From: a virus
Direction: 5' to 3' (one strand)
Virus record (IMG/VR): IMGVR_UViG_3300042197_003137
Span: 1 to 36,818 of that record
Length of the DNA: 36,818 bases
In this document: one piece after another, positions 1 to 36,818 of the stretch
How positions within the stretch are numbered: the stretch's first letter is position 1
How the letters are laid out: the number at the start of each line of letters is the position of its first letter
Made by a program: the position numbers and the translations under genes
The notes under the pieces: model-generated
Seen by the model: only the letters and a program-made list of their open reading frames with translations
What the model was told of the DNA's origin: nothing
Databases searched by the model: none

Positions 1-494
1 TGTGCGATGCGAATGTACTTAGATAGCCCGATAAGTTTGCCAGCGGCAATGATGCCGATGTATGCAACACCAGCAACAGGCTGATGATGATGAGAACACA
101 TACTACGCAACTCACTGCGAACAACCAACATACCCGCATAGCGATCCTCCGTATCATTTGGAAACGCTGTACAATCTGGTGCTGGTTCATATCTTCCTAC
201 CATTATTTCATTAAAGTACATCTTAGCAAGCCTGCGGGCTGTGCCTTTGCTGTTAGGATCGTTTTCTCTATCAATCAACAGGGTGTCTAGCACTTGTTCA
301 AATGCCTCTGTTGCTTCATCGATTAGTTTTTCTATATCACCTTCGTGTAGATAGTCGCTAATGTTATCGCCTGCCCAGAAACGCTTGCCTTCACGCTTCA
401 TCTTAAAGCGAATATGATCGCATAGGTATGCTTCTTGATATCCGCCATCGCCTGCCATTGCGTCCAGGCCTGTTTCTTGTTTTTTTAATTTCAA
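1..494 (-). CDS. folE: GTP cyclohydrolase I (FolE), cut by the window edge
   Basis: The first 164 codons are present and the C-terminus lies beyond base 1. The protein ends here with SELRSMCSHHHQPVAG followed by HIG/GLSK-type text (AYIGIIAAGKLIGLSKY), the zinc-site and active-site block of GTP cyclohydrolase I (family pattern CEHH...GLSK). The enzyme converts GTP to dihydroneopterin triphosphate, the entry to folate and to 7-deazaguanine (queuosine-type) synthesis. The start is TTG at 494: it is preceded by GGAG with about 7 nt spacing, and an in-frame TAA lies just upstream. The next in-frame ATG is 12 codons in and lacks a good ribosome binding site. The gene sits beside a QueD-like protein and a DpdA-like transglycosylase, so a role in DNA base modification is more likely than folate supply. 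The family call is firm; the use of TTG is probable. Confidence 0.88.
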   Translation of the reverse strand, partial: MKLKKQETGLDAMAGDGGYQEAYLCDHIRFKMKREGKRFWAGDNISDYLHEGDIEKLIDEATEAFEQVLDTLLIDRENDPNSKGTARRLAKMYFNEIMVGRYEPAPDCTAFPNDTEDRYAGMLVVRSELRSMCSHHHQPVAGVAYIGIIAAGKLIGLSKYIRIA

Positions 495-528
495 TTATAT
501 TCTCCGAGTTATTGTCGTGGATGACATA

Positions 529-1632
529 TTATTTTAACATCTTTAATAGATTATCGCAACTAAAGAAGTTCTTTGTTAATACATCTACCTGTGTATTTAG
601 GCGAGGCAGATACTTTTCATAATTTTCCATATACTGGATGATCTGATGTACGATCTTTTCTCTATGTATACGATATGCTTCAAAGTTCAGAGTCCAGGCT
701 GAAGGATATTTGAACACATCTAAGGCCATTTCTGAATAGCTTAGTCGATCCGGAACCATAGGAATAGCATCTACTAGGGCACCTTCATACCACGAGATAC
801 CTAGTGTTTCTTGTAGATTGGCGGAGAATATTAGTTTGCTCTGGCCAAGCAGGTTGTGATATTCGTTTTTAGTCAAGGGATATTCTTGGCAGATCACGAA
901 CTCGTACTGAGGAAGACTTTCTTTGAGATCCATAAAGATCTCTACCTGCTTCTCCGGAGCCAGCCTATGGGGAAACAATATAAGGTCCCGTTTGGGCATG
1001 TTCTTGTACATCAGCAGAGTATCTGACATATACTCCATGGGCCAACCACTGCGGATTATCTTACGATTATTATCGGTGTAACGGTCTCGCCAATCTTCGT
1101 CGTACCAAGGATTATCAAACGGAACACCATCGTGGAGAAGTTCATCAAAGAACATCTTGACATGGAACTCCGATGCGAAGTAATTATGATCAAAACAGTG
1201 GAAGAAGCTTTTCTCAGCATGTCGGACCCACGGAGCAGGACCGATAAGACGACCTAGAAAATCTTGCTCGTCATATGAGCCGGCGTGCCAGAGACCGTGT
1301 GTCACTATGGGAATCTCTAAGAGTTCGCTCATATATTTAAGATTGACGACACCAGGATGCCACGCATCTGTGAAGATGAAGTGATCTCCTGCCTTTACCT
1401 TATCCTCGCAGAAAAGTCTGCCCATCTTCTCAACCTGGCTAGCCTTATAGATATTTGTGCCGCCAAAATTAAGAAAGGCGCCAGAAGTAGTGGCTTTAGG
1501 AATATCTTCCAAGCCAGAGATAACTTGAACATCATGACCGTGCCTCTGCAGGAGATCGGGCAGGTGGGTTTTCCACTGTCCAGTATACCTAGTTTCTACA
1601 GCCTCGAGATCAACGAGAAAAACTCTGGCCAT
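529..1632 (-). CDS. GT-B fold glycosyltransferase (GT4-like)
   Basis: This is a 367-aa protein. The C-terminal half carries the features of a retaining GT-B enzyme: PHRLAPEKQ at about residues 221-229, resembling the start of the donor-binding domain, and ETLGISWYE at about 275-283, an E-x7-E motif as in GT4 glycosyltransferases, followed by a small loop ending in IPMV. The N-terminal half looks like a Rossmann-type acceptor domain that begins MARVFLVDLE. No signal peptide or membrane segment is seen. The substrate cannot be told from sequence. It overlaps the upstream small gene by 23 nt and is followed 34 nt later by folE, so it is co-transcribed with modification genes. It may glycosylate a modified base, a virion protein or a host surface sugar; the first is a guess from context only. 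Confidence 0.72.
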   Translation of the reverse strand: MARVFLVDLEAVETRYTGQWKTHLPDLLQRHGHDVQVISGLEDIPKATTSGAFLNFGGTNIYKASQVEKMGRLFCEDKVKAGDHFIFTDAWHPGVVNLKYMSELLEIPIVTHGLWHAGSYDEQDFLGRLIGPAPWVRHAEKSFFHCFDHNYFASEFHVKMFFDELLHDGVPFDNPWYDEDWRDRYTDNNRKIIRSGWPMEYMSDTLLMYKNMPKRDLILFPHRLAPEKQVEIFMDLKESLPQYEFVICQEYPLTKNEYHNLLGQSKLIFSANLQETLGISWYEGALVDAIPMVPDRLSYSEMALDVFKYPSAWTLNFEAYRIHREKIVHQIIQYMENYEKYLPRLNTQVDVLTKNFFSCDNLLKMLK

Positions 1633-1864
1633 TGCGTCTTCCGTTATTATCCCATCGAGGATTCTTTCCTTGGTAAGGTCTGCGAGGACGCTTGCTTGCT
1701 AGGTAAGATTGATAATTTACAGAATCTTTACGATAAAGATCTGCAGGATTAAATTCACAGAGTTCGAATCGACAGTAATCTAGATATGCATCTAGATCAT
1801 CCCAAACTTTAACAACATCGGGACGATTTTCGAAATATTGATAATCTCTGTAATTACGAGCCAT
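1610..1864 (-). CDS. Small conserved phage protein, unknown function
   Basis: This 84-aa protein is rich in Asp, Arg and Tyr. The middle reads DVVKVWDDLDAYLDYCRFE and FNPADLYRKDS, a pattern I recall from small proteins of T4-like aquatic phages, with no known function. The tail is basic (RPRRPYQGKNPRWDNNGRR) and may touch nucleic acid. The start at 1864 follows AAAGGA with good spacing. The 3' end overlaps the glycosyltransferase gene by 23 nt, so the two are likely translationally linked. Confidence 0.6.
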   Translation of the reverse strand: MARNYRDYQYFENRPDVVKVWDDLDAYLDYCRFELCEFNPADLYRKDSVNYQSYLASKRPRRPYQGKNPRWDNNGRRNGQSFSR

Positions 1865-1892
1865 TTTTATTTCCTTTTAAGAACGGGTTAAG

Positions 1893-2354
1893 TTAATATT
1901 TGATAAAACTCCCATTTTCTCCGTCTTCGGAGACCTCAATCCAAATCTCACGATCTGGATATCTTGCTTTGATGACCTCGTACAGTTCGTCCGACATCAT
2001 CTCACAACTTTTATAATCTAATTGGAGTGCAGTGGTTTGTGCCAGTCCAGTTCTATCTTGATTATCGGAAACGGACCGATCACGCAGGACATCGGATCCT
2101 CCGGTCTTGGTATACAGCGACAGGAGCCAACGCTTGAACTGGATGAACTCGATGTCCCGGTCGTTGTGGAACACAGAGATCCACACCCGGAAATGGAAGA
2201 TATGGCGATGAGGATAACCAAGGAACGAAACATCATATTCATCTCCTGTGGCCAGACTAGGATCTGTCAGGGCCGCTGGGTATTTATGTACGCCTTCCTT
2301 CTGGAAGGTTACCCAAATCATTTTATTCGGACGGATGTCTTGTTTTACGATCAT
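1893..2354 (-). CDS. T-fold, 6-pyruvoyl-tetrahydropterin synthase/QueD-like protein
   Basis: This 153-aa protein has a layout that matches QueD/PTPS. A first His sits in a strand (EGVHKYP, H23). A His-x-His pair follows in the next strand (YPHRHIFHFRV, H49 and H51). Then comes an acidic strand-helix segment (DRDIEFIQFKRWL), which corresponds to the 'DF..LK' region. A late Glu-rich strand (EIWIEVSED, about 136-144) matches the pterin-anchoring Glu region. QueD converts dihydroneopterin triphosphate to 6-carboxytetrahydropterin, the step right after FolE. The usual catalytic Cys four residues before His-x-His is absent; the only Cys is C117. It overlaps the upstream gene by 4 nt (ATGA). It could be a divergent QueD or a T-fold relative with another role. 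Confidence 0.5.
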   Translation of the reverse strand: MIVKQDIRPNKMIWVTFQKEGVHKYPAALTDPSLATGDEYDVSFLGYPHRHIFHFRVWISVFHNDRDIEFIQFKRWLLSLYTKTGGSDVLRDRSVSDNQDRTGLAQTTALQLDYKSCEMMSDELYEVIKARYPDREIWIEVSEDGENGSFIKY

Positions 2355-2548
2355 GCTGTTAGAACCTTCGCTAGGGTGTTTAATTCGTCTCGTATCATGA
2401 AGAACTGATAGGTGCTGGTGTTAACGACTTCTCCGTCTTTGAGCTCTTCACCGGTAAATTCGATATTATTTAGGCCATCCGGAAGAAGACAGGGATTTTT
2501 CTTTAGTAAAAGCCTGTATCCAGCGTTTTCTTTAATAATAATTTTCAT
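2351..2548 (-). CDS. Small hypothetical protein
   Basis: This 65-aa protein begins MKIIIKENAGYRLLLKK and ends KVLTA. I recognise no domain. It looks like a small beta-rich cytosolic protein. Its stop overlaps the start of the QueD-like gene in an ATGA arrangement, and it begins 5 nt after the end of the nuclease-like gene. It therefore belongs to the same operon as the modification genes. Confidence 0.5.
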   Translation of the reverse strand: MKIIIKENAGYRLLLKKNPCLLPDGLNNIEFTGEELKDGEVVNTSTYQFFMIRDELNTLAKVLTA

Positions 2549-2553
2549 TGTAA

Positions 2554-3078
2554 TTAATCCTCAAAAAGAGGCGCCTGTCTACTAATAGCCTTGATCTTTT
2601 TCATTTTGTTCCAAGACATACGGTATTTGTAACTATAACCGTTTTCTTTTTCCCAATAACCCCATGAAGCTTTAATATAATCTGGAAAAGTAAACGGATC
2701 GTTATGAAAATGATTTTTTATGTGATCAAAATCTGCTTTGAAAATTTCTTGCAAGACTTTTTTTGTAAAATCAAAAAGTTGTTCATCCACAACTTCGCCT
2801 TCTTTGGTGTAAAACCATTTTTGATATTGTAATTTTTTACAAAGATCGGTTTGATTATAGTCTAATCTTTCAATGTCGTCGACAGAGGATGTTCCCATCG
2901 ATACTCCACTAGTGGCATCTAAATCTCTGGTTTTATACTCTACTCCGGTGATATAATTATCAGGACCTGCGCCATTTTGTAACGGAACTCCTTGTTTTTT
3001 TAAGAGGTCTTCTGCTGATCTCCCAGAAGCCCCGCCCCAAGTATCATTTAGTTTTTTTCCTAGTAAACTGTCATTCAT
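2554..3078 (-). CDS. PD-(D/E)XK nuclease candidate (MvaI/BcnI-like)
   Basis: This 174-aa protein carries GRSAEDLLKK at about residues 19-28 and then PDNYITGVEYK at about 39-49. This gives Asp40, Glu47 and Lys49 in the order of a PD-(D/E)XK active site. An earlier acidic helix (Glu23) and a following segment with MGTSSVDD resemble the arrangement I recall for MvaI/BcnI-type restriction enzymes. The C-terminal half is rich in aromatic residues (YQKWFYTKEGE, WGYWEKENGY) and may read DNA. If active, it would cut DNA inside the cell. Its place beside folE, QueD-like and DpdA-like genes hints that the phage's own DNA is protected by modification. The nuclease motif is visible; the function is inferred and no assayed relative is known to me. 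Confidence 0.45.
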   Translation of the reverse strand: MNDSLLGKKLNDTWGGASGRSAEDLLKKQGVPLQNGAGPDNYITGVEYKTRDLDATSGVSMGTSSVDDIERLDYNQTDLCKKLQYQKWFYTKEGEVVDEQLFDFTKKVLQEIFKADFDHIKNHFHNDPFTFPDYIKASWGYWEKENGYSYKYRMSWNKMKKIKAISRQAPLFED

Positions 3079-3356
3079 CTTAGGCTCTCCATAGTGATGA
3101 TCTTACCAATAGCATCGCCAATATCTTGATCATCAGTGATTATATACATCTTGTTCTCATTGCGATCATTCCTACGATCGTAGTAGCGTGTTTCTATGAC
3201 ATAACCACCCGAGGCGCGATACAGCTGGAATCGCAATCCGTCGCTGCTGAGACTGGCTTCTTCGCAGACGACATTCTGCGGAATGTAGTTTTCATCGTCA
3301 ATATCCTTGTTCAGCCAGTTTCGCAGACGCTGCCGCCAAGATAACTTCTGTTTCAC
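3075..3356 (-). CDS. Conserved small phage protein, unknown function
   Basis: This 93-aa protein starts with GTG at 3356, which forms a GTGA overlap with the stop of a tiny upstream ORF. The sequence has a basic N-terminal helix (MKQKLSWRQRLRNWLNK) and then a beta-rich part with ASGGYVIETRYYDRR and KMYIITDDQDIGDAIGKII. I recall this pattern in small proteins of cyanophages, where it has no assigned role. Its 3' end overlaps the nuclease-like gene by 4 nt. Confidence 0.6.
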   Translation of the reverse strand: MKQKLSWRQRLRNWLNKDIDDENYIPQNVVCEEASLSSDGLRFQLYRASGGYVIETRYYDRRNDRNENKMYIITDDQDIGDAIGKIITMESLR

Positions 3357-3433
3357 TTTTCTCGCCTTTTTACTCTGTTAGAACCCAGTGTCTGTGCCTG
3401 AGTGGCACCTGTTATCGGGTAGTATCCGGTCAT
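3353..3433 (-). CDS. Possible 26-aa peptide, coupled at both ends
   Basis: An ATG at 3433 overlaps the TGA of the upstream gene (ATGA), and the TGA of this ORF overlaps the GTG start of the downstream gene (GTGA). The peptide starts MTGYYPITGATQAQ and ends in a basic tail (NRVKRREK). The double stop-start overlap is the same style used by the real genes here. It may be a genuine mini-gene or only a coupling device that carries ribosomes across the 73-nt gap. No function is suggested. Confidence 0.35.
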   Translation of the reverse strand: MTGYYPITGATQAQTLGSNRVKRREK

Positions 3434-3948
3434 GTTAGCACCTTATCGTTTTTATAGCAATCCCAATCAGTAAAACACTCGCGATCTTTCAGCTTGTGTA
3501 GGCTATGCGTCCACACACCGGGATTGGTCGCTTTAAAGTCTCGGTCATCGATCTTGATCATAGTGTTGTAGTTCCAAAGTTTGATGTAGGGGATTGGAAC
3601 ACGGATCTGCGGAATGAAACGATCGTAGTCGTTGAGACCACCTTCGTTAAACTCTTCTACCTGATTCATAGGAATATCTAGACTACACCAATACCCCTGT
3701 TCTAGGAAATAGGTGATCATTGTTTCCCAACTCTCGTGTTCATCGTAGCCTTCCGGATTGAAACTATGGTTAGCACCAAAGAAGATATGCCGGATATCTT
3801 GGTCTTTGAGAACGTGTTTGATAGTTTCGATAGATTGTCGACCTACTACGAACAAAGTTTTCATTCCATACGCAGGAGTGTGTTCGATCTCGTCACCGAC
3901 GAAGAATGTCACATCATCTTTCTGGCCAGTGCTATAATCTCTATTCAT
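3430..3948 (-). CDS. Conserved T4-like phage protein, unknown function
   Basis: This 172-aa soluble protein has a Rossmann-like beginning: FFVGDEIEHTPAYG, then MKTLFVVGR, then IRHIFFGANHSF. The second half holds FIPQIRVPIPYIKLWNYN and TNPGVWTHSLHKL, which I recall from hypothetical proteins in cyanophages. No catalytic motif is clear. It lies between the DpdA-like gene and the nuclease-like gene and overlaps its upstream neighbour by one base (TAATG). It could be an accessory factor of the modification block; that is context only. Confidence 0.6.
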   Translation of the reverse strand: MNRDYSTGQKDDVTFFVGDEIEHTPAYGMKTLFVVGRQSIETIKHVLKDQDIRHIFFGANHSFNPEGYDEHESWETMITYFLEQGYWCSLDIPMNQVEEFNEGGLNDYDRFIPQIRVPIPYIKLWNYNTMIKIDDRDFKATNPGVWTHSLHKLKDRECFTDWDCYKNDKVLT

Positions 3949-4178
3949 TACCAGGTACTCACATCAGTTATGTCAATGGTGGTATCGATGTCCTTGTCGT
4001 TATCGCCAAACAGATTAAATCTAACAACGACAGTGGGACCAATACCACTTTCTAGGCTTTCTTCTAAAGTAAACCATTCTACATCTGGAAAATTCTCAAC
4101 CATCTTAGCGAGTTTTTCGACCTGCTTGCGATTAAGGGCGAATTGATTGGATTTATATTTTTTATCTTTCATCGTCAT
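3948..4178 (-). CDS. Small hypothetical protein
   Basis: This 76-aa protein has a basic N-terminus (MTMKDKKYKSNQFALNRK) followed by an amphipathic helix and a beta part with IGPTVVVRFNLFGDND. No family is recognised. It overlaps the DUF465-like gene upstream by 17 nt and the next gene by one base, so it is part of the same tightly packed operon. Confidence 0.5.
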   Translation of the reverse strand: MTMKDKKYKSNQFALNRKQVEKLAKMVENFPDVEWFTLEESLESGIGPTVVVRFNLFGDNDKDIDTTIDITDVSTW

Positions 4179-4371
4179 AGTCTACGTGTTCTCTTTCGTA
4201 TTCCCATTGCTGTCTACGTAGTTTAGCAATTTCATCACGATAATGCAACCTCTGTTTCTTCAAATTGCTTAAATGTTCGTCAGAAAATGTGCCGGTTTTT
4301 TCCAATCTGTCGATTTGATTGTCTAAGATTCTATGTGCTTCTTCTAGTGTCTTGATTCTACGTTCAAACAT
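4162..4371 (-). CDS. DUF465/YdcH-like helical-hairpin protein
   Basis: This 69-aa protein is almost all helix: MFERRIKTLEEAHRILDNQ, then LEKTGTFSDEHLSNLKKQ, then LHYRDEIAKLRRQQ. The pattern 'F..hr.Ld..I...e......L..LKk.kL..kDEI..l' fits the small DUF465 family, which forms a two-helix coiled coil. The role in phages is unknown, and a scaffold or adaptor function is possible. It starts 10 nt after the DpdA-like gene, whose stop it follows in the operon. Confidence 0.55.
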   Translation of the reverse strand: MFERRIKTLEEAHRILDNQIDRLEKTGTFSDEHLSNLKKQRLHYRDEIAKLRRQQWEYEREHVDYDDER

Positions 4372-4381
4372 GATTGTCTCC

Positions 4382-5923
4382 TTAGTCCGCTTTGAGTTTG
4401 TCTAGTTCATCATCTTCTCTGTCATCCGTCCAAGGTACTGCTAGTTCACCGTCTTCTTTGATTTCATCAAAAAGGCTGTTCATGATATTAGTGACTCCAC
4501 CTCGCAGTCTAGCACCTTCTAGATTTTGTAGGAATCCCAACCTTTCTGCTTCTGCGATCATTTCAAATGCAGATGCTCGATCTTTGCAGTCGAATAGTTC
4601 TTCCACGAATCGATCGAAGTAAAGAATATTACGAGGAACCCATTCTGAGAACTCGTCGCTCTTGTCAGCATCTTTTACTTTCCTCCAACGCCTCCAATCT
4701 GGACGATAGGTCTTTGTTTCAATATCTGCGAGATTGTTTGCTCTCTGCACGGCAACGATATGGCAGTAGACATTATGTGCCATCATCAGCGCATACCCAT
4801 AACTGTCCCACGATGTTTTACCTTCTTTGCCGATCTTGTTCAGCATTCCTGGTGCATAATGGCATATGTCAGCGATGCTGAGACGTCGTCCAATCTCGCT
4901 TTCGAATGGGAAAGGAATATCGTGCCGTCCGGCAAGCATCTTATTATCTGGGGCTTTGTCCATGATAACTGAAAATCGCTTATTGGTATGTTGGGCATTA
5001 GTATAGACAAGCCCGTGGGCTGTGGCGATGAAAGGTGATGCGCAATCAAAACTGATGGTGAAATTCTCATTTACATGCTTCCTTATCTGACGTTGAATGC
5101 TGGTTAAGTAACAACTCCAGTCTAATTGTGCTGTTCCGAGGAAGTGCATCCAATCCTTGCCATCAAGCATGCCATCAAAGCGCATGGTAATCAGTCTGCG
5201 AAGCGTAATAGGCATCTTGCACATATTAGCACCACCCATAGCCCAGCCTTCGCAGGCTTTGTCACCCCACTTACTGGGATCTGAATATTCCTTGACACCC
5301 TGATACCACGTTTCTGCGTTTTCCCAGTTTGAACCCTGTAAAACGTTCAAGAACTTAGTAGCACCTAATCTATTATTTAAGAAATATTCGTTGTTAAAGC
5401 GAGTTTTCGTCAAGCAGTCATCGAACGATTTTAGGCCGGTTTTAGGGCTGTGTATATGGTCGCAGGCCCATGTAGGCACGTCTAGCAACATACTCCAGTC
5501 CGCAGTGAGCTCTAACCAGTTAAGAATATCATCTCTAGTCTTGTTTGCAGCCGGTCCTTCGAAGTTTAGCCAATCAAACTTGAGCACACCTTTACCTACT
5601 TGATATCCACCGGAATCACCTAGGATCAATGTCTTAGATCTATCACGCTGTTGGATCATAGCGTCTTGATCCATCGTCTTATTAAGATCTAGCTGGGCAT
5701 GACCTGCAGAGAACAGACCATATTTGTAGTAAAAATAGCCCTGCTCTGGATTGAGAAAGTTCATTCCTTCTACACCTTGATCGAATCCTTTGGGAATACG
5801 ATCTTTGGGGATGAATTCTTGCTTACGTTGTTTAGCAACATAATCAGAATAGAAAGCACTGATCGCTGGCAAATATACCGCATAATCTTTCTGTAGTGGT
5901 GTTAAATCGACTGGTGTTTTCAT
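4382..5923 (-). CDS. dpdA: DpdA-like DNA 7-deazaguanine transglycosylase (TGT fold)
   Basis: This 513-aa protein keeps the landmarks of tRNA-guanine transglycosylase. LGDSGGYQ at about 101-108 matches the (T/G)DSGG(F/Y)Q block with the general Asp. LQG at about 195, GWAMGG at 226-231 and FLGT at 261 match 'VQGG', 'G.AIGG' and 'L.G.G'. SFDCASP at about 291-297 holds the nucleophile Asp (D293; TGT 'FDC'). The canonical CxCxxC zinc motif of bacterial TGT is not seen, and the C-terminus is extended. Phage DpdA proteins exchange guanine in DNA for a 7-deazaguanine. Start ATG 5923 overlaps the stop of the clamp gene (TAATG). With folE and a QueD-like gene nearby, action on DNA is more likely than on tRNA. 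Confidence 0.75.
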   Translation of the reverse strand: MKTPVDLTPLQKDYAVYLPAISAFYSDYVAKQRKQEFIPKDRIPKGFDQGVEGMNFLNPEQGYFYYKYGLFSAGHAQLDLNKTMDQDAMIQQRDRSKTLILGDSGGYQVGKGVLKFDWLNFEGPAANKTRDDILNWLELTADWSMLLDVPTWACDHIHSPKTGLKSFDDCLTKTRFNNEYFLNNRLGATKFLNVLQGSNWENAETWYQGVKEYSDPSKWGDKACEGWAMGGANMCKMPITLRRLITMRFDGMLDGKDWMHFLGTAQLDWSCYLTSIQRQIRKHVNENFTISFDCASPFIATAHGLVYTNAQHTNKRFSVIMDKAPDNKMLAGRHDIPFPFESEIGRRLSIADICHYAPGMLNKIGKEGKTSWDSYGYALMMAHNVYCHIVAVQRANNLADIETKTYRPDWRRWRKVKDADKSDEFSEWVPRNILYFDRFVEELFDCKDRASAFEMIAEAERLGFLQNLEGARLRGGVTNIMNSLFDEIKEDGELAVPWTDDREDDELDKLKAD

Positions 5924-6660
5924 TAGACTGCCTGTGCAGGAATGATATACTTGTAGGTAGCCAAGCCGCTGTCAAGAGTGATCTGGATAGCACCTTCATC
6001 GCTCAATGCCATCTTGGTGTTATTGACATCAGCGATCTTAAGGATGCTTAAGATTGACAGCACGGGCCAAGTCCAGCCACGCTGTAGTTTGCCTTCTACA
6101 CCCATAGCGAACACAAACTCTCCACCATGTGTGGAAGCGTCGCCGAAGATGAACTTAAGATTACCGCTGTCTGTCTTGGCAAGAAATGTTGGATGCTCGT
6201 TGTTGGCTCCTGCTTGAAAGTTGAAACGCTGTACTGCAGCCACAGTAGGCTCGATCTCTACATCCCACCTGACACCACGGAACTTGACGGTCTTCATCTT
6301 TTCGTTGATAATTTCGCTGTTCATAAAGCGGTAATCGTTACGAAAGTCACCGTCTTTGTTTTCGAAATGGATGCCAACTGGAATAATTTCACCGTTACGT
6401 TCTGCTGATGTGATAGTGATTTTAGCATCATCTTTGTATTCACCACCGTCTAGCAAATATTTTAATTTATTAAGTTGAGGCATACCGAACACACCGATCA
6501 TGTCCGGATAGGGATTATGTGTGTTGGCTTCCATTATTACGGATCGATCGTCAGCGATCGAAAAAACACCAGTGGAATCTTTAGTGCCTGTGATTTTAAC
6601 TGTGGTTAAAAAGCCTAGATTTTGTGTGTGGCTTACGATGTCCTGGAGAATATCTTTCAT
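5923..6660 (-). CDS. gp45: DNA polymerase sliding clamp (gp45)
   Basis: This 245-aa protein is close to the 228 aa of T4 gp45. It starts MKDILQDIVSHTQNLGF and contains GIHFENKDGDFRNDYRFM and FIFGDASTHGGEFVFAMG, a beta-rich pattern matching the gp45 clamp fold of T4-like phages. A trimeric clamp holds gp43 on DNA and, in T4, also activates late transcription. It sits between the polymerase gene and the DpdA-like gene and starts after AAAGGAAAA. A TCTAAATA box lies 25 nt upstream, so it can be transcribed apart from the polymerase, as expected if it is needed late. Confidence 0.9.
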   Translation of the reverse strand: MKDILQDIVSHTQNLGFLTTVKITGTKDSTGVFSIADDRSVIMEANTHNPYPDMIGVFGMPQLNKLKYLLDGGEYKDDAKITITSAERNGEIIPVGIHFENKDGDFRNDYRFMNSEIINEKMKTVKFRGVRWDVEIEPTVAAVQRFNFQAGANNEHPTFLAKTDSGNLKFIFGDASTHGGEFVFAMGVEGKLQRGWTWPVLSILSILKIADVNNTKMALSDEGAIQITLDSGLATYKYIIPAQAV

Positions 6661-6684
6661 TTTAGTTTTCCTTTATTAAGATTA

Positions 6685-6692
6685 TATTTAGA
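6685..6692 (-). promoter_or_regulatory. Late-type promoter box upstream of the clamp gene
   Basis: Read on the minus strand the sequence is TCTAAATATAAT, one of several TAAATATA elements placed 20-35 nt before start codons in this window. It resembles the T4-type late box TATAAATA. The spacing to the gp45 ATG (25 nt) leaves room for a short leader with AAAGGA. Confidence 0.4.
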
Positions 6693-6717
6693 TCTGGAAT
6701 GAAAATCAACCTAGAAA

Positions 6718-9387
6718 TCACTCAAAATCAAACAGTTTGCTGAATGTGTTATCCGACCTTGTTGAACTGATGTCCCATTCCAAGACACCAATAAGGTTTT
6801 CTAGCTTTTCGTCAATGACAGTGGTTTCCATTTCGCCATCGTCGAAAGGCAGATCTTTGAACCATTGCGGCAGTCTCAGTTCATCCACAGGATATGCCAC
6901 TGAGGTATAGCCCATAGGATTGTCTTTGACCTTGCAGACAATGACTTTAGCACCATCTACGATGTTCATGGAATACTTGTCATCCATCATGCGCTTTAAA
7001 GTGTTCCAGTTTAGACTGGCTCGAACGTGTCCTGGCATATTAGCCTTGCCCTGTTTCTTTTCCTTGGCAGCATACTCTGTGATATTATTGGCTCTTTTAG
7101 GACTACCTTTCTCCCATCCCGGACGAGTCTTAAATTCCGTGCGGAAATCCGTGATATATTCCAACACTTCTTCTTTTTTCGCTCCAGCCAACACCATTTC
7201 TAGCACTTTGCTTAAAAAATCTTGGATGACCACCGGAGTATCTGACCTCTTAAGGTCTAGACCCATGGCTTTTATTTTTCCTGTTTTACCATCAACATCG
7301 GTACGCTTGCCTTCTTTGTCGTAGTAGAGGACTGCGTATCGCTTCTTGGTGATGAATAGTCCTTTGCTTGCAACAATCTCGCGACCTGCCTTGATGACCT
7401 CTCCTCGAGTTTTGGGAGTATGGAAGGCGTCTTGCATGAACTTAACAAACGTGCCATTTACTTCTTCTCCTATGGTATCGTAAAGTTCGATAACTGATTC
7501 CTTAGACCAAGGAAGGTTGCCTTTCTCAATGTCCTTCTTTAGCGTAGTATACGCAGAGAAGTAACAAGAGTCTGTATCACCGTAGATAACAGCACGACCT
7601 ACGTGATCATATTCTCCGGTAATAATTTCGTTAACCTTAGCAGCCATGTGCCGAGCGACAGTACGGCCAGTTAACGTAGTTGATTGTCCAATGCGGTTAT
7701 CGAAAAAACGGCAACCGGGATTAAGAATAGCGCCATACAAACTGTTTAAGTTAATTTTCTTAACCAACTGTCTTTTGTCCCAATATTCTTCTTCGATCTT
7801 GTTTCCGGCAGCGATACATTCTTTAAGTTTTTCCTGCATCTCTTTTCGTTCTTTGTACCAACGTGCTAGGAGTCCAGGGATAATACCTTCCTTCTCATAG
7901 GTGAAAATAGTACCATTGGCTGACAGCATCCACGGTTGATTACTATCAAATATTAAATCGTAAATCTGTGCGGCGCTTAACGTGTCGTTTCCGCCGTTCT
8001 CCCAATCTATAGTGATTTCTCTTCCAACTTCTCTATCCACGACACTGGTATATTCTACACTACCGAACATTCCTTCCCAAGCTGCGGCAAATGATTTTCC
8101 TTTGGCCTGTTCTGCTGCGATATAATCTTTAGTACCATCTTGGCGCAACTGTCCGACGATGGTCTCTGGACCCATATTCAAGGCACGAATCGCTGACGGA
8201 TACAGAGAGTTAATGTCTAATGAACCGATCCATTCATGGATACCTTTCTTGGGATAAGCAACATAAGCACCTGCTGCCTGTGTATCACCTTGTTCTTCCA
8301 TCTTCTTACGATTAGGAACGATCATACCACGACGATGTGCTTCGTTGATAATAGCCTGTTCAGTTACCGCCACAGCGCCCATAGTAGTCTGTAACAACAC
8401 GGTACAATCGTGAGCCAATTTATTAGATAAATCGAGAAATTTTAATTTCTTATCTAACTTATTCAACAAAGCACAATCTTGACGATTATATTCGATGAAT
8501 TTACGAAAATCATTGTTGTATAGTTGATCCAAGGAACCTTCATAGATAGTCTTGGATTCTCCTATTTCCATCTCTCCGATCGCATCTAGTCTGTAAGTAT
8601 GTCGCTCTTCATAGGTGTATTTCCTGTACATCTCTAGGCTGTCTAAATGTACCCTTCCTATGAGGTCATAGGTTACTGCAGTTTTACCAAATTTTTCATA
8701 TTCTCGTTTTTTGGGGTACTGATTCCACAAACAAAATCTACGAGTATCTTCCTTGCTTAAGACTTTAGTTACACGATTGACAGTATACGGAATATCAAAA
8801 CCTTCCGAGTTCCAGCCGCTTAACACATCTGCATCTTCGATAAGATGAAGAAAACTATCTAACATGTCTGCTTCGTTATCGAATAGCATGGTGTTAGGGA
8901 ATTCTTCTACGGCCCGCTTGGCCTCTTCCATGCTTAGTGTTTTAGGAGGTATAGCGAGGCATATTAAAGTGTCTAACCATTGTAGATGGATCGCGATGGC
9001 AGTGATGGGCATGAAAGCATCGTCCGGAGCGGCATAGCCACGTTCGGGATCAAAATCCACCTCGATATCGAAAAACGCTACATTTAGACTAGGAGCATCT
9101 GCATTTAGATAATGATCTTCTAGACATCTATAAATCGGATTTATATCCGATTCATACAATCGCTTGTTAGAATGTATGGCCAGTTCCTTGCGATGTTCCT
9201 TGACATTCTTGCTAGAAACTCTGCTTAAAGGTTCACCCTTGATTGATTGATACTTACCTTTGGGATCGTAATAGTAAAAGATGTGTCGGGCAGCGTAATC
9301 TTTATAGTGCCTTTCACCTTTGTCATTGCGCTCAACGACACGGATCATGTCGTCGTCGCGATCATAGAATGCGTCAACGTAACTCAT
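6718..9387 (-). CDS. gp43: Family B DNA polymerase (gp43)
   Basis: This 889-aa replicative polymerase has a 3'-5' exonuclease. Exo I is FFDIEVDFD (about 105-113), Exo II is GWNSEGFDIPY (about 191-201) and Exo III is YNRQD (about 300-304). Polymerase motif A is SLDINSLYPS (about 389-398), motif B is KKINLNSLYG (about 543-552) and motif C is YGDTDS (about 602-607), followed by KKRYA. All catalytic acids are present, so both activities should work. I chose the ATG at 9387 (MSYVDAFYDRDDD) rather than 9417, because GGAGG lies just before it and related phage polymerases begin with this sequence. It is transcribed with the dsbA-like and membrane protein genes upstream and the clamp downstream. Confidence 0.95.
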   Translation of the reverse strand: MSYVDAFYDRDDDMIRVVERNDKGERHYKDYAARHIFYYYDPKGKYQSIKGEPLSRVSSKNVKEHRKELAIHSNKRLYESDINPIYRCLEDHYLNADAPSLNVAFFDIEVDFDPERGYAAPDDAFMPITAIAIHLQWLDTLICLAIPPKTLSMEEAKRAVEEFPNTMLFDNEADMLDSFLHLIEDADVLSGWNSEGFDIPYTVNRVTKVLSKEDTRRFCLWNQYPKKREYEKFGKTAVTYDLIGRVHLDSLEMYRKYTYEERHTYRLDAIGEMEIGESKTIYEGSLDQLYNNDFRKFIEYNRQDCALLNKLDKKLKFLDLSNKLAHDCTVLLQTTMGAVAVTEQAIINEAHRRGMIVPNRKKMEEQGDTQAAGAYVAYPKKGIHEWIGSLDINSLYPSAIRALNMGPETIVGQLRQDGTKDYIAAEQAKGKSFAAAWEGMFGSVEYTSVVDREVGREITIDWENGGNDTLSAAQIYDLIFDSNQPWMLSANGTIFTYEKEGIIPGLLARWYKERKEMQEKLKECIAAGNKIEEEYWDKRQLVKKINLNSLYGAILNPGCRFFDNRIGQSTTLTGRTVARHMAAKVNEIITGEYDHVGRAVIYGDTDSCYFSAYTTLKKDIEKGNLPWSKESVIELYDTIGEEVNGTFVKFMQDAFHTPKTRGEVIKAGREIVASKGLFITKKRYAVLYYDKEGKRTDVDGKTGKIKAMGLDLKRSDTPVVIQDFLSKVLEMVLAGAKKEEVLEYITDFRTEFKTRPGWEKGSPKRANNITEYAAKEKKQGKANMPGHVRASLNWNTLKRMMDDKYSMNIVDGAKVIVCKVKDNPMGYTSVAYPVDELRLPQWFKDLPFDDGEMETTVIDEKLENLIGVLEWDISSTRSDNTFSKLFDFE

Positions 9388-9398
9388 ATTCCTCCATA

Positions 9399-9416
9399 TG
9401 CGATTTGTGGCTCGCA
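9399..9416 (-). promoter_or_regulatory. Small hairpin before the polymerase ribosome binding site
   Basis: On the minus strand TGCGA and TCGCA pair around an 8-nt loop (GCCACAAA), ending a few bases before the GGAGG of the polymerase gene. T4 and RB69 gp43 repress their own mRNA by binding a hairpin at this place. The stem here is short (5 bp), so an operator role is only a possibility. Confidence 0.25.
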
Positions 9417-9465
9417 AATACCTCTAGCGCGGTTTATGGCCCCGCCTACCATCTATGCTTATTTA

Positions 9466-9765
9466 CTAATTAATTATCATCCGCACCAGACCTACTGAGT
9501 CGATCGTGACAAGAAGTAGATAATTGGCAAGCATACCAAAACTGCCACGAGTATAAGCAGCCCAGCCATACATTGAACAGCCAACGATCCATATAGGATA
9601 TAATATGAGTAAGGGTGGGGTAGGAACGGTGAGAGCCATGGTAATAGAACAACCAATAGAAATAGCCCAAGCGATGACTTCAACCCAAAACCTAAACGGC
9701 CATTCATGATAATCCCTTTCTGCCCAGCGATAAATGTCTACGACAACATCTGTGATTTGATGCAT
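9466..9765 (-). CDS. Small membrane protein, unknown function
   Basis: This 99-aa protein begins with a polar segment MHQITDVVVDIYRWAERD and then has two clear hydrophobic segments (about residues 25-47 and 50-71) and a third weaker one near the C-terminus (ANYLLLVTIDSVGLV). It should lie in the host inner membrane. I recall similar small membrane proteins next to replication genes in T4-like aquatic phages, without an assigned role. It begins directly after the stop of the dsbA-like gene and precedes the polymerase. Confidence 0.6.
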   Translation of the reverse strand: MHQITDVVVDIYRWAERDYHEWPFRFWVEVIAWAISIGCSITMALTVPTPPLLILYPIWIVGCSMYGWAAYTRGSFGMLANYLLLVTIDSVGLVRMIIN

Positions 9766-10032
9766 TTAATCCTTTTCTGGTAATCTCTTAGTAACACCTA
9801 AAATCATTTCAATCTCATCCCACTCTTCTTCGTGGCTCTTCCAGTTATCTTTGTGTGCGATGCGTATCGCTTTGTTGATGATTGAAGGCTTGACCTGTAG
9901 TTCTTCTGCGACTGCCTTTACGGTTTCTTTGAGACCTTCCTGCAGATCTTCTACTTCACGTAGAACATTAGAACCTTCAGTGATCAATCTTTCTAGTTTG
10001 GCTTTTTCTTCCGGCCCATACATTTTTGCCAT
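9766..10032 (-). CDS. dsbA: DsbA-like double-stranded DNA-binding protein (late transcription)
   Basis: This 88-aa protein has almost the same length as T4 DsbA (89 aa). The C-terminal half aligns by eye with DsbA: IINKAIRIAHKDNW and then an acidic helix EEEWDEIEMIL, where T4 has a 'L..YHKDNR' block and an acidic tail. T4 DsbA binds double-stranded DNA near late promoters and aids late transcription. The N-terminal half is a charged helix. The start follows AAGGAG with 8 nt spacing and a sigma-70-like promoter lies directly upstream, so this gene heads the replication transcript. Confidence 0.7.
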   Translation of the reverse strand: MAKMYGPEEKAKLERLITEGSNVLREVEDLQEGLKETVKAVAEELQVKPSIINKAIRIAHKDNWKSHEEEWDEIEMILGVTKRLPEKD

Positions 10033-10053
10033 AGATGTTCTCCTTATAGGTGT

Positions 10054-10082
10054 ATTATATAGCCATAAAAAAAGCCAGTCAA
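10054..10082 (-). promoter_or_regulatory. Sigma-70-like promoter of the dsbA-polymerase transcript
   Basis: The minus strand has TTGACT at 10082-10077, a 17-nt spacer and TATAAT at 10059-10054. This is near consensus for host sigma-70, and the predicted start is about 15 nt before the dsbA-like ATG. The -35 box lies inside the right arm of the terminator hairpin, so the end of one transcript and the start of the next share DNA. It suggests expression by unmodified host polymerase. Confidence 0.7.
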
Positions 10083-10094
10083 CGGGTGACTGGC
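10067..10094 (-). terminator. Intrinsic terminator after the cargo-gene block
   Basis: On the minus strand an 8-bp perfect stem (GCCAGTCA with TGACTGGC) and a 5-nt loop are followed by seven T. It lies 23 nt after the stop of the gene ending at 10117. It would stop transcription coming from the 18 kb to 10 kb block before the replication genes. Confidence 0.85.
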
Positions 10095-10116
10095 TTTTAT
10101 CGATCGATTGGTTAAA

Positions 10117-11043
10117 TTATTTTTGATCTTCTGCTAGGACATCGTACATCTCAAAACGTCCGCCGTTGCGCTCATAGATCATAGCAGCAAAAATTTCTGC
10201 TTTTTGACTTTCTTGGATTTTGGCGGCAGCGACTCGATTGGCCCACGTCCATAGGGATTGGTCTACGGGATCTATCGCTTGTTGTCCTCCACTTTCGTTG
10301 ACTAATTTTAACATTTCTTTTAGGCTTAATTTTTGATCGATTGATTCAGCAACTACCTTCTTCTGGATTTTTACGCTTTCACTAGTGCCTTTTTTCTTGG
10401 CGATGGCTTTTTGCAAGCCAGGAGGAAGTTTTTTCTGTGCAGCAGTCATTCCTTTGGTTTCTTTTTTGTCGCCTTCTTTACTTTTGCCTGCTTCTTTAGA
10501 CGCCTTCTTCATTGGCTCTTTTTTGTCGCCGTCTTTGTCTACATCTAAGAAATCTGGTTTTGAACCTTCATCTACCTTTTTGTCTTTCTTGGACATTTTA
10601 TCTTTCTTGGCTTCTACCATCTTAGAAAACTTAGATTTGAATTTGTCAGTATCAATTTCAACGTCTTCGTTTTTGCGCTTACGACCACGACGCTCTTGTT
10701 TCGTAGGATCATCGTCACGCTCCGCAGGTTCACCATCCATTCTGTAACCGTATTTTTTCTTGACGTTTTTATCGCTTTCTGCGTCTGGCTTACCTATGGG
10801 TTTGCCTTCTTGACCTTTCTGTGCCGCCTTTAGGAGATTCATATCGAGGCCTTCTTCGGTTTTTTCATCTTTTTTCTCTTCGGCTTTTTTCTTAGCCTCT
10901 GCGATATAAGAAGAAGTTCCTGCTAAAACTCGAAGTTCTGCATCTTCATTTAATTTAATTGCCTTTGGCAATTGTGGAGCAGCAGGAGTTTCTATTTTTC
11001 CGTCGATGCTTTCGATTTTGCTTATTAATGATTTGAAGTCCAT
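10117..11043 (-). CDS. Charged virion-type protein with capsid-targeting-like N-terminus
   Basis: This 308-aa protein is very rich in Lys, Glu and Asp. It starts MDFKSLISKIESIDGK, resembling the N-terminal tags of its neighbours. It then has a low-complexity Lys/Glu region, an EF-hand-like segment DFLDVDKDGDKKEPM, KLPPGLQKAIAKKK, and a helical C-terminal domain (SLWTWANRVAAAKI, IYERNGGRFEMYDVLAE). Several hydrophobic-X-Glu-(Ala/Ser) sites (YIAEA, VVAES, LVNES) fit the cleavage rule of T4 prohead protease gp21. I read it as a prohead core or internal head protein, by analogy only. It has its own late-type promoter at 11059-11077 and ends before a terminator. Confidence 0.5.
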   Translation of the reverse strand: MDFKSLISKIESIDGKIETPAAPQLPKAIKLNEDAELRVLAGTSSYIAEAKKKAEEKKDEKTEEGLDMNLLKAAQKGQEGKPIGKPDAESDKNVKKKYGYRMDGEPAERDDDPTKQERRGRKRKNEDVEIDTDKFKSKFSKMVEAKKDKMSKKDKKVDEGSKPDFLDVDKDGDKKEPMKKASKEAGKSKEGDKKETKGMTAAQKKLPPGLQKAIAKKKGTSESVKIQKKVVAESIDQKLSLKEMLKLVNESGGQQAIDPVDQSLWTWANRVAAAKIQESQKAEIFAAMIYERNGGRFEMYDVLAEDQK

Positions 11044-11058
11044 TTTAGATTTCCTAAA

Positions 11059-11077
11059 GGTTGATATTATATTTATC
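11059..11077 (-). promoter_or_regulatory. Late-type promoter, GATAAATA
   Basis: On the minus strand GATAAATATAATATCAACC starts 34 nt before the ATG at 11043. It matches the element before the gene starting at 18393 at nearly every base (GATAAATATAGTATCACC). Seven of eight bases of the T4 late box TATAAATA are kept. It overlaps the stop of the upstream gene. Confidence 0.6.
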
Positions 11078-11711
11078 TTTTGATAGCATTGCCTTCACCG
11101 AACAGCGAGGTCTTCATATCTAGTGCATTGTCAGTAGGTTTTTGTTTTTTGGGCTTGGGCTGCGGTGGTGCTTTAGTGCCTCCCGGGCCTCCCGGTTTAC
11201 CCGTATAACTGGTTTTGCCTCTAGCAGGACCTGGGCTGATGTGGGGATTAGCAAAAGATCCTACCATCGTTGATGTCGTCGAACCTTGCGATCCTGCTTC
11301 TTTAATTGTCTGTTTTTTACGAGATAAACTCTCTATAGAGCGTTTTTTCAGTATGATTTTACCTGCTTCTTCGGGGCTTACTGGATCTAGTTTATCCATC
11401 TTGTCTAAAATTTCTTGGGCTTTTTCTTTGGATATCAAAGGTCTGGGCAGTTCGTCATTTACTACTTTCTGCAGATATTCTTTGCTAAATCCCTGCTTGA
11501 CATCCTTTTTATCCGTGTCTTTCTGCACCTGCTGCGTAGCCACGGGTTTTCCAGTCAATCTGTTTACTTCCGGATCTTGACCAGGCATCACTCTGGCCTG
11601 TGCACCACCTGCGGCACCTAGTCCGATAGTGGCCGCTAGCCCTGCGGCTGCTAGTTTTTCTTTCCAGCCCTCGTCTAGTTCTTCTTCTGTGATGATTTCG
11701 TTTATTTTCAT
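11073..11711 (-). CDS. Mosaic virion-type protein with targeting tag and hydrophobic module
   Basis: This 212-aa protein starts MKINEIITEEELDEG, close to the T4 capsid-targeting sequence (MKTYQEFIAE). It is followed by WKEKLAAAGLAATIGLG and an Ala-Gln-Ala end, a signal-peptide-like hydrophobic module found in two other proteins of this block. The middle is helical and charged, with an IKEA site before a Gly/Ser/Pro-rich tail (SPGPARGKTSYTGKPG, then a Pro-Lys-rich stretch) ending TSLFGEGNAIKR. No enzyme motif is seen. The start at 11711 lacks a ribosome binding site, while a strong AAGGAG precedes an out-of-frame ATG at 11748. Probably packaged in or attached to the virion. Confidence 0.5.
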   Translation of the reverse strand: MKINEIITEEELDEGWKEKLAAAGLAATIGLGAAGGAQARVMPGQDPEVNRLTGKPVATQQVQKDTDKKDVKQGFSKEYLQKVVNDELPRPLISKEKAQEILDKMDKLDPVSPEEAGKIILKKRSIESLSRKKQTIKEAGSQGSTTSTMVGSFANPHISPGPARGKTSYTGKPGGPGGTKAPPQPKPKKQKPTDNALDMKTSLFGEGNAIKR

Positions 11712-11774
11712 AATAGATATGTGTATATTTGTTGTCTATAAATAACATTGCTGATGCTCCTTCATAGCGTTAGA

Positions 11775-11804
11775 GTAGTTGGGAGTTCCCGCTCCGCGAA
11801 CTAC
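11775..11804 (-). promoter_or_regulatory. Intergenic hairpin
   Basis: GTAGTT (11775-11780) and AACTAC (11799-11804) form an outer 6-bp stem, with a GGG/CCC inner stem at 11781-11790. No T-run follows on the minus strand, so it is not a standard terminator. It lies just upstream of the AAGGAG at 11762-11757 and may protect the mRNA end or shape translation of the next gene. Confidence 0.3.
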
Positions 11805-11808
11805 ATTT

Positions 11809-12012
11809 CTATTTAGTTTTCCTCTTTCCAGATTTCATATTGGCCATCCAATGGGCCATTTTAGCTTTTTCACCCGAAGAAGTTTTAGCGATTTGCCGTA
11901 ATCTACTGATACTTGCACCAGACGGAACCCCAGCCTTTTTTACCCTTCCAGGTCGACTTTTGCCCTTGACTTTACCGTCTGCAAAATTTTCTAATATATC
12001 TCGTATTTTCAT
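11809..12012 (-). CDS. Small basic protein with targeting-like N-terminus
   Basis: This 67-aa protein starts MKIRDILENFADGKVKGK, again like a capsid-targeting tag. It continues with SRPGRVKKAG and GEKAKMAHWMANMKSGKR, a strongly basic segment that could bind DNA. I recall the latter pattern as a recurring module in proteins of marine T4-like phages. Its ATG overlaps the stop of the LysM-GH19 gene (ATGA), so the two are coupled. A role as a packaged internal DNA-binding protein is possible. Confidence 0.5.
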   Translation of the reverse strand: MKIRDILENFADGKVKGKSRPGRVKKAGVPSGASISRLRQIAKTSSGEKAKMAHWMANMKSGKRKTK

Positions 12013-13175
12013 CTCTGTGCCAACTTGAATTTCTTGAAATCTACGAACGCTTCCTGCCGATCTGATAGACCGTTTAATCCGGGATTGATGGGCTTGGTCA
12101 CTGCTCGAACATCGTTGAAATTATCTACTCTAGGTTGCACACGGCTTTGCCAGAACCATACTGCGATCTTAGCAGCCACTTCTGGCTTTTCTGCCAGTTC
12201 GGGACTCTTTTCTAAGGGTATGCCTAGTGCTTGGCCGGCACGTTTGTAGTTGTAGCGGCCAGTGAGCTGTATGTAGCCGCGGCCTTTGTATCTAGCACCG
12301 TCGCCCGCTTTCTTGTTGCCTAGTTCTTTGGCTTTCTTGGGCGCATGTTTAGGATCATATTTACGGAAATCTAGGCTGCCACCGTATTCTACCATAGATT
12401 TAAAATCGTGGCTTTCGTGTGCGCATTGTGCTAGGAACGCTGCTAATTCTATAGGATCAGTGATTCCTGCTGCTTTTGCTGCTTTAGTTAGCACTGCTTC
12501 GTGCGTAGTTCCTGTCAGTGTTTTGCTGATATCTAATTTTTTTTGAGATTTTTTTTCTGTAGACGTTTTCTCCTCGGCAGATTTTTTTTCTTTAGATGAA
12601 ATATCGACTGTATCTAATTTAGGAACTTTTATAACCTGATCGGGTTTGATGTTAAAATCTTTATCTAATTTGTTTAATTTTTGAATGACTTCCGGGGTAG
12701 TATCAAATGCTTTGGCTATAGAATACACAGTTTGTCCCGGAGCGACTACTACTTTTTCTACGTTTGCCTTAGCATCAGCAGGGCTGCCCATGGCTACACC
12801 GGCACCTAACGCCAATCCAGCCAGTGTATCTCGCCACCCCTCGTCTGTTTGGAATTCTCGTCCCTGTAATTTTACACCCGTGATACCCTGTATCAATGCC
12901 CAGGCTCGGCTGTAGTCTTTGCGTTGTATCAACACTTTTAACAGATCTTTTTCTTTAGGACCTGCTATCCTAAAGAATTTAGCCATCTCCATAGCTCCGA
13001 TGTTGCCGGGATAGCTGGCCTCACCTACTCCACCACCACCACCTCCGCCGTCTCCGCCGTCTCCACTGTAGCCCGCGGCATAGCCGTACCCACCGTAGGG
13101 TCCAGGACCATAGGCAGCCCAGCGCGGTCTACGCTTGCGGCGTTTCTTTTCAATGACGAATTCTTCTGCTCTCAT
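12009..13175 (-). CDS. LysM-GH19 muralytic enzyme with virion-type N-terminus
   Basis: This is a 388-aa mosaic. It starts [17 protein letters not shown] (tag-like) and then has a Gly/Tyr-rich stretch (about 20-50) and a helical module (IGAMEMAKFFRIAGPKEKD). The hydrophobic module DEGWRDTLAGLALGAG lies at about 111-126, and a LysM domain at about 142-187 (GQTVYSIAKAFDTTPEVI). A Lys/Ser linker leads to a GH19 domain from about 222 on, with AQCAHESHDF (general acid Glu254) and GRGYIQLTGRYNY. GH19 enzymes of phages cut the peptidoglycan sugar chain and LysM binds it. A second GH19 at 25590-26219 looks like the free endolysin, so this one is probably virion-borne, helping entry. Confidence 0.8.
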   Translation of the reverse strand: MRAEEFVIEKKRRKRRPRWAAYGPGPYGGYGYAAGYSGDGGDGGGGGGGVGEASYPGNIGAMEMAKFFRIAGPKEKDLLKVLIQRKDYSRAWALIQGITGVKLQGREFQTDEGWRDTLAGLALGAGVAMGSPADAKANVEKVVVAPGQTVYSIAKAFDTTPEVIQKLNKLDKDFNIKPDQVIKVPKLDTVDISSKEKKSAEEKTSTEKKSQKKLDISKTLTGTTHEAVLTKAAKAAGITDPIELAAFLAQCAHESHDFKSMVEYGGSLDFRKYDPKHAPKKAKELGNKKAGDGARYKGRGYIQLTGRYNYKRAGQALGIPLEKSPELAEKPEVAAKIAVWFWQSRVQPRVDNFNDVRAVTKPINPGLNGLSDRQEAFVDFKKFKLAQR

Positions 13176-13246
13176 GCCGGCGAGTAAGGATTTCTAGGAA
13201 GGTCGTATCCGTCGTCTTCGGGATAGACGGGGTAATCGTTAGACAC
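13172..13246 (-). CDS. Possible 24-aa peptide between the IscA-like and LysM-GH19 genes
   Basis: A GTG at 13246 is preceded by GGGAG with 8 nt spacing and overlaps the end of the IscA-like gene. The ORF ends in a TGA that overlaps the ATG at 13175 (ATGA). The peptide contains [19 protein letters not shown], which is acidic and Pro/Tyr-rich. The gene after it has no ribosome binding site of its own, so this ORF may exist to deliver ribosomes to it. Confidence 0.4.
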
Positions 13247-13565
13247 TGAAACTGCTCCCGCAACCGCAGGTAGTCTGTGCGTTGGGATTTTTAATCACGA
13301 ACTGGCTGCCCTGTAGATCATCTTTGTAATCTATTTCTGCACCCTGCAGGTATTGCATGCTCATAGAATCTATGACCATCTTCCACTGTCCGTCTAATGG
13401 AAATTCGAAATCATCATCGTTCTTATCTTCATCGAAGGTAAATCCGTATTGGAAACCTGAACACCCGCCACCTTGCACGAAAGTCCTTAATTTTAATCCG
13501 GGATTGTTTTCTTCAGAAAGAAGATCGATGATTTTTTCTTTAGCGTTATCGGTAATTTCGATCAT
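13239..13565 (-). CDS. IscA/ErpA/HesB-type Fe-S carrier
   Basis: This 108-aa protein has the three cysteines of A-type carriers: C35 in [12 protein letters not shown] and C100/C102 in TTCGCGSSF. Length and layout match IscA/SufA. Such proteins take up [2Fe-2S] or [4Fe-4S] clusters and pass them to apo-enzymes. HesB-like genes are known in marine phages, where the client is unsure. It overlaps the gene before it (ATGA at 13562) and lies in the middle of the cargo-like block, but it has no targeting-like N-terminus ([12 protein letters not shown]), so it probably acts in the cytosol. Confidence 0.9.
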
Positions 13566-13780
13566 ACAGGCTTTTCTCCAGTTAGATACGGTTTAGAAAA
13601 CCATAACTTGAACCATTCGGGAGTACCCGGTTGTATATCGTGCTTTTTCTCTAATTCCTTCTTTTCCATACCAGTAATAGATATATTACTACCACCGTAG
13701 GGATCTACAAGATCGTATTTTACATAACCACGAAATTCATTAATACCAGCCAACCTTTTTAATTCTGCGATTTCCATCAT
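13562..13780 (-). CDS. Small conserved phage protein with targeting-like N-terminus
   Basis: This 72-aa protein starts [16 protein letters not shown], which keeps the hydrophobic-acidic rhythm of the neighbouring tags and a hydrophobic-Asn-Glu site. The rest ([36 protein letters not shown]) is a compact pattern I recall from marine T4-like phages, with no assigned function. The start overlaps the stop of the 325-aa gene and the end overlaps the IscA-like gene. Confidence 0.5.
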
Positions 13781-14754
13781 TGATCCGAGGGATTTTTAGT
13801 TATCAGGACTTTACCTTGCAACTCCGGCTTGTTCTTCAGTATGGCCAGGGCATAATTGTTAGCACCTTTCCGCCAGTCGAACACTTTGGCTTCGCCCTTC
13901 TGCTTATAGATCTTACCATTGATACGGATATACCACGGGCCTTTATCCTTATCCATCTGTTGTTGGCGCATCTTGCGTTCAAAGTCCGGATCGTCTTCAT
14001 GTCCTAGTTCATGCTGTAATTCTTTACGCTTGAATTCTCTGTGGCTCATACCGCCCCAGTCATCTTGTGCTTCTTTCATACTCATCATTTTATCATTTAC
14101 TGCTTTTATGATAGGTGCCAATAGTTGGCGTACTTCTCTAGGATCCATTACCTCGGTCAATGGCCACTCTACTTCACGCTCCAAAGTCTGTAGAACATCT
14201 TCCAGTATCTCTCTGGGCTCACCGAAGTCGCTGGCTTCTCGGACACCTTCCTTCTCTCCGGAATCTAGTTGTTTCTTGAGAGATTTCTGTAGTAAGTGCA
14301 TATACTTTCGTATAATATATTCTGCTTTTCTACCAGCCATCTCACCGTGAGTTCTTAAGATTTCTCCATGTAGAGGATCGATTTTATTGCCAATGAACTG
14401 ACCCACGCCACCGGCGATCGTACCACCAATACCTTCATCCATATCACTGTGTAGATTTTTTAATATGCTGTTATAGATCTCAAGTTTTTCTTCGTAATTG
14501 CTTGACATCCACTCTCGACCGAACTCGTGATCTGGACGCATACCGTAGGTATCCTTGTATAGATCGCTGATGACCTTGTCTAGATACTGCTCATCTGGTT
14601 CGTCGCCTTCTCGGACACCTTTGCCTTTGTGCTTTTCGTAGCCCTGTTTCTGCGCTTTCTTTCGATCGCGATGTGCGCCAGCACCCGCAGTTTTTTGGTT
14701 CTTAGCTACAAAGTTTCTAGGTTTGCTTGCGGGTATAAAATCTTTGGCTTTCAT
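13777..14754 (-). CDS. Mosaic virion-type protein, 325 aa
   Basis: I chose ATG 14754, which overlaps the TGA of the upstream gene (ATGA) and follows GAGAGGA, rather than the ATG at 14877 deep inside that gene. The protein starts MKAKDFIPASKPRNFVAKN and has a basic segment (GAGAHRDRKKAQKQGYEKHK). It then carries two linker motifs, KGVREGDE and EGVREASD, that flank a mainly helical domain. The C-terminal part has GPWYIRINGKIYKQKGEA, a small module I recall from other marine phage proteins. No enzyme motif is seen. The linkers match those in the upstream 734-aa protein and fit prohead protease cleavage (hydrophobic-X-Glu-Gly/Ala). Likely an internal or structural virion protein. Confidence 0.5.
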   Translation of the reverse strand: MKAKDFIPASKPRNFVAKNQKTAGAGAHRDRKKAQKQGYEKHKGKGVREGDEPDEQYLDKVISDLYKDTYGMRPDHEFGREWMSSNYEEKLEIYNSILKNLHSDMDEGIGGTIAGGVGQFIGNKIDPLHGEILRTHGEMAGRKAEYIIRKYMHLLQKSLKKQLDSGEKEGVREASDFGEPREILEDVLQTLEREVEWPLTEVMDPREVRQLLAPIIKAVNDKMMSMKEAQDDWGGMSHREFKRKELQHELGHEDDPDFERKMRQQQMDKDKGPWYIRINGKIYKQKGEAKVFDWRKGANNYALAILKNKPELQGKVLITKNPSDQ

Positions 14755-16955
14755 ACTGTTATTCCTCTCGATCGAATGCCACCCTTCTTCCTGACTTTGC
14801 CCAGTTCTTCCAAGGCATGTCTTATCTGTTCCATGTTCATCTTCAGTTCTTCGAATTGACGAGCCATCATCTGCCATTCACTGGCGCTTGCACCGTCTAC
14901 TCTCGAAGATAGATCTTTCAATTGTCCGGCCGCTCTTGCCATACGATATTTCAGTTTTCCGGGATTGGCTCGATCGTGTCCGTAGATCATAGGATCCATT
15001 GGATCGCTAGGATCAATCTCTATAGGCGCTTCATGTATGCTTTCTAAACCTCCCATGCCTGAGATAGTCAACTTCTCATACTTGCCTGTTCCCGGTTTAC
15101 TGCGTTCTATCTTGGCCTGCCAATCTTTTATACCTCGATCCGCCAAGAATTTTTTTAAAAATCTTTCTGCTTCTTTGACATCGTCAAACCCTTTAGGAGT
15201 GAGATCTAATCGCCTCGCTTCACCGTCGATGACTACAGTAGCTATGATAGGTTCTTTGGCAGTATCCGGTACACGATCTGCTGCACCAGCAGCACCGCTG
15301 ACAGCCATCATGCCGGCCATGCCCGCAGTGGCCAATTTCTTCCGCCAATCTTCTTCTAAATCGCCTTCCGAGACCCCTTCGTCTATGTCTAACGGCTCAT
15401 CATCAACTCTAGGTTTGTATTCGCTGGGTTCTTCACCTCTTATAGCCTTGTAGGCAGCATCTAAGATCTCCATCTTGGTAGGATGATCTAAACCCTTATA
15501 CCAAGATTTTTCCTGTAGTTGATCGAACACATCTCGACGTTCTGCGTTTTCAAAGTTTTCATCGTAGTCGGTATAGGTAAATGATACTCTCCGACCTTCG
15601 ATATCTAAGGTTAAAATGATTTGATCTAAGTCATAGTCTTGATCTATGACACGGATGCCTTCCGAGACACCCTGTGATTCCATCCTGCGTATCGATTCGC
15701 CTACCTTGATGTTGCGTTTCGCTAGCTCTTTCTGCAGAGCCTGTAGTTTGTTAGGCTCACGGGCGATTATGTTGCGTATCTCTCCCGCCACCTTCTTGTC
15801 TATGCTCTTCAGTATCTGATTGACCATATCCTCTGCGGCAGCGTTCTGTCGACCTACCACATTGTCTTTGGGCTGTTTGGGTGCGGGAGAGAAGTCATCA
15901 TCATCTTCTTCATCGTTGACTTCTTTTTCTACACGACCTAGATAATCTTCGTAGTCCTTGTGTCGCTTGAACCAGTTGGCTCCGAATCTCTTGAGATTCT
16001 CGTCGGCCATCTTTTCTCCTACATCGTTCAAGATCCTAGGCAGGCTGCGTCCGATGATGGTAAAACTGACATGACCTTTGTCGTCCTTCTCTATGTTGAG
16101 AAAGTCTTGTATCTTCGCTGCGGCTTTGGGATTTTTCTGTAGCAGTGTGCGTAGATCGTTCTCCATCTTGTTCCAGAAGAATGTGTCATACCAACGCTTG
16201 CCTACACCTGCGGCATTCCTGTGGAATCCTTTGAGCGTGCCGTTGTTATAGACCCACTTTTCCGCCATGGTCTTGAGATCACCATAGGTCTTTGCGATAC
16301 TATCACCTGTAGCAACGATATTCTTTATCGCTGAATCTACCGAAACGGATTCTCTGATTTTGTACGATTCTGATATGCCCATGCCTTTACGAACAGCCGC
16401 ATATAACTTTTCGCTTAATTCGCCAGCACCTGTGGCTTCCTTGAATGCTTCTAAATCACCGTTTGCCGCCGCTGCTCTAGCACCACTGGCTGAAACACCT
16501 GCAACACCTTCCGCTCCGTCTTCTCTTTCTCCGCTGCTGGCAAAATCTAGCACTTCGAATTTGTAATAACCGTGGCTCTTGCCTTCTATTCCGTTGTAGG
16601 CTTCTAGTAGTTTTTTCATATCTTCTAGACGATCACTACCTGCGACAAATGTCGCAGCAGTATATCCCTGATCATAGAGATATGAAGCCACCTTGACCAC
16701 GGTGTTTAGGCTAGAATCTTCTACCACATCCTGGGCATATTCTGGAAACATAGCCTTGATGAATTTGATCTTCGTGGTATAATCTAAGGGATTCTTTTTG
16801 GCGTCCTGGCTCTGGCTGACGAATATCTTCATCTCACCGCCCTGAGATTTCATAGTATCTAGGACCTGTTTGTGACCTATGGTGGGAGGATTCATTCTAC
16901 CGAAACAGAATGTCACATGTTTAACTGAATCTTCGAATAATTCTGATAATAACAT
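14751..16955 (-). CDS. Nucleotidyltransferase (NMNAT/cytidylyltransferase-like) fused to virion-type modules
   Basis: In this 734-aa protein, a tag-like start MLLSELFEDS leads straight into a nucleotidyltransferase domain (about 12-190). That domain has GRMNPPTIGH at 19-28 (the (H/T)xGH motif) and VSASGAR at 154-160 (the ISxTxxR-like motif). Such enzymes join a nucleotide to NMN, pantetheine phosphate or similar. The rest is modular: a helical domain with ISES and IRES sites (about 193-205), an acidic stretch (about 345-355) and linker QGVSEG (about 428). A beta domain and a second linker EGVSEG (about 526) follow, then the hydrophobic module DWRKKLATAGMAGMM (about 536-550), a small alpha-beta domain and a C-terminal helix. 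It reads like a polyprotein of cargo pieces. The enzyme substrate is not decided by sequence. Confidence 0.65.
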   Translation of the reverse strand: MLLSELFEDSVKHVTFCFGRMNPPTIGHKQVLDTMKSQGGEMKIFVSQSQDAKKNPLDYTTKIKFIKAMFPEYAQDVVEDSSLNTVVKVASYLYDQGYTAATFVAGSDRLEDMKKLLEAYNGIEGKSHGYYKFEVLDFASSGEREDGAEGVAGVSASGARAAAANGDLEAFKEATGAGELSEKLYAAVRKGMGISESYKIRESVSVDSAIKNIVATGDSIAKTYGDLKTMAEKWVYNNGTLKGFHRNAAGVGKRWYDTFFWNKMENDLRTLLQKNPKAAAKIQDFLNIEKDDKGHVSFTIIGRSLPRILNDVGEKMADENLKRFGANWFKRHKDYEDYLGRVEKEVNDEEDDDDFSPAPKQPKDNVVGRQNAAAEDMVNQILKSIDKKVAGEIRNIIAREPNKLQALQKELAKRNIKVGESIRRMESQGVSEGIRVIDQDYDLDQIILTLDIEGRRVSFTYTDYDENFENAERRDVFDQLQEKSWYKGLDHPTKMEILDAAYKAIRGEEPSEYKPRVDDEPLDIDEGVSEGDLEEDWRKKLATAGMAGMMAVSGAAGAADRVPDTAKEPIIATVVIDGEARRLDLTPKGFDDVKEAERFLKKFLADRGIKDWQAKIERSKPGTGKYEKLTISGMGGLESIHEAPIEIDPSDPMDPMIYGHDRANPGKLKYRMARAAGQLKDLSSRVDGASASEWQMMARQFEELKMNMEQIRHALEELGKVRKKGGIRSRGITV

Positions 16956-17290
16956 TAATTATAATCGCCTTTTTCCAAAAAGTTTTCTTGTTCTGAAGCG
17001 ATATATTTTGCTAGTTCGATAATCTTTTCTTTTGTAAATTTTTCTTCCGGTTGCTCGATTTCAAATTTTTCGCAATAGGCTTCTTTGCATTTGCTCAACG
17101 GTCTGATGTATAGTTTGTACGCATTAGGATTTCCTTGATGCTCCTTGTGCTTTTTTATAGCAGGAAAGAAAAATTGATTGAGCATCTTATCGTCATTGTC
17201 GATAAAAAATTTAAGATCTTCTAACCAATCAATATCTTGTTGATCGTCTTTGGGTGCGCCGATGGCGCTGAACATTTCTCTTAATAGCAT
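16955..17290 (-). CDS. Conserved phage protein with targeting-like N-terminus
   Basis: This is a 111-aa protein. ATG 17290 is chosen because it overlaps the stop of the previous gene (TAATG) and follows GGAG. The start is MLLREMFSAIGAPKDD, close to the MLLSELFED of the next gene. The body (DIDWLEDLKFFIDNDD, NAYKLYIRPLSKCKEAYCEK) is helical and is a pattern I recall from T4-like aquatic phages, with no known role. It is coupled by TAATG to the 734-aa gene that follows. Confidence 0.55.
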   Translation of the reverse strand: MLLREMFSAIGAPKDDQQDIDWLEDLKFFIDNDDKMLNQFFFPAIKKHKEHQGNPNAYKLYIRPLSKCKEAYCEKFEIEQPEEKFTKEKIIELAKYIASEQENFLEKGDYN

Positions 17291-18393
17291 TACCAACTCC
17301 GGCAGGACCAGTAACGGGCTTTCCAACGAGGTCCCGGATTCTTGCAGTTATGGCGAGCCCGGAATGATTTCCTACGAGCGGGGTTGGATTTCTTGATGCG
17401 CATCTTCTTGTCGCCGAAGTTTACCTTGACCACTTTGCCGTTGGGCTTACGTACATATACTTTAGATTTCTTAACATCCCCAGGCAGTTTCTTGCCTAGA
17501 GGAACTTCTTTGCCCTGGTACTTGGCTTCATTCATATCTAAATCTTCTGCATACTTGTTAGCCTTCATATAATCGCGGGCTGTGTCTAGATAGTCCATGG
17601 CCTTAGTGATCTTGGCCTGCACCCACTCTGGTAGATTTTCGTCTGCTTGGATGATGCTGTAGAGTTCTTTGGCAGCATCATTTACAGTGCGCAGTTGATC
17701 TTTGGCCATATCGCCTTCACGATCGTATTCACCTTGGTTGTAATCTGCGTCTGGATCCTCAGGACCGTGATCTTCTTTCTTAAACTTGTCCTTGATGCGG
17801 CCTAGTTCTTCTTCTGAAGCACCTTTTCGACCTGCTTGTGCTAATGCTGCCATACCATCTTTGCCGTATTTCTTTTTGCCTGTGTAATATTGTAGACCGC
17901 TTTCGTCTAGATCTTCGCCCATCTTGACGCAGTTGTCTACTCGCTTGCCACCTTTCATCTTGGTGCCCATGCGCTTGTAGCCTTTCCAGCATACCTTGCC
18001 GTCCACGCCTTTTTGTTTTTCTTCGTTGACTAACTCACCTTCTAGGAATAGGATACCTTCGGATTCCAACATGGTTAGGGCCTGTTCATCTAGATCGATA
18101 ACGATTCCATCTTCTACGAAACCCACGATTTCTGTGGCTATTTCGAGATCTTCGGAAAAACTGATACCGAAATCGTCACCTACTTCGAAAACGGTGTCTT
18201 CTTTGACGTTTTTAGTTTCGGCTTCTTTGTCTAGATCTAATCTTCGCTGTTGTATGGCACTTTTATCGGTCTGTCCATCCCGTTCTAGATCGTCAAGTGC
18301 TTTGCTCTTTGCAGCATAGTCTGCTTTAGGATCGTTAGGATTCAGTGCTGTTTCACTGACTATAGCGTCTAATTTTGATAAAAGGTCTCTCAT
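17290..18393 (-). CDS. Mosaic virion-type protein with Cys-containing modules
   Basis: This 367-aa protein starts MRDLLSKLDAIVSETALNP, a tag-like start with a VSE-T site. It then has an acidic beta part and a module with GKVCWKGYKRMGTKMKGGK ending in NCVK. A second module contains YTGKKKYGKDGMAALAQAG, followed by a helical part. A strongly basic C-terminus has KMRIKKSNPARRKSFRARH and CKNPGPRWKARYWSCRSW. I recall these modules in structural or head proteins of marine phages; the paired cysteines could bind metal. A late-type promoter lies 25 nt upstream and the ribosome binding site is in a hairpin. Likely a late virion protein. Confidence 0.55.
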   Translation of the reverse strand: MRDLLSKLDAIVSETALNPNDPKADYAAKSKALDDLERDGQTDKSAIQQRRLDLDKEAETKNVKEDTVFEVGDDFGISFSEDLEIATEIVGFVEDGIVIDLDEQALTMLESEGILFLEGELVNEEKQKGVDGKVCWKGYKRMGTKMKGGKRVDNCVKMGEDLDESGLQYYTGKKKYGKDGMAALAQAGRKGASEEELGRIKDKFKKEDHGPEDPDADYNQGEYDREGDMAKDQLRTVNDAAKELYSIIQADENLPEWVQAKITKAMDYLDTARDYMKANKYAEDLDMNEAKYQGKEVPLGKKLPGDVKKSKVYVRKPNGKVVKVNFGDKKMRIKKSNPARRKSFRARHNCKNPGPRWKARYWSCRSW

Positions 18394-18417
18394 AGTATCT
18401 CCCGCGAGGTGATACTA
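18393..18417 (-). promoter_or_regulatory. Hairpin that covers the ribosome binding site
   Basis: On the minus strand TAGTATCACC pairs with GGAGATACTA (9 of 10 bp) around a 5-nt loop TCGCG. The right arm holds the GGAG and ends on the A of the ATG at 18393. Closed, it would block initiation, so it could time or tune translation of this late gene. Confidence 0.5.
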
Positions 18418-18425
18418 TATTTATC
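18408..18425 (-). promoter_or_regulatory. Late-type promoter, GATAAATA
   Basis: The minus strand reads GATAAATATAGTATCACC, nearly the same as the element at 11059-11077. Its box lies 25 nt before the ATG at 18393. The downstream part of the element is also the left arm of the hairpin over the ribosome binding site. Confidence 0.6.
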
Positions 18426-18437
18426 GTGAATTTTTTT

Positions 18438-18806
18438 TTAGTAACTAAACCTAAGATCTACTATGATACCGTTCTCTAGGTAGTATGCTGCACGGATCCA
18501 AAGGAAATTGCCAGTAAAATTACGAGAGAATGTGAAATTTAATCCATCTGCTCCGCCTATCTCAGAACTATCTCCACCTATTTCTGTATTATCGATATCA
18601 AACCAATCACTGTCCCCTGGATACAGATTTAGAGTACCTTGTATTTTTATGGTCCCGGAAAAACTGTTCACGGTATAAATCGCTGTATGCAACCCATCAC
18701 TGATTTTGTGATAACCAGCAGCCTTTTTTTTGCTTCCATAAGAAAAGATTCCGGGAGTTGATTCTGTGCTTATGTTTGACAATAATACTGTGTTTTCGAT
18801 GGGCAT
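18438..18806 (-). CDS. Probable structural protein, beta-rich, unknown role
   Basis: This 122-aa protein is rich in Ser, Gly, Asn and aromatic residues (SFSGTIKIQGTLNLYPGD, FSRNFTGNFLWIRAAYY). No signal peptide or Cys is present. The pattern resembles small tail or fibre-associated beta proteins of phages that repeat 'GTIKIQGTL...P..W'. It follows the 223-aa gene by 3 nt and ends 44 nt before the next gene. Confidence 0.45.
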   Translation of the reverse strand: MPIENTVLLSNISTESTPGIFSYGSKKKAAGYHKISDGLHTAIYTVNSFSGTIKIQGTLNLYPGDSDWFDIDNTEIGGDSSEIGGADGLNFTFSRNFTGNFLWIRAAYYLENGIIVDLRFSY

Positions 18807-18809
18807 CTC

Positions 18810-19481
18810 TTATTTATCGGATAATATATATTCATATATCCTTCCTAGAACTTCTGAATTCCTCATGTGTAAAAACAGCAGCGTTTTATGATCTTCTACT
18901 AAAATATATCTAGGATCCCAATTCCAATCAGTGGCAATGAACCAATTTTTGACCGCTTGAGATATTAGAACGTTATTTTGAGTTTCTAACCAATCGATAT
19001 AAATTTTTTTGGCCGATTTATCACCCTGCATCTTGTGCGGTTTGAGGTAGATGCGATATCTGTAACGATCGTGGGGTAATTTTTTGCAAAGTATGTGATG
19101 AATATCCTCGTATTCATCCTTTCTAGAAATGTCTGGCTCGCTGACCAAACACAATATGTGTCGGAATCTGTTAACAAGATAATTGTGAATTTTTGGATCA
19201 TTCGTATAGAGGTCTATATTATCTCTTTCGATCCTTTTGTACCAATCATTTGCGCTTAAAGATTTGAGATACTGACACAAATTAGTCATATCTTCTTTGT
19301 TAGCAAAGGCTTTTTTATAATAATGATATCTAGTATGGTCATCTGAGAAACATTTATTCAATAACTCGATGGCATCATCTAATGAATTCGCACGGAGAAT
19401 GGCCACACCGGGAATCTTTAGTGTGGCCTTATACAGCCATTTTCCATAAAACTTTTTCTTGGTGATATTATGTTTATGCAT
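18810..19481 (-). CDS. Hypothetical protein downstream of clpA
   Basis: This 223-aa basic protein starts MHKHNITKKKFYGKWLYK. It is rich in Tyr, His and Lys, with a C-terminal block HKTLLFLHMRNSEVLGRIY. No known domain is recognised. It overlaps the ClpA-like gene by 8 nt, so it is translated after it and could be an adaptor or partner; that is only from position. It may bind nucleic acid, given its charge. Confidence 0.5.
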   Translation of the reverse strand: MHKHNITKKKFYGKWLYKATLKIPGVAILRANSLDDAIELLNKCFSDDHTRYHYYKKAFANKEDMTNLCQYLKSLSANDWYKRIERDNIDLYTNDPKIHNYLVNRFRHILCLVSEPDISRKDEYEDIHHILCKKLPHDRYRYRIYLKPHKMQGDKSAKKIYIDWLETQNNVLISQAVKNWFIATDWNWDPRYILVEDHKTLLFLHMRNSEVLGRIYEYILSDK

Positions 19482-21798
19482 CTTCGATTTTTTCTTCCAT
19501 CACTAAAGGAGATCCTCTCTTTAATAATTTTTTCTGTTGTTTTGTTAACGGTTTCGCCCGTACAGTGACGGTAAAAGTGATTTCTTCTCCAGATAGTTGG
19601 ATGTGTATATTTCCGCCGTCGACGAGATCGCCAAACAGAACCCTTCTACTCAACGGTGATTTTATTTTATTATCGATCAATCTGGCTAACGGTCTGGCTC
19701 CCATTTTTCGATCATATCCGTTTTTTGCCAACCATTTAACAGAATTATCATCTGCTACTATTTCAATATTCTTGTCTCTAAGTTGGAAGTTTAAATCGTT
19801 GATAAATTTATGTACGATTTTTTCTACAGTTTCGATGTTTAATCTACCAAATTTCACTACAGCATCTAGTCGATTGCGAAATTCCGGAGCAAAAAACTTT
19901 TTAATAGCTTTATCATCTTCTCCTTCGCGCTCAAGTTCGCCGAACCCGATGGTGTTGTTTTCGTTGTCTCGAGCACCTAAGTTGCTGGTCATGATAAGGA
20001 TACAGTTGCGACCATCGGCCTGTTTGCCATTCGATCCTGTGACGAAACCGTTATCCATAAACTGCAGCAAGATGTTAGAAACATCAGGATGGCTTTTTTC
20101 GATTTCATCTAGCAGCAACACACAATTGGGATGTTCTTGTAATTTAGTGATCAGTTGACCGGAATTATCTTCGTATCCTACATAGCCCGGTGGAGCACCG
20201 ATCAGACGAGCCACCGAGTGTTTTTCTTGGTACTCGCTCATGTCGAATCGAACTAATTGCATTCCCATCTTTTCTGCTAATTGTTTGGCAGTTTCAGTTT
20301 TTCCACAGCCAGTAGGTCCTAGGAATAGAAAACTTCCAACAGGTTTGTTAGGTGATTTCATTCCTGCTTGGCTGACGAATATTTTATCTAGCAGTGTATC
20401 AATAGCTCCATCTTGACCCAAAACTGATGATTTCATATTTCCTTCTAGATCAGAAAGATTTTTGCTTTCTTTCTGAGCAACAATCTCTAATGGCATGTTG
20501 ATCATCTTACTGAGTTCGTAGGTAACCTGTTCTATATCTACGATCTGTTCTACACCTTCCATATTTTCGTCATCTTTAAGTTTATATCGAGCCGCTGCGC
20601 AGTCTAAGATATCTATGGCTTTATCTGGCAGTTTTTTATCTGACATGTATTTCACAGAAAGTTTCACAGCCTGATCTATAGCGGCATCGGTGATTTTTAC
20701 TTCATGATGTTTTTCATAATACTTTTTCAATCCTTTTAAGATTTTAATAGTTAGTTCTTCATTGGGTTCATCGATGGTCACACGCTGGAAACGACGCATC
20801 AAAGCACGGTCTTTTTCAAAGTGCTTTCGATATTCTTCCCAGGTAGTGGACGCTATGATTTTCATAGACTTTTTGGTCAATATGGGTTTTAGCATATTGC
20901 TCATATCGTTGCTTGATTGGTTAGCGGCCCCTGCACCCTGCATCATGTGTGCTTCGTCGATGAATAAAATGATCTTACCTTTTTTTTCTAGTGCGGTGAA
21001 TACGGCTTTAATTCGTTCTTCAAAGTCACCACGATACTTTGATCCGGCCAACAATGCTGATATATCTAAAGTATAGACTGTATGGTCTTTGATAAATTTA
21101 GGAACCTTGTCCTCGAAAATCTTTCGAGCCAACCCTTCTGCGATCGCAGTCTTGCCTACTCCGGGTTCTCCTACCATTAACACATTGCATTTATTTCTAC
21201 GTGCTAGAATCAGTTGGATTTTTTCTAATTCTTCGTCTCGTCCTATCACCGGATCAATCTTACGTTGTTTAGCCTGTAAGGTTAGGTTCGTGCAGAATTG
21301 ATTTAGAATTCTTTCTATCTGATTGTTCGTGGTCGCTGGAATACTTTCTTGTTCTTCTTCTATGATAACATTTTCTTGGAAATATTTCACAAATTTTTCT
21401 TTAGTCAGACCGCCTTTGTTTAGAAAATAATAACCAAAACTGTTTTTTTCAGCCAGTACACTGATAATAACGTCTGCGATCTCCATGCGTTGCCTGCCGC
21501 TGAACAAAACCTGTGTAAAACATCGATTCAACACACGTTCAACACTAGTGGTTTTTTTAGGTTTCTTTACCTGAGATTGTGAGATGATTTCTTTGAGGTT
21601 ATTTTTTAGATAGTGATCTAGATTGGTCTTAATAAAATTAGCATCGGCCCCAAAGTTAGAAATCATGTCATACGATTCTTGATCACTCATGATGCTATAG
21701 ACTAGATGTTCTATAGTGATGTACTCATGATTTAACTGCTTGGCTATTTCAACGGCGGTATTGAAGATATTATGCAGGTGCTGGCTGGGCTCTATCAT
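19474..21798 (-). CDS. clpA: ClpA-type AAA+ unfoldase
   Basis: This 774-aa protein has the full size of E. coli ClpA (758 aa). Residues 1-140 form the Clp N domain (QHLHNIFNTAVEIAKQLN, ITIEHLVYSIM). The first ATPase has GEPGVGKT (about 210-217) and FIDEAH (about 279-284); the second has GPTGCGKT (about 494-501) and LLLDEIEKSH. An IGF tripeptide at about 617-619 sits where ClpA and ClpX carry the loop that docks on ClpP. No middle coiled coil of ClpB is present. The phage protein probably uses host ClpP to degrade chosen proteins. It overlaps the stop of the deformylase gene (TAATG) and is followed by an unknown gene, so the operon is dnaJ-def-clpA-unknown. Confidence 0.92.
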   Translation of the reverse strand: MIEPSQHLHNIFNTAVEIAKQLNHEYITIEHLVYSIMSDQESYDMISNFGADANFIKTNLDHYLKNNLKEIISQSQVKKPKKTTSVERVLNRCFTQVLFSGRQRMEIADVIISVLAEKNSFGYYFLNKGGLTKEKFVKYFQENVIIEEEQESIPATTNNQIERILNQFCTNLTLQAKQRKIDPVIGRDEELEKIQLILARRNKCNVLMVGEPGVGKTAIAEGLARKIFEDKVPKFIKDHTVYTLDISALLAGSKYRGDFEERIKAVFTALEKKGKIILFIDEAHMMQGAGAANQSSNDMSNMLKPILTKKSMKIIASTTWEEYRKHFEKDRALMRRFQRVTIDEPNEELTIKILKGLKKYYEKHHEVKITDAAIDQAVKLSVKYMSDKKLPDKAIDILDCAAARYKLKDDENMEGVEQIVDIEQVTYELSKMINMPLEIVAQKESKNLSDLEGNMKSSVLGQDGAIDTLLDKIFVSQAGMKSPNKPVGSFLFLGPTGCGKTETAKQLAEKMGMQLVRFDMSEYQEKHSVARLIGAPPGYVGYEDNSGQLITKLQEHPNCVLLLDEIEKSHPDVSNILLQFMDNGFVTGSNGKQADGRNCILIMTSNLGARDNENNTIGFGELEREGEDDKAIKKFFAPEFRNRLDAVVKFGRLNIETVEKIVHKFINDLNFQLRDKNIEIVADDNSVKWLAKNGYDRKMGARPLARLIDNKIKSPLSRRVLFGDLVDGGNIHIQLSGEEITFTVTVRAKPLTKQQKKLLKRGSPLVMEEKIEDA

Positions 21799-22292
21799 TA
21801 TTTTTGTTTCCTTAGTTTTTGTATTGCTAATTTTAACTTCAAGGGACTAACGATGTCAACGAAACATATACCATTGAGATGATCAAATTCGTGCTGAAAG
21901 CATCTAGAAATTAATCCGTCCATTTCTGCTTCTATGATGTCTCCTCGACTGTTCTGGTACTCCACTATTATTTTTTTTGGCCTTTTTACATTCAACCAAA
22001 GTCCAGGGAAACTCAGACATCCTTCTTTGAAGATTTCTTTTTCTTGATCTGTGCTGATTATTTTTGGATTGAAAACTGCGAAGGGTTTAGGAAATCCCGG
22101 AATATTATCGCTGCCCATGACAAAAATTTGTTTAGCAATACCTATTTGATTAGCGGCTAAACCTATACCCATATGTTTCTGCATAAAATAACATAGATCA
22201 GATTCTAATTTTTCAGAATCACCGTCTCTAGAAAAATCCCAAGAAGTGCTTACTTGTTGAAGGCTTTGATGCGGTCCTAGTTTATAATCCAT
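21798..22292 (-). CDS. def: Peptide deformylase
   Basis: In this 164-aa protein the three motifs of deformylase are intact: GIGLAANQ (42-49), EGCLS (90-94, metal ligand C92) and QHEFDH (133-138, metal ligands H134 and H138 with Glu135). It removes the formyl group from new proteins. Phage deformylases are usually short, like this one. It overlaps the dnaJ-like gene by 11 nt and ends in a TAATG overlap with clpA. Expression with a chaperone and an unfoldase suggests a role at the ribosome exit during phage protein synthesis. Confidence 0.95.
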
Positions 22293-23124
22293 TTTTCAAT
22301 TGTTCTACGAGATCTTTTTGTTTAGTTGATGTAATTTTTGGTATTTTAATTTTTATTTTTACTAAAAGATTACCTCTTAACTTGCTACGCATATTTGGCA
22401 ATCCTTCGTTTCTGCAACTTAATACTGTTTCGGGCTGGCTACCTGCCGGTACAGCGATTTCTAATGACTTGTTGTCTAGTGTAGAAATATCTATTTTTGT
22501 TCCTAACATGGCATCCCATGCTGAGATGAATTTTTCTAGTATTAGATTATCGCCTTCTCGTCGAAACATTCCGTGCGGCATGATTCTAACATTAACTATT
22601 AAATCTCCGGGAGGTATGTTAGAAATGGTATTATCTCCCATTCCTTGATATCTTATCTGTTGTCCTTCTTCTATTCCAGACGGTATCACAATATTAATAA
22701 TCTTTTTCCTTCCTCCAGGTATGGCTATTTCTGCATCGAGATTTTTACCTTGTAAGACATCTTCTAATGTAAGATCCACCATGAGGCTGATAGTTTTGTT
22801 TCTTTGAACATGTCTGTGTCCGAATCCGCCAAATCCGAATCCACCAAATATATCATCAAAATTGTTAGCATTGAAATGAAACTCGAAAGGACCGTTTTGT
22901 CCGAATCCATTACCTTGCGGTTGGCTCTTGGGATCTATACCCATGTCTACCATCTGTTTTTTTTGAGGATCACTTAAGATTTCATAGGCTTCCGAAATCT
23001 GTTTAAATTTTTTCTCATCTCCACCGCGATCAGGATGATGGTTCATGGCCATCTTGCGATACGCTTTTTTAATTTCGTCTTGGGTGGCGTTTCTATTAAC
23101 ACCTAAAGTAGAGTAATAGTCCAT
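22282..23124 (-). CDS. dnaJ: DnaJ/CbpA-type co-chaperone (no zinc finger)
   Basis: In this 280-aa protein the J domain (1-65) has [20 protein letters not shown] and the HPD tripeptide in HHPDRGGD, needed to stimulate DnaK. A Gly/Phe-rich region (about 85-115, [11 protein letters not shown]) is followed by two C-terminal substrate domains ([24 protein letters not shown]). The CxxCxGxG zinc repeats of full DnaJ are absent, which places it in the CbpA class. It would guide clients to host DnaK, perhaps capsid proteins or initiator complexes. It is the first gene of the proteostasis operon, after a terminator at 23137-23168. Confidence 0.92.
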
Positions 23125-23136
23125 AGTATTTTCTAT

Positions 23137-23168
23137 AATAAAAAAGGACTACATTAAGCAGTCCTTTT
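23137..23168 (-). terminator. Intrinsic terminator between the lysis block and dnaJ
   Basis: On the minus strand AAAAGGACT and AGTCCTTTT form a 9-bp stem with a 9-nt loop, followed by T-rich sequence. It lies 28 nt after the stop at 23196 and before the dnaJ start, so it separates the two operons. Confidence 0.8.
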
Positions 23169-23195
23169 ATTTACTACAGATTTACTGAGTTTAAA

Positions 23196-23429
23196 TTATT
23201 TCTTCTCAGGAACTTTGGTACCTTCAAATTTTTCACGCACTTTGACTGTGACGCAGTTTTGCTTGGGCTTGTTGGTCTTAGGATCCATGACTGGTTTACC
23301 ATCCTTGCCCTGCACATCTACGCAGACCTGTTTGGTTTCTGGTTCTGCTTTCTTTTCATGCTTGTCGGCATAAGTAGGAATGGAAACGGCTAATGCTAAA
23401 CCTGCTGCGAAAATCATCTTCTTAAACAT
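23196..23429 (-). CDS. Small secreted protein
   Basis: This is a 77-aa protein from ATG 23429, chosen because AAGGAG lies just before it. MFKKMIFAAGLALAVSIPTYA is a classic signal peptide ending in a T-Y-A cleavage site, in front of a charged mature part with two Cys (KQVCVDVQGKDG, KQNCVTVKV). The mature peptide should be periplasmic with one possible disulfide. It is the last gene before the terminator. Its location by the lysis genes suggests a periplasmic or envelope role; the function is unknown. Confidence 0.6.
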   Translation of the reverse strand: MFKKMIFAAGLALAVSIPTYADKHEKKAEPETKQVCVDVQGKDGKPVMDPKTNKPKQNCVTVKVREKFEGTKVPEKK

Positions 23430-23439
23430 ATTTTTCTCC

Positions 23440-23967
23440 TTATAATTCTTCATCATCTTCTAAGACAGGCATAGGTTTACCGGTGCTGCTCATCTTAGGT
23501 GCTGCGAACGATGCAGTCGGTGCCGCAGGAGTAAATGCCCCTGCGGACGGTGCTGCAGATTTATTAAAACTAAAATTAGCGCCACCGATATTGGCGTTAG
23601 CATAAAAACCACCACCTCCTAGGCTGGGAGTTGGTGTGCTAGGACTAGGGCTAGGTGATCCGCCTCTGTTGGCAGCCTTCAGTGCCTCCATCCTTGCATC
23701 TTTGTCATTACCTGCCAGCATGATTCCTGAAAGGGTACCTGTTAAAAATGTAGCGATAGGTATGATCAGCTCAAAAAACTTTTGATCTATAGGAGCTATA
23801 GCATTCATCGGCTGTGTGACGAATATCAGCGAATAAAGCACCACAAACACGATACCCGTCAGTGTTAGTGCTAGACAGATACCTATAAAAAATTTCAGTC
23901 GAGCCATTAACTGCTCTTCTGTATATATGAACATTTCTTTTCCGTCTTTAAGATCTATTTTTTCCAT
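23440..23967 (-). CDS. Membrane protein with two hydrophobic segments, possible holin
   Basis: This is a 175-aa protein from ATG 23967, which overlaps the TAA of the upstream gene and has AAGGA 9 nt before it. There are two membrane segments (FFIGICLALTLTGIVFVVLY and FELIIPIATFLTGTLSGIML). A long Ser/Pro/Gly/Ala-rich tail follows (SPSPSPSTPTPSLGGGG) with an acidic end (LEDDEEL). The layout could suit a holin or a membrane-anchored accessory protein. It sits in the lysis block, but the separate holin candidate at 24275 competes for that role. Confidence 0.5.
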   Translation of the reverse strand: MEKIDLKDGKEMFIYTEEQLMARLKFFIGICLALTLTGIVFVVLYSLIFVTQPMNAIAPIDQKFFELIIPIATFLTGTLSGIMLAGNDKDARMEALKAANRGGSPSPSPSTPTPSLGGGGFYANANIGGANFSFNKSAAPSAGAFTPAAPTASFAAPKMSSTGKPMPVLEDDEEL

Positions 23968-24218
23968 TAGTTGCATTCCTTTTTTCCAACCACGGCTGTT
24001 TTAACTGGGGCCGATGTTCCCGAGGGTCCTTCACCTTTAAAAATATGTTCCGGACATGTCCTTGTTACCTCGCATCTAGGTTTCTGGCATTCTGCTTTAT
24101 CCCAATTTGCAGAATCTTGGCAGGGGTAACGGAAACGATCTCCGCTGAATGCCGCTAGACCTATAGGCAAAAGTATTAGTAATATCATCCATCTTGCTAG
24201 ACTCTTGTCAGAATTCAT
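23967..24218 (-). CDS. Small exported or membrane-anchored Cys-rich protein
   Basis: This is an 83-aa protein from ATG 24218, chosen for its AGGAG; a longer form from 24263 lacks one. The N-terminal hydrophobic helix (WMILLILLPIGLAAFSG) is a signal anchor or signal peptide. The rest has five Cys (YPCQD, AECQKPRCEV, RTCPEH, KKECN) that could form disulfides in the periplasm. No family is recognised. A GTTAAATA late-like box lies about 27 nt upstream. It starts the group of membrane genes that follow the holin candidate. Confidence 0.5.
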   Translation of the reverse strand: MNSDKSLARWMILLILLPIGLAAFSGDRFRYPCQDSANWDKAECQKPRCEVTRTCPEHIFKGEGPSGTSAPVKTAVVGKKECN

Positions 24219-24244
24219 ACTCGCTCCTATTAAAACTACAACTT

Positions 24245-24252
24245 TATTTAAC
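24245..24252 (-). promoter_or_regulatory. Weak late-type promoter box
   Basis: The minus strand reads GTTAAATA, six of eight bases of TATAAATA, about 27 nt before the ATG at 24218. It has the right spacing but lacks the extended match seen at 11059 and 18408. Confidence 0.25.
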
Positions 24253-24274
24253 AAAAAAATCATTAAAAATCAAC

Positions 24275-24505
24275 CTATTCACCATCCTTCTTATTTTTTG
24301 AAAATTTTTCCGATGCTGTAAACCCTAGTCCTGCTACAACTATATACATCATTGATTCAAATATAACATCCTTAACATCTAAATCCCAGAATAAATCACC
24401 AATAAATCCTGCCGAACACATGATAAATGCCAATATGGTTACCACACGTTTGCTGCTGATTCCGTCGTCTGTGCCGTCTGTAAATATGCTACGAAACCAA
24501 CCCAT
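24275..24505 (-). CDS. Holin candidate
   Basis: This 76-aa protein has an N-terminal charged part (MGWFRSIFTDGTDDGISSK) and two membrane segments (VVTILAFIMCSAGFIGDLFW and FESMMYIVVAGLGFT) with a charged tail (SEKFSKNKKDGE). Size and two-segment topology fit class II holins, and it stands between spanin and endolysin genes on one side and other membrane genes on the other. I recall similar proteins in marine phages. The function is inferred from context and topology, not from a motif. Confidence 0.55.
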   Translation of the reverse strand: MGWFRSIFTDGTDDGISSKRVVTILAFIMCSAGFIGDLFWDLDVKDVIFESMMYIVVAGLGFTASEKFSKNKKDGE

Positions 24506-24513
24506 TTCTTCTC

Positions 24514-24738
24514 CTACTTAATCTGTTCCAAGACATAAGTTATCTTGTTTTGATATTTCACCATAGTGTTCTTTTTCGTATAATAGTCGCTGAACACGAT
24601 ACACTCAGATGAAATTTCTTTGAAATGACAGACTTCGGTTACATAGGCCTGTTGATCAAGCCAATAGGTCAGTTTCGCTCTTTTTCTAAATAATCGAGCA
24701 AACCAGCCTAGTTCTTTGATCTCGTCATTGTCTGTCAT
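24514..24738 (-). CDS. Small conserved phage protein, lysis-block neighbour
   Basis: This 74-aa protein has an acidic start (MTDNDEIKELGWFARLFRK) and a compact core (LTYWLDQQAYVTEVCHF, ISSECIVFSDYYTKK). It has no membrane segment. The core pattern is one I recall from marine phages without function. It overlaps the o-spanin stop by 4 nt (ATGA) and is 8 nt from the holin candidate, so it belongs to the lysis transcript. Confidence 0.5.
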   Translation of the reverse strand: MTDNDEIKELGWFARLFRKRAKLTYWLDQQAYVTEVCHFKEISSECIVFSDYYTKKNTMVKYQNKITYVLEQIK

Positions 24739-25169
24739 TTCTTTGCTTCTGTGTTCGCTTGCTCTTTTTTGGGCTCGTAGTATTCTTTGTATTTGATTAT
24801 GATATTACGCTGTGTGTTTATCATATTGCGCAGTTCAGCGATAGTCACAGCCAATGCTTGATATCCGTCCGGTGTGAGACCGAATACTACTGGATCTGTG
24901 CCTTTTTCTTCTATTTTTTTGAATATCTCTTCTTGGTTAGCAGGAGTCATCACTACCCATTCTACAGGTTTGAGTCTCAGTGGATCGGGATGTGCTATAT
25001 CTAATGGTGTCTTGTCAGCAGCCTTGGTTATGATCTCGATAGGCTTCTCACGCTTGCCTAAGAAGTCGAAACTGGCACAGCCAGAGAGACTACTGACCAG
25101 CAGCAGGCTTGTAGTTAGGGTGAGCCAACGAGGGGCATTCACGATTGATTTCACTTGGTTTGGTTGCAT
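24735..25169 (-). CDS. Outer-membrane spanin lipoprotein (Rz1-like)
   Basis: This 144-aa protein has a lipoprotein signal (LTLTTSLLLVSSLSGC) with lipobox L-S-G-C at the end, so it should be lipidated and sent to the outer membrane. The rest is soluble with a long C-terminal helix (AELRNMINTQRNIIIKYKE). Its first 80 nt lie inside the inner-spanin gene in another frame, the classic Rz/Rz1 overlap. Together with the inner spanin it would fuse inner and outer membranes at the last step of lysis. At 144 aa it is longer than lambda Rz1. Confidence 0.75.
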   Translation of the reverse strand: MQPNQVKSIVNAPRWLTLTTSLLLVSSLSGCASFDFLGKREKPIEIITKAADKTPLDIAHPDPLRLKPVEWVVMTPANQEEIFKKIEEKGTDPVVFGLTPDGYQALAVTIAELRNMINTQRNIIIKYKEYYEPKKEQANTEAKK

Positions 25170-25590
25170 TTTTTTCTGCCTCTGTCAAAGGTGCTCCTGA
25201 AGCAATTTCTAGACAACGCAGTGCGTTAACAGTTCCTCTGTTAACAGCACGTTCTAAACTCGCGGGTTTAGCAGCGGCGGTTTTACCAAAGTCTCTTTTT
25301 TCACCTGCAGCATTGGTGCTGAAGCGGTCTTTGAGGTTCTCCATATCTTTGTTTTGTAACTTAATTGTGGTATTAAGTTCATTATTGAGATCCTTGATTT
25401 TTTCCTGATCAGCCTTCATCTGTGCCATGGCCTCATTCTGTAATCGAACTCCTTCTTCGAGTTTACGACTATTTTCTTGGGCTATGGCGAGGTCGGCTTT
25501 GAGATTGATTAGGAAATAACCACCTGCAGCCACTATCAACACTATGATCAGCGTTACTATCGCTTTGATGGCACCCCCTATCCCAAACAT
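25090..25590 (-). CDS. Inner-membrane spanin (Rz-like)
   Basis: This 166-aa protein has one N-terminal membrane helix (about 8-30, IKAIVTLIIVLIVAAGGYFL) followed by a long coiled coil (IAQENSRKLEEGVRLQNEAM to MENLKDRF). A periplasmic end holds two Cys (NALRCLEIASGAP, NRECPSLAHP). This topology matches i-spanins. It starts one base before the endolysin stop and shares its 3' end with the o-spanin frame. Its partner is the lipoprotein at 24735-25169. Confidence 0.78.
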   Translation of the reverse strand: MFGIGGAIKAIVTLIIVLIVAAGGYFLINLKADLAIAQENSRKLEEGVRLQNEAMAQMKADQEKIKDLNNELNTTIKLQNKDMENLKDRFSTNAAGEKRDFGKTAAAKPASLERAVNRGTVNALRCLEIASGAPLTEAEKNATKPSEINRECPSLAHPNYKPAAGQ

Positions 25591-26219
25591 TATTTTACTC
25601 CAAACATCTTAAGGCATTTTTCGTATTTCATAAGACGATCTTCCATGCCGATAGTACCACCATTGATACGCTTGCTCATAGTGACTATATCTCTGCTATC
25701 AGCGAATTTGTTTAACCCATTTTGTTCCCAAAAGAAACAGGCGCTCTGCACGGCGCCTTCGAATGTCTGTAGATATTCAGGAACCTGTTCTAAAGGTGTA
25801 TCGATGCTGGCAGCAAAGAACGTGTAGTTGTTTTTCCCAGTTAACTGTATCAGTCCACGACCCAGATAGCGGAATCCATCCCCAGTTGATTCATCACCGT
25901 TGCCCATGCGATTAGCATAGACACGATTAGCAATCTTCTCTGGCTGTTTTTCGTACTGCTTGGCTTCATCTAGTGTTTTGAAATACTTGGGGAAAGTTTT
26001 CAGCAGACTTTCTGCTTTGTAGTTTAAATTCTCTTTGAGGAATCGAAAATAGCCGCTTTCGTGTGCGCACTGTGCCAACCATGCTGCTACACGCTCCGGA
26101 GTGTTGATATCATATACGGGTAATATTTCACACATCGCGTTATACCAATAATCTGTATAGGGGTTTTTTCCTATTAATTCAGATAGGTGCTCTTTTTTAA
26201 ATTCAAATGTAAAACTCAT
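25590..26219 (-). CDS. GH19 endolysin
   Basis: This 209-aa single-domain GH19 protein has no tag or LysM. ERVAAWLAQCAHESGYF holds the catalytic Glu (about 54), and GRGLIQLTGKNNY and RINGGTIGMEDRL complete the family signature. It cuts peptidoglycan glycan strands. No signal peptide is present, so it needs a holin to reach the wall. It is followed by the spanin pair. The virion-type LysM-GH19 protein at 12009-13175 is a second, distinct member. Confidence 0.9.
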   Translation of the reverse strand: MSFTFEFKKEHLSELIGKNPYTDYWYNAMCEILPVYDINTPERVAAWLAQCAHESGYFRFLKENLNYKAESLLKTFPKYFKTLDEAKQYEKQPEKIANRVYANRMGNGDESTGDGFRYLGRGLIQLTGKNNYTFFAASIDTPLEQVPEYLQTFEGAVQSACFFWEQNGLNKFADSRDIVTMSKRINGGTIGMEDRLMKYEKCLKMFGVK

Positions 26220-26956
26220 AGTTCGATCCTTTGTAATAAAATTGATTTATCGCCATTGGTGAATAGAAAGTTTTCACCTATTTTAGCGATATTATAGTCT
26301 CCAAACATTTTAGTAAGCCAAAATGTTTCTCCAACAGATTTTTCGTCTAATGATATCGCCCCCTCTGCTATAGGTGTGATATCCTGATCGTCGATTATTT
26401 TAAACTTATATGATTTGTCAAAAGGTTTATAAAAAGTAATTATATCTTTTTCTAAACTAAGATCGTCCATGAGTGTCTTATTAAAAAATCTTTTATAATT
26501 TTCTACCTGTAATTTATTCATGGTACGTTCGTAGTCTATCGGAGTATTGGGAACGAACGATTTGATCGATTCTGTGGTTAATTCATGCTCTTTGTCGTTT
26601 TTGTGATACTTAAATTTATAGGAATCTATCTCTGTGAGCCTTTTGATGCCATACATTAATTCTTGTATCTGTTCTGCGAGCTTTTCTGTGCGGTCTAATT
26701 CTACGAAAACGAAATATTCACCGTTTTTGTTTTCACCGGAACTGACATCGGCATCTAACACGAAGTTGTAGCCTTTTTCTATAAACTCCATTAGATCTTT
26801 AGCCGGTGCCCGATCTTTGACTTTAAAACTTAAAACGCAGACATCTCGATCCTCACCCATTTTAGATCTATAAGTGTCGATCTCTAAAGTATTATATACC
26901 ATCTCTTTGAGATCACTGAATCTCAGACCTTCATTAAGCGGCAGGTTGTTCTGCAT
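26216..26956 (-). CDS. Conserved T4-like phage protein, unknown function
   Basis: This is a 246-aa protein from ATG 26956, chosen because AGGA lies 8 nt before it; the longer form from 26998 would overlap the upstream gene far more. It has a patterned alpha-beta body (LRFSDLKEMVYNTLEID, VCVLSFKVKDRAPAKDLME, NGEYFVFVELDRTEK). I recall it as a conserved hypothetical of T4-like marine phages, perhaps a structural or assembly protein. It overlaps the upstream gene by 23 nt and the endolysin by 4 nt. Confidence 0.5.
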   Translation of the reverse strand: MQNNLPLNEGLRFSDLKEMVYNTLEIDTYRSKMGEDRDVCVLSFKVKDRAPAKDLMEFIEKGYNFVLDADVSSGENKNGEYFVFVELDRTEKLAEQIQELMYGIKRLTEIDSYKFKYHKNDKEHELTTESIKSFVPNTPIDYERTMNKLQVENYKRFFNKTLMDDLSLEKDIITFYKPFDKSYKFKIIDDQDITPIAEGAISLDEKSVGETFWLTKMFGDYNIAKIGENFLFTNGDKSILLQRIEL

Positions 26957-27455
26957 TTGCTGGTTCCTGTGTAGGTTCTGGTTGGACATTAACAACATTG
27001 TTTTGATTGAGAATATCTTCTACTTTATTTTTATCTAGAGTTCTATATCCTCTATTGATGTCGTTCATTAATTTTTTAGGCATAATAATTTTAACCATCC
27101 AGATATCTTCTTGGTCAATTTTGCCTTTACGGGTGCCTGGGCGTATATCATCCGGAGTTTTAATTTTTCTCACTTTGGCCATCTGGCTTTCTGCAAATTG
27201 TACCTTGCATCCGTAATCTAATAATCTCTGTCCACCGATTGGTTCCGGCATCTTTTCTTTAGGCCACATAAAAGTACATTCTACGAAATAACGACTTTCT
27301 TTCGGGCCTGCTATTAATTCACCGTCGATCCAATTGTCAAAGACATAGACATCTAATTCGTCTATGACACGTTCAAAATCTTTAAGCATGTTTAGACTAT
27401 TATTTGATCCGTAGATTTGCTCTATATTTTGTATAACGTCTTTAATATCAGCCAT
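26934..27455 (-). CDS. Conserved T4-like phage protein, unknown function
   Basis: This 173-aa protein has a core with VYVFDNWIDGELIAGP, YFVECTFMWPKEKMPEP and GQRLLDYGCKVQF, a pattern I recall as conserved across T4-like aquatic phages with no firm role. The C-terminal tail is Pro/Gln/Ala-rich. A GATAAATA box lies 15 nt upstream of the ATG and GGGAG precedes it. It is the first gene of the leftward lysis-region transcript, divergent from phoH. Confidence 0.55.
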   Translation of the reverse strand: MADIKDVIQNIEQIYGSNNSLNMLKDFERVIDELDVYVFDNWIDGELIAGPKESRYFVECTFMWPKEKMPEPIGGQRLLDYGCKVQFAESQMAKVRKIKTPDDIRPGTRKGKIDQEDIWMVKIIMPKKLMNDINRGYRTLDKNKVEDILNQNNVVNVQPEPTQEPANAEQPAA

Positions 27456-27469
27456 AATATCTCCCTTTG

Positions 27470-27477
27470 TATTTATC
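27470..27477 (-). promoter_or_regulatory. GATAAATA box before the lysis-region transcript
   Basis: The minus strand reads GATAAATAC 15 nt before the ATG at 27455. The box is good, but the spacing would put the transcript start almost on the ribosome binding site, so it may give a very short leader or not be used. Confidence 0.3.
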
Positions 27478-27515
27478 GACGATAGTTTATCATTACAGTT
27501 AACTTTTTAGAGACT

Positions 27516-27586
27516 TTGTTAAATACTTTTGTGCTCGGTACGGGCACTACGGTCTAAGGTCCGTGCCTAGCACTTAACAAGGAGGG
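27516..27586 (+). promoter_or_regulatory. Structured phoH leader
   Basis: In the 116 bases before phoH the RNA can fold into nested stems. The outer stem is TTGTTAA (27516-27522) with TTAACAA (27574-27580), the middle stem is GTGCT (27531-27535) with AGCAC (27569-27573), and the inner stem is ACGG/CCGT plus GGC/GCC or, as an alternative, GGCAC/GTGCC. The outer stem runs into the AAGGAGG. I do not recognise a known riboswitch class. Confidence 0.45.
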
Positions 27587-27596
27587 CTAACCTTAT

Positions 27597-28334
27597 ATGA
27601 AGCGAAAAAGAGCAGTAGCACAAAAGTCTCACTCTTATCAAGAACAGCAGTCAAATGTCATTAAGTTAGTAGATAATCAACATCAAAAACGCCACAGGGT
27701 CCAGATCTACCCAAAAAACCTCAATCAAGAATCATACCTTTTAAAACTCAACGATCCGCAGAAAATGATCATTTTCGCTATCGGACCTGCAGGTACAGGT
27801 AAGACTATGCTTGCGGTGCAATGGGCTATAGATCAACTCAAGTACGGCGATGCAAATAAGATTATTATTACTAGACCTGCTGTATCGGTGGATGAGGAAC
27901 ACGGGTTTCTTCCGGGAGATTTGCAACAGAAAATGGAACCTTGGACTAAACCAATCATGGATGTTTTCGCAGAAAATTATTATGCTAAAGAAATTACTAA
28001 TATGATACTTGAGGGGGTGATTGAAACCAGTCCTTTAGCATATATGCGTGGAAGAACATTCAAGAACGCTGTTATCATCGCCGACGAGATGCAGAATGCT
28101 ACGCCTAGCCAGATGAAGATGTTGTTAACGAGATTAGGTCAAGAATCTAAGATGGTTGTCACTGGTGACCTACAGCAGGCTGATCGTCCTAGCAACAACG
28201 GATTATTAGAGTTTTTAAATCTCTACAATAATTTTGAAAATCATAGATACTTAGATCTATGTCATTTCACTATAGGTGATATCGAACGACACGAAGCAGT
28301 TAAGGAAATCTTGTCTATATACGGCGATGATTAA
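27597..28334 (+). CDS. phoH: PhoH-family ATPase
   Basis: This 245-aa protein is the only plus-strand gene in the window. The N-terminus is short and basic (MKRKRAVAQK). The single P-loop domain has IGPAGTGKT (about 62-70), the family block ITRPAVSVDEEHGFLPGD (about 91-108), Walker B IADEMQNATP (about 161-170) and VVTGDLQQAD. PhoH is a common marine phage marker, with proposed RNA-related ATPase or helicase activity, and its client is unknown. The start is set by AAGGAGG, 11 nt upstream. The stop overlaps that of the convergent gene at 28331. Confidence 0.93.
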   Translation: MKRKRAVAQKSHSYQEQQSNVIKLVDNQHQKRHRVQIYPKNLNQESYLLKLNDPQKMIIFAIGPAGTGKTMLAVQWAIDQLKYGDANKIIITRPAVSVDEEHGFLPGDLQQKMEPWTKPIMDVFAENYYAKEITNMILEGVIETSPLAYMRGRTFKNAVIIADEMQNATPSQMKMLLTRLGQESKMVVTGDLQQADRPSNNGLLEFLNLYNNFENHRYLDLCHFTIGDIERHEAVKEILSIYGDD

Positions 28335-28573
28335 TCTTTAGGTAGATGGGGGATCAATCGATCTCCTATCATCCTTTTATAAAACTCGATCATATCTTCG
28401 AATGTGGCTTGAGGATTAAGCCCATTCTTGATGACTTTTTTTTCTTTGAGATCTAATATGACTTTGGCTGTTTGTATATGGCTAGTTCTATAATGCCTTT
28501 TAAATTCGGTAAGTTCGTCGAATTTTTCGTCTGGCTTTTTCACATAGGAGACTATCATGTATCTGTTATCCAT
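28331..28573 (-). CDS. Small conserved phage protein, unknown function
   Basis: This 80-aa protein starts MDNRYMIVSYVKKPDEK and continues HYRTSHIQTAKVILDLKEK. It looks like a small alpha-beta protein and ends FYKRMIGDRLIPHLPKD. I recall similar short ORFs near clamp-loader genes in marine T4-like phages. It overlaps the DUF2452-like gene upstream by 8 nt and converges with phoH. Confidence 0.55.
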   Translation of the reverse strand: MDNRYMIVSYVKKPDEKFDELTEFKRHYRTSHIQTAKVILDLKEKKVIKNGLNPQATFEDMIEFYKRMIGDRLIPHLPKD

Positions 28574-29057
28574 CTATAGGGTTCCCTAAATTGTCTACTT
28601 CTAGCCAGGTATGATCTCCCATATATTTTACTCTGAGTCGGTATTCATAATCATCCGGCGCTCCTGTACTCCACTGATCTGGACCGAGCCCTGCTAGTAA
28701 TATTTTTTGTTTTCTTTTATCCCATACTAACCAATAGCATTGCCCCATTGTAACTTGGAAATGATATTCGGCAGCATGTACCATATCAGTGACGTCCAAT
28801 CTGCGTTTGATAGATGCTGCTTGTTTTTGTAAAACTTCTACCAATTCCATTATCCTATTATATTCTTGCTGCGCATATAATCTAGCATGATTGATCATTA
28901 TATCTTTTTGTTTGGTTACTGGAACTAAATCAAAACTAGGAGAGCCGACATCTGTCGGGTATGGAGACACGTTCTTGTTAAAAAAAGTCACTAATCCAGT
29001 GCTTAATTCAGAGTCATAACTGTGTCTTCCCTTAGCGATATTGCTTTTTTTAGGCAT
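28566..29057 (-). CDS. DUF2452-like protein
   Basis: This 163-aa protein contains the family pattern of DUF2452: PTDVGSPSFDLVPVTKQKD, then a long helix with Ala and Gln (RIMELVEVLQKQAASIKRR), then a beta segment with MGQCYWLVWDKRKQ and GLGPDQWS. The function of the family is unknown. It overlaps the clamp-loader stop by 8 nt, so it is made with the replication factor. Confidence 0.6.
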   Translation of the reverse strand: MPKKSNIAKGRHSYDSELSTGLVTFFNKNVSPYPTDVGSPSFDLVPVTKQKDIMINHARLYAQQEYNRIMELVEVLQKQAASIKRRLDVTDMVHAAEYHFQVTMGQCYWLVWDKRKQKILLAGLGPDQWSTGAPDDYEYRLRVKYMGDHTWLEVDNLGNPIDG

Positions 29058-29970
29058 TTAATTTAGATAGTCTGATCAGAGTGGCTGACAGATTGATTTC
29101 TGGATCTGCGCATATGGGATGATCTACGAGGCCTTGCTTGATGATCAATATAGCCTTATCCTGATTATCTTCACTGCCGAAGATGTCAAGATTATTGTAT
29201 AACCATCTATAGATTTCGATGATTTCATCCGCTTGTACTTTGCCGCAGAGCATTTTACGTGCTTCTGTGATTTTTCCTGCCTTGAATAGTTCGACCATAT
29301 CAAATTTCCATTCTAAGGTTCCGGTGTCGTTTTGATTTGGCGTATGTAGTTTACTGTCTCTGCTATTTTGCTGCAACAAATTGATACATTTTCTTAGATC
29401 GGGGTATGTTGTTTTTACATAAGTGTCTAAAACATCTAGTTCGAAATCTATTCCTTCATTGACTAGAATAGTAGCGGCCCTGGCTGTGAATTCTACAGAA
29501 TCTAATCTAGTGAAATGGAATTGTTGGCATCGACTATGTATGGCTGGAACGATCATGCTAGGAGTGTTACAGGTAAGGATGAATCTGCTAAAATTGCTGT
29601 ATTCTTCAATGACTCCTTTTAGAGCATCCTGTGCGAACGGAGTCAGTCGATCTGCCTCATCTAGCAGCACAACTTTAAAAGGACCAAAGGCAATCATGCT
29701 GACAAAGTTCGTGATTTTTTCTTTCATGAGATCTAATCCACGTTCTCTGGAAGCATTGATTTCTAGCACATCATAATCTTCGATTCCAATTTCGTTAATC
29801 AGCATCTTGGCCATGGTAGTTTTTCCGATACCCGGAGCACCACTTAATAATAAATGAGGAATGCTTTTTTCTTTGATCCAAGTCTGTACTTGTTTTTTTT
29901 GTTCTTCGTCTCTCCAGACATATTCATCTAATGTTTTAGGACGATATTTTTCTACCCATAGTTTTTTCAT
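29050..29970 (-). CDS. gp44: Clamp-loader ATPase subunit (gp44)
   Basis: This 306-aa AAA+ protein (T4 gp44 has 319 aa) has WVEKYRPKTLDEY at the start, Walker A GAPGIGKT (44-51), Walker B VVLLDEADRL (about 100-109), the SRC arginine-finger motif (IHSRCQQFHF) and a lid domain. It loads the gp45 clamp on primer ends. Its gp62 partner is not recognised in this window, and the clamp and polymerase lie 20 kb away, so the replication genes are split. Confidence 0.93.
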   Translation of the reverse strand: MKKLWVEKYRPKTLDEYVWRDEEQKKQVQTWIKEKSIPHLLLSGAPGIGKTTMAKMLINEIGIEDYDVLEINASRERGLDLMKEKITNFVSMIAFGPFKVVLLDEADRLTPFAQDALKGVIEEYSNFSRFILTCNTPSMIVPAIHSRCQQFHFTRLDSVEFTARAATILVNEGIDFELDVLDTYVKTTYPDLRKCINLLQQNSRDSKLHTPNQNDTGTLEWKFDMVELFKAGKITEARKMLCGKVQADEIIEIYRWLYNNLDIFGSEDNQDKAILIIKQGLVDHPICADPEINLSATLIRLSKLNA

Positions 29971-29981
29971 CGTTAGGCCTT

Positions 29982-30731
29982 TTAAATTAAATTGTTCTTT
30001 ATTGTTTTCATGACACGTCTACGCATCTTATATTGATCGAATATTTCATAGCATTTCGACAGAGATATGATGCTATTGGTGTGTCTTTTTAAAGTACCGC
30101 ATATCCATTCAGGACTTCGTTCTTTCATCGATAAGAATTCGCTATCGTCAAATTCGATCAATTTAATCTTATCTGCTGTGTTAAATTTTATATATAATAA
30201 TGCATCACCCTGTTTTATAGTTATTTTTTTAGTATCAGGCCTGATTATAAATGCGGGCTTGCCCGATGGTCTGTACCATCGTCCGATATCAAAACTGCCA
30301 GATATGCTGAAAGTATTATTAGTAAAACTATTACTGTCGTAGAACGCAGGTAATTGGGTTATGGTTAAACTTTTTTCACTGAAAAAATTGTAACAGAAAG
30401 ACAGTTGGTGTATGCCGAATTTTCCTTGTGGTTCGCCTATGAATGACTGTGCGAAATCTAGTTCTTGATGATCGATTTTGAAAGAATTATTTTCGATATA
30501 TAGAGTAAGGTCGACAGGACTCTTGATAACGAAAGTATTTTTTAGATCATCGATCACTGCCGGGCACTTACTGACAAGCGGACCGAAGAAATTTTTATAA
30601 TCTAGATGTTTAGTGAGAGATATTGGTTCTTCAATACGCATAGGACTCATATAGGTACTTGAGGAAAATCCTAATTTCTGCAGATCTTCCCATCCTGGAT
30701 TTGATCTAGTCCAATACACATTTACAGTCAT
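29982..30731 (-). CDS. Conserved phage protein, unknown function
   Basis: This 249-aa protein has a beta-rich body (VIKSPVDLTLYIENN, FIIRPDTKKITIKQGDALL) and a Trp/Arg segment SGSFDIGRWYRPSGKP, with a basic helical C-terminus (YKMRRRVMKTIKNN). I recall this pattern in T4-like cyanophages without function. It overlaps MazG by 4 nt (ATGA) and lies 11 nt before gp44, so it is expressed with replication and nucleotide genes. Confidence 0.55.
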   Translation of the reverse strand: MTVNVYWTRSNPGWEDLQKLGFSSSTYMSPMRIEEPISLTKHLDYKNFFGPLVSKCPAVIDDLKNTFVIKSPVDLTLYIENNSFKIDHQELDFAQSFIGEPQGKFGIHQLSFCYNFFSEKSLTITQLPAFYDSNSFTNNTFSISGSFDIGRWYRPSGKPAFIIRPDTKKITIKQGDALLYIKFNTADKIKLIEFDDSEFLSMKERSPEWICGTLKRHTNSIISLSKCYEIFDQYKMRRRVMKTIKNNLI

Positions 30732-31129
30732 GGTTCGAATCCTTGACGTAGATATGATGATTCTCTGTTGAGATATGGCTTAAGATTTGGTGGAGACCAC
30801 CCTTCTGGTTTCAATACTTTGCCATCCTCACGCTTGCGAACTTTACCAGTCTCGGGATCTATTTTAGCGAAATTTGTTCGCATTACTTCATTCCAGGCTC
30901 CTTCCCCGTCCGCACCGAGGGAATGTATCGCGCCTATAGTAACTACCAACATATCGATCAAAGCATCTAACATTTCTACTTTATCTTTGTTTATGATAGC
31001 CTGATTTAATTCTTCAGCCTCTTCTTCGATGAGTTGAAGATACATGTTAAATTGATCAGCATTGCGCTGATCTATCGTTTGCCCACAGGCCCGCATAAAT
31101 TTTTCTTGATCCAGAAATGGATTTGTCAT
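30728..31129 (-). CDS. mazG: MazG-like nucleoside triphosphate pyrophosphohydrolase
   Basis: This 133-aa protein keeps the EExxE...ExxD metal motif of all-alpha NTP pyrophosphatases: LIEEEAEEL (about 33-41) and EMLDALIDMLV (about 52-62). A C-terminal segment GKVLKPEGWSPPNLKPYL is typical of marine phage MazG. The enzyme hydrolyses nucleoside triphosphates, and phage MazG has been proposed to act on (p)ppGpp or dGTP/dCTP. It is coupled to the following gene. Confidence 0.82.
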   Translation of the reverse strand: MTNPFLDQEKFMRACGQTIDQRNADQFNMYLQLIEEEAEELNQAIINKDKVEMLDALIDMLVVTIGAIHSLGADGEGAWNEVMRTNFAKIDPETGKVRKREDGKVLKPEGWSPPNLKPYLNRESSYLRQGFEP

Positions 31130-31138
31130 CGTATCTCC

Positions 31139-31378
31139 TTAAGACTTTAAGTGCTTAATGATACGCTTTTTCTCCTGGTCTGTCAACCACTCTTTCTCCA
31201 TGTCTCCAAAATCCGGAGCCATTTTAAGAGCATGATCTACGGCATTTTTGATTTGATAAAGATCTTTTTTAAATTCAAACGATGTAAAGCCGTCGTTATA
31301 CGGACTGGAACATTCTCTGGCTAATGCATTAATTTGATTAGCGATATCAAAAACATCCCAGTTTTTTTTCAAACCCAT
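31139..31378 (-). CDS. Small helical hypothetical protein
   Basis: This 79-aa protein is predicted mostly helical: WDVFDIANQINALARECSS, FKKDLYQIKNAVDHALKM and EKEWLTDQEKKRIIKHLKS. No domain is recognised. It lies 1 nt after the GroES-like gene and 9 nt before mazG, so it is part of the same operon. Confidence 0.5.
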   Translation of the reverse strand: MGLKKNWDVFDIANQINALARECSSPYNDGFTSFEFKKDLYQIKNAVDHALKMAPDFGDMEKEWLTDQEKKRIIKHLKS

Positions 31379-31379
31379 A

Positions 31380-31739
31380 TTAGATACTGTCTACAATGAG
31401 TTCAGCATCTGCGCTAGGAGCGTCCTCTGACGTGGCCAGTATCGCATCAGTATCTACACGCCAGATGTCTTTCTCTCCTTCACCGTCGTTGATACGTATT
31501 CTTCTAGTCCATCGTCCATGCTCTATCAGAATCCATTGACCGACGCTAAATTCCGTTTGTTCAGGTCCAATTTTATATACCTGTCCCCAGCGTGGTCGGA
31601 TACCATGAGTTTTACCATCATCGCTGCGCAGCACGATTCCGCCCTGTGTCTTTCTTTCCCCGAAATTCATTCCGGTCACAATAACATTATCGCCTAGCGC
31701 ACGTATTTTGATATGCTTAACGTTATATGACGAATTCAT
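31380..31739 (-). CDS. GroES/gp31-like co-chaperonin
   Basis: This 119-aa protein follows the GroES fold. It has KIRALGDNVIVTGMNFGE, the mobile-loop region ERKTQGGIVLRSDDGK (GroES 'KSAGGIVL'), GQVYKIGPEQTEFSVGQWIL (GroES 'G.V..vG.......vk.GD.V') and a C-terminal strand. T4 gp31 replaces GroES to fold the capsid protein. This one would cap host GroEL for phage proteins. It overlaps the small gene upstream by one base. Confidence 0.75.
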   Translation of the reverse strand: MNSSYNVKHIKIRALGDNVIVTGMNFGERKTQGGIVLRSDDGKTHGIRPRWGQVYKIGPEQTEFSVGQWILIEHGRWTRRIRINDGEGEKDIWRVDTDAILATSEDAPSADAELIVDSI

Positions 31740-31969
31740 TATTTTTTGTTTCCTCTCGTAGCGACTTCTTCTTTAAGCGCTCTAGGATTATTTTTGTAAT
31801 AATCTTGTAATATCTGTTCTCTGGTTCTCAAGATCTGTCCTCCGGGACCTAGTTCATCGCCCCTGGCATTTACTTTCATATTTCCTATTGCAGGCGTGAG
31901 TTCGTTTTTTAACGATAACCTATCCATGTCTATAGGTTTACCCTGCATGCTTGTGTAGACTCTACCCAT
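31739..31969 (-). CDS. Small conserved phage protein, unknown function
   Basis: This 76-aa protein starts MGRVYTSMQGKPIDMDRL and has VNARGDELGPGGQILRTRE, a pattern I recall next to GroES-like genes of T4-like marine phages, without function. It is probably disordered in part. It overlaps the DnaE-like fragment by 8 nt and the GroES-like gene by one base. Confidence 0.55.
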   Translation of the reverse strand: MGRVYTSMQGKPIDMDRLSLKNELTPAIGNMKVNARGDELGPGGQILRTREQILQDYYKNNPRALKEEVATRGNKK

Positions 31970-32435
31970 TTCTTATCTCCTTAAAGAATTCTTCTATTGG
32001 TAATTTGTATTTAACACTGTCAATCCTATGTACCCCTAGTAAAAACAGCACATAACTAGCCACGCTACTTCCACGTCCTACACCCCACACAACATTGTTT
32101 TTTCTCAGAGTGTCTACTATATATTTCATCGCACACAGCATAGGAAACATTTTATGATCTCGGAAAAGTTGCAGTTCAATAATCAATCTATCATAATTTT
32201 GCTCAGGACAAATGCCGATCAAAAACTCTTCGATATCCATTTCGGCATACTCTCTGGGAATAAACCATTTTTCGATATCTATACGATCTAAGGGTATCGG
32301 ATAAGGCAATCGTTCTTCGGAGATCCTGTCTAGATATTGTGTGAGATGTTCAGCAGAGATCGCACAGTCGGATAATATTTCCGGTCCATGCGTCATGATC
32401 GCTTCTGTAATTGTTTCTAATTTATTTGTTGACAT
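31962..32435 (-). CDS. DNA polymerase III alpha (DnaE) palm-like fragment
   Basis: This 157-aa protein has a C-terminal half that aligns by eye with bacterial DnaE just before the active site: LIIELQLFRDHKMFPML, then MKYIVDTLRKNNVVWGVGRG, then SSVASYVLFLLGV with the GRGS motif that binds nucleotide in DnaE ('VGPGRGSGAGSLVAY'). It stops right before the PDFDVDF segment with the catalytic aspartates. It cannot polymerise alone; it may be a domesticated fragment that touches the clamp, DNA or host polymerase. It overlaps its upstream neighbour by 14 nt. Confidence 0.7.
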   Translation of the reverse strand: MSTNKLETITEAIMTHGPEILSDCAISAEHLTQYLDRISEERLPYPIPLDRIDIEKWFIPREYAEMDIEEFLIGICPEQNYDRLIIELQLFRDHKMFPMLCAMKYIVDTLRKNNVVWGVGRGSSVASYVLFLLGVHRIDSVKYKLPIEEFFKEIRNG

Positions 32436-32658
32436 TGATCAGTTGATTCAAATCTCCATTGAGTTCTGTTTGTGTACGTTCACGATATCTTTTAGATAAT
32501 TCGTCTTTGTATATTGTAACAAAAGTAGAGATTTGTGTCAACAGTTCTGGCTTGCCCAGACGATATGCTTGATAGTATTTTCTAGTTAATTCTTGGACTT
32601 TTTCTTCCAATTCATTATCTTTCAAGTCAGAAAGATTCTGTTCGAATGGATGGAACAT
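32422..32658 (-). CDS. Small helical conserved phage protein
   Basis: This 78-aa protein is all-helical in appearance (NELEEKVQELTRKYYQA, LLTQISTFVTIYKDELSKR). I recall the opening HPFEQNLSDLKDNELE as common in T4-like aquatic phages. No function is known. It stands between tail-type genes and the DnaE-like fragment, overlapping the latter by 14 nt. Confidence 0.55.
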   Translation of the reverse strand: MFHPFEQNLSDLKDNELEEKVQELTRKYYQAYRLGKPELLTQISTFVTIYKDELSKRYRERTQTELNGDLNQLINVNK

Positions 32659-32659
32659 T

Positions 32660-33244
32660 TTATGACGAGAACTGTCCTAGATAGTTAAGGAAAATCCTAT
32701 CCGACTTATGCCGCCACACTTCTATGATAATTGGATTACCGCCACCTGCAGCCAATTCTTGGCTAGTCACGGTGAAAGGTGCAGGAAATGTGGCATTCTT
32801 TTTCAATACTGTACCACCGCTGGTACTAAATGTTAGAGTTCGTGTCGTGCCATCCCCGTATAATTCTAAAGTAAGTTTACCTACGCTCGGAGGTAACGTA
32901 TTGCTGTCCGGAAAGTTAAGGAACTCAATCACAGTATCTGCACCAAAACGAAAAATCTGATACGACCCATTCTCGAAATCCACAACCAACGGAGTAGTAA
33001 CAATTCCTCCGTCGAATCTTTTTTCGTAGTTGTCCTGCATGACCGCACGAGTTATGAGAGTTCTATTGAAATCATTATCTATGTTTAATCTAGCTGCGTT
33101 GTCTTCTAGATCTGTGATTTCGTCTTTGGCTATTTGCAGACTGGTTTTAATAGTATCAAAATTGTCACGGAAAACCTGCGTGTCGTTGTCTTCTCCTGCC
33201 ACAGGAAAGTTTTCATTTATGCTTAAATAATTGATGTTGCTCAC
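32660..33244 (-). CDS. Tail or fibre-associated structural protein
   Basis: This 194-aa protein has an N-terminal segment (INENFPVAGEDNDTQVFRDN and a following helix) of the kind that attaches fibre proteins of T4-like marine phages. It is followed by a beta-rich domain (GKLTLELYGDGTTRTLTF, NPIIIEVWRHKSDRIFLNYL). No enzyme motif is seen. It overlaps the end of the 829-aa protein gene by 4 nt. Confidence 0.6.
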   Translation of the reverse strand: MSNINYLSINENFPVAGEDNDTQVFRDNFDTIKTSLQIAKDEITDLEDNAARLNIDNDFNRTLITRAVMQDNYEKRFDGGIVTTPLVVDFENGSYQIFRFGADTVIEFLNFPDSNTLPPSVGKLTLELYGDGTTRTLTFSTSGGTVLKKNATFPAPFTVTSQELAAGGGNPIIIEVWRHKSDRIFLNYLGQFSS

Positions 33245-35730
33245 GGTAATTTTTCTCCACGTTGCGGAAATGCAAGATATTTATCCTCTATCTGCCCGTC
33301 TAAAATATCTATCACATATCGATCCACGGTAAAATCTATGCTTTTGAAATCGTAATTAACAGATTTTATCCTTGAAATCACAGATTCACTGAATCCCGGT
33401 CTGAGATAGCACAGTATCAAAGATTTCACGTAACCAGTTTCTACAAAGTTGTCGCTCTGGATAGATCTCATCCAGAGAGGTAAGAAAGTGCGATCACGCT
33501 CTCCTAGAGCCTTGATACGACGTCGCATGTTTTTGATACTGTTTGGAAACACACGTTGATGGTCTCTATCGCTGACTAATGGAATATCGCTGTCTATTTT
33601 TATAGCATCATAACTGACTAATACTCTGCTGTTGATATTGTCTGGTAAATGAACGACCTGACCGATGCTTTTTCCATCTTTCTCTAAATCATCTACTATG
33701 TCTACGTAAACTACTTCGTAGATAGTTTCTTGGGTCACAAGATCTTTGGCCACGGCAAATTTAAGATTTCCAAAATGTATCTGCTTCCGATAATGATTTC
33801 GACTCATGGCCTGTACATATTTCACAGCGTCTAGGCTTTCTATTCCAGCGTAGATCAATATACGTAATTCAGATTGTATTCCAAAGTTAGGATCACCGTA
33901 CCGATATATCTCGTCGCTTCTAAAAATATCGCTGTTGGTGATAAAATCGTACCATGCTAATCTTTTTTCTTTGTTCTGGAATGCCTTGAAATAAAGATTA
34001 GCGAAAGATTTTTCTACTTGGGTATCTACGAATACCGAGAAATTTTTAATATTTTCTGCGAAATTGGCAGTGTCTCTGGCCTTGATCGAAAAGGTGAATT
34101 TGCGATCAAATGTAGTAGATCCACTATCAAAAGATGCCGATGTGTAATCTCTAGATAGACTCGAGCTGTCTTCTAACAGATTTATGCTGTCAACTCTTTC
34201 ATAAAATCTTATGATGCCCGGACCTTGATCATCTGCGAACTGTTTTACTTTTCCTTGTATGATTCCAGTACTTAATAGTGTCAATCCCGGAGGCAACGTT
34301 CCCGCAGTTAACTCATAGACTACTTTGCCGCCATAATATAAACAACGTGCTTCTACGAACAATGTGCTGGGTTGATTAGGCCTAATCGATCCACGATCCG
34401 AATCTGAAATCCATGATATAGCACTTTCTATTTCTCCGATAATATCTATGGTAAAAGTTTTTTCCGCAGTGGCCACGGCTTGATTCCATGTGACTCCTTC
34501 TACGGGAATGATATTTCTATTTTTTTCTAAGGCGATAAAAATAAAACCTAGATAAGTCACTGCTTCGTCTGGAAAATATTCTCTGGTGGAATTCCAATTG
34601 CCTACATAGGTATAGGTAGTGGTCGCCAAGGATGCAGGGAAGTCTATGGCCTGCATGGTAAATTTATAAGTTTTAGTTACCGCATTTTGATATGGAACTC
34701 GACCTGCAAGTTCCCCAGTTATAGTATCTAACTGTAATCCGGGAGGCAAAATGCTGGGAGATCCGTCATCGGGATTAGTAGACAGCAGAAAGTAGGTTAT
34801 TACCCCAGAAAGGCTAGGAGGATCATAGACATCTATAAACACGGTCACGTAATTGTCTGCTCGATACTTTCCTAGATAACTGTCAGTGATCCATATGGGT
34901 ACTCGATCGCCAGTATTGTCGGATCGGAATAGATTGGTATCGACCTGCATGATACCGTTATCTGCTTGTAGAAATTCTTCAGTGACCACCCAGATCCGGA
35001 ACACTCTACGGACTTCGTTGACTCCGTCAGATACTGCTACGATGAAAGTATAGAATCTACTAAGGCGTCTAGGACCTCTGCTAGGTTCTGTGTAATCGAA
35101 AGTGACATTGTCGTAGAGATAGGTATCAAAACCATTGGATCTGGCCTCTGGTTTGTCATAGTAAGTTACATCGTATCCGTTGGTATCAAACGCACCGGTA
35201 GGATCGGTAACATTTTCTAGAGCGAATATAGGATCAGTGAAGCCAGATATCATGCCATCGCGACTCAAAGAAAGACCAGGGGGAAGATCTCCACCATTGG
35301 GAATTAGATAATACTCTAGCGTATCACCTGCTATTAGATCCGGGTCCAATGCCGACAAGGCAAAATTTACCTGCTCATTATCGAGAACGAAATAATTATC
35401 TCCGTTACCAACCTTTAGAAATCCCTGTTCAGTCAGCCATCGAGGTACGTCGGATCCATCTACACTTATGCTAAAGGTTCGGTCTTCTATATCTGCACCA
35501 TCGTTGGCTCTAATGACGAATCTGCTGGTAGTGAATCGTCGGACTTCTGTGGCGCTGCCTTTTATCGTTCCGGTAGTCGATTCTAATCTAAGTCCTCTAG
35601 GTAAATTACCTGCTATTAAAGAGTAACTAATCGATCCTTCTTCGGATGTAGCCTGTATAATGATGTTTAAGATCTGTCGCTCAGTGACTGTGCCTAGGTC
35701 GCCTGCCGGAGTAATCCACGTAACTGCCAC
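33241..35730 (-). CDS. Large tail protein with Ig-like (He_PIG-type) repeats
   Basis: This 829-aa protein has four repeats of the putative-Ig pattern 'Y.L..G.LP.GL.L...tG.i.G': at about 36-60 (YSLIAGNLPRGLRLESTTGT), 140-165 (LPPGLSLSRDGMISG), 312-345 (LPPGLQLDTITGELAG) and 470-495 (YELTAGTLPPGLTLLSTG). Between repeats 3 and 4 a segment YVGNWNSTREYFPDEAVTY (about 375-417) resembles a type 3 chitin-binding domain. The C-terminal part (about 560-829) is a separate alpha-beta domain. It likely forms a tail fibre, baseplate wedge or decoration that touches the host surface. Confidence 0.7.
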   Translation of the reverse strand: MAVTWITPAGDLGTVTERQILNIIIQATSEEGSISYSLIAGNLPRGLRLESTTGTIKGSATEVRRFTTSRFVIRANDGADIEDRTFSISVDGSDVPRWLTEQGFLKVGNGDNYFVLDNEQVNFALSALDPDLIAGDTLEYYLIPNGGDLPPGLSLSRDGMISGFTDPIFALENVTDPTGAFDTNGYDVTYYDKPEARSNGFDTYLYDNVTFDYTEPSRGPRRLSRFYTFIVAVSDGVNEVRRVFRIWVVTEEFLQADNGIMQVDTNLFRSDNTGDRVPIWITDSYLGKYRADNYVTVFIDVYDPPSLSGVITYFLLSTNPDDGSPSILPPGLQLDTITGELAGRVPYQNAVTKTYKFTMQAIDFPASLATTTYTYVGNWNSTREYFPDEAVTYLGFIFIALEKNRNIIPVEGVTWNQAVATAEKTFTIDIIGEIESAISWISDSDRGSIRPNQPSTLFVEARCLYYGGKVVYELTAGTLPPGLTLLSTGIIQGKVKQFADDQGPGIIRFYERVDSINLLEDSSSLSRDYTSASFDSGSTTFDRKFTFSIKARDTANFAENIKNFSVFVDTQVEKSFANLYFKAFQNKEKRLAWYDFITNSDIFRSDEIYRYGDPNFGIQSELRILIYAGIESLDAVKYVQAMSRNHYRKQIHFGNLKFAVAKDLVTQETIYEVVYVDIVDDLEKDGKSIGQVVHLPDNINSRVLVSYDAIKIDSDIPLVSDRDHQRVFPNSIKNMRRRIKALGERDRTFLPLWMRSIQSDNFVETGYVKSLILCYLRPGFSESVISRIKSVNYDFKSIDFTVDRYVIDILDGQIEDKYLAFPQRGEKLP

Positions 35731-35740
35731 GACTGTCTCC

Positions 35741-36286
35741 TTAGATAGGCCCTAGATCAATTTCTAATCCAGAGGGTATCGTTATGGTTCCAAAATCGAT
35801 ATTAGTCGCCGATGACAAAAATTGCACTACACTAGTATATGGCGGATTGATGGGTCCAAAATCGTATACTGTCAAAATTTGATTAAGGTCTAGCAGAGTA
35901 TCGACTGTTATTATGTTGCCCGATGCTGTAACAGCCACATCGTTGCCGCCTTGCATAGTTATGTTGGTATGATTGCTGGCTGCGATGGTTCCAGACTGGG
36001 TGGTTATGTTTTCAAAGGAATCTGTCTGTGTATTATTGATTACGATACGATTGTCAAATGCATCTAGAGTGATTTTCGTACCGCCTATGATATTTTTAAA
36101 TTGTAATTCGGTTCCTATCTTTTGTGCGAAGATACCCTCGCCAGAAATACCTATATTTTTAGCGGTAACAGTTAAACTGGCGTTTAATTCTGTAAAATTA
36201 GCATTTACTTTCTGGAATGCCGTGCGTAGATCATCACCTAGCCCGTCGTTGACTTGATTACCTATGTTTATTGTTTGTATGGCCAT
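35741..36286 (-). CDS. Tail-fibre-type structural protein
   Basis: In this 181-aa protein the N-terminal module QVNDGLGDDLRTAFQKVNAN is found at the start of many tail-fibre proteins of T4-like phages and is thought to aid attachment. The rest is a repetitive beta region (NITTQSGTIAASNHTNITMQ, GNIITVDTLL), low in charge. It overlaps neither neighbour and follows a GGTAAATA box. Function inferred from the module and gene neighbours. Confidence 0.6.
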   Translation of the reverse strand: MAIQTINIGNQVNDGLGDDLRTAFQKVNANFTELNASLTVTAKNIGISGEGIFAQKIGTELQFKNIIGGTKITLDAFDNRIVINNTQTDSFENITTQSGTIAASNHTNITMQGGNDVAVTASGNIITVDTLLDLNQILTVYDFGPINPPYTSVVQFLSSATNIDFGTITIPSGLEIDLGPI

Positions 36287-36304
36287 ATCGCGCTCTCTTT
36301 AGTA

Positions 36305-36312
36305 TATTTACC
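36305..36312 (-). promoter_or_regulatory. Late-type promoter box
   Basis: The minus strand reads GGTAAATATA, sharing TAAATATA with the elements before the genes at 11043, 18393 and 6660, and lies 19 nt before the ATG at 36286. Confidence 0.35.
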
Positions 36313-36329
36313 GTTCTGTTAGTATCCAA

Positions 36330-36677
36330 TTATGCCACTGCTGTCACAGTGACAGTAAACTGTTGACTTGTACAGACACCGCCTAGTTCTGCACCAGTCA
36401 CTGTGCCCAGCACCTGTCCCGGACTGTAAGGACCCGTGCCTGAAATGGAGTCAACAGTGATAGTATGTCCCAAAGGCCTCAGCGGATCTTCTCCACCGTC
36501 AATAGACACAGTGAATACCACTCCGTTGCGAGTGATCTGAAAAGTTGAAGGATTACCAGAACCCATCTCGCATATTATTATATAATAATCGGTAAGATTG
36601 ATGGCCAACTGTGTGGGCACGAGAAAGAGGCGTCGTCGACGACCAAACTTGAATGTGCCTGTGAATGAACCCAGCAT
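36330..36677 (-). CDS. Small beta-rich structural protein
   Basis: This 115-aa protein starts MLGSFTGTFKFGRRRRLF and then has a beta-sandwich-like body (TDYYIIICEMGSGNPSTFQI, GHTITVDSISGTGPYSPGQV). It starts right after the stop of the partial protein downstream of 36679 and follows AGGA by about 8 nt. The neighbours are tail-fibre type, so it is probably structural. Confidence 0.5.
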   Translation of the reverse strand: MLGSFTGTFKFGRRRRLFLVPTQLAINLTDYYIIICEMGSGNPSTFQITRNGVVFTVSIDGGEDPLRPLGHTITVDSISGTGPYSPGQVLGTVTGAELGGVCTSQQFTVTVTAVA

Positions 36678-36678
36678 G

Positions 36679-36818
36679 TTAGAATCCTGTTAGTTGTCCC
36701 AGCACGATGTAAGTGCCAGAAACATTTATGATACTAAATGTCACCACATCAGTTCTGTTGATGCTGGGTGTTGGAGTGACATTGCCCTGCCAGTTTATGG
36801 TCTGTGCCACACCTGCAA
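36679..36818 (-). CDS. C-terminal end of a tail-fibre-type protein, cut by the window edge
   Basis: The last 45 codons of a minus-strand ORF enter from the right edge and end at TAA (36679-36681). The visible tail INWQGNVTPTPSINRTDVVT followed by FSIINVSGTYIVLGQLTGF is the typical end of marine phage fibre proteins, where a Trp-Gln-Gly strand and a final 'VLG..TGF' strand close a C-terminal domain. The start and the rest lie outside. Confidence 0.7.
   Translation of the reverse strand, partial: AGVAQTINWQGNVTPTPSINRTDVVTFSIINVSGTYIVLGQLTGF

Follow-up and report, generated by a model that had tools for sequence, protein, structure and literature searches.

The window analysed here, 36,818 nucleotides of the virus record IMGVR_UViG_3300042197_003137, opens with a row of genes on the minus strand. 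From the left edge, these encode FolE (GTP cyclohydrolase I; 3-494), a predicted GT4-like (GT-B) glycosyltransferase (GT; 529-1632), a small conserved protein of 84 aa (1610-1864), a probable remote paralogue of QueD (1893-2354), an uncharacterised conserved protein (3430-3948), a predicted DNA guanine transglycosylase of the DpdA type (4382-5923), a sliding-clamp-like protein (5923-6660), and a T4-type family B DNA polymerase (6718-9417). The window thus covers the greater part of a cassette for phage DNA modification, and in its relatives an XGPRT-like phosphoribosyltransferase (PRTase) and QueE, located to the left of it, complete the set. The polymerase is a conserved upstream neighbor of this module; in tblastn its best matches are Sinorhizobium phage Phosso and other jumbo phages, while a megablast search with the whole window returned no close named phage and PADLOC no convincing defence family. 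Between the polymerase and DpdA, the putative clamp belongs to PHROG 12062, a family of unknown function, and has an equivalent in the same position in PA5oct and 2.275.O.

The DpdA-like protein (513 aa) is the center of the cassette. As originally predicted from the sequence, it contains the motifs LGDSGGYQ (with D103) and ISFDCASP (with D293, the presumptive nucleophile) and has no CxCxxC. The fold expected from these motifs is borne out by an AlphaFold (AF2) model built from a 52-sequence alignment (pLDDT 88.4). In Foldseek, PDB ranks 1-27 are all tRNA-guanine transglycosylases (TGTs; top match 1wkd, E 1e-8), with the first unrelated fold only at 8.6e-3, and comparison of the model with TGT by VIA gave a Z of 19.1 (303 residues, 4.6 Å). 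Across the 52 relatives D103, S104, G105, G106, Q108, D148, G197, L262, G263, and D293 are invariant, and the zinc site (CxCxxC...H) is found in none of them. Pfam TGT (PF01702), which detected the enzyme in 14 of 14 cellular control genomes, matches neither the window protein nor anything in the genomes of PA5oct, Phosso, and 2.275.O.

The closest link of this protein is to DpdA2 of Vibrio phage nt-1, by profile-profile alignment (hhalign E 2.3e-7, probability 93.5) and by a structure match to an nt-1 protein in BFVD (2.4e-9); sequence-profile searches between the two families gave no match in either direction. A bridging protein occurs in phage PhiXhv-12 (XYR92962). It is matched by A9 (8e-8), by DpdA2 (1.6e-3) and weakly by Pfam TGT (5e-3), the single such match among phages with this DpdA family, and it retains a CTCPIC motif. 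A place inside the tRNA-acting TGTs, named at the outset as what would refute the idea, is disfavored by the Pfam searches and the missing zinc motif. We read the protein as best described as a new, previously unnamed branch of the DpdA family, provisionally placed as a sister branch of DpdA2 rather than as a member of it, and we consider it very probable that it exchanges a base in DNA. The Campylobacter CP220-type DpdA was also considered as kin, and CP220 gave no significant match. Searches of the PDB with sequence profiles of the DpdA, GT, and QueD-paralogue families returned nothing usable.

FolE, QueD, and QueE are enzymes of the early steps toward 7-deazaguanine, and here the original prediction fared unevenly. 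FolE stands: although its C-terminal part is lost at the window edge, it is recognized by Pfam (GTP_cyclohydroI, 1.6e-13) and PHROG (GTP cyclohydrolase, 4.7e-19), and it is complete in the 99% relative L002. QueC and QueE had been suspected past the left edge or in the host. In relatives, this region contains the remainder of FolE, the PRTase, which is closest to xanthine phosphoribosyltransferase, and QueE, so that the suspicion held for QueE but not for QueC or Gat-QueC. QueC was found in 0 of 18 long related contigs, which are fragments, so this absence is not proof. Partial QueC-like matches in G009 and G003 were rejected, the former because the sequence of its ORF resembles a different ATP pyrophosphatase and the latter because it falls below the cut-off.

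The gene at 1893-2354 had been called QueD-like, and only the remote kinship survives. Aligned with phage QueD by hhalign, its product reaches an E of 2.1e-4 but a probability of 46, over the C-terminal half only, and Pfam PTPS does not match it. The family (PHROG 17812, function unknown; alignment A6) has three invariant histidines together with SCE and E motifs. At the position of the catalytic cysteine of true QueD, the whole family has a leucine (Leu45), and the D-H pair is missing; in the phage QueD sequences used for comparison, Cys28, D71, and H72 are invariant. The signs of kinship, though weak, agree with one another, and the protein is probably a remote QueD paralogue; lacking the catalytic cysteine, it is not a QueD. 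It is present in 27 phage records in all, and in several phages it accompanies a true QueD; in the window's own clade, whose contigs are fragments, no canonical QueD was found.

The GT (367 aa) contains an EX7E motif (E275/E283) as well as K228 and R223 (alignments A2 and A5). The window copy has no direct Pfam match, but its homologue in X1 is matched by Glycos_transf_1 above the cut-off (7.4e-12) and that of PA5oct at 1.1e-3; homologues occur in 20 phage records. In PhiXhv-12, a relative of the GT lies beside Gat-QueC, in a row comprising Gat-QueC (QueC 2.3e-49), a PIG-L deacetylase, the GT, and a Gfo/Idh oxidoreductase. Given its gene associations, we rate the chance that the GT acts on a DNA base as about even; it could instead modify some other target. 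If the base were plain 7-deazaguanine, C7 would lack the usual handle for a sugar.

The GT and the QueD paralogue are the most constant partners of DpdA. All three genes occur together in 40 of 40 contigs of the window clade and in 47 of 50 more distant ones (87 of 90 in total), and FolE accompanies them in 40/40 and 41/50, respectively; the window-clade contigs also encode QueE in 39 of 40 cases. The small 84-aa ORF is found in 80 window-clade and 37 distant loci. The trio recurs in PA5oct-type jumbo phages, where the neighbors of DpdA are the GT, the QueD paralogue, the PRTase, and QueE, and in three phages (ACP17, X1, and ZZ01) the GT and the QueD paralogue adjoin DpdA2 instead. In Vibrio phage 2.275.O, the DpdA orthologue lies among QueF, YhhQ, QueC, and FolE, with no GT close by. 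RHph_I1_18, Ahp1, D479, Bakedbeans, MA9V-3, phiST, and Roos likewise combine the QueD paralogue with a DpdA-like gene, with no GT found nearby; because of all of these except Bakedbeans and MA9V-3, the GT is not obligatory. Among virus contigs the window branch of DpdA has at least 420 confirmed relatives; with only the PA5oct or 2.275.O proteins as queries, scans of viral contigs found nothing. The original idea of a phage 7-deazaguanine DNA system built around a DpdA-type enzyme and FolE is thus supported by the fold, by the profile link to DpdA2, and by the presence of FolE, QueE, QueF, YhhQ, and QueC near orthologues.

Gene content, fold, catalytic residues, co-occurrence, and the absence of QueC from related contigs are the observations from which we infer a pathway, including its substrates, the identity of the base, DNA as the acceptor of the GT, the sugar step, and the salvage of guanine. 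FolE, a QueD supplied by the host or the phage, and QueE would produce 7-carboxy-7-deazaguanine (CDG). The QueD paralogue, which appears to have lost the chemistry of QueD but retained a site of the zinc/pterin type, would then probably trim or adapt CDG and is a candidate CDG decarboxylase. The new DpdA branch would put the resulting base in place of guanine in replicated phage DNA by a TGT-type double displacement, with D293 acting as the nucleophile and D103 as the acid/base. Most likely, the inserted base would then receive a sugar from the GT4-like enzyme, and the PRTase would salvage the guanine freed by the exchange. The reading we favor, with some reserve, is that the cassette makes a base at the QueE level, inserts it into DNA in exchange for guanine, attaches a sugar to it, and reuses the guanine set free. 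More tentatively, large phages forming a widespread group may have glycosylated 7-deazaguanine in their DNA. It would be made independently of QueC from CDG or a product of the paralogue, a base at the QueE level, by a new DpdA branch and a dedicated GT4-like enzyme, with guanine salvage encoded in the cassette. Our literature search found no report of glycosylated 7-deazaguanine in DNA, and to our knowledge no sugar-bearing form has been described.

Less probable, though a serious contender, is that the cassette modifies DNA through DpdA with an unglycosylated base, either CDG or 7-deazaguanine; the QueD paralogue would then be a decarboxylase or an adapter, and the GT would serve another purpose (e.g., on the host surface or a protein) and be linked by chance or co-regulation. 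The seven phages in which the paralogue and a DpdA-like gene have no GT nearby are in keeping with this, as is the lack of QueC in related contigs. Moreover, dCDG and dDG reportedly occur in phage DNA, together with a decarboxylase, DpdL, said to act as a CDG-tailoring enzyme of phage 7-deazaguanine cassettes. By description, DpdL can be likened to the QueD paralogue, which occurs in cassettes lacking QueC, including that of Cellulophaga phage phiST. An unglycosylated base is harder to square with the GT, which 87 of 90 contigs as well as unrelated DpdA2 phages retain next to DpdA, and which in PhiXhv-12 lies by Gat-QueC.

It is very unlikely that the TGT-fold protein acts on tRNA, as a queuine-type phage TGT that reprograms host decoding, with the cassette serving tRNA metabolism. 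The fold itself would suit such a role, and T4-like phages are known to alter host translation. However, the protein escapes Pfam TGT, all 52 relatives lack the zinc motif, the nearest profile relative is DpdA2 from a phage with modified DNA, the gene adjoins the polymerase and the clamp-like gene, and none of QueA, QueG, and QueH was noticed. A chance gathering of folate or pterin genes near a TGT-like protein of unrelated function is scarcely credible: folate synthesis also starts with FolE and the paralogue is PTPS-like, but QueE, present in 39 of 40 window-clade contigs, takes no part in making folate, and DpdA orthologues sit with QueF, YhhQ, and QueC.

Several known systems resemble the cassette or its proteins. 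The DNA of Vibrio phage nt-1 contains 7-deazaguanine bases, and the DpdA2 of this phage (YP_008125322) is, like the window protein, derived from TGT and devoid of the zinc motif (Hutinet et al. 2019, PMC6884629). In both, the motifs DSGG[YFL]Q, D-x-P, QG, H[FM]LG, and IS[FY]D follow one another in this order, and both proteins are encoded near FolE and further 7-deazaguanine genes. They differ in length and fail to find each other in sequence searches, and DpdA2 is accompanied by QueC and a GATase-type gene, whereas the window branch is mostly found with the GT and the QueD paralogue and without QueC. Bacterial, archaeal, and eukaryotic TGTs (PF01702) share with the window protein the overall fold, the two catalytic aspartates, and the base-pocket motifs, but at ~15% identity, under Pfam detection; the window protein differs in lacking the zinc site and in its location near phage DNA replication genes. 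The nearest counterpart is the Pseudomonas phage PA5oct/Paride group (Wroclawvirus; gp168-gp162), whose direct orthologues include a DpdA of 44% identity. There, DpdA, GT, QueD paralogue, PRTase, and QueE form a single cassette, all but QueE annotated as hypothetical; unlike the window, these phages carry QueD genes of their own at other sites, and their cassette includes an epimerase-like gene. By analogy with the T4 alpha- and beta-glucosyltransferases and other phage DNA glycosyltransferases, the GT would likewise glycosylate an already modified base after replication, although the T4 enzymes act on 5-hydroxymethylcytosine and the window GT is GT4-like in sequence, with a presumed 7-deazaguanine acceptor.

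Descriptions of 7-deazaguanine in phage DNA have so far covered relatively few phages, most of them encoding QueC or one of its variants, or else DpdA by itself. Hundreds of virus contigs carry the branch described here, as do Pseudomonas phages of the PA5oct type and a jumbo phage of rhizobia, in which the DpdA gene is annotated as hypothetical. A sugar on 7-deazaguanine, if true, would count as a new class of armor for phage DNA, and the intact cassette is already present in cultured phages.

Besides the QueD paralogue, the GT and the DpdA neighbor at 3430-3948 can now be named as candidate genes. The first reading of this sequence had overlooked the GT and this neighbor, a protein of 172 aa without a Pfam or PHROG family. 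The neighbor is found in 93 window-clade loci, in 63 distant loci, and in ACP17, where its homologue (E 3.7e-38) lies immediately before DpdA2.

Nearly all genes of the window, a virus fragment of 36,818 bases from IMG/VR, lie on the minus strand, and the module is therefore read from right to left. On that strand, a T4-type DNA polymerase (6718-9417), whose best relatives are jumbo-phage polymerases, is followed by a clamp-like protein (5923-6660), the DpdA-like protein (4382-5923; 513 aa), small ORFs, one of them at 3430-3948, then the QueD-like protein (1893-2354), another small ORF (1610-1864), a glycosyltransferase-like protein (GT; 529-1632; 367 aa) and FolE (3-494), which is incomplete because it crosses the left window edge.

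The DpdA-like protein has no match in Pfam, PHROGs, NCBIfam or PADLOC. Its motifs occur in TGT order: LGDSGGYQ (D103), LLDVPT (D148), LQG (Q196), GWAMGG (226-231), HFLG (260-263) and ISFDC (D293), which we take to be equivalent to D102/Y106, D156, Q203, G230, G261 and the nucleophile D280-C281 of the Zymomonas TGT. Across 52 relatives (identity down to ~36%), neither the Asp residues nor most of the glycine motifs vary. The original prediction, SFDCASP and LGDSGGYQ without CxCxxC, holds for the window protein, and CxCxxC is absent from all 52 relatives. An AlphaFold2 model built from the alignment of these relatives (mean pLDDT 88.4, pTM 0.88) retrieves TGT at ranks 1-27 in a Foldseek search of the PDB (best 1wkd, E 1e-8; first unrelated chain 8.6e-3), and VIA-align matches it to Thermotoga TGT with Z 19.1 (303 residues, 4.6 A). 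Among viral models, the best match is the orthologue in Vibrio phage 2.275.O (596 aa, 5e-31); a protein of DpdA2 length from Vibrio phage nt-1 ranks lower (2.4e-9). Profile-profile comparison of the window branch with seven DpdA2 sequences, the nt-1 type, gives E 2.3e-7 (2.4e-6 with a smaller alignment). XYR92962 of Xanthomonas phage PhiXhv-12, which retains a zinc-type motif (CTCPIC), bridges the window branch (8e-8), DpdA2 (1.6e-3) and Pfam TGT (5e-3). The DNA of nt-1 contains 7-deazaguanine bases (PMC6884629); therefore, the nearest characterized relative of the window branch works in DNA modification.

The protein predicted to be QueD-like aligns weakly with phage QueD, over the C-terminal half only (E 2.1e-4, probability 46). 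Its family carries an SCE motif, a conserved Glu and three His that never vary; it lacks the Cys and DH pair kept by all six phage QueD sequences, and is better described as a probable QueD paralogue. ACP17, ZZ01, PA5oct, Phosso and RHph_I1_18 also encode a true QueD. The paralogue occurs in 27 phage records altogether, and in every lineage examined it is accompanied by a DpdA-like protein. This companion belongs to the window branch or to DpdA2 (ACP17, X1, ZZ01), or else is a TGT-like protein identified by visual inspection and, in part, with a shared HMM (RHph_I1_18, Ahp1, D479, Bakedbeans, MA9V-3, phiST, Roos). In Roos, it adjoins the DpdA-like gene and a YhhQ-type transporter, with no synthesis genes seen nearby; the paralogue's role may therefore be independent of de novo synthesis.

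One IMG/VR scan returned 420 confirmed relatives of the DpdA-like protein. Among 40 window-clade contigs, each with at least 9 kb downstream, the QueD paralogue, GT and FolE are found in 40/40, QueE in 39 and a phosphoribosyltransferase in 30; in 50 distant contigs from a second scan (32-52% identity to the PA5oct protein), the paralogue and GT occur in 47, FolE in 41 and the phosphoribosyltransferase in 35. Absences here are counted on fragments. Many contigs are interrelated, which makes the counts non-independent; independence is supplied by the named phages. PA5oct encodes, in order, polymerase, clamp-like protein, DpdA, GT (its start codon overlapping the DpdA stop), QueD paralogue, an epimerase-like gene (Pfam 6e-7), phosphoribosyltransferase and QueE. 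In Sinorhizobium phage Phosso, polymerase, clamp, QueD paralogue, GT, FolE and QueE are grouped and DpdA is located separately. The order in 2.275.O is polymerase, clamp-like protein, two small ORFs, DpdA, one ORF, QueF, YhhQ, QueC, a class II glutamine amidotransferase and FolE.

The region left of window base 1 encodes, in relatives, the rest of FolE, an HhH-GPD glycosylase, the phosphoribosyltransferase, a HIT protein and QueE, the last as considered possible at the outset. The third radical-SAM cysteine is shifted to 34-49 residues past the second in 46 of 47 distinct phage QueE sequences (e.g., L004:15277-16143), and NCBIfam QueE models break there. The HhH-GPD base-excision glycosylase, just past FolE (relatives' contigs L004:12153-12563, Pfam 4.2e-8; L002:10826-11233; L057:16310-16732), resembles MBD4-type glycosylases and is possibly linked to base repair in the window phage. 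The HIT-domain protein (L004:13957-14361, Pfam 9.6e-8) might process nucleotides or sugar-nucleotides.

QueC, also considered possible past the left edge, was not recovered: Pfam QueC detects the positive controls nt-1 and 2.275.O, and matches neither PA5oct nor Phosso nor any of 18 long related contigs (fragments of up to 372 kb). PhiXhv-12, the carrier of XYR92962, encodes Gat-QueC; lack of QueC therefore typifies the window branch, not all GT-bearing phages.

In the window GT, E275 and E283 form an EX7E motif, and R223 and K228 are conserved. Its ACP17 homologue retrieves 20 phage records (ACP17, the PA5oct group, Phosso, X1, ZZ01, PhiXhv and Ep032); leaving Ep032, PhiXhv-15 and PhiXhv-16 outside the comparison, all GT-bearing phages examined have DpdA-family proteins. 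The X1 copy passes Pfam Glycos_transf_1 (7.4e-12). In PhiXhv-12 (L131:5747-9830), Gat-QueC (QueC 2.3e-49), a PIG-L type deacetylase, GT and a Gfo/Idh oxidoreductase lie in a row reminiscent of an operon for sugar hypermodification. The GT family is thereby connected, in an independent context, with 7-deazaguanine and with the processing of sugars. The Gat-QueC is annotated as glucosamine-fructose-6-phosphate aminotransferase, and a GNAT acetyltransferase gene lies upstream of the row. What the analysis establishes is genes, fold, catalytic residues and linkage; the identity of the base, the order of events and the action of the GT on DNA are inferred.

In two of three copies tested, the phosphoribosyltransferase is nearest to xanthine phosphoribosyltransferase, then HGPRT; the ZZ01 copy is annotated XGPRT. 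Because base exchange would have to free guanine, its salvage by this enzyme is a natural reading.

In BUCT-ZZ01, a second GT4-like glycosyltransferase (L120:4629-5972) lies immediately upstream of DpdA2, in addition to the window-GT homologue; the DpdA2 cassette of Stenotrophomonas phage Marzo includes a gene (L123:3496-4746) annotated as inositol-1-phosphate synthase, a possible sign of inositol decoration. Elsewhere in the window are a LysM and chitinase/GH19 protein (12009-13175; Pfam 2.3e-11, 9.6e-15), likely a lysis or cell-wall enzyme, a match to an endolysin PHROG (25590-26219), and a phage-encoded ClpA/B-type AAA+ chaperone (19474-21798; AAA_2 2e-57) near a DnaJ protein (22282-23124; DnaJ_C 4e-39).

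Follow-up and report, generated by a model that had tools for sequence, protein, structure and literature searches.

The question raised by this locus is whether a phage that appears to modify the guanines of its own DNA also carries a nuclease directed against DNA without the modification. The window, by which we mean the whole stretch of 36,818 nucleotides analysed here, is a 36.8-kb virus record and probably a fragment. An ORF near its left end, here called NUC, had been put forward in a preliminary description as a PD-(D/E)XK nuclease candidate inside a DNA modification block. The sole locus that we found to be near-identical to NUC lies on a second contig, L001. The genes considered below are the following.

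1..494, minus strand: FolE (GTP cyclohydrolase I; E 1e-38), cut by the window edge, with a full copy in L001
529..1632, minus strand: glycosyltransferase-like block gene, conserved; its PA5oct homologue matches the glycosyltransferase phrog_4356 (E 0.002)
1893..2354, minus strand: QueD-like gene, phrog_17812 (unknown function), with conserved PHRHxFxF and RDxEF motifs
2351..2548, minus strand: orf65, a small variable-slot gene in the interval between NUC and the QueD-like gene
2554..3078, minus strand: NUC, 174 aa, ATG start, a predicted MutH-type PD-(D/E)XK nuclease with predicted catalytic residues E23, D40, E47, K49 and K82 and the C-terminal tail QAPLFED
3075..3356, minus strand: orf93, a small variable-slot gene
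3430..3948, minus strand: orf172, a conserved block gene of unassigned function; in most relatives NUC begins right after its stop
4382..5923, minus strand: DpdA-like DNA base-exchange enzyme (tRNA-guanine transglycosylase type), 513 aa, with the TGT motifs DSGGYQ and FDCASP
5923..6660, minus strand: orf245, probable sliding clamp, phrog_12062
6718..9417, minus strand: family B DNA polymerase with the C-terminal tail NTFSKLFDFE, of clamp-binding type

The DNA modification block proposed for this region is real, as indicated by the DpdA-like and FolE genes. The DpdA-like protein aligns with E. coli Tgt in hhalign (E 0.0012) and has homologues in PA5oct, Vibrio 2.275.O and Phosso, while no match to it was found in Pfam or among PDB sequences. 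The name of the putative QueD-like gene comes from its position and histidine motifs only, and searches of Pfam and PDB gave no confirmation of QueD. It lies two genes from NUC, as had been described, with a single small ORF (orf65) intervening. In most of the 80 DpdA-like loci closest to the window the common order is polymerase, orf245, DpdA, orf172, QueD-like gene, glycosyltransferase-like gene and FolE. PA5oct-type jumbo phages have a similar gene set with the addition of QueE, which is also present in relatives; no NUC was found in PA5oct itself. QueC was absent from 14 of the 15 contigs examined, which may be incomplete; the final base may therefore not be a preQ0 product. Downstream of FolE, L001 carries an ORF resembling HhH-GPD (MutY/Nth-like) DNA glycosylases (L001:9459-9869), as do several related loci. 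Elsewhere in the window we noted, by eye, an ORF resembling IscA/HesB-type iron-sulfur carriers (13239-13565, ending in CGCGSSF) and, consecutively at 19474-23124, genes for a ClpA/B-type ATPase, a peptide deformylase and a DnaJ-like protein.

The translation of NUC bears out the active-site residues first proposed for it, since the stretch PDNYITGVEYK comprises P39, D40, E47 and K49. A search of the window for the spaced motif G-x3-E-x15-PD-x4-G-x-E-x-K gave a single match, and 100 dinucleotide shuffles gave none. The start of the gene shares 4 bp with the end of orf93, and orf65 and then the QueD-like gene follow downstream. Used as a query, NUC gave nothing convincing in Pfam, PHROGs, NCBIfam, PADLOC, PDB sequences, phages, plasmids or genome contigs. 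Tblastn matches in Aeromonas and Rhizobium were rejected as a serine hydroxymethyltransferase and a transposase-type ORF, and an initial DNA-motif scan for relatives returned, besides NUC itself, chance matches only.

Relatives were obtained with a degenerate DNA pattern of the spaced motif, which gave about 11 distinct ORFs of about 190 aa each from uncultured viruses. An alignment of these ORFs was used for a second scan, based on two conserved stretches outside the catalytic motif, and this yielded 52 loci, which include repeat assemblies of the same viruses and encode 34 unique proteins. No member was found among the isolate phages searched, and a scan of genome contigs with the family profile, as a single pattern, found no relative. 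A profile built from the relatives with NUC left out matches NUC at E 4e-39 (Z = 1e6), and the same profile gives at most 7.8 bits against 1000 shuffles. The three residues named in the preliminary description are kept by the homologues: across 33 distinct relatives, E47 and K49 are present in 33/33 and D40 in 32/33, while E23 is present in 31/33. About one third of the relatives were recovered through the motif, so that catalytic conservation is there by construction; the remaining relatives are free of that bias. Further invariant positions are K82, Q86, D103, Q110, E143, R153, R51 and S57. At position 88 NUC has tryptophan where 33/33 relatives have arginine, and this change at an otherwise invariant position means that the window copy could be altered. 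Judged by the profile libraries searched, in which it is uncatalogued, the NUC family is new.

Structure prediction, which had been suggested as a check, gives NUC a nuclease fold. The AlphaFold model made with the alignment has a pLDDT of 89.9 and a pTM of 0.84 (single-sequence folding was uninformative, with a pLDDT of 41), and the top three Foldseek matches to it are all MutH (E 7e-5). In VIA-align the model scores Z = 13.2 with MutH, 10.9 with Sau3AI, 8.8 with MvaI and 8.4 with BcnI, while nucleases outside this group reach at most 6.3 (PvuII and HincII). The MvaI/BcnI-like character first ascribed to the lead-in sequence thus holds at the level of fold, with MutH and Sau3AI being nearer, and a Pfam search with NUC gave no MvaI/BcnI family match. 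Alignment to E. coli MutH with hhalign (E 4.4e-4) pairs the catalytic D70, E77, K79 and K116 with D40, E47, K49 and K82 of NUC. Six of eight relatives match the Pfam MutH family (PF02976) below the cut-off, with a best E of 0.0023, and NUC itself does not match it; the one plasmid protein that a relative matched in tblastn, weakly, is annotated as a MutH/Sau3AI family endonuclease. The predicted fold and the conserved D40, E47 and K49 together suggest that NUC belongs to a new family of MutH-type PD-(D/E)XK nucleases. On the basis of the model this assignment is well supported at the level of fold, and orthology to MutH is not implied.

NUC resembles E. coli MutH in fold over the whole length and in the catalytic set, but the two are only 11-14% identical, and NUC is phage-borne and located in a deazaguanine block. 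Sau3AI is similar in fold and in the restriction role proposed here for NUC; it has two MutH-type domains where NUC has one, and for NUC the proposed partner is not a methyltransferase but DpdA. MvaI and BcnI share the single-domain MutH-like fold, but are further from NUC than MutH is (13-19% identity).

The most likely, and the most economical, reading is that NUC and DpdA form a restriction pair. We infer that DpdA, with the FolE, QueD-like and QueE enzymes, would mark the phage DNA with a 7-deazaguanine derivative, and that NUC would recognise a short guanine-containing sequence, cutting or nicking it when the guanines are ordinary and sparing it when they are deazaguanine. Unmarked DNA would then be attacked, the most useful targets being the host chromosome or rival phages and plasmids, and NUC would be an optional addition to a widespread modification block. 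That NUC is an active MutH-type endonuclease of this kind, cutting or nicking DNA without the phage 7-deazaguanine as the optional restriction half of the block, is given a rough probability of 0.45. T4 endonuclease II is a GIY-YIG nuclease that acts on unmodified host DNA. T4 is similar in that the phage DNA is spared through base modification while the host DNA is attacked, but its chemistry is at cytosine and not at guanine. Guanine 7-deaza modifications block many restriction enzymes (PMC6884629, PMC5567051), and the phage deazaguanine pathways have been described as protective (PMC6884629). For phage 9g, modification of plasmid DNA by a DpdA pathway in an E. coli laboratory strain has been published (PMC6884629). 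Bacterial dpd islands couple 7-deazaguanine in DNA to restriction of unmodified DNA (reviewed in PMC12904381). These islands and the phage DpdA pathways have 7-deazaguanine insertion in common with what is predicted for the present block, and among the papers found none reports a MutH-type nuclease in the phage pathways. In the open-access literature we found no paper linking MutH-type nucleases with phage deazaguanine.

Strong genomic evidence for this pairing comes from the distribution of the NUC family, which was assembled independently of DpdA. A DpdA homologue is present in 18 of 21 long NUC-family contigs. Among all 52 loci, 40 have a DpdA-like gene and 44 have any block gene, and in 36 NUC starts no more than 50 bp from the orf172 stop. 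Blocks that have no NUC are common, and NUC without block genes is rare (L183, L191 and L195). Such one-way co-occurrence would follow from a cutter that depends on the protective mark and a mark that does not depend on the cutter, although the same asymmetry would also arise from confinement to one phage group. The family is mostly found in one broad phage group, and the linkage may come partly from shared ancestry and from recombination through the flanking genes. A comparison of distance matrices between NUC and the block genes was discarded as noisy, the agreement being poor even among the block genes. In one lineage (L194:5593-10639), where no DpdA was found, a NUC relative comes immediately after three DNA methyltransferase-like genes in tandem and a further, truncated one; its position beside genes for another modification is counted in favour of a nuclease-modification pairing. 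On such sequence comparisons, a NUC-modification link is supported that is firmer than a single sequence could reveal. Of the self/non-self pair built from deazaguanine chemistry that the preliminary description had envisaged, the association stands, as the family is largely confined to DpdA-type blocks and mostly to one conserved position; the clamp-type tail and the sporadic slot occupancy described below also permit other roles.

Avoided palindromes were examined as a possible pointer to the recognition sequence. AGCT occurs 24 times in the window against 116 expected, but it is likewise rare in L004, which lacks an intact NUC, and in several NUC-free phages. Neither GATC nor the other 4-bp palindromes showed an avoidance that sets NUC-bearing phages apart, and palindrome avoidance was weaker in NUC-bearing phages than in others. 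As no avoidance distinguishes them, no recognition site is indicated, and this line was dropped. Many related phages are nearly or fully without one 4-bp palindrome (AGCT, CATG, GTAC or TGCA), which varies between relatives; palindrome-poor phages include the window, L018, L020, L054, L063, L174 and L299, and L063 has no CATG where 61 are expected.

NUC is only sporadically present in the slot between orf172 and the QueD-like gene. Among fully covered slots, it occupies 1 of 72 in the clade resembling the window and 8 of 68 in an L162-like clade; that the closest clade is almost entirely without NUC counts against the restriction pair. In L004, whose DpdA is 99% identical to that of the window, orf93 and NUC have apparently been lost by deletion between CAGGC repeats, and the final NUC codons (QAPLFED) are kept. 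L188, with a DpdA 91% identical, has in the same slot a NUC that is only about 30% identical to that of the window. L252 is a sibling of L228, which carries NUC; in L252 an HNH nuclease gene lies between the same flanks (L252:9636-10043), with the junction near common LFEE codons. GIY-YIG-like genes, recognised by eye and with no clear Pfam match, are found in the slot of L299 and immediately before orf172 in L235 and L269. Homologues of the L252 HNH nuclease were also seen in L009, L063 and L304. The use of the slot by these other nuclease genes is counted in favour of the restriction pair as well as of the homing alternative that follows.

This pattern makes a selfish gene of homing type a serious rival, in which the slot would be a landing site and NUC would spread by cutting empty alleles without any role in modification. 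Sporadic NUC genes, intact empty sites and the use of the slot by HNH and GIY-YIG-like genes, which are typical of homing, all fit such an element, as do the divergent L188 copy, the L004 deletion and the GC content of the NUC DNA (35% against 44-46% in the neighbouring genes). To our knowledge, however, no MutH-type enzyme is known to act in homing. The catalytic set and the slot are kept even between phages that have diverged widely, the start codons often overlapping or lying nearly adjacent, and L194 pairs NUC with methyltransferases instead, which also argues against homing. We consider it an unlikely explanation, though the best placed of the alternatives.

The C-terminal tail points in another direction. 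In these phages the C-terminus of the polymerase is a TFxxLFEF-like peptide. The T4 polymerase, gp43, has a similar end, by which it binds the clamp gp45 (PMC3012046). A tail of the form [FYW]xx[LIM]F was found in 100 of 105 polymerases, in 19 of 31 NUC-family proteins and in 15 of 2164 background ORFs (Fisher 1e-29, uncorrected for relatedness), and several of the 15 background matches are other block nucleases. The window tail QAPLFED is a looser match, without the aromatic residue at -4. In the AlphaFold model the tail is poorly ordered. A Vibrio homologue of orf245 matches phrog_223, a DNA polymerase processivity factor (E 6.7e-5), and orf245 is on this ground a probable sliding clamp; hhalign to T4 gp45 and searches of Pfam and PDB sequences gave no support for a clamp. 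The polymerase-like tail hints that NUC is tethered to the replication clamp of the phage itself, and such docking is put forward as a hypothesis from the tail sequences. Some DpdA-like proteins (L165, L204, L304 and L280) also end like the polymerases (TFDSLFEV, NFMDLFE), as if clamp-bound.

A clamp-binding-like tail points to replicating phage DNA and not to host DNA, and it is counted against the restriction pair. NUC could instead be a clamp-tethered reader of newly made phage strands, nicking those not yet modified by DpdA for repair, processing or late transcription, in the way that MutH acts on hemimethylated GATC. The tail in 19 of the 31 family members, its poor order in the model, the T4 precedent and MutH as the closest fold favour such a function, but the window tail lacks the -4 aromatic residue, the clamp identity of orf245 comes from one PHROG match to a homologue, and the HNH and GIY-YIG genes of the same slot are unlike strand readers. 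We regard it as unlikely, and rank it after homing. Least probable is a general accessory repair or recombination nuclease in a dense early-gene block with coincidental modification neighbours, which the adjoining polymerase and clamp genes and the three loci without block genes would allow, but which fits poorly with block genes at 44 of the 52 loci, mostly at one exact position.

It is tempting to speculate further that the 7-deazaguanine mark is read by an exchangeable nuclease module, of MutH, HNH or GIY-YIG type, that is docked on the phage clamp and would couple replication, marking and surveillance. This broader proposal is doubtful at present; if true, the module would be, within a single viral block, the guanine-based equivalent of both methyl-directed repair and restriction.

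On the restriction-pair reading, the direct prediction is that NUC cuts ordinary DNA and spares DpdA-modified DNA. Unrelated nucleases swapping in one slot would make the evolution of self/non-self recognition testable in large phages. The recurrence of the NUC family in the block would suggest that some phages not only make the mark but also read it. If so, the 7-deazaguanine pathway would be offensive or replication-coupled, beyond a shield against host restriction.
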